DNA from: Gordius sp. MW1
Lineage: Eukaryota; Nematomorpha; Gordioida; Gordea; Gordiidae
Length of the DNA stretch: 64,000 nucleotides
Reading direction: 5' to 3'
NCBI GenBank assembly: GCA_964036665.1
Contig: OZ038530.1
Location: 4,650,001 to 4,714,000 of the forward strand
The notes under the pieces are model-generated. The model did no database searches. It had not been told where the DNA came from and saw only the letters and a list, made by a program, of their open reading frames with translations. Of this stretch, positions 1 through 64,000 are shown one piece after another. Position 1 is the first letter of the stretch; each line of letters begins with the position of its first letter. Position numbers and translations under genes: made by a program.

Positions 1-2338
1 TTTACGTTTAAAAAGTACAAGAATTATTGAGTGACAAGGTAAGACGCGACAAAGACTACAGAACAGAGAGGAGACGCTATTATTACCATAAGCCGTGATG
101 ATAATTAAAGTAATATTTAATTATTTGTGAAGTCTTTTTATTTTAAAGCATGTGGCTGTCTGATGTCTACTTCTACTACAAGCAATAAATACAAAGGCAA
201 ATTAAAAAGCTCTAAAGAGCCAATTTGCTTCCATTTTTGTTTTGTAAGTTATATAATTAAAAATGTTTCCAAGGCATATTTTTATGAATGCCTAGGTTTA
301 AATATCAATCTAGTAAAGTAAACCCTTTGATATTATTATCATATCTACAAAATTATTTTGGGAAATTACAATTATTTAAGCTAAGAACTTTTAAAATGTT
401 GCGATCAAAAAATAGAATCATTATGCTTGTCAATTATCAAAATAAAGAGCCATTCTCAAGTTCATCACTTAAGATATGGGCTTTAATATGGTATCCTAGC
501 GATAAATTGTAAAGTTTGCACATCTTTTTTAGCTTAACCCAAAATTGATTTCGTTTTGCCCGACGCGACCAATATTTTGTTTTTTGCCCACTCGGGGCGG
601 TGTGCCTTGAGGGATAGAGGAGTATTCATAAGAATTTTGTTCATGAAGCCAGTATATTTATTTATGTTGATTTAATTTGAATCATATTTATTCACAGTTA
701 AGAGCTGTTATTGCAGCTAAATGCAAATGCTGTAGAAAATTTTTTTAAATGATTAAATTATCATAGTGAATCTATAATAAAGTTTGGGCTTTAAAGGTAA
801 TATACAGAATAGAAAAAGGTTGATTAGTTTTTCAAAAGGTAAATATGGGCCGGACTAGCCAAAGAGCAGTTTTCCTCGATTCAACCCGTCAGATTAAATA
901 TTTTATATACCCAGCCCGCACATGGAATGGGCATCTAGATCTCTTATACCACTGGAGTGGGTTTTATTATAAAGGGGAATAGGGCAAAATAGTAATTTCC
1001 AAATTTCTGATCATAATTCCATTTTAAAAAGTTTAAATTTTAATTTGGTAAAATTAGAAACATCGACATATTTAAGGCGATAATATGTTATAAAAGTAAT
1101 AAGCGCCTTCTATATATTTTCTTTTAAGCTTTAAATTAACAGTATTTCATTTAAAGTTATTATAGTTGGACTATATAAAAAATCAAAGGGCATCATTAAA
1201 ATTTTTACAAGTTATATTATATCATATTAATCAATAAACAGTTATCTTTTAAAAATAATATTTTTCCAAATTTAAAAAAGGAAATTTATTATACCTTAAA
1301 ATTTAAACCTTTACACCACGCTTATGATCGAGTCTGGCGCAGACTAATTGAAACCCGATTTTAACTCGGCCCCATTGGAGCAGATAGCAGGTCCAAAATT
1401 TTGTAGGATAAATTTAGAAAACCTTAATCTGTTTTGAATCACGTAAATGCAAGAGTTTAACTACACGCTCGTTGGGTTCAAAATATTTATGTCGATTAGT
1501 AGAGACATTTTGATTTTTAATAATATTTATGTTGCCAATTTTTAAAAATTTTATTATAATGTTTTAAAATAAGCAGGCGGACAATTTTTCATTTTTATTT
1601 GTAGTCCTTTCAACTTTGTATTTTTAGTTTATTAGATCAAATATAAAATTTTATTTAATAGGACTTAAATAAGTAGATCGTGTATTTTTGTTGTAATATT
1701 TATAACTGGATTGATTCTTGATAAGCGAAAAAGTCAACTAATTTTGGTTGTAATAAATGTAAAAAATGACAATCAACCATTATTCTGTGTTCTTTCAAAA
1801 TTTAATTTCTGCAAATGTTGGTGCAGTTTTATCTTAAAGTTACACTAATGAGAATAAAAAATTATAACTTATCGATGTAAATAATTATTAATTGCTATGC
1901 AATTTTATTATAATTTATGCACACAAAATGATCAAATAAAAGATATCGATTTATTTTTAAACTAAATTTCGGCTAAGATTTGCAAAGATTTTTCTAATGA
2001 AAATTATGTGTTGAGCAAAACATTTTCTGGTAGAAAATTACATTTCCTTAAGTCAAACGGGGGTAGAAGCCCCCAACTACGCCCGAAGGGCCTATATGAA
2101 TAAATACTTCTATAATTCTATGTCTAAAGATCAATCACACTTTTTTAACCCGGGGTCCTCATAATTTTGAAATACCATTTTAAAAGCTTTTAAATAACAA
2201 TATTTGAAAACTGCTTTAAAATTTTATAATTTTTTCTGAATTTTGTATTTATGGAATAATATACTTTAATTTATATTATATATATTTAAGCTTTTATTTT
2301 TTTGACTAATATTAAAAAATTGTATTTTTTAATTATAT
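1..2338. other. AT-rich stretch without a recognised gene
   Basis: No coding exon or RNA gene is recognised here. The short open frames at 127-512 have AT-driven composition and no domain. A GC-richer scrap at 2055-2165 (poly-G, AACTACGCCCGAAGGG) looks like a decayed MITE end. Confidence 0.5.
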
Positions 2339-3811
2339 CAAGAGATCTGCAACGGGCCTGTTACGGGCTAATCGGCTATCCCGTTGTAAAAAATTTTAAG
2401 CCCGGGCCCGGTCCGAGCCCGTCAAAATATTAAATTATAGGCCCGGTCCCGGCCCGCTAATTTTATACAAACCCCGAGCCTGACCCCATATAATTTTTTT
2501 TTAGATTTTAATTTTAACGAAATGGTAAACAATTGTAAAGTTGAAATAAATAAATTAAAAAGTTAAGAATCGTAAATATTAGGAAAACATTCGGTTATGG
2601 CTAATGAATTACATCTACAGATGGTTATGCCGATTTTCTGTCGAATGAAAAACGATTCGCGATTATCATGGGATAGCAATGAAATTTGTTCCCTTATTTT
2701 TTAAAAAGTTGTAAGGCTAGGGGGCCAATTGTTAGGGTAGTTGTCGCAATGGGACAAAATATTATGGTAGTGTTGTTAATATCCGAGTATTTTGAAATTT
2801 TTAGAGCCTCGGCTGAGGACAAGGGATCATTGTTATGATTAGATGGGGCAAATACGTCAGTACATACTGAGTCCTTTTTCCCAAGCACCTAAAGTTTGGC
2901 CATCGGGTCGTTTGTTGTCATCACAGAGGCCTGTGGGTTCGAGAATTGAGGGGAAACCAGCTTTGGTGAAATAGGTAGGTATAACTTTGTTAACCGCGGT
3001 ATGTCGAAAGTACCGGGCTTTGTTGCGATTACAGTGTTATGTAAAAATAGTTAATTATCAACAATTTCTGGACAGACGAGTTCTTCTATCTTTTAAGAGG
3101 GGACCTAGAGGAAAAATTTTTTATCACTAGTGACACTGTAGTTTGGATACGTAAAACCATTTGCCAAAAAACTTTATAAGATTTTATTTAAAGTTAGAAT
3201 ATTTTTAATAACATTGCTTGGCTTCTTGGCTTTTCCATTATTTTAATCTTTTAGGTTATTGATACGAAATGGAAAAACAGTGATATTTTATAATGGAAAT
3301 TTGAGTAAAGTATAACTTTTTAGATTTCTTTTTAAATTTTGTAGTGACTATAAACAAAGTTTTTTTTCATAATATTAAATCACTTTTATATTGCTAGACG
3401 GTATAAATGGGGAATCAAGGATGGGCATCTGCCCACCCCTAATCCAAAATTTCTTGATCTAAATTTTTTTTGCACTACCTAAATCATTACTGCCCCCTCT
3501 AATTTAAATCATGGCTACGCCCATGGGATTACGTGACTTGAAATGCGCGTTTTGATGAATGATCGAATTAAGATGAATAAAACATTAGATTATATTTTAA
3601 ACACCAAAAAATAAACATTTTTTAATATTAATACTAAAACTAATGGATTTTGTAAAGGGCTTCTAATCTAGGCCTGACCCGAGCCCGCTAGGTTAGATTA
3701 CAACCCGTCTAGGCACGGTTCGTTGTTTTATTTTGAAAGAGAAGCCCGTGGCCGGGCTTTTAGGCCTGTCCGCAGGCCGGGCCGGGCCGTGCAGGGCTCT
3801 ATTATAATCAA
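2339..3811. mobile_element. Probable decayed hAT-like element with GC-rich inverted ends
   Basis: The left end (AGATCTGCAACGGGCCTG followed by GGCCCGG-rich sequence to about 2480) and the reverse complement of the right end (GAGCCCTGCACGGCCCGG, GC-rich from about 3660) resemble each other and enclose about 1.47 kb. TCTGCA-type ends with GGGCCCGG subterminal repeats are common in hAT-like non-autonomous elements. No convincing 8-bp duplication flanks it, so the exact limits are inferred. It contains a retroelement coding scrap on the minus strand (2694-3036) and a small MITE-like piece near 3420-3525. Confidence 0.45.
2694..3036 (-). pseudogene. Retrotransposon ORF remnant (region downstream of reverse transcriptase)
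   Basis: The minus strand is open from about 3036 to 2694, without a plausible start. It reads in order RHTAVNKVI, GFPSILEPTGLCDD, NKRPDGQTL, then KYSD and TIGPLAL. This order (RHxxxN, EPxGL, KRPDG, Ala-rich helix, KY, xxLGP) is one I recall from the C-terminal part of reverse-transcriptase proteins of invertebrate LINE-like elements; that is memory, not a search. No reverse-transcriptase core is visible beside it, so it is a fragment. A homology search would settle the family. Confidence 0.5.
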
Positions 3812-6800
3812 TATGGCATTGGTAAGTAAGTCGCTTTTTTATTATAAATCTAATAATTATTTCATAGCTATCTTTTACTTATTTTTAGTTTTATATAACC
3901 GATTATTTCTAACCAAATTTTACAATTTAGGAAAAATTTGTTCTAATGTAAAATGTTTAGTTTACAGAAATTAATTTAAATTACTAACTATAAATAAAAA
4001 CAAACCATTGCTGTGTAAAAGAACATTTCATAATGATAAACATCGATCTAAAAAAACTATATTATATTGATTAATAAAAATATTCTTAAAAAAAATTCGG
4101 ACATGTTTAAGAGAGCGAATCTTGCGTTATTAAAAAATACACTCATTCTATTAATTTTAAACCTAATAGGCTTTTTATAATTAATAGCTTTAAATTAAGT
4201 TTATCACACACACACACCTTATTTTAATGGGTTAATGGGGGTGATCTCTAAAAGGGAGCCCGTAAATTGAGATGTCATCATAGATTAGATAAGAAGGGTC
4301 GATTGGAGTAATTATCTAACCCAGAACAGCTACGCGTTAGATGTATTCTTCGCTTGAGCAGATTAATTGTCCAATTATAAATAGGACATATCCGCCGGGC
4401 ATAAAAAGACATTAGATACCTCACTCTTGCTTGGTGCGTCGGTCATTAATTTTAAATTTTTACAATAGGCCACGCTTTACAGTTGTACTGAGCATTAGAG
4501 TCTACTAATTGCTCTTTTAATGACAACGAAACAGGGTTCATTCATTATATAATGTAACTGTAGAATTCGCGAAGGCACATCTTCAGTAAACTGAAACCTT
4601 GACGCTAAATTATCCTATCCGCTTTTGTAAATCTACTATTTTTGTGACATAATTGTTAAAGTTTAAAATTATTTGATCTCTACCCTATATCTAAAAATAC
4701 AAAGTAATACATATCGAGAAACTAGCACTTAGTTGCTAACTCCGGGTATGTCTAACTTTATGGAATTTAACCGAATATAACTAACTATCAAATGCATATC
4801 AAGATTATATTTAAATACAAAAATAAATGAGAAATTAACATGCATAAGACCAAGACTTAGTTTCATTACAGTAAGAGTAAGCTATTAACTTCATTTCAAT
4901 CTATTATAATTTAAACCCATTTTTATGGCAATTCAAAGATGAAATTAATTTAATTAACTCGAAAGCATCAATAATTTAGGCATCTTTGATGATTGAAGTG
5001 AAGATGGATTGGTTTTAAGTTTCACGTTTGACCGTAAGAGGTTCGATAGAATTATAATAAATCAAATTTTGATATTAAATTTTATATTATCCAAAATAAT
5101 ACTCCTCAATTTGAGAAAGGATTAATATCATCTAAATTGAACCACAAGATTGGGAAACTTTATTGAATAAATTGAGTGATCTGAATAAGTAAATAGTTTA
5201 TGGTCGGGTTCATATAAATATTAGATCCTCATTAAAATTTATTCAAAGTTGGTGGAAAGGGACTAGAAAAAAAGCAAAATGAAAGCCAAAATAGGTTGTC
5301 GTTGTTTAGACGGATTGCACTACTTAAGATTTTTAGAATTTAGGGAAAAGGCGATTGAGATGAGGCCAATACCAACCCCATTATTTAATTAACAATCAAC
5401 ATATTTATATAAAAAGAATGGTATGGTCCTAATTTAAAATAAAATCACTTGTCATATCTACTCTTTATTTTATCATAAATTAAAAATTATTTGAAATAAA
5501 GATAGTCAAATTCTTTTTCTATGAAAGCTAAGACTTGTTTAATTAAATTAATATTATTTGGCCTTTTAATTGCTGTATTAATTAACTTCATGTAATACCA
5601 ACCTTTGTTTAGTGTAATACTTTCATAAATTTTAGTCATTTTTTTATATACAACGGAGCTTTTATGACCCGCATTTTAAATTAAAATATAAAAAAAAATA
5701 ATTGCCCCTTTTTGTTTTGAACCGCACAGGTAAGCACCCCTAAATATTGATTTTTGCCTGTTTCTAGTTAAGCGCTTAATTGAATACCATATATTTAAGT
5801 ATTTGTTCGCCACAAAATTTTTAAAGCAAAAACCTGAAATTGCTTTAAATTTTATCTCATGAACTTATTTTTCAGAGGGGGGGGGCGATTTGAAAAGGGC
5901 CAAAATGAATAAAAATGTGACAGCTAACCCCTTCTCAATATTTCCCCTATCACAATGTATGAATTATTTAATCTATAATATATTTTTAATAACTTGATTA
6001 GACGAATTTAGATATATATTGCAACAATGTTTAAACTTGATGAAGCTGAGGCCCGGTCAAGTTATGGTCATGGACCAACGCTATTATTCCTTATTAATTT
6101 AGAAGACTACATTATCGACACCAAGCATCAAATTTAGCTGCCAGTATTTTTTATTTCTATAATAAAGAATATTGCTGCGCGCATATTTATGGGCTAGCAT
6201 GGGCATAGTCAAGGGGTGGCAGGGAGAGGCGACTGCCCCCCTTTAAATCCAAAAATTTGTTGAGATTATTAAAATTATGGCTAAAATTTCAAAAAATGAT
6301 CATTTTGCCCCTCCCTAAATCCTTATTGCCCCCCTCCAATTCCAATGATGTACGTCCATGTGGGCAAGTTTTTCTACTCATTAAAAACTGCTATGAGTTT
6401 AGATTTTAATGCCTGCCCATTCACCATCTTTTTGTGATGTTTAAATAATGCAGCACTACCTAGAGGTAACAATATGACAAACTTTACCTGTCAGGTCACA
6501 AAAAAATATGATAACGTTCAATTGTGACTAAATTTGCCTGGAGTAGTGGTACTGGAGTAGTTGTTATATAGGCATTAGAATTTTCTCACACAAATTTACG
6601 ACACCTTTCATCTGGTAAAATGGTAAACAAACACTATGCCTTGCATTCTGTGATGTATGCCTAGCAATTTTATATGTGCTCGGTAACGCGGTTAAGGGAA
6701 TATTTGATCAATCCATCAATTTGCTTAACCACCAGTACACAAAATACCAGGTTAAAGGTGTCTGAGAAAATAGCATTTAATTATAATTTCCGCCTACTTT

Positions 6801-8469
6801 GAAGTGTAAAGTGATTATTCAAGGTAAAATAGCTTTTAAATTTTAAATGTTTAGACGATAAATCATTTTATCATGTTAAATATTTGTTGAGCAAAATTTA
6901 AATGGTAAAAGCTATTTAACGTGTATCAAGTGCAATGATATTGTTTTAATTGGATAGCGCAAGGAAGCATCTGGCGTATGAACTGTGAGAATGATTTTTA
7001 AGCATTGGAAACCACTTGATTGTTGGTTATCTAATCAGCATTCGAGACTATCGGAATTATGGTCAATGGCCACCTTAGTATTTGTGTGTGGGAAAAAGGA
7101 TAAAGATTTGCCATTGGCGTTAGAGATTCATTTTTAATGATATTCTAGTATATATGACAAATGATCTTTAACCTTTTTTTGCATGTACTATTAATAATAA
7201 CAAGAAAAACCAAGCATTTAAGAATTTGACTCAGAGTTATTTAAGCAAAGGTAAAAATTAAAAAATAGCGTTTAATATTAAATAAGGCTAAGAATTTTTA
7301 TTCATTTTCTAGTTTTTAGACAATTATTCGCTCAAAATATTGTTTTCTCTTTTCGCCTTTCCCCACATATATTTAGTGTGAAAAATACATATATATAACC
7401 TCATTAATATATATTTAAACGGAAAGGTATTGATGGTTGAAAAAATAGAGTGGCATCAATTTTAACAAACTTTTCATATTTAACAGAAATTTATTTTCCC
7501 TTAATTAATGTTATATACAAAAAGGTTTTAAAAAATTAGTTGTGTCTATTAAACCAGCCTATTCCTTTTTCCTTTTGTAAAACCTTTATTGCAATATTAT
7601 TGCAATATCTTTGATTGTTTAAGGGTTGAAAGGTGTCCTGTGGCGTCAATTAACAAATAAAAAGGAAGGCGACGTTCTTTGAAATTTATGTTTTTTGTTA
7701 AACTCTTTCACCTACCTTCTTGTAAATGGGTATTTCTTTTTACCTTCAGGTGCTTATGTGTACAATGGCAACTCTTGTATTCCGTAATATATATATTTAT
7801 ATAAATTTTTGTGTATCAGGTGATAGTGAACATGTATAAATATAATGGATGAAAAAGATTAAGAGTTGTTAAGCTATTTATTTCAAAAAAGTGATATTGA
7901 ATTGAATTCGCCCAAAGATCAGGGTAAATGTAAAAAGGTAATAAATGAATGACTGTTAAAAATTGCTGAGGAATTTAAATAAAGAACTAACAATTTTTAT
8001 AGCTCTAACCGGCCGTATTTTTATGGTCAAGGCCATTTTGTTTAATGGGTACAACAAAACGTACACTCGTTTTTATGTTCATGACTTGAGAAAAAAAAAC
8101 TTTATCACCCGTTGGCTAAATTCAGAATTTTGTATAAATTTTAAAAAAAAACTATGTGATTTGGTACAGGGTACCACCCAGCCAAAATTAAACTATAAAA
8201 TTTTATGACAAATATTATGGGCAACCCTATGATTTCTGTGAAACAAGAGGGGCTAGTTTTTTCATATTCATTATCATTGTTGTCATTTATTGCATACATT
8301 GAAAGATAAATTTTGTATTAGATATATAGCCCTCACCACCATTATTATTTATAGATAAGGGTGTTAGCCACAGACTGCATTCATAATAATAACAATTATT
8401 ATACTACTTTTTACGCTATATAGTAATGGCAGCAAAGCGTGTGCGGTAATAGTTTTAAAAGCGCTGCCT
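3812..8469. other. Non-coding stretch, mostly AT-rich
   Basis: No exon is recognised. It holds a short CA repeat near 4207, a GC-richer block at about 4230-4620 without recognisable coding, and the 163-bp MITE at 6198-6360. The open frame at 7963-8208 has no domain or splice context and is probably chance. Confidence 0.5.
6198..6360. mobile_element. hAT-type MITE, CATGGGCGTA family, decayed copy
   Basis: A 163-bp element starting CATGGGCATAGTCAAGG and ending GTACGTCCATG, flanked by TGGGCTAG (6190-6197) and TGGGCAAG (6361-6368), 7 of 8 bases identical. Inside are C-rich tracts (GACTGCCCCCC, CATTTTGCCCC). It has the same layout as the copies at 11693-11859 and 24990-25166. No coding capacity. 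Confidence 0.75.
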
Positions 8470-8510
8470 TATAAAGACTACACTACCTACTTAACCCTTC
8501 TCTCAGCTCA
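8470..8510 (+). promoter_or_regulatory. Candidate core promoter: TATA box plus initiator-like TCAG
   Basis: TATAAAG at 8470-8476 is followed about 30 bases later by CTCAGCTCAG, an initiator-like context, in a locally GC-richer patch. It lies 150-185 bases upstream of the proposed first coding exon at 8655. A short upstream reading frame (ATG at about 8585, 13 codons) would lie in the leader. Suggestive only. Confidence 0.25.
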
Positions 8511-8654
8511 GCACTTTGTGTCTCATTTCATTTTTCCCGACTCTTATTTGCGCACCTTACAAAAGTAACCTGAAAACATTTCGATGTTTTGCAAATTCAA
8601 CATTATATCTCCTTATTTAAACTGACATTACATATCATCCTATCCTATTTCAAA

Positions 8655-8681
8655 ATGGATATCGACTTTTTTATAAGCAAA
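8655..8681 (+). CDS. Candidate first coding exon of the PDZRN-like gene (9 codons)
   Basis: ATG at 8655 opens nine codons (MDIDFFISK) and meets a canonical donor, AAA|GTAAGT, in phase 0. The first well-supported downstream exon (12932) also starts in phase 0, at ING of the PDZ1 strand that reads VNGKDL in vertebrate homologues. As I recall, short vertebrate PDZRN4 isoforms likewise join a short unique N-terminus directly to this VNG position, which makes the arrangement plausible. The exon is tiny and could be chance; the alternative is upstream RING and PDZ1 exons outside the window. Confidence 0.35.
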
Positions 8682-11159
8682 GTAAGTCATTAATTTTTCT
8701 TTATGGAAAAAACATGATTTTGGCCTTTAATAATTTTATGTTTTTTTTTATATTTTAATAATAAAATTGATATCGGTTTGCTTTTTATATGATTATTTAA
8801 GCAAATTTTTTAGGTGCAAAAACATTTATAATAACAGTTACCTTAGATGCGAAATCCATATTATGATAAATTTTCAATGTCAACTTTTACGTTTTTATCC
8901 GGCAAAATTTTAATAATATTCGAATTATATTAAAACATTGAAGTATGAATACTTACAAATAACGTTTCATTGAGTTTATTTTTATAATTTAGCGTTTTAT
9001 CTTCTACTTCAAAATTATGCCGTTTTTTATTATTTGCTTTTTTTTTTAAATTTGAGACCTTTTTTTAACCTCTCTTTTCCCATTATTATTTGCGCCTGTG
9101 TCAATAATATCTCAAACTTTACGCTTGAACTGGTATGAACTTATGAAACTTTCCCCTTTTCTTTACACATTTTAGCTCAGCCCTACAGTTACTTAGACCT
9201 AATTTATAACAATGCATAGCAGCATTAATGCTCGTGATTTTCATGTTAAATCAGCTTCATTTTAATATAGTAAAAGCAAAGGGGTTATCAAGATTTCTGG
9301 CATTTATGGTGAAAAGACATAACAATAAAAGGTTTTTTATCAGTTATTTCAATCATCTGTCTAACATAATAAAAGAAATGCAGCAATAACTTTTATTAAA
9401 AACAGTGTAAATTAAACGCTATTCATTAGTTCATCCAAATTTAGGTTTAATATAGTAGTAAGTTTTTAGAGCTATCATCAAATTAATAATCCCCTTGAAT
9501 GTTATTTTTTAGCATTTCTTTATATACTATATGATTTTTTTAAAACACTTTTGAAATAACAAATAAGCATTAAGGAATACTTGAATTAAGAAAAATTTAT
9601 AGCATAGTAAAAATAGGAATGGGTATATAAAGTTAATTGCACTTAGTTTCGATTTTCACTTTTTAAACAAGTAGGTCAAAACACTTATAATAGTTTTATG
9701 AGTTTGCCTAAATACCAAGTTGTGCTTTATAAATCATTATTGCGAATTTGGCTTTAAAGACAACTAAAACGACCAGCTTTTACTATTTTTAAACCATTTG
9801 ACTGAAGCAGAAAATTAACCAATAAAACATTTTTTTAAATGGCGGAATCGAAGAAATTTTAGTTAAAAATCAACATTTTATTTAGTGGAAAATTAAAATA
9901 TTTTGGTATGTTATTTTTAAACCTTATAGCGATGATAAGCCCTATCCCTTAGATTATAGAGTTGTAAGAAAAATACTTCCTAGAATTTAAATTATTAATA
10001 AAAATAAGGATTATAATCTTTAGAACATACTGATGTACTTAGTTGTATTTTCGTGAGGCGAACCTTTAAATAATTGCGCGCATAGACAAATTAACACAAC
10101 GGACTAATTTATCTCCTCCCCTTCTTTTACCCATATTAAGGTTTCTTCAACACGTTTAATCTTATAAATCCATACTTCCCCTCAAGTCTTAGCTTGGTGG
10201 AGAGTTTAGACAAAATAAAGGTTGATGGAAACCATATGAATTCGAGGTGATGTAAAGTAAAATCTTATTCTTATCGAGAATACCGTAATTATGATTATGA
10301 TGAGATAGTTGCGATATAACATAGCACCTTTAGCAATTATCTTACAAATTTTATACTTACCTAAATTATGAATTATATTGTGCAAGTCACTGAGTTTTGA
10401 ATACCTTACTGTTCCATATGGATTTGGTGAGAAGGGGATGAAACAAAAGGGGACAAAGGAAATTTATTGAATTTTTAATTTTACCCAAATCTCTTAAAAT
10501 AATAAATCAGTATTCATTTTTATTAAAAAGTTCGGTTGCTCAAGCAATTGTTATTAATCTGAATGATTTACTTTAATATCTATTTAATGCACTAAGGTTT
10601 TGAATTTTTTCTTGCCCTAAAGGAATATTTACTGCACCATTTCAGCAACCTAAATTAAAAGGGTCGAAAACCTCTCTTAATCTTTGCCAGAATTTCGCTC
10701 CATCTCATACCATTAACTCAAGATTGAAGAATACTTAAATGTAATTAGTTAAAAAGTTACCAAATAGCTTGCTTGATTTCATTCACAGAGGAGCGCGGTA
10801 AATCTATTCCCATTTAATGTTTCTTCAAAGATTATATATATACTAATCAAACAAAAATTTGTGAGTAGATATTTTTTAATGTTATACATCCTAAAGGCAA
10901 AAAACGCTTCTCCTTTTAAGTGTGCTAGGTTGACATTAATATATAATGACCTTTGTGAAAGATATGTAAATTTTCAATCATTTGCATTTTATCCTTTGGT
11001 TCCACCCGGAAGTCATCATTGGAAATTGTTTTATGGTCATTATATATTGAAAGGTAATGTTTAATAATTTATTTTTGTGATTTAGGCAAGTCAATCATAA
11101 CAAGACTTTCAAATGCCTACCATCTGTCACTTAAAATTATAAGAGGCGTCCTTTAAAGG

Positions 11160-11560
11160 TTCCGGCTTAGCGTACATAATAATTGGGTTAGATTTGAGAA
11201 AAGGTAGAGAGAGAGAGAGATTCCTTTGATTTTGAACAATCGCAATTCTCCTATTATCATTAGACGAGAGTCGCTAGCGGTAAAAAGCATGTTCGTCGTA
11301 TGTTTTTATTATATATTATTTTACCTTCAAAATAAGTATAGAATAGATAAGAGAGAGAGAGCACAAGAGGGAAGGGTAGGTAGGTAGGATTAAAATAAAG
11401 GCGAGCCATTTATCGTGCGTAATTGAAGGCAGCCGCCTTTACCGGGCGGGGTGACCTTTAGCGCGTGACATAAAATACATTATATATGGATTGATGTTGA
11501 TTACCTATACCTAGCTAGTAGCTAGCACTATACACCTACCCCGCACGAACCTTTCTAAGT
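11160..11560. repeat. GA and GTAG simple repeats in a GC-richer intronic block
   Basis: GA tracts near 11207-11221 and 11351-11361, a GTAG run near 11377-11388, and a complex GC-richer segment (about 11400-11470) including GGCAGCCGCCTTTACCGGG. It stands out from the AT-rich intron and could be an intronic regulatory element or an old insertion; no coding is seen. Confidence 0.5.
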
Positions 11561-11692
11561 TTTATAGATATATATAAATATTGCAATTATTACATAAACA
11601 TGTTACTAAACTCATTAAACCTGAGGAAAATGTCACGATAAGTTGTTAGTTATTAAAAACATATCAGCCAATATTTAATGAATCCATAAAAT

Positions 11693-11859
11693 CATGGGCG
11701 TAGCCAGGTTTTGGATTAGGGGGGGGGCAAAACGTTTAAAAGTTCAATTAGAGGGGGGCAAAACATAATTTTTTTTTAATTTTTTAAAGTTTTTGCATTG
11801 AAACTTTTTTTATACCTAAATTAGGGGAAGGCAGCCGCCCCCCCCTGGCTACGCCCATG
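11693..11859. mobile_element. hAT-type MITE, CATGGGCGTA family, intact copy
   Basis: A 167-bp element with perfect 16-bp terminal inverted repeats (CATGGGCGTAGCCAGG), flanked by perfect 8-bp duplications CATAAAAT at 11685-11692 and 11860-11867. Poly-G and poly-C tracts lie just inside the ends, with GGCAAAACGTT and GGGGGGCAAAAC motifs and an AT core. It is too short to code; mobilisation would need a transposase in trans. The 8-bp duplication points to the hAT superfamily. Confidence 0.92.
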
Positions 11860-12931
11860 CATAAAATGAAAAAACTAATTGTTTAAATCTTATATGCTAA
11901 CCCATAATTTTTTGGTTAATGTAAATAATCACTCCCATTTAGGTCTTATTAATGCAAATTTGCTAGGGGAGTCCTTTATTCCTTTTTATAACACAATTAA
12001 TTGTTGTGACATTAATTATTCATGTTAGGATTACAGGAAATATGAACCTTTGTTTTTCTCTGCATTTTCATGCCTATTTTATTTAGCAACAACATATGTT
12101 TTAATAATTACCTTAACTATTGATATTAACACTTTTTTAGTTCGTTAAAATTTATAGACTTGGCAAGCAAGAGGCATACCATTTGGTGCTAATGCAATAA
12201 ATGGCGCGACTACAATTATAAACCTTTTACTAGATTATTTTGCTTTTTGTGTTGTGCTGCTTAAAGTTTATAATCAAAGATAGTAAAAATGTCTTAAGAA
12301 CTTTAATTATCTTAATTATAAAATCTCTTTCTCAACTCGAGCTATACTAATTTCAAGATTGACAATTGATATTTTCCTATAAATCTTTCCACGCATGATC
12401 CTATTAAGGACGGCATATTTTAATGTTACAAAGAGTAGATCTTTCTTAAACATTGTTTATTTATTATCGACATATTTAAATTTTACACGACGTCTAGTTG
12501 CGCTTGCGACACGTTTTAAACGTGTTTTTCTGTTAGTCAATAATATGGAAGAATTACTGAATTGCAATGCAATCAAATTTTACAGCTATTCTATCAAGGA
12601 AAACAGCGACACAAAAACTGAAAGATTTAACATTCATGATGTTTTAAGCAATAAAAACTTTTAAAACGTGTTTTGCCAATAATTATAAATAATTTATTGG
12701 TTACAAAGCTGTTATAACAACTGTCAATTTATAACTAAAAAATATGTTAAATGTTGTATTAAACTTAGGATTCTTTTTAATTGAAAGCGTTTTATTATAT
12801 TAAAATTAAAATGATCTATTTAAAATTTAGGCTTTAAATTTGTGCAATATATTGCGTTTGCAACCTATAATAATTTATTTTATCGATGCAGAAGGTTTAA
12901 TCTATAATCATTTTATGTTTATAATTTAAAG

Positions 12932-15686
12932 ATTAACGGATTTGATGTGACTGGTCTTGAATCCTTTCAACAAGTTGATTTGCTTAACCGCTCTCAAGGA
13001 CCCATCGTTATCGAACTAATGAAAAAATCTCAATCCCTAAATACCCAAACAGATGCAAATTTGACATCTAGCCTTTTAGAGGCAACATCTAACGACCCTT
13101 ATAAAGTCCATTCAAAAAATCACGATCTATATTCAAAGTATGTCATCCGAGCCATGCATTATTGCTTGTAGTTCAATGTTTTTTTAAGTTTGTCCGAGCC
13201 CGGCTCAAGGCCATATTGTTTAGCCCCCTCCCCCATTTATTAAATAGTAACTTTAGGAAATTTAAAATCAAAAAACATATCTTACAATAGAAATACATGA
13301 CGAAATTAATTGCGAGATCTATTAAGTATAGGAGAGAAGGACAAACAATTAATATGTGTTTAAAAAAAACTATATAAAATTGCAAGTAATAGAGATGCGC
13401 TGAAGTGGCAACCCATTCCATAAAAACATTCTTTGAGTTTGTTTCTGAATTCGGGCATTAGGCCCGACCCAACTTCAAAGCTGTATTTATTTTAAAAACT
13501 TTTAAATTTAACATATATTTTCACAAAATTTGAATTAATTCAATTTTATCGTTACATTTTTAGTTACCCCGATTCAACTTATTCATCGTTAAATTATGAC
13601 ACGAATGAAAACTTTGAAAAAAACGCAATAGATGGAGAAATTCGAGATTTGGGTCAATGTTTGGAAGAATTCAGCTTACTCGACCAAAATTACGGCGTTG
13701 AATACGAGGTTATTATAATACTAAACATAAAAGGCATTAGGAATGGATAATTAATTTTGCCACTTGTTTTTTCTCTCAATTTAATGTGAGAAAAGTTTTT
13801 TCCTATTAAATTTTTTTTAATATTAAATTTGCCTAATTATACCAGCTATGTATTTGTTACATAAGTATTTATTTTTTCTTTTAGATAATCGATCTGCGAA
13901 AAAATATTGTTGAAGAATATTTGGGATTTACGTTATTTTATTTGGAAAAAGGCGAGGATGACACACTAGTGTTTGTGAGCAAGGTATTCAAAAGTCTATA
14001 CCTCATTTGATTAACTGTTTTGCAAATAAATTAATTGGAATAATTAAAAAGATATGTTTGATAAAATTTAACTAAATATTTAAACATCAGATAGAAAATG
14101 AAGGTATCGCTTATAACGATTCTCGCCTCCAAGAAGGGGATCAAATCCTAAAAGTAGAAAACATTATAAAATTATATTAAATAATATTTACTCAAAATAT
14201 TAAATAAGTTGATATTATTTTATGATTTTACAAATAACCTCAATGATGAAAATATAATAATAGATAAACGACCATACAATATCATCAAAGGAAACTGCTT
14301 TAAAAGCCCTAAAACAACAAATCCTTGAGTTTCGAATTGAAATAGCCCGCCCAAAATTCGTTGCACAAGTATGTTATCATCATTTTCAATTATATTTATG
14401 TCACTTTCAAACATATTAATTATGATTCGTTAATAAATTTTAGAAACCTCTTTTCAACTATAATGACGAATATTTAGACAACGTTTGCCCTGCGTTCAAG
14501 GCTGAGACAGATTGTTTAGATCCTATTTTTGAAGTGAGAATCACAAAATTGGCGCATTTTCTATTCCACCTTTACCCATCCATATAACAATTTTATCTAT
14601 TAATATTAGATATTTAATGAGGATGATTACAACTTGGAGTCAGCCATTCACAATATAAGTCAACTTTCACCCCACACCTCCTTACAAAACATCTGTCATA
14701 AATCACCGTCTTTAAGCAGTACGAGCAGCAGAAAATGTACATCGCTAAGGTCCAAAGGTAAAGACAGTGGCTTCGAGGTTAAACTCACGGACGAGGATGA
14801 ATCCTTTTCCGAACCCAATGACCATTATCAATTATCATCGAAAGGGCATACTAATTTTCCTCCTCCCGCTTTCCCTTCTTCCAACGTATTGAATCACACC
14901 TATGAAGATCCTAATCAATTGTTAGCCCTAAATCGTACACAAACCTCCATTTCACTCGGGCACGATTATGAATCCTTAGTCGACGTTGTAACACGCTGTG
15001 AATCCACACCCAACTCGATCAGCGTTCGCGATAATGCAATATTGAATAAGAATATCAACCAAGATCTCTCCATGAAATATGAGCTTACATGCAACTCTTC
15101 ATCACAAAACATAGAACGTAGTAACCATAAAAATGAAGCCACCTGTTTAAGAAAATCGGCAAATCGATTTTTAGAAGTTGACAACTCGATGTTAAATGGC
15201 CCCACTGAAAAGTCTTTGAAAAACACTGAGGGATCTTATCCCGATGTCATGTACACAAATGCCCAAAATTTACATCATACCATAAGTTTACAACAATTAT
15301 TATTTAAAAATGCCCTTAAAAATGAAAAGAATAATGATTCCTCAACGAGCCCACCAAATTTCAATAAAAAAGAGAGGGTTTTAAACCATCATGAAAAAGT
15401 GGAATTAGAAAGTATTCCAAATCAATATGAAAATTATATGGTGAAAATGAAATGGAAAATTAAAAGACGCTCGGACGGGACTAGATACATAGTCCGGAGA
15501 CCTTTGGAAGATATTAATCAAGTTTCTTCTAAAACCGCAATAGACATTGGGAAAGTTAATAAAGTTTCCAACAAACAATACAATGAATTTCAGCGAACGA
15601 AAAGGAAAGAAACGAAGGGCCAGCGTATTTCAAAAACTTCGCACAATCATACTCTTAATCCTATTTTGACCGTCACGACCGTTTAA
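12932..15686 (+). CDS. pdzrn: PDZRN3/4-like PDZ protein (E3 ligase family), C-terminal two-thirds
   Basis: Seven exons joined by eye, all in phase: 12932-13137, 13564-13708, 13885-13983, 14091-14153, 14264-14368, 14444-14533, 14610-15686. Exon 1 carries the end of PDZ1 (INGFDVTGLESF, then GPIVIELMKK; vertebrate EPIVVQVLRR) and an NTQTD motif matching the vertebrate linker. PDZ2 lies in exons 3-5 with GFTLFYLEKGEDD, SRLQEGDQILK and FRIEIARPKF. The long last exon is mostly low complexity, then has MKWKIKRRSDGTRY, a PDZRN hallmark, and ends in NPILTVTTV, a class I PDZ-binding tail almost as in PDZRN3/4. Family members pair RING, TRAF-type zinc fingers and two PDZ domains in ubiquitination and synaptic scaffolding. 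The RING and most of PDZ1 are not found here, so either a short isoform is encoded or upstream exons lie outside. Confidence 0.87.
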
Positions 15687-15884
15687 TAGGCATAACTTGC
15701 ATTAAATAACTTGAAAGGGCATACCGCTTTAATTTAATACTCTAATTAAGCTTTTAAACAATTCATTTTTAAAGTGCAAATACTTCAACATTTTTATAAC
15801 GACGTAGGAAAAGATTTTGCTATAAATGCTACATAATTTATTGAAACCACGTTTTATACCATCATATATATGAGTCATTAGTTT

Positions 15885-15890
15885 AATAAA
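15885..15890 (+). terminator. Poly(A) signal of the PDZRN-like gene
   Basis: AATAAA about 200 bases after the TAA at 15686, in the AT-rich gap between the convergent PDZRN and misato genes. Position and context are right; the cleavage site is not determined. Confidence 0.5.
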
Positions 15891-15956
15891 TCACCACTTT
15901 CATGTAAATGGTGGTATTCAATATAAAAAAAATTTTAATGCTTCCATTGCGTTATA

Positions 15957-15962
15957 TTTATT
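15957..15962 (-). terminator. Poly(A) signal of misato
   Basis: TTTATT on the plus strand, AATAAA on the minus strand, about 27 bases after the misato stop. With the PDZRN signal at 15885 the two 3' ends come within about 70 bases and the transcripts may overlap. Confidence 0.5.
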
Positions 15963-15988
15963 ATTAATTAACAATCAAATATAACATA

Positions 15989-18900
15989 TTAAAAACGACT
16001 CAAAAATTCAACAACTTCCTTCAATTCATCTTTCTCAATATCATGGTTGAAAAATGATTTTACGGCTCGCTTTGTTGAATTTAACAAGGGTTTAAAAAAT
16101 TGGCAATCACTGCACCGGGAATTTTCAACGGAATTATAGCATGCTACGCTTCTAAACGGATTGCCTACAACTAAAATTATATATAGGAGAGAAAGAAAAG
16201 AGGGTATACATACTTGAGTCGGGTTCGTGTTTAAATATCTCGGGAAAGGCTGGGGATAATTGACACAAATTGTTAAAATTAAAGGTTTCAGATTGGTCCT
16301 TTGAACTGGACATTTATTATAATTATTATAAAATAAAATAGTTAGGCAGCACCTGTTTGTAGCAGAAATGTTAAATCCACGAGTAATGTTGATAAATTTT
16401 GAGGCATGTGGTTCATTCAATCCTATGTTATATGGGGTCAGGCTGAATCCTTGTTTAATCCTTTGGTAATCATACCCTTGTCCAGTGACATAATTGGTAA
16501 AAATACTTCGAACCTAATGTTGCAAACAATTTTTTTGACAATAGATGTAAAACATTAGTTACCTTGGTGCAGGATTCTTCAAATGATAGCATATTCATGA
16601 GATCTCTCATATCAAAACTAGGAATAGCTAATCTTCGATAGGGCAGAGTAATAGAATCGATGCCCAAGGCAAATAATGCGGAAGTTTGGTAATCATTCAA
16701 AGGCTAAAAATGTAAATAAACCTTCAAAAACGTCAAATATGAGTTTATTTGAAAGGAACAATTAAAATTAACATAATATTTAGTTCCAGATATGAAAAAA
16801 CGATTTTAACTCTAAAAATGATTATTATTTTCAATCGTAAAAGAATTTTTACTAAATATTTAAAACTAAAACATTCATAAAAACTGATTTATAAAACAGT
16901 ATCCATTTTATGTTGAGAATTTTACGTCTAAACGTTTTATGATGCTTGGGTCGTAAAGAAACTGCTTAGCGCCATCACTTTCATAGGTTTGGTATTGAAA
17001 TGCATCTCTAAACAAGGACAACGGATATATTACGTCGACCGCATTAAATGTGTGCTGCAATGTTAAGGCCGCAAACAAAATTTCTTCCCAAAATTTTGAA
17101 ATTCCCATACTCTAAACATAGGGAATTATAACTATATTTCCTTGATTCTTCTACTATTTGTAATTTATCAACCAAAAAATTATAATTACATCTTGAAGCA
17201 AATATAAAAAACTTTATACCTCACTTCGCCACCAAGGGAAAGTTGCAAAATTAAACAAAGCTTTCTTCGGAAATTCATCGCTTAGGTACTCATTAAAGTT
17301 GGTGATAATGTGAGCATAATCGGACACATTGTCGGTTAAATAATGGATCCCCTAAAATCATATTGATTAAAATTTTAGCAGTAAATGAAAGACATAACTC
17401 TTTTTTATTTTTATCATAAAAGATTAATGATACGACATAGGTTATAAACATTTAAAGAACAATATCTTATTCAAACCCAAATTTAATATATCGACTAGGC
17501 GTTAAATTGTATGGCCTTTATATAAATTGTTATTTGTAATTTAAATAAATTTACTTGGAAACAATCGGATTGTTCAGAAAAGTAGTGTATACTATCATCG
17601 AATTCTTCAGACATTTGCTTAACTAAACAAGATAGTAAAAATAGGGTAAAAACATACCGCTCTAAATTATTTTTTTCGCAAAATTATTTTTATAAAAAAA
17701 CATAATCTCGCACTTTAAAATTGCTTTAAAAATATACATACAATTTTCAGTCTAATTGCGACAACTGTTACTTGTTCATCCTTTGGCACACAAGACTATC
17801 AAAAAAGTTGGGAATTATATTTCTTGGTTTTCCCGTGATTTAGACAAGAACCGTACAATTTGTAAATTTAATTATTCAAAATGTTATTCAAGGATTTAAT
17901 ACTTAATCCTTATATTTTAAATATTTAAAATGTGTATTTTTATATATAGTTATTTGTGGCTGCAATCAAAATGCTAAATTTTGTTAAATAAGTGAACCTT
18001 GCAGAGAGTGTCCAATTATATTTGAAATAAATGGTTTTATAAAGCTACAAGTGCCGCTAGTGAAAGTTAAACGGCGGGTCGCTTGTTGGAAGAAATAAAA
18101 ACCCGTTTGAGACAGATTATCTTTTAACATGTACTATTAAACATTTTCAACTTGTAAATAAATTCATTTTAATATCAACAAAAAATTGCATTTAAAAGGC
18201 AGCAAAATAAAAAAGAAAAATTTTGGGAAGGATTCAGGCTGCGTGCTTTGCAAATAACGGTCCAAGGTCCAAGCTCGGGCAATAATTTAATCTTAACAGG
18301 CCCGGCCCAGGACCTGATTTTAAATATTTTGTACTGGTGGGTCACTAAAGCTTCTAAGGCCCGTGCATATCTTTAGTTCAAACAATGGCTCTGGTTGACG
18401 TATACAGAAAATTGAAAGAGTTCTTTGCAATGAATTTTTTATTAGAAACGTGTAGTAGATTTTGAAAATATATAATTTTAATGATTTTTTGTTTAATCGA
18501 AATTTTATAAAACAAAATTAACCCACCTCCCCTTCCCCCCACCTTAGGCAATCCTACCTATGTCACTGATATATAAAATCTTAATTAAATTTCGCTTAAT
18601 AGAATTATTTTGAACCACACCCCTTGAAGCAATCCTGCCTACGCACTGTTTAGCACATAATAAAGAATATTCTTAAATGATTTGTTTATTAATATTAACT
18701 TTAAAATTGTCGCAATTTATAAAGATCGTATTGGAAAAAATTTGGAATTTTAATAGGAGGGAAATGGTTATGTGGGCGAATTACAAAGCAGAACAAAAAT
18801 GCTTTATAAAGCAACAAACTTATCATTTTTAGCATTTGAAAAATAAATATATGAAAAAAAACTTCATTCTTAGTAAAAAAAATTAAACGGAAGAAAAACT

Positions 18901-20719
18901 AAGTATTTTTTGGAAAAATGGATTATATTTGGGAAAACTGAACAAAACAAAATTGAGCATTATCAATTATAAAAACTGAGCAGATTTACTAAAAAAGACC
19001 AAATCATTAGGAATTATGGAATTTGATCAGTTAAATATCACCCATATAAACTCCAAGTGCATAGACATTTTGTCATATAATATTATGTATGGATGTATTT
19101 GAGTATTAAAATTTTATCTATTAACCCTGAATGTTGTTTGCATTGTTATAAATACAAAAAATAACTGCCAAATTAAATTAAAAAAATCATCCATTATAGA
19201 GTGTGGGATATTTAATATGACTTTAAGTGGGAAGGATCCCTTATATACTGTTATAAATCAAATACCAATAAACCCAGAGACGCATAATACTTTCCAAATT
19301 CAATATATTTACATAATATTCAAATTTTTCTCAATACTAGTAAAATAAAAGTAACTTTACATTTTAATTTAAATATGAATTATGCAAGAGCTCCCTCATT
19401 GGTATTGAATTTTAAAAATCAATTTCCCAATTGGCCTGGAGAACTAGATTATTATATGTCACTTGTTGATGCTGTGTGAAATAGGCAATAATTAAGTTGT
19501 AATCAAAAAGGACCTTTTTAGTTGTTTACCAAAACTTATAAGGTAAATTGTTAGGCTATTAACAAATTACAAGTGCTGAAAAATGTCTTAGGTCATACAG
19601 ACTCTAAAACCAATAAGGCAAATATAGTTAGCATGGCAAAAATTTTAAAATTAAAATGGATGTTAAATAAAATATACAAAATGTGTAACTTTTAATTTAA
19701 AATATTAAATGATTAAAACAATTCCAGATGCAATTATTGGTTTCTCACAGGCAAAACCACTTATTACTCACAAAATTTAAATAGTTTAATAAAGCATAAA
19801 ACAAGCAAATGAAATGTCTTAAAATCATTGAAAAGCAAACTTTATTGCATGCTGGTGCCATATTGAACTTACAAGATCTATGGCAATTAATAAAATATTT
19901 TTGTTCAGATTTAAAGGGTCCAATTGTTAATTTAAATTTTTAAAATATCCTTTGGTAATCCTGGCTACACCACTGCCAAATAGCACAAATAAAATGTCAC
20001 ACAATAAGTGAACTTAATTAAGAAAAAATTAACAAAAACATTTTTATTGGCAGTTAATCGAAACAATATTTGTATTATTTAGTTTTAATTTTTATCTATT
20101 TAATAATGAATATATCATCTTATATAAATAAACCTGCTTACAATCTTTAATGGGTATAATTGATTTTGCAGGAAGAATAGTGTGGAGATAATCTTGCCAA
20201 TGACTTGCCTCAAATAACAAAGAAGGGTATGTATTATGTGGCATAGAGCTTAAAATTTTAGTATCATATAAATTGCTGCCATCCTTTTGATTTAACTTCT
20301 AATATTTATTTTTATATTTTACAAAAAATACTTACATTATTTTTCACAATATTAAGATCTGTTTGAAATTTATTTTTCTGTAAAGGGCTATCTATTATTT
20401 TACTAAAATTATCATCAGAAATTAAATCTTTAAATACTTAATATCTTTCCCTAACTCATCTATGCAAGTGTATGATAAATTTTCACTCTTTTCCACAAAA
20501 ATTACTCGTGGCTTAATGTATGTTAATGGTTGCTCATTAAGATTAAATATGCTTTTAAAACTAATTTCATTTAGGTTCAAAGCATTTTCATGTCCCATTT
20601 GTACTTCCTACCAAATTAATGAATAAATCTCAACTAAAAACCTCATTATTAATCACATGTGTTAATATAGAATTAGAAAATGTTCCACAACTTATAGTCA
20701 AGATATCACCTACGCCCAT
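15989..20719 (-). CDS. misato: Misato homologue (MSTO1), tubulin-like mitochondrial distribution protein
   Basis: Eleven exons read by eye on the minus strand: 20719-20642, 20607-20336, 20298-20134, 17795-17742, 17617-17555, 17351-17220, 17111-16926, 16703-16563, 16513-16353, 16305-16214, 16164-15989. Phases agree except for one frameshift in exon 2. The order matches human MSTO1 as I recall it: DILTISCG (EVLTLQLG), TYIKPRVIFVE (TYTPRLILMD), WQDYLHTILPAKSI, DCFQGIHYLTD (DYLQGFQILCD), SALFALGIDSITLPYR (SAILATALDTVTVPYR), then DLMNMLSF (HLADMLSF). About 506 residues against about 570 in human. Misato proteins carry a tubulin-like domain and act in mitochondrial distribution and shape and, in flies, in chromosome segregation. 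Two introns are tiny (34 and 47 nt); intron 3 (2.3 kb) holds repeat remnants. The exon 3 donor (CAG|GTTTAT) was chosen by phase and is the weakest call. Confidence 0.85.
17796..20133 (-). other. Large misato intron with repeat remnants
   Basis: About 2.3 kb, AT-rich, no exon recognised. From about 17940 to 18650 it resembles the element at 35269-36839 (CTTGTTGGAAGAAA, GGGCTCGGG-type blocks, then AATCCTGCCTACGCACTG), a partial hAT-like copy. Another end, CCTGGCTACACCACTG, lies near 19955-19973. Confidence 0.6.
17940..18650. mobile_element. Partial hAT-like element, related to 35269-36839
   Basis: It shares scattered blocks with 36240-36840 in the same orientation, including the CGGGTCG and CAGGCCCGGCCC subterminal region, a poly-C tract followed by an inner CCTACCTATGTCACTG end and an outer CAATCCTGCCTACGCACTG end. 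No matching left end or duplication was found. Confidence 0.55.
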
Positions 20720-20733
20720 TTAAAATTTTTAAA

Positions 20734-20751
20734 TTTTATCAGCTGATAAAA
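20734..20751. promoter_or_regulatory. Perfect 18-bp palindrome upstream of the misato start
   Basis: TTTTATCAGCTGATAAAA is self-complementary and lies 15 bases upstream of the misato ATG. It combines an E-box (CAGCTG) with two inverted GATA-like sites (TTATCA, TGATAA). It may be a promoter element or lie in the 5' leader; only position and symmetry support this. Confidence 0.35.
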
Positions 20752-20931
20752 GGTCAATGTTGGTGTCTTAAATAGTAGCGATTAAAAAATTTTATGGTGT
20801 TTCCATGTCAGATGAGTTCGTTCTCTTTACTGACGCAAGCTAAAATTTTTTTTATCTATATTCATTTTCATTGCTCTTATAAATGCTTTGATAACTTTAA
20901 CGGGATGTATTCGCCTCCCCCCATAACGTAT

Positions 20932-20939
20932 CCATACAC
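20932..20939. repeat. Left target-site duplication of the foldback element
   Basis: CCATACAC directly before the element end TAGTGTTGTAAAAA. The same 8 bases follow the right end at 26228-26235. Confidence 0.93.
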
Positions 20940-21319
20940 TAGTGTTGTAAAAAACCAAGGGTTTCTATTGGTTGCCTGCAAGCGTTGGCGTTTTTTTTCA
21001 CCCAACCTTTTCAGTGTTAGGTGAATTTTCTTGGGAGGGCTTTGGCGTTTGGCATTTTCGTAAAAAACACCCAAAGCGGGTGTTTTTTTTGGGGCACCTT
21101 TGGCGTTTAGGTTTGGGTGTATTAAACAACTAAAGGGTTTGGGTGGAAATATTATTAACCCTTTGGTTTGGTTTTGGTCGTTTTGGGTTGGGCATGCAAA
21201 TTTATCAATTTGTTTATATTGTTCATCTTATTTGTGTATTTAATTTAGGAAAATAAAAATAAATGTATTAGTAAGTAGTGAATTAATATGTTTTATTTAT
21301 GAAAAAAAATTTGTGAAGA

Positions 21320-22310
21320 TTTGCCCCCCCCCTTATTTTTTACCCTCTTTCCCACCTGGGGAGGAACGGCGGGCAGGTGGGGTGTTTGCCCCCCCCCCTA
21401 ATTTTTTACCCTCTTTCTGATGCGAGGGAGTAGGGGGCAGGGGGTGTTTTGCCCCCCCCCTAATTTTTTACCCTCTTTCTGATGTGGGGGAGAGGAGGGG
21501 GGGGCATAGGGGGTGCTTTGCCCCCCCCCCTAATTTTTTACCCTTTTTCTGATCCGGGGGAGAGAGGGGGGCATGGGGGGAGTTTTGCCCCCCCCCCCCC
21601 AAAATTTTTTACCCTCTTTTTGATGCGAGGGAGAGGGGGGGCAGGGGGTGTTTTGCCCCCCCCCCCCAATTCTTTATCCTCTTTCTAATGCGGGGGAGAG
21701 GAGGGCATGGGGGGTGTTTTGCCCCCCCCCCCTAATTTTTTACCCTCTTTCTGATCCGGAGGAGAGGTGGGGGGGGCATAGGGGTGTTTTGCCCCCCCCC
21801 CTTATTTTTTACCCTCTTTCTGATGTGAGGGAGAGGGAGGGGGCATAGAGGGTGTTTTGCCCCCCCCCCAATTTTTTACCCTCTTTCTGATGTGGGGGAG
21901 AGGGGGGCAAGGGGGTGTTTTGCCCCCCCCCCCCTAATTTTTTACCCTCTTTCTGATGCGAGGGAGTAGGGGGCAGGGGGTGTTTTGCCCCCCCCCCCCC
22001 CAATTTTTTACCCTCTTTCTGATGCGGGTGAGAGGGGGGGCAGGGGGTGTTTTGCCCCCCTCCCCCCTAAATTTTTACCCCCTTTCTGATGCGAGGGAGA
22101 GGGGGGGGGTTGTTTTGCCCCCCCCCTTATTTTACCCTCTTTCTGATGCGAGGGAGAGGGGGGGGGCAGGGGGTGTTTTGCCCCCCCCTCCAATTTTTTA
22201 CCCTCTTTCTAATGCGGGGGAGAAGGGGGCATGGGGGTAGTTTTGCCCCCCCCTAATCTTTTACCCTCTTTCTGATGCGGGGAGAGGGGTGCAGGTGGGG
22301 TGTTTTCAAT
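21320..22310. repeat. Left-arm tandem array, about 15 GC-rich units
   Basis: About 15 copies by eye, each built as: TTTTGC, 8-13 C, TAATTTTTTACCCTCTTTC, TGATGCG, GGGAGAGGGGGGCA, GGGGGTG. The outermost unit differs (CACCTGGGGAGGAACGGCGG) and is matched by the outermost right-arm unit at about 25740-25800. Units differ mainly in homopolymer length and in GATGCG, GATGTG or GATCCG. Dense runs of G and C give strong quadruplex potential. Confidence 0.95.
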
Positions 22311-23605
22311 AAATAGAAAACGATTATAAAGTGAGATTTATCTGGCCATTCGAGAGCAGATTTTGAATTCAATCCTTCAATTAATAATTAATATTTTAAT
22401 TCATTCTAAATTAATGACAGCTAACAGATCCCCCTCTAAATATTTCCGGCAATAGCAATTTTAATCACAAAATTTAATTTCAAATATATTTTGAATTCCT
22501 CGCCTCTTGTAAAAGATAAAGACTTATTAATTATATAAGGTCCCTTTTATTTTATATTTAAACTATATTTTCAATATCAGAGAACGGCATCCCGCGCGAC
22601 TCGACATATCACCACTCCCATGTAGCATGTAGCATGTACTAATCCATTTTCTCTCGCCCTTCTCTCGTTGCAATGCATGCGCAATACCAGATTTAAACCT
22701 ATCAAGTTAAGTACTAAACTAAATATATAAAAGAAATCATGGCACAACAAGGCATGGTGTGGCGTGGGCTGGCTAGGCTCTTTATTACATCATTTTACAT
22801 TCATTTCTTTTTTAACGTACAACATATCAAGGTATGTAGAAGTTGCGAATCATATTATTATAAATAAAATAAATGAAAATTAAACTTTTTTTATTATGTC
22901 AACTACTAGTTAAGTCATAAGAATTAGAAAATTAAGTTTCTTATTAAATAATAAGCAATTATTTAAATTAAGATGCTTAACTCATTTTTGTTACTCAGAA
23001 AAGTCCGATATTTTTTATGATCCTTATAAGCATTGTAAACGCGAGGTCTAAGTCAACAGGACTTAGAGTGTTGGTGCCTTGTGAAAGCATAGTAATTAAT
23101 AGCATGATATGTTTTTGGAAATACCTTAAGTTTTTCCATTAAATGCCCAGATAACTTAAATAGTAAAACTTACTTACCCATGATGGCAAATTTTTTTAAA
23201 TTGGTAAAATTTCATATTAATATTATATTTAATAATACAGCTTATTTTTTAAATGAAGTTAAATTAAAAAAAAAAATTAATTGATATGGTATATTAAGAC
23301 AATTGTTGACCGCAAATCTTCAAAAATATATTTTCGAATTTTAGAAAATCTTTGTCATATAATAAGTCAATTTTCAAAAAAAATTAATAAATTTCAATAG
23401 AAAATGTTGATTAAGACATTTGTCACCACTATGACTGCAAATCTTCCCAAAAATATTTTTTATAATAGTAGAACATCTTTCAGTCATATAATGAGTCTAT
23501 TTTCAAAAAAATATATTAATTTCAATAGAAATGTTGATTATGACATTTGTCACCACTGTGACCGCAAAAATTCACAAAAATATTTTGAAAGGGTTAAAAA
23601 GGGCT
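22311..23605. other. Central loop of the foldback element
   Basis: About 1.3 kb of mostly AT-rich DNA between the inverted arrays. A GC-richer patch (about 22580-22790) has GTAGCATGTAGCATGTA and GGCATGGTGTGGCGTGG. The right part is a tandem repeat (23285-23590). No open frame with a recognisable domain. Confidence 0.7.
23285..23590. repeat. Tandem repeat, period about 125 bp, about 2.4 copies
   Basis: The block GTTGATTAAGACATTTGTCA, then GACTGCAAATCTTC, CATATAATGAGTC and TTAATTTCAATAGAAA recurs at about 23290, 23406 and 23531 with substitutions. The open frame at 23404-23625 is this repeat read through, not a gene. Confidence 0.75.
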
Positions 23606-24696
23606 TTCCGGCCCCCCCTGGGTGAGAAAGAGAGTAAAAAATAAGAAGAGGGGCGATTCACCCCCCCCCTCTCCCCGGCATCAGAAAGAGGGAAAATAGG
23701 GGGGGGGGGCAAAACACCCCCATGCCCCTCTCCCTCGCATAAGAAAGAAGGTAAAAATTAGGGGGGGGGCAAAACACCCCCCTTTTACCCCCCTCTCCCT
23801 CGCATCAGAAAGAGGGTAAAAAGTTAGGGGGGGGGGCAAAAAACCCCCCTCTCCCTCACATCAGTAAGAGGGTAAAAAATTAGGGGGGAGGGGGGCAAAA
23901 CACCCCCCTGCCCCCCCTCTCTCCCGCATCAGAAAGAGAATAAAAAATTAGGGGGGGGGGAGGCAAAACACCCCCTGCCCCCCCCCCTCTCCCTCGCATC
24001 AGAAAGAGGGTAAAAAATTAGGGGGGGGGGCAAAACACCCCCATGCCGCCCTCTCCCCGACATCAGAAAGAGGGTAAAAAATTAGGGGGGGGGAACACCC
24101 CCTGCCCCCCCTCTCCCTCGCATCAGAAAGAGGATAAAAAATTAGGGGGGGGGGCAAAACACCCCCCATGCCCCCCTCTCCTCCAGATCAGAAAGAGGGT
24201 AAAAAATTAGGGGGGGCGGGCAAAACACCCCCTCTCCCTCCCATCAGAAATAGGGTAAAAAATTAGAGGGGAGGGGGGCACCCTCTCCCCCGCATCAGAA
24301 AGAGGGTAAAAAATTGGGGGGGGGCAAAACACCTCCTGCCCCCCCCCTCTACCTCGCATCAGAAAGAGGGTAAAAAATTAGGGGGGGGGGGCAAAACACC
24401 CCCCTGCCCCCCCCCCCGCATCAGAAAGAGGGTAAAAAATTGGGGGGGGGGGGGGCGGCAAAACACCCCCATGCCCTCCCTCTCCCCCGGATCAGAAAGA
24501 GGGTAAAAAATTAGGGGGCCCCCCCTCTCCCCCACATCAGAAAGAGGGTAAAAAATTGGGGGGGGGGGCAAAACACTCTCTGCCCCTTCTCTCCCTCGCA
24601 TCAGAAAGAGGGTAAAAAATTAGGGGGGGGGCAAAACACCCCCTGCCCCCCCCTCTCCCTCGCATCAGAAAGAGGGTAAAAAATAAGGGGGGGGGG
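23606..24696. repeat. Right-arm tandem array, about 18 units
   Basis: The left-arm unit in inverted orientation: CATCAGAAAGAGGGTAAAAA, TTAG, 8-12 G, CAAAACACCCCC, TGCCCCCCTCTCCCTCG. About 18 units are counted here, with two more at 25676-25811 after the nested insertion, so the right array is longer than the left. The inner edge unit uses GGTGAGAAAGAG, like the outermost one. Confidence 0.93.
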
Positions 24697-25676
24697 CATG
24701 GGTTTGAACCCGCCCAAAATAAAATCGGGTTCGTGTTCGAGTTTGGCATAAATTTTGAAATCGGGTTCGGGTTCGTGTTCGGGTTTGCATAAATTTTAAA
24801 ACCCGGTTCGGGTACAGGTTCGGGTTCAAGAAATTTTATTATACTAACATTTTTATCTTCAAAAAATTATTGAATAGTTAACTTAATTTTTCAATAGCAC
24901 CTAATTAAATTCACATGCCAATTGTTTAATGGGGTTATTTTCCTTCACCATTTTTAGACTCTAAAAGAGAATAATAAAATATATGTCCTCATGGGCGTAC
25001 GCAGGGGGGGGCAGGGGGGGGGCGGCTGCCCCCCCCTAATTTATGAAAAAAAAAATTTTTCAATGCAAAAACATTGAAAAATTAAAAAAAATTATGTTTT
25101 GCCCCCCTCTAAATGAACTTTTGAACGTTTTGCCCCCCCCTAATTCAAAACCTGCGTACGCCCATGTATGTCCTATTCTTATTTAAACATTGTATAATAA
25201 TTAGACCTCAGTAAATTTTATAAACAAGTGAGAAACAAATTTAAAATTATAATAAACCATCTGATATTTCTTTATATTAAAGGTTAAAGTACATATATTT
25301 AAAGTATTTTACAGTTATTATATAAATTATAGTCTAATATATATCAATTATATATATAATATTAACAAATAATTCTTGAGATTTGTATTGATTAATGAAT
25401 GAAAAATGCCGAAAACATAAAAATATTGAAATTAAAATCATATGGTTTTCTTCGTTTCGTTACATTCTCATGATAGGGAAAACAGAGATATTCAATTCCA
25501 TTCACAATATATTTTTGATTTAAAAACCCGAACCCGACCCCTTTTTGTATTTATCGGGTTCGGGTTCGGGTTTTAAGGGTATTTTAAAAATGGGTTCGGG
25601 TTTGGGTTCGGGTTCTGTAAAACATCGGGTTTTACCCGGTTCGGGTTCAGGGGTTCGGGTTCGGGACAAACCCCTG
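24697..25676. mobile_element. Nested hAT-like element with GGGTTC subterminal repeats
   Basis: About 980 bp inserted in a poly-G tract of the right array. The ends are CATGGGTTTGAACCCG and, in reverse complement, CAGGGGTTTGTCCCGAACCC. Both subterminal regions are full of GGGTTCG repeats in inverted orientation. Poly-G lies on both sides, so a duplication of G bases is likely but its length cannot be fixed. The AT-rich interior contains the MITE at 24990-25166. Confidence 0.75.
24990..25166. mobile_element. hAT-type MITE, CATGGGCGTA family, copy inside the nested element
   Basis: A 177-bp element with 16-bp inverted ends CATGGGCGTACGCAGG, flanked by perfect 8-bp duplications TATGTCCT (24982-24989 and 25167-25174). 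Poly-G and poly-C tracts lie inside both ends. Same family as 11693-11859. It is the innermost of three insertions. Confidence 0.93.
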
Positions 25677-26227
25677 GGGGGGCAAAACACCCCCCTCTCC
25701 CTCGCATCAGAAAGAGGGTAAAAATTTAGGGGGGAGGGGCAAACACCCCACCTGCCCGCCGTTCCTCCCCAGGTGAGAAAGAGGGTAAAAAATAAAGGGG
25801 GGGGGGCAAATCTTCACAAATTTTTTTTCATAAATAAAACATATTAATTCACTACCTACTAATACATTTATTTTTATTTTCTTAAATTAAAAGTTCTTTA
25901 CCTAAATCTAAATACACAAATATGATGAACAATATAAACAAATTGATATATTTGCATGCCCAACCCAAAACGACCAAAACCAAACCAAAAGGTTAATAAT
26001 ATTATCCACCCAAACCTTTTAGCTGTTTAATACACCCAAATTTAAACGTCAAAGGTGCCCCCAAAAAAACACCCAAAACGCTAAGGGTGTTTTTTACGAA
26101 AACGCCAAAAGTCAAAGCCCTCTCAAGAAAATTCACTTAACACTGAAAAGGTTGGGTGAAAAAAAACGCCAACAACTAAGCTTAGCAATACGCTGGGAAA
26201 AACCAGCCAGCCGTTTTTACAACACTA
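25677..26227. repeat. Outer right arm: last two array units and terminal region
   Basis: It continues the right array after the nested element with two units, including the distinct outermost unit (CACCTGCCCGCCGTTCCTCC), then the unique terminal region that matches 20940-21319 inverted (for example GTTGGGCATGCAAAT against ATTTGCATGCCCAAC near 21187 and 25955). A stretch of about 19 bases near 25885 is present only in this arm. Confidence 0.9.
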
Positions 26228-26235
26228 CCATACAC
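26228..26235. repeat. Right target-site duplication of the foldback element
   Basis: CCATACAC, identical to 20932-20939. Confidence 0.93.
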
Positions 26236-26249
26236 GATCGCGAAGAAAC

Positions 26250-26435
26250 TGTATTATAAATGTATTGTGAGGTGGCGTGGTGAAAAGAGATACTATTACT
26301 GTTGTATATAAGAAGTGTTATTTTTATAATATTAATTATATTACACACACTACCATTAAACATAAATATCTTCTGTATTCTCATAATATGTGTTTTCGAT
26401 TCGTTTAAATAAAGTATTATCCAGATCCAACATTC
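26250..26435 (+). mobile_element. Possible 5' LTR of the Ty3/gypsy remnant
   Basis: It starts TGTATTATAAATG, contains TATATAAG (about 26305) and AATAAA (26408), and ends CCAACA just before TGGCGCGGTTGATAGAAC (about 26436), which looks like a tRNA primer-binding site. The gag-like frame begins 17 bases further on. No second LTR was found. Confidence 0.4.
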
Positions 26436-26454
26436 TGGCGCGGTTGATAGAACT

Positions 26455-27590
26455 ATGATTGCGAATTCGGAAAATGAAAAACTGGGGAGAATTACATTAA
26501 CCAGTTTTGGTCCAACGCAAGACGATATCGAAATATATATAGATCATATTGATACAAAACTCGATATTGCAGGAATATCTTCGAATTCGGCAAAGAAGAA
26601 GCTGATTAGAGCTTATTTTGGTTTGGCAAATTTAGAAAAATTATCATAATTCCTTTATCCTAAATTATTCAAGAACGCAGATTGGGAAGAAATCCTGTGT
26701 GCCATACCTAAAATTTTCAAGAAAAATGTTACAGCTTTTTCAGCCAGGATGGACCTTATGAGATCAAAACGAACATCTCGTGAGTCTATAATGGATTTTT
26801 ATAGAAAACTAAGTACTACTGTGCAATCCTGTAATTTCAAAACAGATGTTGAATCTTGTTTAAGGGATCAACTCACTTTTGGGGCAGGCATTCCTCGATA
26901 AGAATTGGAAATTAGAACCAATTATCCAAACTGCGATGACAAGGTGCTAGAAATGGCCTTGAAATTTGAAAGGGCCTATATGGAGGTCCAAGAGGCGCAA
27001 GAGGTAGTACACAAGATTTCCAAATTATACAATAAATCAAATGAAGAGTGTTATAAGGATACTTTTAATAGAAACCTCAATTGTGGACGTTGTGGTCAAG
27101 AGCATCGGCAAAACCAATGCCCCGCTTTCAAGGTAATTTGTTGGAATTGCCTATGAGCGATGTTGTAGGGAAGACCTTAAAGTTCATAAGATTGATTTCA
27201 ACGGAGACGACAGCGATCATGCTACCAATGATTCGATCAATCACATTAAACGCCGGGGGCGTCGAGCGATCATTATATTAAAACTTAATGGAATTCGTAC
27301 TCTTATGGACTACGACACTGGAGCTCAGTTCCTGTAATAGTAAATTGTGGAAGAAAATTGGGTCTCCAGAATTTAAATCGACCATATCGCTCAGGGTGTA
27401 CGGTAATACTACTCTAGAGTTTTAGGCGAGACAACCATAAAAGTGCAGGTTGGGTCACAAACTATAATCCTAACGGCTCTAGTAAGCAAAAAACATGACG
27501 TACCGCTTTTTGGATTGCCATGGAGCATAGCTTTTAAGCTTGCCTTGCCACCAATAGTAAAGATTCAAAAGTTAAATTTATTGGACTAGC
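26455..27590 (+). pseudogene. Ty3/gypsy-type gag and protease remnant
   Basis: A gag-like frame runs from 26455 to about 27156 with two in-frame stops (near 26647 and 26899). Its end has a zinc knuckle, CGRCGQEHRQNQC, spaced Cx2Cx3Hx4C as in invertebrate gypsy gags, followed by the start of a second knuckle. After a frame change comes an aspartic protease region with the active-site motif MDYDTGAQF (about 27306-27334), broken by stops, and then the PLFGLPWS-type segment (about 27510) that follows protease in these elements. Reverse transcriptase, RNase H and integrase are not seen, so this is a truncated, dead element. In life such proteins would form the particle core and process the polyprotein. 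Confidence 0.83.
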
Positions 27591-28365
27591 ATTCATTTAT
27601 CTTAAATGGAGCGAGACGTTCCGGAGGCTTGATGGAGCAAGGACGAACGCGACAGAGGCATCTATTGCACCAACAAGAATCATTGTCCCTGCTTGGCCCT
27701 TAATCTCCCTCCACATCTTATAGGAGCGGCAGGGGAGGTTTAAATCGTAGCTCTCCACCCCATGTTATTAGGCAACTGCCTAGTTGTATCAACTTCGTTG
27801 AAAACTTCAGTTTTTCCGTTTCCTCATCGTCCCAAATAGAAAATAGATAATTGCTTAGCGTTGCACTAGCTGGATTACACATTGTTGGACGACTTATGCA
27901 ATGAGCCAGGCATGAATTTCTTTAAAAATTTTGTTACCGTAGTTTTTAAGAAGCTTCTTTCATATTCAAGTAGCATTTTCAATGTCGAAACTAAGAAACA
28001 AGTAAGGTTGATATTTTATGAAAAATATCGATATTAAAATTTGAAATTAGCATAGTTTGGGCTCTTCACTTCAATTTATAGATAGATCTTTAAGTCAACA
28101 GGATCATCATTACACGTAGTATAACAAATTTGGGATATGGTGTATAAAAGGGTATATTTTATAGAGGGTTGCTGTAGTCCGCTTCTAACTCGATGCTTGT
28201 TTTTTCAAAAGGTGAAAGATTGAAATACCTTCAAGCTTTCCCATTAATTGCCACATAAAAATTGACTCTTTAATTATACATCTCATGCAAACCTTTTCAC
28301 ATTATGATTTTTGAGTTCCACCAGATTGTTGTTTGAAAAAATAAAATATTTTATCAGCTAATAAG
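27591..28365. other. No gene recognised downstream of the gypsy remnant
   Basis: The first 250 bases are GC-richer and may be further degraded retroelement sequence. The rest is AT-rich without recognisable features. Confidence 0.4.
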
Positions 28366-28500
28366 TGCATTCCCCCCCCCCCCGGGTGAGAAAGAGGGTA
28401 AAAAAAATTGGTAAGGGGGGGGGGAGCAAATCACCTCCCCCTTGTGATAAAGAGGGTAAAAAAAGAGGGGGTGGGGTAAAAAAAGGAGGGGGGGGGTTCC
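28366..28500. repeat. Detached fragment of the foldback array
   Basis: GGGTGAGAAAGAGGGTAAAAA and a second GATAAAGAGGGTAAAAA with poly-G and GCAAATCACC match the edge units of the foldback right arm (about 23610-23665). It lies 2.1 kb outside that element, with no terminal region beside it. Confidence 0.75.
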
Positions 28501-28819
28501 AAATAAACTAAATTTAAAATTACTATCTAACTATAATCATTTAAAAATCTTACCAGCAGCAGGTTCTTGTTCTACATGATTAACTTTTTTGGCACAAAAT
28601 TTAAATATTGTGCCTTTTCTTTTATTCAAATTGATTAAGGAATTCATATGAAATGCTTACGTTATAACCACAAGGAAAATTCTGAAAAAATATATTAACG
28701 CTTAAAAATACTTAATGGTTGTTGAATATAAGTGCTCATAGTTAATTGTAACACTCATTTAATAATATTTATTATATAATGCGATATTAGAAAAGAAAAA
28801 ATATTTTTCCTGAATTCGC

Positions 28820-28872
28820 GGGGGGGGGGAAGGGTTTGAACCCCAAAACCACCACCTTGCCTACGCCACTGG
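28820..28872. mobile_element. End of a CAGTGGCGTAG-type hAT-like element
   Basis: A poly-G tract, then AACCACCACCTTGCCTACGCCACTG, written here in part as CTTGCCTACGCCACTG. Read in reverse it is CAGTGGCGTAGGCAAG, the usual end of this group. The other end was not found. Confidence 0.45.
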
Positions 28873-28901
28873 GTGATAGTAATCGAATACACTTTTCGAG
28901 A

Positions 28902-29865
28902 CAGGCCAGTAGCCAGGATTTTTTCCTTCTAAAAAAATTTATAACATTTTTATTTCAACATCAAAGTAATAATATCTGGTATAAAACATAAACAAAGTCA
29001 TTATAAAATGATTTCATATTTTCTTTTTCCCAGCGTCATCTGGAGTAGGAGATTCCCCAGGAATCGCTAATAAAAGTGTCAATCCATTTAATCTATTCAA
29101 ACGTCATGAATTGAAATGTTGTCAGAAATGGAAGAAAAACCAAATAAGGAGAAATTGAAGCAAGCTGGTATGATCACGATGTTGCAAGAGAAGCTGCAAC
29201 TTTGCTCACTTCACTACGACAATCTGAATATATTAGCAATTGCAATAAAAGGACCTAGATCTTCAGCAAGTCAGACAGTTAGCAGAAACTTTAGTAATAG
29301 TAGTCGAACCTAAGGCTAAGTTGTAGGATTTTGAAATTAAGAAACCTCGATATGCAAAGAAAATGAACGATTTTTGGGCAAGAAACAAGTTTTGGCAAAT
29401 TTCCAAATAATATTTCCTCCGAATCCTTTGATTGTTTTGCCAGAAACGCGAATGAAAATAAATTATAGAAGGATTTCGTCCAAAGAATCCCTTTAACGCC
29501 CTATCAGATTATAAAATGATGAAATCTTTGACCAACATCACACGTCACAACTCTTCTTTACCTATTAGCTTTTATATAAGAAATACTATGTCAAAAAATA
29601 GATTCGGCCCTTTTTTATAGCATTTTTATTTCAACATTAAAATTAAAAAAAGAAAGTCATTATAAAATAATTTTATATTTTATATTTCCCAGCGATAATA
29701 TCTCAAGGACTTCATCCGGAGTGGGAGCTAATTCTAATTAATTGCATAGCAATTAATAAGTATCTTACTTGGTCAGTTACGTTGCACAACTGTAAAAAAT
29801 AAACTTTAGATCTAAAATCATTTTTTTTCGTAAATAATCGCCCCCCCCCCGCATTTACGCCACTG
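28902..29865. mobile_element. hAT-like non-autonomous element, 964 bp, with perfect 8-bp duplication
   Basis: Starts CAGGCCAGTAGCCAGG, ends GCATTTACGCCACTG, and is flanked by TTTCGAGA at 28894-28901 and 29866-29873. The outer parts (TTTATTTCAACATCAAAGT, TTACGTTGCACAACTGT, TCTAAAATCATTTTTT) match the 242-bp copy at 32508-32749. The middle (about 29030-29600) is unique to this copy, with two CCCAGCG...CTC-type near-repeats around it and a short open frame at 29116-29313. It may be captured or ancestral sequence; no transposase motif is recognised. Confidence 0.88.
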
Positions 29866-29873
29866 TTTCGAGA

Positions 29874-31168
29874 CCATAACAAAACAACAACAAGAAAATT
29901 ACAATTTAATTAACAAAATTTGAATACATTACATGAGCAATTCATCGAAATGTTCCCACCCCAGTTGATATCACGCTAGAAAATCGCTGGACAAAAAAAT
30001 TAACCTTTTAATACTATTAATTATAACGTTTCATATTTTATACATGTATTTATATCTTTTTAGAAGTCAGATTTGGTTTAATTTTTTGCTCGAACTAAGA
30101 CCGGTGTAGGGTATCAACAGGCAGCGTGTTTTGTCCAAACACCCCTTTTAAATGGGGAAAGGGATGATTAATGGTTTTTTTACACTCTCTCCCTCCAATG
30201 GGATTGGGTAGAGGCGTGATTAATGAGATTTTTTGAGAGAATTTTAGCTCGTGTTAACACCCAGTGTTCATCGTGTTACTACTAAGACATTGTTCTTAAG
30301 TAGGTAATAAATCATTCCTCCCTTACACTAAACTTTAACTACCCAAAAAGCGCATTATTAGTTTTTTGCATACTAAAATTTGTATTGTTCTCTTCATAAT
30401 AATTTCTTTATAAATTAAACTTTAAATTCCCCAAAAAACTTTATTAATTTTTTTGTCGATAAAATTTTTTTATCATATTAAATGTCCAAATACGATTTCC
30501 AAACTATAATTAAATATTTGAAAAGCGGATTAATGTTGTACTAAAATGTTAAGCCTTATACTCCCCACGTTTAAATAATACTTCAAAATTTGGTATTTAC
30601 ATTATGCATTATGCCAACCATTTAGATGACATTAATGATTGTCTTTCAGCATAATTTTGAATAAAACTTATAATGATTTAGTCTGTTTTTACAAAAATTT
30701 ATTTTTATGGGCTAGGCGGGAGAAACCTAAAATTAGTTTCATCAGCTTTATCAAAATTTACAAAAATATATATAATATTATTAAAAACAATAAACATAAC
30801 ACGTAAAAATAGCGAAAATGGACCTTTAATAAAAAAAATGTCAGAAATGTTTGATGGACAGCTCTTATAAAACACGGCTGGCTTCTACCGTACCACACCG
30901 GTCCTATTTCATAACCAAATTGTCCCCCCGGGCTCACTTAAACCCTTCTAAGCGTCTGCTCGGCCAGTACAGGATCACACACACATAAACACAAAAATCA
31001 ACGAAGGGAAGTAACTTATATTTGACTTTTAATCACCGGCTAATAATAAATTTTACATACTAGTAAAGATGCCACTTTTATTTTAATAGAATGATGTTAC
31101 TATTATATTTAACGTTTTTAATATAATGGCTATACATTTATATTAGTTATATTGCAAACTAGCATATA
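29874..31168. other. Non-coding stretch before the tRNA
   Basis: AT-rich without a recognised gene. GC-richer patches at 30090-30280 and 30880-30980 (ACCGTACCACACCGGTCC, CCCCCCGGGCTCAC) have no assignment. Confidence 0.4.
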
Positions 31169-31241
31169 GCCCGGCTAGCTCAGTCGGTAGAGCATGAGGC
31201 TCTTAACCTCAGGGTCGTGGGTTCGAGCCCCACGTTGGGCG
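31169..31241 (+). tRNA. tRNA-Lys (anticodon CTT)
   Basis: A 73-base cloverleaf without intron. The acceptor stem GCCCGGC pairs with GTTGGGC with two G-U pairs; the discriminator base is G. The D arm has GCTCAGTCGGTAGAGC, the anticodon stem TGAGG/CCTCA encloses the loop CTCTTAA with anticodon CTT (reads AAG), and the T arm has the B-box GGTTCGAGCCC. CCA is not encoded. A T-run starting at 31245 is the RNA polymerase III stop. It looks fully functional. Confidence 0.97.
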
Positions 31242-31244
31242 CAA

Positions 31245-31250
31245 TTTTTT
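31245..31250 (+). terminator. RNA polymerase III terminator of tRNA-Lys
   Basis: A run of T three bases after the mature 3' end (GCAATTTTTTAC), the normal Pol III stop. Confidence 0.8.
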
Positions 31251-32499
31251 ACTTTTTATAAATTTTTTAATTTTTACCTTTTATAAAAAAAGTTGAATAC
31301 GTTTTTAAAATGCCATAATTACTTTATTTGATATTTTTTTCATCTTTTACCTTTTATAAAAGTGAAATACGTTTTTTAAATTTCTCTTTTAATTTTCATA
31401 TCTCATTTAGATGAATGTTCCTTATTTTTCATAAGAACAAAGGATAAAATTAAAAAAAATCACCATATTATCCCGACCCCATCTCTTAAAACAAATCTTT
31501 CCTAATTCTCATGGAGAGTCCTGATCTTCTTTGTCTCACTCTTAACGCTCAAATTTCCTATTATTTGCGACGAGGGTTGTTACCGTGTTCGTTGCCAAGG
31601 AAGCAAAAAACATGGAACTACGGCAAAAAATTTCCCTAACTAATGTTTTGCAAAACTATGCTTATTTAATTTCTACGTGGGAATAACTTAGAGGAATTTT
31701 AATATAAGATTGAAAGTATACCAACGGCACTCTTCAATCCAAATGTGGTTTCTACAACAATCTCCATTCATGTTTCAATAGGAAAACGTTAGAGTTATTT
31801 TCAATAGTCGACCCACACCTAGCCTTAGATTTGGGAGTAAAACCTTATACCCATTTTATCATACTATTTTATTTTACCTCTAGGAGCCTAAATCTTAATT
31901 TTTGTTTATTTTATTTATTTAATAATTATTTAATTTATCTGATTATGGGCTTGAATAGGATGAAATAAACAGGTAATTATCATTTTATCACCTCTACCAA
32001 TCCCATAAAAACTCCTAAAACTCTCCCACCAAACCCCTTTTTAAAGTGAGGAATTACATTTAATTTTCAAATGCTATCACTTAACCATGGTCAATCAATT
32101 ATTGAGCTTTTTATTTCTTAATATAAGTTACCAGCCTAAATTTTAGACTAGTAAAATTTAAATAGCTTTTTTAAATTATTTTACTCTTTTAGCAAAATTT
32201 TGTTCCATTATGAAAGTTCGAAAAATTTCAAAATGATTCCTGATGTTAATTTGTCATTAAATTTTATCGAAAAAATAGGATTTTATCCATTTTTGTAAAC
32301 AGTATAGCCCTTAGATTAGGTTAAAAAAAATTGAAGTGTGTGCGCTTCAAAAATAAATTTGAAGCACAATTAAATGTCAACTTAAGTAAAAATACTCTAG
32401 TGTACGAATCATGGCCAACGACGAAATTATATATCTTTTATATTTTAATTTCTAAAAAAATTTATACTAATTCAGGTTAATTTCCAAATGATTGTGTAT
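31251..32499. other. Non-coding stretch after the tRNA
   Basis: AT-rich, no gene recognised. A near-repeat of about 40 bases (TTTTACCTTTTATAAAA, then AATACGTTTTT) occurs at about 31275 and 31350. Confidence 0.4.
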
Positions 32500-32507
32500 G
32501 AAGCATG

Positions 32508-32749
32508 CAGGCGCGTAGCCAGGATTTTCTCCCAGGGGGGGAATCTTAAAAATTTCCCTATAACATTTTTATTTCAACATCAAAATTATAAAATCTGGTA
32601 TAAAACATAAAGAAAGTCATTCAAAGCAATTAATAAGTGTCTTACTTGGTAAGTTACGTTGCACAACTATAAAATATAAACTTTAGATCTAAAATAATTT
32701 TTTCCCGGGGGGAATTTCCCGTTCCCCCCCCCCGTCATTTACGCCACTG
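32508..32749. mobile_element. Short copy of the 28902 hAT-like family (242 bp)
   Basis: Starts CAGGCGCGTAGCCAGGA, ends CATTTACGCCACTG, and is flanked by GAAGCATG (32500-32507) and GATGCATG (32750-32757), 7 of 8 identical. It matches both ends of 28902-29865 and lacks that copy's middle, as an internal-deletion derivative would. Poly-G and poly-C tracts lie inside both ends. Confidence 0.85.
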
Positions 32750-33209
32750 GATGCATGCTAAAATATGTTAGATTAATAAGCAGGCATAGAGCCGTGGATC
32801 GAAATTTTATTGGATTTTACAATTTACATGGTGATTTTCTGCTCATTGGAATCGTGTGTAGTTGAGGTAATAAATTTTGATTAAGGAATTGGCTACCATC
32901 AGGGCCTAAATTACCGAGGGTCGTGGCCACTACTGGGGCAAAAATAAATTTCTTAAGGATTATCATTTTTTTGCTATAAAAATATTCGTTAAAGAACTGA
33001 TTTGATACTTATAATTAATCAGGTTATTAAAAAACGACTATGATTTTAATTAAATTAATCAATACGCAATAATAGAAACTTCACTCTATATAATGTGTTT
33101 ACCACAAATTTTAAGGTTAACATCATAGACACCCATTCTCTACAATTATATTATTCATTGTCATTAACAATTCGCTAAATAAAAAATATGATAAGATAAT
33201 AACACAAAA

Positions 33210-34113
33210 TTATTTTGTTGTTCCTTCATTATTTTCGATGTCAACGTTAGCCCAAATCTTTTCACTATACCAATCAGGAGCATGAAATTTTTGCGAACTC
33301 TCGAGGTGTTTTCCATCATTTATAACTTTGACATTCTTGGCTAACGTATTTGATGGATTTCTAGGAAGTTTGTTATACCAACTTGGTCCAGCTGGATCAG
33401 GGAAATGTTTGGTTATATATGAGTTTTTTTGATCCTTATAACCTCTTTTCCCTCTCATGCTAAAATATTTATGTAATATCGTTTTTGGGTCATCTTTACA
33501 GGGTTCACCCTCCAATGCCTGAATGACCTTGGGCCTATAGAAATTTTTAAAATTTTCGACCCCCAATTGTTTGTTTAAGTTAGTAAAATAATTTTTCAAA
33601 ATATTATTTGCCGTTATTTTAGGAGGGTTAGTTTGTGGTTTCAATAATTCTTTACCTTTGTATTTTAATGGATTTTGGATCTAACCAGAAAACGACATAT
33701 TAATACAATAACATGGTGTAATTTAATGGCAATGTATATAAAATTATGTTATTTACTTTAAGTCTACCATCTTTTTTATTAATATGAACCCGATTAGATT
33801 GCTGACATGTGTTTGATGGTGTTGCATAGTTTGTGTTTTCAAAGTTTGGATAAACGTTTGAAGCAGAGTCATTTAGCCCAAATCTTTCCCTAATTTCCTC
33901 ATTCATAAAATTATATTTATTGTAACATTGATCTTGTGGATATTCAAAATTTTCATCCCCATTTAATAAATCATCCCTCCTTCCAAATGAATCTTGTTGA
34001 ATGGCAGAATGGTTTGCAGATTTGAAGTCGTGTGATGATGATGACCGACTATCTAAAATCTCTTCGCTTGTTTCACTCATGCCCGATGAAGCTTGATCAT
34101 CTTGCACTTCATT
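33210..34113 (-). CDS. Unrecognised protein, two exons
   Basis: Two minus-strand exons join in phase 0: 34113-33757 (119 codons, donor AAA|GTAAAT, acceptor TCTAAG|AAT) and 33680-33210 (157 codons with stop, acceptor GGTTAG|ATC). The first exon begins at an acceptor rather than a good ATG, so an upstream exon is likely. The first exon is Ser-, Asp- and Asn-rich and probably disordered. The second is basic and better ordered, with GVENFKNFYRPKVIQALEG, DPKTILHKYFSMRG and an aromatic tail (GPSWYNKLPRNP, HAPDWYSEKIWANVDIE). No signal peptide, membrane segment or known domain is seen. It could also be a lineage-specific gene. Confidence 0.6.
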
Positions 34114-34729
34114 CTTAGAATGTTATGCATTAATAAAAAAGTGGTTTATTTAGTAAATATAGGTGAAAATTGCAATTTTTTATTCATATTAAGAGCACCA
34201 CGCAGGAAGGTTTACAATTATAGTGATTAAAATATGTCAATGTTTAATAAGGATGTTCGCTAATCTTTCGACAAAGTCTGGATATTCATTTTATCCTCTT
34301 ACTTGAATAGTAAGATCTGTACATTGTGATGAATATAACATCTATTGCACATCTACTTCAATTTGACTTTCCTTAATTCCAACTTATTGCTAAATTGTTT
34401 AAAAAGCTGAGACGATTATTACAATGCTAGTAAATATGAGCAAAAACGTGTTGTTAAAACGAAATAATCCAAACCACAAAACAATATGTGCCGTGAAAAT
34501 ATCAAGAGCGATTAATAAAGAGATATTAATGTTGTTAATATTGAAAATTAAAGTTTGGTTACTATGGTTTGTTTGGTAAGAGATACCGGTTTTACGCCAA
34601 TTTAATTATGTTATTAAATTTTTATCGCATTTATGCCATCGTGCATGATTGTATATCTAACTTTATTAATTTTTATCATCAAACTTAAGAAGGTTAAACC
34701 ATTGTTATTGTTAATAATTTCAATGATCC

Positions 34730-34956
34730 TCATTGACACATCAATGTTTTTACCCGTTTAGGATGCGGTCCCCTTTTACTTTTTCGTTTAGTTTTGTGAT
34801 GTCGTTTATGTCGATTTCGAGAATGCATTTTGGTAATAGCCATACTTTCGACAATGGGCGAAAGAGATTTACCATTTTGTATGCTTAGGATAATCAAAAA
34901 AAGTATAATAATCACCATTCCATATAGAATAACCACGAGGCTTATCTTCAAAGCAC
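34730..34956 (-). CDS. C-terminal exon of a small membrane protein with a basic tail
   Basis: The frame opens after an acceptor (TTTAG at 34957-34959) in phase 1 and ends at TGA/TAA-type stop at 34730. It encodes a hydrophobic segment (ISLVVILYGMVIIILFLIIL), one transmembrane helix, then about 45 residues rich in Lys, Arg and His (NRHKRHHKTKRKSKRG). A likely poly(A) signal (AATAAA on the minus strand) lies near 34662-34667. Its start exon was not found. It ends upstream of the 34113 gene on the same strand, so the two are separate genes or this is an isoform end. Function unknown. Confidence 0.45.
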
Positions 34957-35268
34957 CTAAACAAAACAATTACAGTGGAACTTAAAATAATTAGAATAAA
35001 ATCAGTATAAAATCTATATATACTGTTTAATATCACTTATCCATGTTGGAAAAATAGGATTTGATCAAATTGGAATTGGGTCATTTAGTTGTTAAGATAA
35101 AATTGTTCCACCTCAGATATAAATGATAAGGATTATCATCTTTCGAATAATTAGATGATAAAAACTAAGTTAACGAGCCTTATTACCTCGGTTAAAAAAC
35201 TAGAGCTCTTATTAATAAGTACTTGAGTTTGGGTTAGGATTAAATGGCGCAAAGTTATATAGCAAAAC

Positions 35269-36839
35269 CAGTAGCGTAGGGAAGGGGGGGGGAATTCGGG
35301 TTACGACCCCCCATTGGCCAAAAAATTTAATTTTTTTTTACATTAACGAGTCTTGTTTGCGCATATTGAAATAAGTTATCTTAATTAATTTGAAATTTAA
35401 TTTTAGATGAAATATACAAATTCTAACACTATTTGTACAAAAAATTTCTGTCCTGAGTGCGTGTTTTGTAATAATAAGAAGAAATTTAATTTTTAATTAT
35501 TTCTCTAAAAATCTATCTCAATCTAAAATAAACGAGGAAGATGCTGGTACAAACCAAATTTAAGTTATAAAGGTAATTAATTATTTTATTTTTATAAGTA
35601 CTTATTATGGTTATTTAAACTTACATTAGTTCCTTGTTTATAGAAATTTTGGATATAAATCTAGAGACGAGTGTAATGATAAAATACAAATAATTAATAT
35701 TAATGTAAATGATAATTTTACAAAGCGTTTTGCATATTTCTTTCATGCATGCTTCATTTTTAAACATAATTTAAAATTTAATTTCTTTAGAAATTGTGCG
35801 TGCTAATTTAACTAAAAATTAATATTTCTTATGGTTTATTAAATTCATTTTGTAATGATAATGATATAGCTAACTTTATTATAGAAAATACAGCTGGCAC
35901 CCCCAAAGCCGGACATGGGCTTTTGTTAAAAATTGCGGGCCTGGCTTGGAGCGTTATGGTAATAAAACGGGCTCGGGACGGTCCTGGCTATTAGTAGGGG
36001 CAAAACCTTTTGTTTTAATATATAAAAATGGTGTTTTTATGATGTTTATTAAATTTTATTATTATTTAACTTTATAATATATACAAATCCTTATTAATTT
36101 TTGTTTGTTGTTCATAGAACTTGTGATTTTTAAAAAAGTAGATCCTAATGTTTTTATTTTTTAAAAAGGGGACATGAAACATTAACAAAAATATGTATAT
36201 TTTGTATAAAATTAACCTAGCATAGTGTTAATTATAATAAATGGTTTTTGGAGCTTCAAGTGTAATGAAAATGTAACTTGTTGGAAGAAACAAAAACCTG
36301 TTTGAGACTGATGTATTTAACATGATTAATATCGAACATTTTCAACATATAAATAAATAATTGCTTTGGTATTGACAAAAAATGTTTAAAAAGCCGCAGA
36401 ATATATAAGATTTTATTGGGAAGGTGTAGGCTTGGCCTGTGCATTACAAAAAATCAGCGGGTCGAACTCGGGCTTATAATCTCATTTTAACGGTCCTGGA
36501 GCGGGACCCTTTTTGGTACTGGAAGGAAAATTAAGCTTAAAAGGCCCATGCAAGTGTTTAATTAAACAATTAGCGCAAACAGAAAAATTGGAAGGAACTC
36601 TTTGCAATTCGGAATTTTTCACCAAAAACCCATCTTAGATATTGAATATATATAATTTTAATTAGTTTTTGTTTACTCGAAATTCTTTGACACAAAATTT
36701 ACCCTGCCCCCCCCCCCTTCCCCCTACTTAGATGATCCCGCCTCCGCCACTACTGTATATAAGCTAAAAAAGTTTTATTGAAAAGTTTTAATTATAAAAA
36801 AATTTCGAACCCCATGAGGCAATCCTGGCTGCGCCTAAG
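35269..36839. mobile_element. hAT-like non-autonomous element, about 1.57 kb
   Basis: Starts CAGTAGCGTAGGGAAGG with poly-G and ends CAATCCTGGCTGCGCCTAAG. It is an inverted, longer relative of 59483-60210: shared blocks include the CCCCCCATTGGCC edge, GGAAGATGCTGGTACAAACC, GGCCCATGCAAGTG and the inner poly-C plus CCGCCACTACTG. The middle (about 35580-36300) has GGCCTGGCTTGG and CGGGCTCGGG blocks absent from the shorter copy. The flanks AGCAAAAC and TATATTTC do not match, so no target duplication is claimed. Confidence 0.7.
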
Positions 36840-39800
36840 TATATTTCGAACAGTTTAAAATAAATCTTGACACAATATATTTGTAAAGGTATTCTGGATA
36901 ATTGTGGAGATTGACATTGGGATTCAAAAGGTACAAATCGATAAAAAAATGATACCCTTTTTAATTCAATATATATAAAGAGTCTAGAAGAATTGTATTT
37001 TTAAATGACTTCGGTTTAAGAAGTGGCGGGGGTGTGATGATATGATCGAGTATCTATTTAGAATAGATAATAGATACATTTTAAGTTATAGGTCAAAATA
37101 CATAAACAATTCAATGGTGTAAGGTAGGATGATTAAGAAATATTTTATACGGAGAAAAAGTTTTCAAGATTCTTAATATAGTTTCAAACCCGTAGTTTTT
37201 ATTAGTTAGAGCATTTGTATAATTTAAAAAACGGTGTTATTATATATTTTTACTAAACATTTGAATGAACTTTGTATGTTTACTAATTATTTATAGCTAT
37301 ATATAGCCGTTAACATATCGCACCTCAAAATTGGAGTGCTCTATCTGCACAAAACTCCTGAGAATTTCAATTTTTGAAATGCTATAAAATCCAAACTTAT
37401 TATTCATATGACCTGAAATTAAGTTCGGTAATGTAAACTACTAGCATCTGTAATGTTTTAGCAAAAAAGCAATTTTTTCCTTTTAATTTCTTTATATTAA
37501 TGTACTTTTTTAATTTCGGATAGAGCAAAGTTTTAATTTTTGCGATTTTATTGCTATTTTTCTCAATCTGCATTTTTATGGTTTTGTATAGATTAAAGAT
37601 TATTCAAAGTGAATATGAGAATATTTTACTAGTTATTTATTATAACGACTATATTACTCAATAACTTGAAATTTAATAACAATTTTATGGTAAATTGGGG
37701 TTGTGCACCGTTATCTATCGGAACTAAAAAATACCTTTAAATTTCTTTGAAGGGATGAATGTATATGATTCAATTCCTAAAACAATCATAATAATACAAA
37801 TTTAATGGGATCAATTTGTATCAGGCTAAATCCTACTATTTTAAACAAGTACCATTATTAAAATTTGATAAATACAAAATAATTTCAAACAGAACTACAA
37901 TGAACTATAATTATTTTTAAAACAAATAACTCCTGCGAAATTCTATGTCTTGATAATAATTAATTTAGGTATAATGTTTTATATTATCTTTTAAAAATTT
38001 CTTTTTTCTTTCCTATCTCTCGCAAAATTATTTTTTATATAGCCACAACAAAAATTAATAGCATCTTGAGCGATAACGTTCAATGCCTAAAATTATTAGT
38101 AATAATCATTGTATTCACAAATTGTGCCCATTGGATTATGCCTGATTGAAACCATCATTAACAATTTCTTGGATTATCACCTTAAACTTCTGTACAAGTT
38201 AGGGCTATTTTTTATATTTTATTTACTTTCCTCCATCCAAAATATTTCTTATTTTATCTTTGTTTAACATAGCACAGCTAAAAAGTAATTATAGGGATAT
38301 TATGCGAATCTAAATTTGAAAGCAGATGATTCATTTAAGTGTTTAAATGAGCTCTTGGAAAAACAATTCTAAAAATTTGAAATTTGCAGATTGAGCAAAA
38401 TAAGATCCTTAATAACGAAGTTAACAAATATTTTTTAAAAAGTGTATGATAAAATATATATCCACCGAAATAGCACTTTTACTTTAAAATTTTCAAAAAT
38501 TGCAGATAGTGCACTCCAATTCTCAGGTAGCAATATGGTCTTTATTATATTACAATAATATGTATTATTCATTTAAAATGAAAGTATATTTTGGTGGTAA
38601 TAAAATTGTTGGTTTGCTCAGGGTCCATATCAAGGGTAAAAGAAAGCGAAGTTGGTTAAATATAAGGAAAGAATACATAAATGAGCATTTGACCCTTAAT
38701 TCGACAAACAAGTAGAGGAAAAAAATTCAGCCGCCGTTTACTACCTCTTTAATATAATGAAATCTAAGTGGACCTCATAGCAACTAATTTATAATTTCTA
38801 TATTTTTTAAGGCGCCCAAGGACGTTTTAATACCCTTTCAATTAGGCTGTATATAGTATATATAGCGAAGGCTAAAATGACCAAAGTGCAAATTTTAATA
38901 TATTTTGTTATAATTAAAAAGAGGGTTATAATAGTTAATAATCGAATACAATGAAAAATGAATGTTTTAGCAGAAAACATTTAGTTAAATTGCTTACATT
39001 ACTTGAAGAACTGTAAAGCCATTTGGTATTAAGACTATGAGGTGTATTGATTTTAATTAATTTAAAATCATAGGATGATAAGTTCTGATATATTTGCAAG
39101 ATCTTAATTCTATTGGTTATTTTCATGTCAATTCTTTTTAGAATGTTATATTCTATTTATAATATTATAATTAAAATTTCTACCATAAAACTTATAACCA
39201 TAAAATATATATCATACCATTTTTCCTAAGTTTTTAATACCTACCTCTAAGGAATTTTGTCTTTTTCATAATGTTTGACTAGAGAGATCGCACATTTTTC
39301 TCTTAAAATTAAATTTGGCGAATCAAATCCTATAATTTTTATAAACTTACTACCGGTTTATATTTAAATTGAGGATTAAGGCGCCGTTACGAAATTCCCG
39401 CTAACTAATGGGTACTAAACGTACAACGTTTATCTCGTGGTTATTAAAAAATTGCTAAGTTTAAACTTAGTTATAGAAAGCTCTATATTTAAAACAAAAG
39501 GTATAGACAATACAGGAAATGTGTTTTTTATAATGTTATTTAAGAAATTACCTTCCTACCGCCTCTGGAAAATACTTGAGATTCAATTAATCCATATGTG
39601 TAAATTTCGAATAGAATATTTAATTACCGAGATTGGAAAATCAGAATCGAATTTTAAAAAAGGATTCGAAAAATTATTAGCTTTTAATTAACATGTATTA
39701 TTAAACAAATATTATTTTTAAATTGAAGAAGAAAAAGTTAATAGTTTGGAACCATTAACGTTGTAAAAGTTTGGGATGCTGGCCTCGTATCGTGCTTCGT

Positions 39801-40240
39801 TTAACAAACAAAGAATCAAATGGATAGTTTTTTCTCTTATTAGGCTTTAATATTTTTATCTCAATAAATTATTTGAAAGTAATAATAAAAACATGCAATT
39901 TTTAGTATTTGTTAAACTTAAAAAACATTCAAATCAAATTCGAATCCTTATTTTAATATTTGACGAATCTCGAATCGAATACCAAAAATATTCGATTCCA
40001 AATCCAGAGGCGTACTTCCTTCACATTTAAATTAAACTCTTAAAGGTTAAGTTTTTCCGGCGTTCTTTTATGTCAAATTAAGCACTAAATTACGAAAATT
40101 GAAATATTTAAGTTTGAACATGACATTCCTAAAACAAACAACAAAAATCTCTGTTTCGAAATCCAATTAATTATAATGTTTCAATATACTAGGCCCTATT
40201 TACAATTCATGCTTAGAAAAATAGACAAATTTAAAATATA
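36840..40240. other. AT-rich intergenic stretch
   Basis: No exon or RNA recognised over about 3.4 kb. The open frames at 38500-38715 and 39437-39691 have AT-driven composition and no domain or splice context. Confidence 0.45.
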
Positions 40241-40246
40241 TTTATT
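40241..40246 (-). terminator. Candidate poly(A) signal of the zinc-finger gene
   Basis: AATAAA on the minus strand, about 170 bases after the stop codon at 40416. Position only. Confidence 0.35.
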
Positions 40247-40415
40247 CAATGTTTTTCTAATGAAAATGAGAATTAATGTTAAATATAAAGTATACAATAT
40301 ATGTAACTAGTTAACAGATTAATTATGACTATACAAGTGACAGTATGATATTATACAGCAAACACGAGCGTTAGCAACAAAGAAAGATACCACTCACCAA
40401 AAAATATTTGAGGCA

Positions 40416-43400
40416 TTAAGTGTCAGATCCTAAGATATAAAAATTTGGGACTTCCTGATCGCCTTTCTGCATTTGCTCTATAACCTTGAGGATCGAATTG
40501 TGGTTATTTTCATCCATATTAGATCCGCTATTAGCTAAGGAACCGTCCACTTGAAATTGAACCAAGGTGTAGAGGGCGTTGGGATCTAAGGTGTTAAGCA
40601 AATTGTTGTGGCTGTCATTGGCGATCGCCTCTGAGCTGACCCCTAATATAGCCGCTTCCGATCTAGGTATCATATCCAATTGAGCCTGTCGCACTGAATC
40701 CTCCATCTTAGTATGTTGTTGCCTTCGATGGTGATGCATAGGGAGGGATCCTACAACATGGTCCATGACTTCTTCTTCCTCAACTCCCTCATCCCCAGGA
40801 CCAAGCTCCGTCCCATTTTCGGGGTAAAAAGGGTTTCGTTGAACGGCGTAAAAATTATTCATGCCACCACCGGTGTGCAAATTCAAAGAATCCAAAGCCG
40901 CGGCCGTGCTTCCAGATTGATGGAGATAACCGCCGCCGTTTGCTTGATCGCCACTGCCACTGCCAGGTAAATAATCCGCCATGAGGTGATGGTAAGACGA
41001 CGCGGACTGCGCATTTTGTAAGTCGAGAGTTCCCATACTATCGACGCCCCCCGGTCCATCCGAGCCGTGGTAATATAGAGTGGACGAGCCCGGAGCATCG
41101 CCCCCTATAATGGGAACCGTGGTCAAAAATGATTCGGGTATAACGCTTATATTATTAATGTTATTGTTGCTGTCGATGTTCATTCCGGACCAAGAAACTT
41201 GGGCCGTGTTATGACCACCGAGACCATCTGCCCCAATTAAGTACAACGGGTTAGATGAGATTAGGTTAAGGTTTTGACCCGAAAGATTGTTAATGCTACT
41301 ATGTTGTCCAACCCTTGTATCATAAGAAAGGTTGTTCTGTGTGGCAGATAAGTTGGTTCCAATATTGAAATTGGTTCGGATACGTCTGGCGCCCGAGTAT
41401 TTGAAATGATTTTCTAAATGCTTCTTTAGGTAAAAGTTTTTGATGAATGTTTTGGGACACAGATGACATTTAAACTTTTTCTCTTCTACTATAATCGGTA
41501 TACCGCCTTCAAAGTTAGGATACTTTTGATGGAATATAAGATGCCGATTAAGTTTTTTAAGGTGGACGAATGCTTTAGGACACAAGTTACAATAATATTG
41601 TTTAGCCACCTTTTTACGATCGTTGCGAACTTCATTGGGCTGATGATGGGCAATGTGTAGCTCAAGATTTTTCTTAAAGGTAAACTTTCTGGGGCAAAGC
41701 GGGCACTTGAAAACAATATTTTCGCACCCCTTCTCTCTCACGCAAATATGCTTTTCCAAAACCTCACGAGTCGAATATCCCTTGTGGCACACATCGCATT
41801 TGTAAAGAGTGTTTGAATCGTGGACAAACAAATGCCTCTGTAACTTTTCTTTGCGGAAGAAATCCTTGTCGCAAATATGACAAGTGTATGGGTTGTGTCC
41901 ACTATGAATTTTGGCGTGACGTATAAGATGTGGTTCGTACGAGAAAGTTTTATCACATTGGGGACACTTGAAAGTTTGATTACCATGGGCCATAGCTATG
42001 TGCTCTTGCAAAAATTTGCGATGCGGAAATGCTTCGCCGCACGAATAACATTTATAAGGACGCTCACCGGTGTGTACTTTCATGTGCTCCAATAATTTTG
42101 TACGCTTAACGTAAGACTTAGAGCAGACATTGCAGACGTAAGGCTTGAGACCGGTATGGTTATACATGTGATAATTGAGTTCATTCCTTTGACTAAATTC
42201 TCTGGAACAAATCGGGCATTTCAGTATTTTTTGTAAGATACCGGAATGTGATTGGTAATGGGATTTTAGTTGACTTTTGGATGGAAAAGCTAAGGCACAC
42301 TGATCACACAAAAATTTATTTTCGGCATAGTGCCGTTCCAGGTGAACTTTAAATGAACGACCGGCCCGGGAAAACTTACCGCATATGTTGCAAAGAAAAT
42401 AATGCGGGGGAAGATTGTTGAAATGGATCGTTATAATGTGTTCGTCAAGAATCTTGCGTTCGCGAAAACTGTGATCGCACCCTTCGCAACAGTATAATTT
42501 AGTGACATCACAGGTTCGCAAGTGAATCAAGGGTAAACGAGCAGGCTTGACGGTAAAAATGGCTTCGTACATACGGTATTCCCGTTGACATATCGCAAGA
42601 TTACAAATTTGACCCGGAAGGGTTTCATTTTTAGGCCAATACTCTTCCCAAGGGTTTTCGGTGGTGATGGGACGTTTGTAGGGGTCCATAAAAGATGAAA
42701 ATTTAAATTGTTCGGGAAGATCCAAAGACATGTTTTGCATGAAAGGCAGAATGGTAGATTGCCCATTGCTGTCGACGCCGTGCTCGTCAAAAACTGTCCC
42801 GTTCCCGCGATACACAAATTCAAAAGGATGTGTTTGGTGGTCACCCGACGTCGAAGGGGCGCACTGGGTGGCTGCGACTGACTGGGTGGAATGATGTGCC
42901 ATTGGGTAGGGGATGATATCTTTAATGGGGAGTGTTTGGGAGATGGGGATGTAATTACTCAAAATTTGAGTGGTAGCCGATTCGATGCCGTAATCGGAGG
43001 GCATGGGATATTGCGGGAAGGATTCGGAGTTACCCAAACAGACGTGACCAATGAAAAGGTCTCGGGTTAGAAAGGAGTGCTTGCAATCGACACACTTGTA
43101 ATTTTTTTCGTTTAGTTCCTCAGAGCAGCCGTGTGATTGATAGTCAGCCTTGTTGTCATACTGGTTGTTGCACGAGATGCAGTGGTAGGTGGAAAAGGTG
43201 GCGGATTTCAAGGTGTAAAAATGGACGAGGTAATGTTTCTTTAAATTTTCGATGACGACAAAAGCTTGACCACATAAATAGCATTCATAAGGAACGACCG
43301 TGTTATGCAGCACGATGTGACGCCCGTAATTCGATTTGTTGGTGAATTGGCTGTGGCACATATCACATTTGAGCACAACTAACGTGGATCCTGATTCGTT

Positions 43401-46136
43401 GATCGAGGTTGGGAGACCACTTTTACTTTTCTCATTAGGACGAAGGGTGAGAAGGGTATGGACAAGGCTATCGTATTCTTGTTTTGTTTCCACCTTATTT
43501 GGACTCAAATTAGACGACGCCGTGTTAGTTGCTTTTGCCTTGAGGTCAGTGATGGTCGGACTCGAGAGCAGTCGAAGCGAGTTGTAAAGCAGAAAATTGT
43601 TTTGCTGGTGAAAGTGAAAGTCGGTATGAAAGTGGGCATTAAATATCGGGCGATCTTTGGTGACAAAAAAACATCGGGGACATTCGTAAGTGTCCTCAGA
43701 ACAGAGGGTTCCGGGTGCAACGTGTTGCGAAAATTCGTAAGCGTTTTCGAGGGCATTTCCGCACGTCGCGCATTGCCAAACCTCGTATAGTTCTGCCAAA
43801 TCATCAAGTCCAGCGTCAGGTTCACCAAATACTATAGAACCTGCTTCAGCATCCTTATCATCGATCTCGAGGTCACTTTCTTCAAAAAAATTATCATTGC
43901 GTCGCAAATTGTTTGCGTAATTTTTTTCGATAGGGTAGGTTTGCAGACCGGAGTATATGAATTCGGATTCGGTGGCGAATAGCAGACTCTCATTTTGCGT
44001 GATTTCGTTGCGTTGAATGATGTATTCTACGCCCCGCATTTCGCCATGACACTTACGGATATGGTTGTTGACGTTATAGATTTGGCGAAATAGAGATCCG
44101 CACACCTGACAACTAAATCGTTTAATATCGTCGTGGGAAAATTCGTGTTCCCGCAGCAAATACTCGTTGGGGAAGGAAAGGCGACAGGCGACGCAACGAA
44201 ATTTTGAGGGTTTGTAGATGGTTTTGTGATAGCGTTTAAGGTGCTTGAGCAGTAGGATTTTTTGGTCAAAATCAAGGTGGCAAAAGGCGCAGCGGAAGGG
44301 ACCTTTTGAAGAGTGGTAAAGCTGGTAGTGAATTTCGTATTTCTCTTGACGATCAAAATTTTTGCCGCACGCGTTACACGTGTAAAGCAGGCATCGGCCG
44401 CCGGTGAGATTGGCCACGCGAGCCATAAGCTCGAGGTTGTGATGGTTAACTTCGTGGGCTTTGAGTTGTTCTTGGGAGGAGAATACGCGAGAACACAAAT
44501 TACACATGAATGTGACGTCCAATTGGTGCAGGATGATATGATCCTGGAGGCGAACCTTGGTATCGAATGTTTCTCCGCATGTGTCGCATTCGAAGCGGGG
44601 AGACGCGAGGTGGGTGAAGTAGTGGTGCTTGAGGTCGTTGATGTTGTTGAAACGGATGTCACAGTAAAGGCAGAACAGGTTGTTTTCGTCCATTTTGTTG
44701 AAGGCCCAAAATGAGGTATCGAATATAGTGTTCAGTATGTGTGGTTGGATGGCGGACAAATTGTTCAGGTTACTTCTTAACAGGTCGGTGGCGCTAGTGT
44801 CCGGGTAGGAAATTTTATGACGCGAAACAGATCCTTTAGCGCCGCCTGTTAGAGAATTGGTGGTGCGCGATGAATCGTTGTTGAAAGCCTTTAAAATGTG
44901 TCGCCGGAAGAGGGGAGAATTTTTGGGGACACTGCGATGGAATCGACCGTGTAATTTACGAGCTACGGCATCGTGTTTTAAAGCGACTTCACATACTTCG
45001 CAAGACGATGAGGGTTCAGGAGAATCTAAGGCATTGTATTCGCACACATTATCTATATAATCGGGGGATGTAGGATGGGTAGGGCTCCCCTTTTTAAGAA
45101 TATTTTGTTGATTAACCCCTTCAAGAGGAACCATGGTAGGAGCTGGAGCTAAGGGAACATCTGAATCATTGTCCGGTGCCACCTTTTCAGCAACAACGGG
45201 CTTGGCTGGTCGTCCAGGTCGTCGTTTTGTGGTTAAAGTTGGTAACATTTTTTTAAATTTAAGATTATGGCTAGGCCATTTTTTCTTCACGTCGATAAAA
45301 CGTTTCTTTGTCCTTTCGGTCATGCTGCTCCTAGTTTCAGAGATAGGTGAATGGGATAACAAGGAGTTGTTATCGTCCGAATCGGCCGCGTTAAGGCCCG
45401 TAGCCAAAAGTTTGTGGTAAAGGTTTTGGTGGAGTAACGCGTGCTGTTCGATTGTGAACATTTTATCACAAAATTGACACTTGTAATTTTTGACGCGACA
45501 ATGGGTTACTTCGTGCTTCTGGAGGCCCCGTTCGTCGCCGACATCCTTGCCACAAACAGCGCATACGAATGCTCTATCCAAATGCTTAGCCTCGTGTTTT
45601 TTCAAATAAAATTTATTTTTAAACGTTTTCCCGCACACAAAACAGGTGTGAAGGTTGTTGAATAGTTCGGGTCGCCGCCTAACATGTAAATTGTTCGACA
45701 TTTTGGGTTCATCCCTGGCAAGTTTTTTGTAGCCTTTATTTGCCTTTTCGGTATCTTTATTATTAGGATTGACAGCGGCTTCCTTCCTCTTTGCGTAAAC
45801 ATCCTCGCAGTTGAGGCTAGTATATTTGGAGGAATTTGAGGTTTTATTCCTTTTTAAATCTTGCTTAGCATTCCCGTGTATCCTGCCATGCAACTTTAGA
45901 CGCAACCTGCTTTGAAAGGATGTCCCACAAACTTCACATTTAAATGATGCGGTCGTAAGTAATTTGGAGTTTAATGAATTTTTTATTTTGACGTTCCTAG
46001 TTGAGAGCTCCTTAGGCACCGAAGAAACAGCACTTTCTTCTCCAGCATGTGTTGCTAAATGGCGGTAAAGTTGAGATTTAACGGCAAACTTTTGCGGACA
46101 AAAATCGCATTCCAAAGGAAGTTCACTTTCCATCAT
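40416..46136 (-). CDS. Very large C2H2 zinc-finger protein, single coding exon (1906 aa)
   Basis: One uninterrupted frame from ATG at 46136 to the stop at 40416. By eye it has about 30 C2H2 fingers in groups: five in residues about 10-240 (first CDFCPQKF, then RHLATH), a middle set of about thirteen with several imperfect ones, and a compact C-terminal run of about twelve with canonical linkers such as HTGLKPY and HTGERPYKC. Long basic or Ser/Asn-rich spacers separate the groups, including RRPGRPAKPVV, an AT-hook-like stretch. The last 300 residues are Gly-, Asn- and Ser-rich without fingers. Most likely a nuclear DNA-binding regulator; no KRAB, BTB or ZAD domain is seen. Codon use is GC-richer than the surroundings. 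An acceptor-like TATATAG just upstream suggests a 5' UTR intron. No specific orthologue is recognised. Confidence 0.95.
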   Translation of the reverse strand: MMESELPLECDFCPQKFAVKSQLYRHLATHAGEESAVSSVPKELSTRNVKIKNSLNSKLLTTASFKCEVCGTSFQSRLRLKLHGRIHGNAKQDLKRNKTSNSSKYTSLNCEDVYAKRKEAAVNPNNKDTEKANKGYKKLARDEPKMSNNLHVRRRPELFNNLHTCFVCGKTFKNKFYLKKHEAKHLDRAFVCAVCGKDVGDERGLQKHEVTHCRVKNYKCQFCDKMFTIEQHALLHQNLYHKLLATGLNAADSDDNNSLLSHSPISETRSSMTERTKKRFIDVKKKWPSHNLKFKKMLPTLTTKRRPGRPAKPVVAEKVAPDNDSDVPLAPAPTMVPLEGVNQQNILKKGSPTHPTSPDYIDNVCEYNALDSPEPSSSCEVCEVALKHDAVARKLHGRFHRSVPKNSPLFRRHILKAFNNDSSRTTNSLTGGAKGSVSRHKISYPDTSATDLLRSNLNNLSAIQPHILNTIFDTSFWAFNKMDENNLFCLYCDIRFNNINDLKHHYFTHLASPRFECDTCGETFDTKVRLQDHIILHQLDVTFMCNLCSRVFSSQEQLKAHEVNHHNLELMARVANLTGGRCLLYTCNACGKNFDRQEKYEIHYQLYHSSKGPFRCAFCHLDFDQKILLLKHLKRYHKTIYKPSKFRCVACRLSFPNEYLLREHEFSHDDIKRFSCQVCGSLFRQIYNVNNHIRKCHGEMRGVEYIIQRNEITQNESLLFATESEFIYSGLQTYPIEKNYANNLRRNDNFFEESDLEIDDKDAEAGSIVFGEPDAGLDDLAELYEVWQCATCGNALENAYEFSQHVAPGTLCSEDTYECPRCFFVTKDRPIFNAHFHTDFHFHQQNNFLLYNSLRLLSSPTITDLKAKATNTASSNLSPNKVETKQEYDSLVHTLLTLRPNEKSKSGLPTSINESGSTLVVLKCDMCHSQFTNKSNYGRHIVLHNTVVPYECYLCGQAFVVIENLKKHYLVHFYTLKSATFSTYHCISCNNQYDNKADYQSHGCSEELNEKNYKCVDCKHSFLTRDLFIGHVCLGNSESFPQYPMPSDYGIESATTQILSNYIPISQTLPIKDIIPYPMAHHSTQSVAATQCAPSTSGDHQTHPFEFVYRGNGTVFDEHGVDSNGQSTILPFMQNMSLDLPEQFKFSSFMDPYKRPITTENPWEEYWPKNETLPGQICNLAICQREYRMYEAIFTVKPARLPLIHLRTCDVTKLYCCEGCDHSFRERKILDEHIITIHFNNLPPHYFLCNICGKFSRAGRSFKVHLERHYAENKFLCDQCALAFPSKSQLKSHYQSHSGILQKILKCPICSREFSQRNELNYHMYNHTGLKPYVCNVCSKSYVKRTKLLEHMKVHTGERPYKCYSCGEAFPHRKFLQEHIAMAHGNQTFKCPQCDKTFSYEPHLIRHAKIHSGHNPYTCHICDKDFFRKEKLQRHLFVHDSNTLYKCDVCHKGYSTREVLEKHICVREKGCENIVFKCPLCPRKFTFKKNLELHIAHHQPNEVRNDRKKVAKQYYCNLCPKAFVHLKKLNRHLIFHQKYPNFEGGIPIIVEEKKFKCHLCPKTFIKNFYLKKHLENHFKYSGARRIRTNFNIGTNLSATQNNLSYDTRVGQHSSINNLSGQNLNLISSNPLYLIGADGLGGHNTAQVSWSGMNIDSNNNINNISVIPESFLTTVPIIGGDAPGSSTLYYHGSDGPGGVDSMGTLDLQNAQSASSYHHLMADYLPGSGSGDQANGGGYLHQSGSTAAALDSLNLHTGGGMNNFYAVQRNPFYPENGTELGPGDEGVEEEEVMDHVVGSLPMHHHRRQQHTKMEDSVRQAQLDMIPRSEAAILGVSSEAIANDSHNNLLNTLDPNALYTLVQFQVDGSLANSGSNMDENNHNSILKVIEQMQKGDQEVPNFYILGSDT

Positions 46137-49100
46137 AGAAGAAGGTATCTATATAAAGACAATTGTTTTAAAAAATCTAGCACAGCACGGTTACTTTTTA
46201 TAATGTATTATTTACATAAAAGAAAAAATATTTAATTAAGTTATGCATTTTGAATAATGCTTTTAATGTTTTGCCCATTCTTGACCTATAACCAGAATGG
46301 AATTGATGATTCAACTTTTGTGCCCTTATGATCCAAAGGGCTTTTGGAAATTTACAAAAAATTTATAATTTAATGGTTATTAAGTTGTTACATTTTTCAA
46401 ATTTACTTATTTAGTTAGAGCCAATCTTCGAACTAATGAAGGAGTTAAATTGAAAAATTCACGGGGCATTTAATGTGAAAACTCTAGGTCATATAGCCGC
46501 ATAGATTAATAGACTGCCCAACAACCCCCTTTAAAAATTGTGGTTACAAAAATGTTTAGTAATAGTATTGGCTATGCCCCTATTTTCATTCTAGATATAG
46601 CTAGAGCCAAAGAAAATATATAAAAAATAAATAAAATTAACTTTTAAAGCGACATCTACAATTTAACTTATTTATTAAAACTGCTTAATTAGTATGGTAT
46701 GAGGATTTAAATCGTTATTTTAAAATGGGTTGTTACACATTATAAGCTTAATAATTCTTGACTCCTTCGAAATATTAAAGACTACTTAGATGTATAGGAG
46801 GTCGTTTATAACAACACTCTAGATGCGTAAAGATATAGGGGTTGAGCAGTCTATGAGTCTATGTTTTGCCAAAGTGTTGAAATAGAATAATGGCCTATAT
46901 CTTAAAGTGTCAATGGAAATTAGAATCCTGAGAGGCAGGTTAGGGGTGAAATAATATAATTTATGTTGAAATATGGCACAAGGTTGAGAAACAAAGTTTA
47001 ACTTTAACTTTTAAGTTGATTGGTTAAATAGAGATGTGATGATGGCCGTAGACAATTGAGTATATATTAGAAAATAACCCAAATTTTTATGAAATCATTG
47101 AAGATTGAAATTAATAATCAAAGTTAATTAATTACATGAGCTTTTCTCAGATTTATTACTTAAATAGGGATGGGGGTTTAAACAAAATCCAAATAATTCT
47201 CCTTAAGTTTTTAAAATAACCATAGTGTCACAAAAATTTTCATATTCAATATCAAAATGGGCACAAAGTAACTAAAAAGTTTTAAATCCATAGCTTGTCA
47301 ACTTTTATCTAATTCAGCAAAGATACAGGTCAAGCTTGAACTTCCAGCACTAATTAAAATACCAGGATTTTGGATAATATATAATCTAAATTCAAAGTAT
47401 GATCTTCTTAACTACAAAGGTGTTGATGCTAAAGCCCAAGATATCAAATCTCCACTTAAGATTTAAATTAGGTACAAAACATGGGTGCAACCAAGATTTT
47501 AAAGATCTTTTGTATTTTAAAAAGTATGTAAAAAAATTGTGGGTACAGAAAGATTGATTTTATTGTTCATACCTCTCCCTAGCTATACCAATGTTTAAAA
47601 TTTGGAGTTTTCTAGAGTAAAAACTAAAAGGCTATAATTGTCCACTAACTTAAATGACTATGATTAGTCTTATGAATAAATTTAAAAAGACTTTTATATA
47701 TAAAAAGATTTGTCCTTTGATGTTTAACATTTATATTCTAAATGTATGATACAATGTGCCAAACTTAAAAACAATTCCAGTGATTTATTTGAGTTAATAA
47801 TTCCTTACACAAAATATACATAATCTAAAAAAGTATGTATTAAAATAATAATGAGCATTTTCTTAAAATCCAATTAAAAGATTTAAATTGTAAAATATAT
47901 TACATTCTTTTACATATTGTATTAAGTTGTGATAAATATATGCTTTGATTATAAATATGCTAAAAAAACTTTTATTACAAGATGTAAATGTCATATTTTT
48001 ATTAGTAAGATAAAATTTAAATGTTTGCCTAAACAATGATTAAGCCTGTTGAAACATTAAACTTAGAACATAGAAACAGTTTACTTTATTAAAGATATTG
48101 AAATAGTTATTTATTGTATAAGTAAATAAAATGGGGCTCGAATTATAATTTAAAGGTTTGGCTCAAGTGTGCTAATATAATACAAACCTAACTAAACCAA
48201 TGTTGACAATAGCGCTTAATTTTTTATAAAAACTCAATTAATATATGCCAGCACATGTTCTTATAACTTTCATTTATTGCCTTATTTATTACTATTCATA
48301 TTACAATATGTAGTCTAGTTTGTAAAGCTTGATTTATTGTTTGATTAATATTTATTATAATAAAAAAATACTTAAATATATTCATTTAAAAAGTATAACT
48401 TAAATAATAAAAATATTATTTATTTAACTGTGTGTCCGGAATAATTCCTTTAGATGAATATATAAATGATAATGATGAAAATGTTTTGCTCAATTTTAAA
48501 AATTAAATATAAATCAATTTGAATTAGATTGATGAGTAGATTTAAAATATAAAATGGCGTTTATTTGGTACGATCCTCGAGGAAAATTAGTATATTTTTT
48601 AATGTAACCACTCAAAGGTATATGAAGCACATTGAGTGATATTATCTTTATAAATACGATAAGTAATTTAAACTATGTCTTTTGAAATAAAAATCGCAAT
48701 CATACACCTCATTTTTGTAAAAATAAATATTTAATCACGTGACTTTTTTAATGAAATCCATCTGCCATTTAATAGAAAGGTTCTAGTGTAAATTTTAATG
48801 CACTAATTTTAAGCGCCATTTAAACAAAACTATTAGCTACAATCTTCTCCATACCTTATAATCCATTTAGATAGCTACTAGGGCATTTCATTTACAATCT
48901 AATGCCATATTTAAATATATGTGGAAAGTGTAGGCCGTATATCCTTGTTTCAAATTTAATTATAGAATATATTGGATGTTTTCTGGTCATCTAAACATAA
49001 AGGAATTTCTTCAACATTTAACTTATTTACTTAGCTTAGGATCAGTTGAAACGTGTTTCTACAAATAAGCTGCACCTTGATCATTTTTGCTCGTTTAGGC

Positions 49101-49550
49101 TACTAATACACCATAACTAAGGATCAAATATAGCAAGCAATAAAAATCGCATTAAGTCCATATTATTCGCTAAATAATTCAAGGCATTTTAAAGCGTACA
49201 AAAGCTTGAGAACATAATACTCCTTTATATCCATCCACTAAAAGACTGTTCGGTCCCCGCTGAAAAGTATGACAAATCCGCATTGTACGTTTGGAAATTA
49301 ATAGTGTCAATGAATAGTCCTTTACACATCTAGCTTAGAATAAAATTAAACAATGTACAATGCTGCCTTGGCTTTTTGAAATTCGGAAATAGTTTTAATA
49401 AACAAACGCAGTCTATCTCAGAGCAGGAACATGCTCACAAATTTTGTTTTTCCATAGTTTCACTAGGGGTAAAGCGAATGATAAGTATAAAACATATATG
49501 GTAATACGAAGTTTTGGTAGAATAAAGTGGAATAACCACAAATTCGCTCC
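46137..49550. other. AT-rich region upstream of the zinc-finger gene
   Basis: About 3.4 kb, no gene recognised. It probably contains the promoter and 5' UTR of the zinc-finger gene at its left edge (AG acceptor-like sequence at about 46155), but no core promoter can be called. Confidence 0.45.
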
Positions 49551-49559
49551 ACACTCCTA

Positions 49560-52500
49560 GATCTACGTCTTCATCGGCTGGTAGTTTTTCCAGGACAGTT
49601 TGATCCACGATCTAATCCGGTGTGTACTAAGCAGGGTGATACAAGTTTCTAGACGGGTAGTCTGCTGGGTTTTTTGATGTTAAAACCCATTCGCTGTTGA
49701 AATGTAGACTCGACAATTGGCAAGCCCAAAAATAATAACCAACGTGACGATTCCTTTTTCCATGTTGGGTAAGTTGAACCTTTCTTTAAAAACGATGTGA
49801 AAAACCGTAATTGAGTCTGTTACTATTTTGGATTAGGTGAGGCCATTGGGAAAGGCATAGAGGTATCCTTAAGGCGTGGCAACTTTTTAAGCTAGTATTA
49901 TGTGATCCCATTGTGGCCAGAGCAATTTAATCTCTGCCGCTGCGTGGAAGAAAGAAATTGAGAACAGCTCTTTTTCTATCCAGATACTTGTATGCGTGTC
50001 AGATGCATCGGCGAACACTGAGGTTGGCGGTAACTAAAATGAGAGTGTTTGATAGAAAGCGAGTGTTCCTTTGAGCTTTTGTCCTGCGATTGCTCTGTTG
50101 AAATCAAGGCGTTTGGTTAAGAGAGGCTGCAGAGTAAAAAGTTTCAACATCACGGTGAGGTTGTAGAAAAGTTGTTAGGTGCAAGGCTTCTGACAAGTTG
50201 TTGGACATATTCATTGTTTCCCAGGGCGAGGAAGTGAGTGTCCGATTCGTATAGTAGGCGGGACGCAATTTAAAGTTTAAATTTTATCGCCTTCACGTCA
50301 AACTTGAGGGTCAATCCGCAGGCGGGGAGGCAGGATTTTCTCAAGGGGGAGGAAATTTCAAAAAAGTTTTACACTTTTGTTTATTCAGTAACAAAAATAA
50401 ATTTCGCGTACAATATATGCGAATCTTCAAGGCGATATATAACCAGCTTTGGAAAAATCTCTTCTCCTAAGCAATCAGAGCATTTACTATCGCTTTTATA
50501 TAATAACACAGCTCTACAAATATTGACTTTGTAATTACATCCCTCAATCCGACCAATAATTCAGAGAGAATTCTGCGCTGAAAAATAATCTGTTTTTAGT
50601 TTTTTTCTACAATTACCAGTTTTTTTTAGATATAAGAGGTTGAAGGTGCCAAAAATGCCCTTTTTAAGCCTTTTTGAAGTTAGATTGCCACGGTATTTTT
50701 AATATTTAATTTAGTGAAAAATAGTAATTTATTCATGTAGATTAAAGTTTCATCTATAGGTCCATTAATTTTTTTTTGTTACACCTCTATATTTGAATTA
50801 ATTCGCGTCTTTGTGAACCCCTTCCCCTTATCAAAATTCGTTCCACTATGTATGGAAAAAGGAGTACATTGTACATACTACACACGCTCTGTTTGCTAAC
50901 ACATCTCTCTCTCCCTTTCTCCATCTCTTCCACTCCCGCCCCCATATCTATTCAAGCACACATAAAGGGAGCGGGAGTGGAGGAGAAAGAGAGGAGAGTA
51001 TGTGAAGGGAGAGAGATATGTGTTAGTAAACATAGCTTACGCAGTATGAACTCTAATGTACTTCGTTTACCAGACATCGTGGGACGAATTTTGATAAGGA
51101 GAAGGGGTTTACGCAAACGTGTATAAATTAGAGTATAAGGGCGATATAATAAAAACAAAAAAATGGACCTATAGATGAAATTTAATCTACATGACTATAT
51201 TACTATTTTTCACTAAATATTAAAAATGCCGTGGCAATATAACCTCAAAACGGCTTAAAAGGGCATTTTTGGCATTTTCAACCTCGTATATCTAAAAAAA
51301 TTGTATAAAAAAAATAAAAACATATTATTTTTCAGCGCAAAATTCTCTATCAGAATTATTGGTCGGATTGCGGGTTTTTTTTTTGTAGACCTGTGTAATT
51401 AAACCCATTTAAATTAGATATTAATATCAAAAAAAATGCCTGTCAAGTCGCGTAGGGATGAGTGAGGATTTTGATACGTTTATTATATGGCCATAATCTT
51501 GATATGCTAGCTAGATCTTCCAAGTATGTGGGAACCTCGTTGAAATTGTCAATGTAAATAAGGAGGTCATCAAGGTAGACGTTATACTAGAACCTGGTTA
51601 CGGTTTTCTTCACCACATCATACATTATATGGACAGATGCATAGTATACAGGAGGAAGTTCTTAGAGGCCTCCGAGAGATTTGATAACTCTCACATCCCC
51701 ATTCATTCCCGCAATAAAGAACGTTGCGAAGCAGATTGCCAGATAGGGCGTGCGTGACACGGTTTCAGCATTTTATAGCCGTGTGAAGTAGCCGGGGGAG
51801 CATTTAAACGTTCAGCAGCGTTGTTTGGAGCAATAAGACCGCCGATAGTCCTGATCCGGACGGTGTCCAGCCACTGTATCATTCGAAGGCTACCTTCAGA
51901 GTAAAGGGGGGCGTGAGGCGCGAAGCTGATGGTGTGTTTGTGGTGTCCGCATAACCAGGTGGGAAAATTATTCGACGCATTGCTGGAGAAACAATCATTC
52001 TGTTGTTCTTAAGGTCGGTAAGCCATTATATCCGCACTCTTAGTTGGTAATCAGCCTCGCGATTCCAAACGCTGGACATCCCCTGCCACCGCTTTAAAAT
52101 ATGCTTGTGATAGGGGTGTGCTACTTCGACATTTTTAAAACACATTTTAAATCAATTCAAATTTTGCATAATGGCGGTGCCCCATTTGAATTATATTACA
52201 AGGCACATCGCATACTTTTAACATTTTTATTGTCTCGCACAAACTTACACCTTTCAATATTTTATTAGCAGACGTGAGTTTATTCGAGAGTCTTTAGCGA
52301 TCATCTATTAAGATCGCCTTCATTGTTATTGGGTGCCTGGTTAGTTTAGCGCAATGAAGAGCTAACCAGCCTTCGTGAATGTCCCTTTGAGGTTTCGATT
52401 GTCCGGCTTTTGGATCAGTTCTTTTAGTCCTTCGTGCAGTTTAATATAGGCAAAGACTGAGTGGACGACGCTAGGAGACTCCTGGCAGGATTTGGACCGT

Positions 52501-52810
52501 GGATGGCATCGCTTGCGAGGCTGTCTGAGGAGGTTGTTAATCAATTCATTTTACCTGAATATCCGTTAGAAAGGGTGAGGTTTTGAACATTTGTAACAGC
52601 GCTTCAATTGTTGGCTATTGACATCCGCTTGTTTCTCCGCTGTGAGGTTGGCTGCTTCTTTCACAGCTAATAACCGGGCTAGAAAAGTGTCCATATTTAA
52701 GAGCGTGGCTGCATTTGGTGGACGGCTTGACATGGTATTATCAGGTGTGAGAAATGATCGCAGAGGGTTTTTGCTCGACATGGCTACCGTTCTTGAGGAA
52801 GTCATAGTTA
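49560..52810 (-). pseudogene. Decayed retroelement with reverse transcriptase and RNase H traces
   Basis: Minus-strand scraps in several frames. In minus-strand order: a Cys/His-poor gag-like segment ending CYKCSKPHPF (52805-52566), a frame at 52544-52362, then reverse-transcriptase traces ending in the catalytic motif VYLDDLLIYIDN (about 51590-51550), the 825-bp palindrome insertion, then an RNase H-like VFADASDTHTSIW (about 50010) and further scraps to about 49560. YLDD and FADAS motifs point to an LTR-type or tyrosine-recombinase-type retroelement, but the group cannot be fixed. Many stops and shifts; not functional. Confidence 0.6.
50546..51370. repeat. 825-bp long palindrome (foldback insertion)
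   Basis: The outer ends are CAATCCGACCAATAATTC and its complement. Two arms of about 400 bp (50546-50945 and 50970-51370) match inverted at roughly 90 percent by eye, through TGCCACGG, CATGTAGATTAAA, ATCTATAGGTCCA and the CT-rich centre CTCTCTCTCCC. The loop around 50950 is only a few tens of bases. No target duplication was recognised. The open frames at 50848-51158 are the palindrome read on both strands. Confidence 0.85.
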
Positions 52811-53390
52811 TCTAAAAAACAGACAGACACAGCATGAACAATAAAAACACAAGCCCTTTTTGAAATTTTCGGGATAGCAAAGTTGAAACATAGGGGAGTG
52901 TGTCAAAAAGAAGCCAGAGGGTAGACATAAATTGCGAATACGTCCTAGGGCTAGGCATTCTATTCAATGTGGTATCTGTTTCGATCCTTGGGCGCGATTA
53001 ACTAAAAAAATACTCTATGCCGTTAATCACTTTTATTCTTAATTGTATAAATATAGTTCCACTTTCTATATGCAATGAATGAATAAAGTAATAATTCAAA
53101 TAAACATTAACGCAAACTAAGATTTATAAATTTAAAGGAAAAATAGTACATTTTAAACAATATAAAGTGGATTCTTAATACTATGCTCAACATACTAATC
53201 CTTGTTTTAATAGATCTTTTAATAGCAATAAATGTTTTATATTCATCCGGTAAACTTAATTTTAAATGTAATATATGCCTTAAAATTGAGCCATCGAATT
53301 CGAGCTAATGAAAAGCAATTTTTCAGCCTAATTAAATAGAAGAGGCCCTTTGTTTAGTCGTTAAGTTGAAAATCTTAGCTAATAACAACT
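52811..53390. other. AT-rich stretch, no gene recognised
   Basis: No coding or RNA feature seen. Confidence 0.4.
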
Positions 53391-53394
53391 TTTT

Positions 53395-53945
53395 TAACTT
53401 TTTAAAGTGATGAAAATCTTTCAACAAAAAATTATTCCATCATAACTTTTATAAATCCATAAAACTATAATTTAATGAGGTTCATATGCTTCCCATTTAC
53501 ATCTCTTAAATCGTGCCATTCCAATTTATGTTTTAACATCGCTCATTTATTTCATAAGAAAGTTTTTATTTTTAAAAAACTTGCGGTCACACTATTTTCC
53601 TATAATTAATCGTTAGCCAATATGATTATGAAGGGCTCTAAGAACCCTTTGTTTAGTCATTAAGTTGAAAATTTTCGCTAATAGCAACATGAGATGACGT
53701 TCAAATATTGTCTTAATCATAGTGACTGACGATTAATTATAGGAATATAATGTGACCGCAAGTGTGTTAAGAATAAAAACTTTCTTATAAAATAAATGAC
53801 TGATGTATTGGAAGGACACGATTTAATATATGTAATTGGGAAGCTTATGATGTAAAACCTCATTGAATTATAGTTTTATGGAGTTATTAAAGTTATTGGA
53901 CTTTGTAGAAAGATTTTCATCACTTTAGAGAAATTAAAGGTTAAG
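53395..53945. repeat. Inverted repeat of about 215-bp arms
   Basis: The left arm (53395-53611: AAAGTGATGAAAATC through CTTGCGGTCACAC to TATAATTAATCGT) matches the right arm (53727-53945) inverted, with scattered indels. The loop (53612-53726) contains a block, CCCTTTGTTTAGTCATTAAG and on to GCAAC, that repeats directly the sequence at 53344-53393 just left of the element. No coding. Confidence 0.75.
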
Positions 53946-55920
53946 TGAGTCATCTAAATATTTTTTACCGATTCAAATTTTTTTATAGTATTTCAGTTTA
54001 AATTCTTATGGACCGTTTACATATGAGACTATTTCAAATTTATGGAAACTATTTAATAATAACCAAAAGGAATGTAATGTTAATTAATGATAAGTAAAGA
54101 CATGCAGGCCATCTGAAAATTTCGAGCTACTTCAATGTATTACTAATTTTTGGTAAATAATTACTTAATGTCTAAAGCTATATACTCAACCTTTAATTAA
54201 GCTCTTTAACATTGTTCAGCCAAATGTTTTTAAAAATATCTATACCCCTATATTTAAGGGAAGTCAGCAGTTGTTTTGTCTTTAAAACCATTGTATATAT
54301 ATTCTTTAATTTTATTATTTGAATTTATATTCAGAAATTCTAATTTTTTAGTTAATTATATATTAATAAATTTTTTAACTCCATTAAATAGATCAAGTCT
54401 ATTAATCAATTTATCGAATATAAGGGAGTCTGAAAAATAAACTAATTTACTGAGATAACTTGTAGAATGTTTGTCAATTTAGCACATATTAGTTCCAATT
54501 TAATTTAGCTCTATATTGCACAAAAGTGAACCTTAAACAAAAATTTGTCGAAAATCGACTTTCCTATGATGCGCACTTATAATTTTTGAGAATATGCACA
54601 TGATGTTTATATCTTTATTTGAAATAGTTCGATATAAGATCACTGAAAAACGTGCATAAAAAACATGCTTTGTTAATTTGCTGTAAATAATTTAAATTAG
54701 CTAAAATTAAGAATAATTGCCCTTCAGCCGGTTCGATCTTTAAAATCATTTTATAAGAAAAAATATTGTAAAAATGATTAGAACCATTATTAATATTAAC
54801 TAATGCATAATCTATATATAACAGAATATTATTGACGTGTATGGTATTAAGTCCTAACATAGAGATCGAAATATATTTTTTACCGTTAACTTTTTTACAC
54901 GTAAATGCCTAATAACCTCGCAACTTTGCATGACTCTATAACTTAACCCTTAAACAAATATTCTATAAGACTATATATATTATATTATACAAGCAAAATA
55001 AATAGGCCAACTTAAGCCAATACAATACCAATTAGAGCACTTAAAATCAAATAAATAATGGCTATAACAGTTAAAATTGTTATGCAAATTCTATTCACAC
55101 CGGATATACTCGCATTAATGATATAGCTCTTAAAGTTTTTTTTCAATAGATACTAAAAGCTAAAATTGCTAATGCTAAGAAAAAATTTTTTAGCACATGC
55201 AATACCTTATATGCTATCAAAAAGTTTTGTAGTATTTGCTGCGCGTATTTGTGGCTCATAAAATTGTTGTTCACAAGCCTTAAACAAGATCAACTTAATT
55301 GGATTTTTTTGGTATTTTTTGGTATGTTTGCCTTCATTCTCTTTTAATATAGTTTTAATAAGTATGGTTTAATAAATGTATTGTTAGTATGGGTATTGAG
55401 ACATAGGTAATAATATATTAAACATGAGACAAATATAAAATAATTGCTAAATGTTGATAAAACTTTTTGTAGTATTCAGATAAAATTAGTTTTGGATCTA
55501 ATATAAGATCTAAGCAACAGCAGGCCAATAAGAAAAGCATAGCTTACTAATTAAATATTATAATAACAGATATCAAAGGTGGCAACTGGACCCAGAACAG
55601 ACGTTATTTAACATATGTATTGAAAAAATCAATTACATAAATTTTATATTAATTTGTCTAAAACTAAAATGAAAGAGCTTTTTTTCTTTCGTACAGTCAT
55701 TTATCCATTCTATTATAGCATCGAGCCGAATAAATAACTAGCAAATATAAATATTGTTCAGCTTGGATATGATTATAAGAATTTTATATATTAGAAAGAG
55801 ATGAAAAAAAGGATAGATACTTGGTTATAAAATTTCTTAAAATATTAAAAACTGAACCTTATGATTAAACATAAATACTACTAAACGACTTGCACCAACT
55901 GCAATTTGCCTTTATTTTTA
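53946..55920. other. AT-rich stretch, no gene recognised
   Basis: No coding exon, RNA gene or clear repeat recognised. The open frame at 54860-54615 lacks a domain. Confidence 0.4.
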
Positions 55921-56178
55921 ATGCTATTTAAATTTTATTAGAGCCAAAGGTTAACACTACCTACCACGGTCCCAAGTCCGTGTGCAAAAAGTGGAGGGTT
56001 GATGTCAGGTTGGAAACCGGCTATAAGAACCAACTCCAAAATCATGAAAGTTTCAAACAAGATTTTACAACAGAAAGCTAGGGCGTCCTCCACAAACGAC
56101 GCGCACTGCATACCCCGCCCGTCACAATTTGAAAAATACACTAGGGTTACGGCCCAACTCGAAGGCGGTTTAGTTGTT

Positions 56179-56766
56179 GAAAGAATGCGAATAAGGTGCT
56201 GGAATGTTGGAACGTTGACGGGGAAGAGCATCAAGGTCGCCCAAATGCTAAAAAGAAGAAAGGTACACATCGCCTGCCTACAAGAGACGAGGTGGAACGG
56301 AACGAAAGCTCAGAAATTAGGAGAAGTATACAAGCTTTTCTACAGTGGGTCACCAAATCGTATAAACGGGGTCTGTATCGTTCTAAGCGAATCGTTCAAG
56401 GACAAGGTGGTGGAAGTCAAGCGTTGTTCCGACAGGCTAATGTGGGTGAAGATTGCAGATCTAGGGGGTCTTCTAACCGTTATGAGCGCGTATGCTCCCC
56501 AAATTGGGTGTATGGAATCAGAGATAGACATATTCTTCGATTCATTGAAAAAAGAAATACAAGGAATCCGACAGGATGAAAGGTTAATTATTGTGGCCGA
56601 TTTCAACGCTCACGTAGGGAAAGATCGTCTCGGGTATGACGCAATCATGGAGGCTATGGGCATGGTCGGAAGAGCAAAGAAGGGGAAAAACTTATCCAAG
56701 TATCCCAAGCATATGACATGGCGATCGTTAACACCTATTTTCAAAAACGCGAAGATCATATTGTGA
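56179..56766 (+). pseudogene. Endonuclease domain of the RTE element
   Basis: Part of an open frame (55999-56766). The catalytic-type blocks QETRW (Glu), SAYAP and DFNAHVG (Asp-Asn) are intact. The last block, the SDH-like QHRPL, lies in the next frame at about 56877, so a frameshift near 56750 separates it. In an active element this domain nicks the target DNA. Confidence 0.85.
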
Positions 56767-57779
56767 CCTATAGAAGTGGGAAGCATTTTAGTCAAATTGA
56801 CTATTTGCTTATACGACGAAAAAACTTATGGAGTATCAAGGATTGCAAAAAAATCTCGGGAGAAGAAATCGCCAGGCAACATCGTCCCCTTGTTATGGAT
56901 CTTGACAGAATAGTATTCCCCGAAAGAAGAAAAGTATATGAACATCGAATTCGATATGAAAGGCTAAAGGATACGTTTGCAAGCGAAAAATACCATCAAA
57001 GCCTCTTCACTCTTGGGTGCAAGGAAGTTGCAAAGGGGCGTAGACGACGATTGGGAGACGCTATCTAAGGACATAAAGAAAACAGCGATTCGTGTTCTAG
57101 GACAGACCAAAGGAGGCAAAGCTATGAATGGGTAACTATGGTGGTGGGATCAATCGGTTAGGGATTTCATCGAAAGAAAGAAAAATCTATATAGACGGTG
57201 GCATAAATCAAAAAAGTCGGAGGATTAGCAAGAGTATAGGGACGCAAAGAGGGCCGCAAAAAAGGCCTTGGCAATCACGAAGAATGCCGCCTACACCGAG
57301 ATGGCAAACAAACTGGTTCATAAAGGGGGCGATAGGCTTATGTACAAATTGGCCAAGTTAAGGGAGAAGAAAATTCGCGATATCGGAGTTCTTAAAATAG
57401 TCAAAAACGAAAAGGGTCAAACCTTATTCAAGCCGAAGGAAGTGATGGAAAAGTGGGAAGGATATTCTAACAGTTGCAATTGACAAGGATTCCCTTCCCA
57501 AAATTGAGCCAAATATAAGTATGGTCGAACTCTTTCAGGACGATAAAGTTAGGACACAGAACAAGATGCAAAAAGGAAAAGCAAATGGCTCAGATGGAAT
57601 ACCTATGGAAGCATTGCTCGGATGTCGTGAAGAAAGAGTCACCACCATGACGACCTTCTTAACAAGATATTGGTAGAAGAGCGAATTCCTAATCAATGGA
57701 GAGCAAGCACGATTATACCTTTATTTGTAGGCAAAGGAGACCCATAAGACTGTGGCAATTACAGAGGTATCAAGCGGAC

Positions 57780-58656
57780 TTGCCACTCCTTGAAGCTTAT
57801 GGAAAGGATCTTAGTAACAAGGCTGAAAAACCAGGTGGAAATAGCGGCTAATCAAATCGGATTTGTGGCCGGCAAATCCACAATCGACCCAATCTTCGCA
57901 CTAAGACAAATTATGGATAAGTATGGTGAAAAGAGGAAAGACCTACAGATGGTCTTTATCGACTTGGAGAAAGCTTATGACACGGTCCCCCGCGATTTAA
58001 TATGGTGGTGCCTGAGAAAGCAAAAATATCCCTGACCATATATAAGGCTGAAAAATATTTATGAAGCCTCAAACTTTTGCGTTAGGACGACAGTTGGAGA
58101 CTCTAAATCTTTTCTGGATTACATCAGGATCTGTTTTAAGTCTTATTTTATTTAATATAAATATAGACACGATAACGAGGGACATTCAAAAGCCATCGCC
58201 ATGGTGTATGCTATATGCCGATGATATAGTACTATGCGGGAAACAAGGGAGAGAGTATTCGAAGAAGCTGAAAAGTGGTCAAAGCGCTTAGCTGGATATG
58301 GTTTAAAGGTCATCGATCGAAAAACGGTATACATGGAAATGAACGGTACAGGCAGCCCATCGCTGGATGACCATCTGAAGTACCCAAAAGTAGACAAGTT
58401 TACATACCTCGGCTCGATGCTTCATCAAGAGGGAGGTTGCGCAACGGAAGTCAATGCCCGGATCCAAAATGGATGGCTTAAATGGCGAAGTATATCCGGT
58501 GTAATGTGCGGCAAGAAAATGCCAATATGGTTGAAGAGCGGAGCTTACAAATCCATCGTACCGGTGTTACTCTATGAAAGTGAATCATGGGCATTAAACA
58601 CCACAGAAGGAAAGCTATTACAAGCCACAGAGATGAGAATATACGGTGGAGCTTGA
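57780..58656 (+). pseudogene. Reverse transcriptase domain of the RTE element, in three frames
   Basis: Three consecutive open pieces (57790-58035, 58061-58291, 58234-58656) carry the conserved blocks GFVAGKST, FIDLEKAYDTV, and YADDIVLCG with the two catalytic aspartates, then the thumb-like YLGSML region. A stop after KQKYP and a shift after the YADD block break it. Confidence 0.88.
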
Positions 58657-59482
58657 GATATACTAAGCTCGACCATATGACGAATGACCTGCTCATGACA
58701 AAAATGGATTTTCAACCTATGGCGGACATGATTAACGAAAATCGGGTAAGTGGTATGGGCATATACTAAGAAGAAACACGAATGACGTAAATCGAAAAGT
58801 ACTGGACATGGAGGTATCGGGGAAGAGAGGAAGAGGACGACCCCGTGTCACTTGGAAAGGGCAAGTCGATGAAGTAATGAAAACAAAAGAAATTATTCAA
58901 GATATGGCACTCACCCGGTCAAGATGGAAGAAACTAATCAACCCAAATAACTGATAAAAAAGCAGATTGTCAAGGTTTTCCATTTTCAAATCACAAAACA
59001 AGCTATATTTACTTCACCAGAAACATTGATAAAAAACTAAAACTCTCCATATTGTTTAAAATGTCTTTGAAACCATTAAATTTAATCCGTCAACTAAAAA
59101 AATACCTGAAACTTTCATTTATTTTTTTATTATATTATACATTATTTAAAAAAAAAATTAAAATAAATTGAATTTCTAAATTTTCTTTGTTATAGATGAA
59201 AGATTTTTTTGATATTTTTTTAATTAATAAGGCTATATTAATAATAAAAAGTCTCTTTTATTTTTAACCAAAAATGTACGTCAAATTTTTTAACATTTGA
59301 ACAAGGTGCTACGAATCTTTGAACCTTTTTCAGGAATTCTAATTTATTATTCGTTACGAATTAACCTTTTAAGATAGATTAGTATTATGGACATTAAAAA
59401 CTTAATAAGTTTAATTAATATTTCTATAGCGATAATAAGATTGATTCTAAAGCTAGACTTGTGGCTATGTGTGTACTCAACC

Positions 59483-60210
59483 CATAGGCGTAGCCAGGAT
59501 TGCCTCATGGGGGGGGGTTCCAAATTTTTTTTTAACTGATACTATAAAACAAAAATTATTAAGCTTATATATAGTAGTGACGCAGGTAGGACTATCCAAT
59601 TAAGGGGGGGGGGGGGGTGCGGGGGTAAATTTTGTGTTAAAGAATTTCGATTAAACAAAAACATATTAAAATTATATAAATTCAATATCTACTCTGGGTT
59701 TTTGGTCAAAAATCCATTAATAATACCCTAAGAGACGCAGATTGCAAAGAGCTCTTTCCAATTTTTTTGTTTGCGCTAATTAGGTCCATTGTTTAAACTA
59801 AACACTTGCATTGGCCTTTTAGGCTTAAATTCCCCATCAGAACCAATAATTGCCCCGCCCGGGACCGTTTAAATGAAATTATAAGCCCAAGTTCGCCCCG
59901 CTGCTAAAATTTGGCTTGTACCAACATCTTCCTCGTTTAATTTAGAGGTTGAGATAGTTTTTAGAGAAATAATTAAGTATTACATTTCTTCTTATTAGAA
60001 AACACGCACATAAATTTTTTGTATAAATAATGTTATAATTAGTAGATTTCATCTAAAATTAAATATCAAATTAATTAAGTTAATATATTATTTCTATATG
60101 CGCAACACACACAAGACTCGAATTAATATTTTTTCCGTATAATTTAAAAAAATCCTTTTTTTTGCCAATGGGGGGGCCCTAACCCGAAACCCCCCTTCCC
60201 AACGCTACTG
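59483..60210. mobile_element. hAT-like non-autonomous element, 728 bp, with perfect 8-bp duplication
   Basis: Starts CATAGGCGTAGCCAGG, ends CCCAACGCTACTG, and is flanked by ACTCAACC at 59475-59482 and 60211-60218. Poly-G tracts follow both ends, and a second inner end-like motif (TAGTAGTGACGCAGG, 59575-59590) precedes another poly-G tract. It is an inverted relative of 35269-36839. Non-coding. Confidence 0.9.
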
Positions 60211-60218
60211 ACTCAACC

Positions 60219-62089
60219 ACTTAATAAAGTAGTTATTCCGTTAATTTCTAGAGTCATTTTTTTAATTTATAAAGGTCCATTGAAATTAAAAATGTATATG
60301 AATAACTTTATAGGTCTCCCTTCAAAATGACCCAATCAGCTTCAGATCTAACTCAATTCAGTGATCTCGAATATAGGAGCATAAAGTGATTGTTGAAAAG
60401 CTTTAAGCGCTTTAAAAAGGAGTTGAACCTTCATTTGTTCATTAGGTAGTTTAAATGTAATAATGTTATTATCGTTTTACCAAAACTTTAATTATAAATT
60501 TAAACATTAAGTGTACCAAATGTAACGCCAACTGCTTTCATAATATGATCATTCTCTAAAACTCTATATATTTAAAAATAACCCAGGTTCCCACGTCATC
60601 CTTGAGTCTTAATGGATAGAATTTTTAAATGCTAGCTTGTTTCAATAAATCACAATTGATGATAAATTTTAAATAAAGCGTAGATACATGAGTTATTTAA
60701 TAGATAAAAAAAGTGAAGTTGGCCACTTAAGGTAATTCAATTTTATACATTCAATCTTCCAAAATTAAATAATTGACAAATTTTGTTGTTAATAAGATCT
60801 AAAATGTTTTAACAACATAAAATCATTATATCTGTTTATTAATTATTTAATTATATCAAGGATTTATGGTTCATCATGTTACAACCTCTTTCGCTATAAA
60901 TATTTAATGCACCTATAAGCTATCAACCTTATGTGTCCATAGTTAGACTAAAATGTAGAAAGTATAAAACTACATTTCCTACAAAATTGTAAGTTGGTCC
61001 TAGGCTTGCCTCAAACAAACAACTTGCCTTAAATTTTTTGGTAAAAAGACTATTTATCATAAATCCATAAATATTACAATTAAAACCATTCGTTATCGCT
61101 TATAGCTCTTCTTAATTTGTTCCAAAATATTTCGTGAAGTGACAGTCTTAAGAATCAGATTTAACCTCTTTGAATATTTATTAAATATGTTTAAGATACT
61201 AATGAGTATTATAGTAATAAATAATTTTTTTAAAATTTATTAGTTACCTTGAACACTTTGACAACCATTTACCTGTCTTTGAGAAAAAAGCCATGGATCG
61301 ATATCAGGCATATTTCCTATTTGAAATATTGATTTTGGGTAATGCATAGAGATGAATTTTCTCTTATACATTTATATATGCCAATGGAATACAATGACAT
61401 AAAATAGTTTATAATCAAAAGTTTAAAAAGAGCTTATTGCAATGATCTATTATACTTTTAATAAGTAAATGGTTAAACCTATAATTAATTCTTTTATTAA
61501 AAATTATTGGTATAAATGCTTGTAGCGAAATAAAAACATTATAACCAATAATTAAACTATATGAGTTTTAACAATATATTTGTACTAATTAAAAACGGGA
61601 CAAAAAATTAATTCGTTATAACTCTTAAGCTCAAATATCTTACTTTGCATGCATTACGAAAACTATGCCACTTAAGCCTAGGGCCTTGAGCCTCGGTTCA
61701 ATCTTTGGATATAAATGCATTAGTTTTACCGTTTGATTGCGAAATAAAACGCCATAATGAGCCAATATTATGCTTGTTTTTAGTTTTCTTAAAAGAGCGT
61801 TTAAGTAACTGGTCATTGTACCTATTTTGAGGCATTTGTGAAAAAAGCCCCCTTTTCATTCAATACTCTTAAATTACTTTTAAATTAATTACGAATCCTT
61901 AAATATAATTCTAGATGATGAAATCCCTATAATTACTTAAATCCCTCCTACTTTTAGATAAATTTATTTTAATTCGTAAATGGACTCAGAACTGGTAAAA
62001 TTAATTATAATGAAATTTATATTATAATTTAAGGTTATATTCGTTTGAAATTTTACCCTTATATACAAATATATTATAAAGTTTAATTT
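60219..62089. other. AT-rich region upstream of POC1
   Basis: About 1.9 kb, no gene recognised. The POC1 promoter should lie at its right end, where no clear TATA or initiator can be called. Confidence 0.4.
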
Positions 62090-62549
62090 ATGAAGGATGA
62101 TCCAACGCTTGAGAGACATTTTAAAGGGCATAGAGATGCCGTTACATCAATTGATTTCCACCCAAATTCTAAACAATTAGGTTAGTATAATTAAAATTAA
62201 TTTTAATTACAATTTACTCATCTCGTTAAAATCTGGTAACACATTCTACAGAAACACAATTATTAGTATTAAAAAACTAGCCCTTAATTTTATTTAAATC
62301 CTCCTCCTTCACTCACATAATATTTAATATTTTTATACTCAATTTGTTTTTACCAATATGGCCTTCTACGTATTATAATTAAAAATTTTCCAAATATTTT
62401 CTAGAATATATACTATTCTATATCATGCTTAATTCAACATTTGACTATATTTTAAACGCTCCCATAAAGCCTCGGGTGGAATGGATAGCTTATTGATGTT
62501 GTGGAATTTCAGATCGCCCACGAGAGCGTTTAAATATGACGATCACAGG
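62090..62549 (+). CDS. poc1: POC1 centriolar WD40 protein, first two coding exons (partial)
   Basis: Exon 1 is 62090-62180 and exon 2 is 62470-62549, joined in phase 1 (G|CC, Ala). Exon 1 reads [20 protein letters not shown], nearly the N-terminus of human POC1A ([17 protein letters not shown]). Exon 2 reads [26 protein letters not shown], matching the end of WD repeat 1 and the start of repeat 2, given here as [13 protein letters not shown]. Donors are GTTAGT and GTAAAA, acceptors AAAG and normal. POC1 proteins have seven WD40 repeats and a C-terminal coiled coil and stabilise centriole and basal-body walls. The remaining six repeats lie beyond the window. The ATG at 62090 fits the family start. 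Confidence 0.87.
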
Positions 62550-64000
62550 GTAAAAACAACTATTCAAAGAAATAAACAAATTGCTATTTACATATTTGAC
62601 AAATTTACCTTTACTATGATTTACCTTGATAGTAGTATGTCAAGAGTATGTAAATAATATCACGCTGTTTGCAGATCCCCCCCCCCCCCTAAAAGTCAAG
62701 TTTTTAAAATATTTGCTGTCAAAGTAGCAGCGATTTTGACGTTTTATAAACATATTAATCGGTTAAATTTTAATTTACTAAATTTAATTTATAAATAAAG
62801 GAAAGAAGAATTTATTAAATCCCTGTTACTTTAATAAACATCAAATACAATATATTGGAACCTTATAAAAACAAACCTTTGTTTTAATCTATAAAACACA
62901 TATAAAAATCTAATTGATTTTGTAACGGGCCTTTAGCTGGCCTTACGTATATTTAGGCCCAGATCGAGCCCCTTAGGTTATACAGCCCGTCCAGACCCAG
63001 ACCTGCAGGTCTTTTATTGTAGTAGATAAACAAGAACACGCCATTAATTCTTAGTGTTAAAGGAAAGGGAGAGCTAAGTCTGGGGCAATTTGTCAATGTA
63101 AAAAGATGATAAGTTAATTTTCAATATATATCAAAAAAATTTTAAATGTTTTCCTTTCCTCTTTATTTACAAATCGAATTTATTAAATTAGAATTTTCCC
63201 GATTAAGTTGCAAGTTATTGACGTCTTAAAACGCCAAAATAGTTGTTTTTAGCAACTTTGACAGCAAAATTTCAAAAACTTGACGTATAAGAGAAAAAAT
63301 AAAAATATATTTGTGTTCACCGTAAAACCTCTAACAGAATCTGCAAACAGTAACCGGTTGATTTAATAATTTCATTATTTGTTATATTATATGTCGAAAG
63401 AAATCAAATTTTTAGAAAATACTTAACGCGTAGACTTTTATAAGATATTAGAATTAAAATTGTTTTAAGGGATTCCCCCTAGTTATTTTATTGAAAAATT
63501 CTATAATAATTATTTAGCCATACAGCCGCGTGACCAGGACTTCCTCGAAAGGAATGGAAAAATTCAAAAAAATATATAGCACTTTTAATTAAAGTATATT
63601 AAAAATACAAATTTTGTGTTTAAAATATAAAACTTTTTCAAATTAGTCATTTTAAAACACTATTGATTTTTTTGCCCAGCTAGTATATCTGCTTGAGGTG
63701 AGAGCTAATTCCCGATGATAATGGATGTTCTAGAGGTCTGCAAAGTCACTTTTATTGGCCTGAATTCTATTCCACCGAAAGCCTCCCAAAATTTTTAACC
63801 CGAATGTGACCCGCCCGACCCGATCCAAATTTTTTCGTCAGGTTTAAGTGTCAGCATCAAAAAACTAATGCCACAGATTTTAATAATTTTTTTTGAACCA
63901 TTTATTATAATTTGGTATAATAATTGTTCCACAATTTCGGGATAAATTAGCCCCTCCCTCTTCTAAAATTGGCCCAGCAGTCGAAAACGACCTCTTGCTA
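62550..64000 (+). other. POC1 intron 2 (to the end of the window)
   Basis: At least 1.45 kb with no further POC1 exon recognised. It contains the inverted-repeat element at 62669-63352 and, near 63530-64000, further GC-rich scraps (TCTGCAAAGTCAC, GACCCGCCCGACCCGATCC) typical of hAT-like ends. Confidence 0.6.
62669..63352. mobile_element. Inverted-repeat element in POC1 intron 2
   Basis: The ends CTGTTTGCAGATC and its complement enclose about 684 bp. The first 65 bases (AGTCAAGTTTTTAAAAT, GCTGTCAAAGTAGC) match the last 90 inverted, with a 12-C tract only on the left. A GC-rich block (GGCCCAGATCGAGCCCC) sits near the middle. No 8-bp duplication was found. Confidence 0.65.

Follow-up and report, generated by a model that had tools for sequence, protein, structure and literature searches.

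Foldback transposons have been known for decades, and how their tandem-repeat arms arise and what purpose these serve is a standing question. The FB element of Drosophila and the TU elements of sea urchin both have inverted arms with tandem repeats; FB makes 9-bp target-site duplications and TU makes 8-bp ones. Transposons of the hAT superfamily duplicate 8 bp with the pattern nTnnnnAn and follow end rules in which left and right ends differ. In the hAT elements known to us, the terminal repeats are short. The available parts of the literature mostly assign foldbacks to Mutator, the exceptions being Galileo, of the P superfamily in Drosophila, and one foldback in Badal et al. 2013. The arms of Galileo were shown to hold extra transposase binding sites (PMC4168063, PMC3688188). 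For some foldbacks, such as Tetris, no enzyme was found; the authors of the Tetris paper, which cites the foldbacks of Drosophila and sea urchin, suggest Mutator (PMC4079207).

In this study, we analysed a foldback in a 64,000-nucleotide stretch of the genome of Gordius sp. MW1 (the window). Very probably the element is a non-autonomous hAT transposon of the cut-and-paste type. Its inverted ends would have been drawn out into foldback arms by a tandem satellite, and its line would have lost the gene and then been amplified.

Results

The element in the window

The first-pass annotation had described a 5,288-bp element with inverted arms of more than 1.3 kb, composed of a unique region and a satellite, and with a perfect 8-bp duplication and 14-bp hAT-like ends. 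All of this was confirmed. The element occupies 20940-26227 and is a copy without the transposase gene. Its ends, TAGTGTTGTAAAAA, lie at 20940-20953 and 26214-26227, with no further exact site in the window, and the flanking 8-mers CCATACAC are identical on the two sides. The left arm (20940-22306, 1,367 bp) consists of a unique part followed by a satellite array (21324-22306; period 66, 15 copies by TRF). The right arm is the left arm inverted, and its counterpart of the array lies in two blocks, at about 23610-24696 and 25677-25806. Between the shared 14 bp and position 45 (left) or 55 (right) the two arms differ; they agree from there inward. The features are as follows.

20932..20939, no strand: left target-site duplication CCATACAC
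20940..20983, + strand: left-specific terminus, the shared 14-bp end and then left-only sequence
20984..21323, + strand: left unique subterminal arm; motif TTGGCGTTT three times within the arm's outer 320 bp
21324..22306, + strand: left satellite arm, unit of about 65 bp with poly-C and poly-G runs, 15 units (TRF)
22310..23600, + strand: core, apparently what is left of the flanks of the transposase gene locus, without a match to a transposase
22825..22826, no strand: putative deletion junction, where the autonomous copy has the transposase gene (element 2070-5120)
23307-23586: 127-bp direct repeats inside the core
23610..24696, - strand: right satellite arm, inner part
24697..25676, no strand: insertion nested within the right satellite arm, with ends CATGGGTTTG / CAAACCCCTG
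24990..25166, no strand: second nested insertion; its ends CATGGGCGTACGC are palindromic and its duplication, TATGTCCT, is 8 bp
25677..25806, - strand: right satellite arm, outer part, severed by the nested insertion
25807..26173, - strand: right unique subterminal arm, the inverse of the left; motif TTGGCGTTT twice in the outer 370 bp
26174..26227, - strand: right-specific terminus
26228..26235, no strand: right target-site duplication CCATACAC

The second nested insertion sits inside the first, whose own duplication cannot be told because G runs flank it. Since nested elements interrupt the right arm, about 1 kb of the 5,288 bp was added by insertions of later date.

Family copies and target-site duplications

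Other copies with the same ends, which the first-pass annotation expected of a foldback family, were found in the hundreds. The 211.8-Mb genome contains 160 exact left ends (first 22 bp) and 216 exact right ends (first 33 bp), against 0 for each in the reversed control. Of the 73 exact left ends on C1-C4, 59 are paired with an exact right end that faces them no more than 30 kb away. Among 590 candidate copies, 40 were scored. A search for the telomere pattern TTAGG produced just 2 hits. Both unique arms were present and inverted at 19 of 20 loci examined; the remaining locus, L023, has inverted satellite on both sides of the core and a right end located by pattern, and was excluded from the duplication and arm counts, its right arm lying outside the sequence examined. 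Arm lengths and duplications vary between loci. Counted in ten poly-G loci (the window copy, L009-L013, L019, L023, which is cut on one side, L024 and L027), satellite-unit motifs number 4-30 on each side, and the exact unit numbers of individual copies could be wrong. Three long copies carry additional sequence: foreign DNA at arm position ~225 in L082 and L083, and a retroelement in the core of L023.

Duplications in the copies are 8 bp long, as had been anticipated, and perfect in 16 of the 21 copies with flanks compared. Of the five others, L010 has none, L012 has one mismatch, L024 and L028 have 7 and 6 bp, and L019 is partial, its right flank being incomplete in the sequence examined with the first 6 bases matching. 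T is found at position 2 in 17 and A at position 7 in 15 of the 21 perfect duplications scored for pattern (16 foldbacks, 4 MITEs and 1 sister-branch element). The sister branch has the same ends, and an AT-rich 110-bp repeat replaces the poly-G satellite. L086 has the duplication GATTGCAC on both sides; the compared flanks of L085 showed no matching duplication. Many short MITEs carry the 14-bp end, which has 4,691 exact matches in all versus 31 reversed, and some share the first 21 bp of the right terminus. Their duplications were perfect in four of eight cases (not perfect in L029, L032, L033 and L034; L035 was left out of the comparison). A tenth end pair, L038, was rejected as one element, as it consists of two separate MITEs about 2.6 kb apart.

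Arm similarity and core flipping

Within one copy, the arms differ in the outermost 44-54 bp and are otherwise alike. Over positions 46-300 of 21 elements, left-right identity is 98.7% within an element; between elements it is 98.5% for left-left, 98.0% for right-right and 98.2% for left-right comparisons. No column in this range was fixed (≥80%) differently on the two sides. The outermost part, including the shared 14 bp, is only 55% alike between sides. Arm sequence past the terminal ~50 bp may thus have been levelled between left and right. Because 98.7 and 98.2% are barely apart, such levelling may be slow, or the values may go back to a recent common origin of the copies.

At 7 of the 53 loci that could be oriented, the core is flipped; this count was made with incomplete end lists for C5-C12, and a further 36 loci could not be oriented. 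Two of the seven are neighbouring C3 loci with nearly equal distances and may be one event. Partial lists had given 2 of 23 oriented core matches; the count of 7/53 is the fuller one. An apparent flip at L012 was ruled out, this locus having been read in the opposite sense.

The autonomous copy and its transposase

The first-pass annotation had advised looking for a full hAT transposase with the same 14-bp ends, and such a copy exists at C4:23401221-23409826 (8,606 bp, duplication GTGGAAGC on both sides). It turned up inside unusually long family copies. Candidates for the autonomous partner among the high-scoring hAT loci (L039-L041 and the 3' flanks of L042-L081, drawn from 150 scored hAT loci) were without family ends and were rejected. 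The C4 copy matches the window element in its ends, satellite arms and core, and has 13 satellite-unit motifs on the left and 22 on the right. That the autonomous copy itself has satellite arms had not been foreseen.

The gene, modelled by hand without transcripts, has six exons with all introns GT...AG and encodes a 605-aa hAT transposase with DDE residues. Pfam matched Dimer_Tnp_hAT (1.1e-19) and zf-BED (3.9e-6), DUF659 and hAT-like_RNase-H matched below curated cut-offs only, and no THAP domain was found in the protein at E 0.1. The protein matches Hermes (6dww) at 8.5e-20, and D197, D263, E571, C288/H291 and W344 align with Hermes residues that we take to be catalytic or conserved. Among the 7,994 best candidates scored in a protein search, 23 were relatives, the best being 30% identical. 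A hAT-type MITE with ends TAGGGATGG lies inside an intron of the gene.

One autonomous copy, that on C4, was read end to end. Other gene-bearing copies are at C1:6.71 Mb, C8:24.79 Mb and C7:3.93 Mb, and the gene borders are identical or nearly so at three loci. The C1 copy, a second identical gene copy, starts at C1:6713122; its right end was not found at the expected distance, where the sequence is other DNA.

Gene-core junctions and probable gene loss

Gene and core are contiguous in the autonomous form. Sixteen of 40 scored places span the 3' gene-core junction; in the remaining 24 the match does not begin until query base 282, the start of the core. The 5' junction is spanned by 22 of 40 scored places, 17 stop there and one retains just the gene side. 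Nineteen of the 21 gene-less copies pass directly in the core from element 2064-2077 to 5120; the other two, L019 and L023, are disrupted at this joint. No transposase match was found in any of the 21 (L023 was searched in parts). Judged from these alignments, the window copy is an internal-deletion derivative, its core being that of the larger element minus the gene. The autonomous copy has an extra 0.6 kb of core (5537-6168) that is absent from the deleted copies, so it need not be their direct parent. Neither the apparent origin by deletion nor the possible levelling of the arms beyond the terminal ~50 bp had been envisaged by the earlier annotation.

Discussion

By sequence, the window element and the C4 copy are the same in ends, arms, core and type of duplication, the gene lies between the two halves of the core, and the junction recurs. 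Very probably a tandem satellite lengthened the inverted ends of a hAT transposon into foldback arms, giving a full-length 8.6-kb form with these arms and a spliced hAT transposase gene. Loss of the gene between two points of the core would have produced the form in the window, which was then probably amplified. The encoded transposase would bind the ends, with the TTGGCGTTT motifs repeated in the outer arms as possible contact sites, cut and insert the element with 8-bp duplications, and act in trans on deleted copies. The inverted arms may pair with each other, which would allow gene conversion to keep them alike and would occasionally flip the core.

It is improbable that a different hAT transposase of the same genome moves the foldbacks in trans, the resident gene being a passenger or dead. 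Related transposases may exist, as suggested by the many MITEs with the 14-bp end and by plentiful hAT domains (150 scored among 3,413 candidates), and an exact ACAACACTA stands in the flank of the hAT locus L080, corresponding to the final 9 bases of the end but lacking the TTTT that precedes them there. However, the 13-bp end in the inward sense had no match with at most two mismatches in 40 hAT 3' flanks (0.7-1 kb each) and L039-L041, and the nearest approaches to it, at L080, L049 (TCCTACAACTCTA) and L058 (TTTTTTAACACTA), are in the outward sense. On C1, C2 and C4, an exact family end lies within 7 kb on the proper side at 9 of 10 loci at least 88% identical to exon 3, four of the nine being one segmental duplication. 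Still a little less probable is that the gene arrived with an ordinary hAT element that jumped into the core of a foldback unrelated to it and has been carried along since. The MITE in the gene intron indicates that insertions inside the element do happen, but no terminal repeat was seen at the gene-core borders, where the ATG begins at element 2069, the 5' core match reaching to 2070, and where 47 bp separate the stop codon from the 3' core match (5120). Moreover, both junctions recur at many loci, and the gene-less copies have in common one joint of the two gene borders.

The available literature's assignment of foldbacks to Mutator or P would favour an element of those superfamilies that makes 8-bp duplications by chance. 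This is highly improbable, as both Pfam and the Hermes alignment identify the transposase within the element as hAT and the duplications fit the hAT pattern; such a reading could survive only with the gene as a passenger. Poly-G satellites are difficult to assemble, yet an assembly artefact, against which the first-pass annotation had cautioned, has a negligible chance of explaining the inverted repeats: misjoins would not predict target-site duplications that differ in sequence, as they do at 16 of 21 loci, nor variable arm lengths or convergent end pairs on four contigs.

Within the preferred reading of a hAT transposon with satellite-lengthened arms, the chances are about even that the family is a living autonomous lineage, with a satellite that is native to the element and scarce outside it, with arms kept alike by pairing, with arm growth, core flips and gene loss as by-products of the element's foldback structure, and with arms that are exchangeable modules. 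If so, the near-identical gene borders at three loci would mean that the full-length element is still moving or has very recently stopped, and the AT-rich 110-bp repeat of the sister branch that arms act as such modules.

Present side by side in one genome are a full-length copy with the gene, partly deleted copies, copies devoid of the gene, MITEs that share the terminal bases, and a sister branch with another arm repeat. Since gene-bearing copies persist, the origin of the arms is open to direct study: the series lets arm growth be dated and binding of the arms by the transposase be tested, and lets it be asked whether a transposon seeds satellites.

The family resembles Hermes and other hAT elements in its DDE transposase with a C-terminal dimerisation domain, located between the ends in the one copy read whole, in its 8-bp duplication with T2 and A7 as in nTnnnnAn, and in its short, unequal left and right ends. 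It differs from them in that satellite extends the inverted ends to 1.4-2.1 kb. The architecture is that of a foldback, with long inverted arms, tandem repeats variable in number and a core between them, and by description resembles FB and TU. The likeness to the Drosophila foldback drawn in the first-pass annotation is one of architecture only, FB making 9-bp duplications and the duplications here being 8 bp. In the open-access collection searched, no foldback with a hAT transposase of its own turned up.

Galileo, as far as the available text describes it, is similar in its long, internally repetitive inverted arms and many non-autonomous copies, and differs in its P-type THAP transposase and arms of 0.5-1.2 kb (PMC4168063, PMC3688188); the Gordius element has hAT and BED domains in place of a P-type THAP transposase. 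Tetris of Drosophila virilis likewise has arm tandem repeats tied to satellite DNA and termini in common with a MITE, DAIBAM, whereas the accessible sections report duplications of 8-10 bp and no autonomous copy (PMC4079207); here a gene-bearing hAT copy exists. Tm1, a Mutator/Foldback of Meloidogyne, is described in the portion available as having arms of composite make-up, terminal motifs that are asymmetric and lie outside the inverted repeat, and both MITE-like and transposase-bearing members, as in our family, but a Phantom-type transposase and a 9-bp duplication (PMC3169594). In contrast to Mutator, the present element has a hAT transposase and 8-bp duplications. The family indicates that foldback arms arose in the hAT superfamily too, besides Mutator and P.

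Results

The window element and its family in the genome

The first-pass annotation described a 5,288-bp foldback element with hAT-like ends, and every part of that description was confirmed in the sequence. The exact 14-bp end occurs at just two sites in the whole window, CCATACAC is identical on both sides of the element, and each arm combines a unique part with a poly-G/poly-C satellite whose unit is about 65 bp long. Without its nested insertions the window copy would measure about 4.3 kb.

Features of the window
20940-26227: foldback element (window copy)
24697-25676: nested insertion splitting the right arm of the window copy
24990-25166: second insertion inside the first, duplication TATGTCCT
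28369-28481: isolated satellite patch, one to two units
40416-46148, minus strand: C2H2 zinc-finger reading frame, 1,910 residues, uninterrupted
55942-56766, plus strand: reading frame with endonuclease domain, perhaps a piece of a non-LTR retrotransposon

Nesting in the right arm is thus three levels deep: the insertion at 24990-25166, which is palindromic and has ends CATGGGCGTACGC, lies within a CGGGTTCGGGTT-repeat element (24697-25676), which in turn lies within the foldback. Beyond the patch at 28369-28481, no match to the foldback element was found in the window outside 20940-26227.

The genome comprises 211.8 Mb in 12 contigs (C1-C12), and the window is C4:4650001-4714000. Searching with the left arm gave 590 candidates, 40 of which were scored; 20 of the 39 scored places other than the window were fetched for reading. 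Inverted unique arms were present on both sides at 19 of these 20 loci, and in L023 the right arm lies beyond the fetched stretch. Composition profiles of the copies have GC-rich blocks on both sides of the core (the segment between the arms, positions 1-1291), which was matched in 21/21 gene-less copies.

The exact 22-bp left end occurs 160 times and the exact 33-bp right end 216 times in the genome, with 0 matches for either reversed control; the 14-mer end by itself has 4,691 exact matches versus 31 when reversed. C1-C4 together contain 73 exact left ends, and for 59 of these an exact right end in convergent orientation follows within 30 kb. In 41 cases the closest partner is 3.3-6.8 kb away, in 12 it is nearer and in six it lies at 8.4-12.0 kb, one of these six spans enclosing another left end. 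Right-right convergent pairs exist too (e.g. C3:9758008/9759583). Among ten end pairs read on C1, eight were short (142-428 bp) and MITE-like, sharing at most 21 bp with the foldback right end and having their own subterminal sequence. L035 spans 1.4 kb, and L038 proved to be two separate MITEs. The MITEs of L029-L037 have the same 14-21 bp ends, and many carry TGGTCGACC-type subterminal sequence. At C2:5557587-5666421, a segment with a gene-bearing family copy occurs four times in steps of about 35-37 kb, once in inverted orientation.

Duplications of 8 bp, as noted in the window copy, recur in the family: they are perfect in 16 of 21 foldback copies (the window copy, 19 fetched copies and the autonomous copy; L023 left out). 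The exceptions are L010 (none), L012 (one mismatch), L024 (7 bp), L028 (6 bp) and L019, in which the right flank is incomplete in the fetched stretch and the first 6 bases agree. MITE duplications were perfect in four of eight. In 21 perfect duplications (16 foldbacks, four MITEs and one of the sister branch), position 2 is T in 17 and position 7 is A in 15. This preference is the hAT pattern, nTnnnnAn.

A foldback copy encoding a hAT transposase

The hAT transposase within the same ends, which the first-pass annotation had suggested looking for, was found in a copy picked among long family members. This autonomous copy (C4:23401221-23409826; 8,606 bp) holds hAT exons and is flanked on each side by GTGGAAGC.

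Order of parts in the autonomous copy
left end
left arm with 13 satellite-unit motifs
core 1-516
transposase gene
core 516-930
extra stretch of 0.6 kb
core 940-1291
right arm with 22 satellite-unit motifs
right end

The gene model has six exons with GT...AG introns and encodes 605 residues, including the BED finger CNICDKFYSGKTSTSNLKYHYSTCH. Pfam detected the hAT dimerisation domain (1.1e-19) and zf-BED (3.9e-6), and DUF659 and hAT-like_RNase-H scored under the cut-off. The closest solved structure is Hermes (6dww, 8.5e-20, residues 192-601); D197, D263 and E571 align with the Hermes residues that we take to be catalytic, and C288/H291 and W344 are also aligned. A MITE with ends TAGGGATGG sits in the second intron.

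In 19 of 21 gene-less copies, position 2064-2077 of the autonomous element is followed directly in the core by position 5120, so that the skipped stretch begins at the start codon and ends 47 bp past the stop; in L019 and L023 the core is disrupted at this point. At a threshold of E 1e-4, none of the gene-less copies (0/21) matched a transposase, L023 being checked as two parts. Of 40 places scored with a query over the 3' gene-core border, 16 are covered across it and 24 match only from query base 282, the core start. At the 5' border, 22 of 40 scored places span, 17 stop at the border and one has the gene side only. Because the borders recur and the gene-less cores share the skip, the sequences indicate that gene and core form one unit and that the short core arose by deletion. 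The deleted copies lack the extra 0.6 kb (element 5537-6168), and therefore the autonomous copy need not be their direct parent. At six places (C4:10130015, C1:21930511 and four others) the 5' border query matches only in a stretch surrounding the junction, at 85-87%. Two of these copies fall between paired ends 4.1-4.3 kb apart, and the six are possible relatives retaining part of the gene.

The 3' border is 100% identical at C4:23.40 Mb, C1:6.71 Mb and C8:24.79 Mb. The 5' border is identical in C4 and C1; for C8 the identity is 100% after rounding, at a marginally lower score. The C4 and C1 gene copies have the same exon 3 product (272 residues) and unlike left flanks, which argues for movement over local duplication. 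The C8 gene copy has stops within its exon 3 matches. Two gene-less copies with different duplications, L020 and L022, show 98.7% identity across 4,585 aligned bases; L026 and L028, also gene-less, are 98.65% identical over 5,559.

Arms, satellite and sister branch

In 21 elements, none of the columns of arm positions 46-300 is fixed, at 80% or more, for one base on the left and another on the right. Identity is 98.7% between left and right within an element, and between elements 98.2% left-right, 98.5% left-left and 98.0% right-right; the window copy has the lowest left-right likeness, 93.5%. The outermost parts (44 bp left, 54 bp right, the shared 14 bp included) are 99.8% alike among lefts, 98.2% among rights and 55% between left and right. 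That the ends differ while the inner arms agree suggests that the ends are presumably kept distinct by the transposase, and the remaining arm presumably levelled through arm pairing, the within-element excess being small.

Core matches (core and both border queries) comprise 89 distinct loci, 53 of them orientable against exact ends. The core is reversed at seven of the 53, two with gene remains; at L027, a flipped-core locus, the duplication is intact. C3:19798529 and C3:19928709 both have gene remains and a reversed core at nearly equal distance from a left end.

TTGGCGTTT occurs four times in the left and three times in the right outer arm of the autonomous copy and is absent from the rest of that element; in the window copy the counts are three and two, and in shuffled sequence at most one. 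In Ac, subterminal repeats are bound by hAT transposases. The TTGGCGTTT repeats are possible candidates for transposase binding sites.

A 30-bp piece of the satellite unit has 516 exact matches genome-wide (control, 0). The 100 matches listed cover C1 and part of C2, and 76 of them are enclosed by paired family ends; the paired elements used for this placing make up 148 kb of 54.8 Mb (C1 + C2). Another 12 have one exact end no more than 7 kb away, with C2:19413789 the one match outside rather than inside that end. Four lie beside core, seven in one further plus-then-minus cluster and one alone. Among the matches listed, the satellite is nearly confined to family elements and is therefore essentially a property of the foldback element.

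Three elements, L085-L087 (2.35-3.0 kb), form a sister branch that shares the foldback ends and the outermost ~270-290 bp of each arm. A tandem repeat of 110 bp, rich in AT, lies in their arms (717-1,039 bp, 94.7-98.5% inverse); each element has one satellite-unit motif, and no transposase match was found in the three. Duplications are perfect in L086 and L087 and lacking in L085. All three have in the interior a second copy of the right end's first 56 bp adjoining core sequence, which points to an aberrant transposition or rearrangement.

Discussion

The ends, duplications, gene in place, deletion, arm likeness and core flips are read directly from the sequence, and a mechanism can be proposed beside them. 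The encoded transposase would cut out and insert both the element and the deleted copies related to it. In one arm the satellite would lengthen via slippage or unequal exchange, and this growth would pass to the other arm through pairing.

In the open-access literature searched, we found no foldback with its own hAT transposase; "unreported" therefore holds within that library. In passages of papers on Tetris, Galileo (in D. willistoni, and its THAP sites) and Tm1 (PMC4079207, PMC4168063, PMC3688188, PMC3169594), foldbacks are mostly placed in Mutator; Galileo (P) is the named exception, and one more exception is cited as Badal et al. 2013. The same passages report long arms across different superfamilies.
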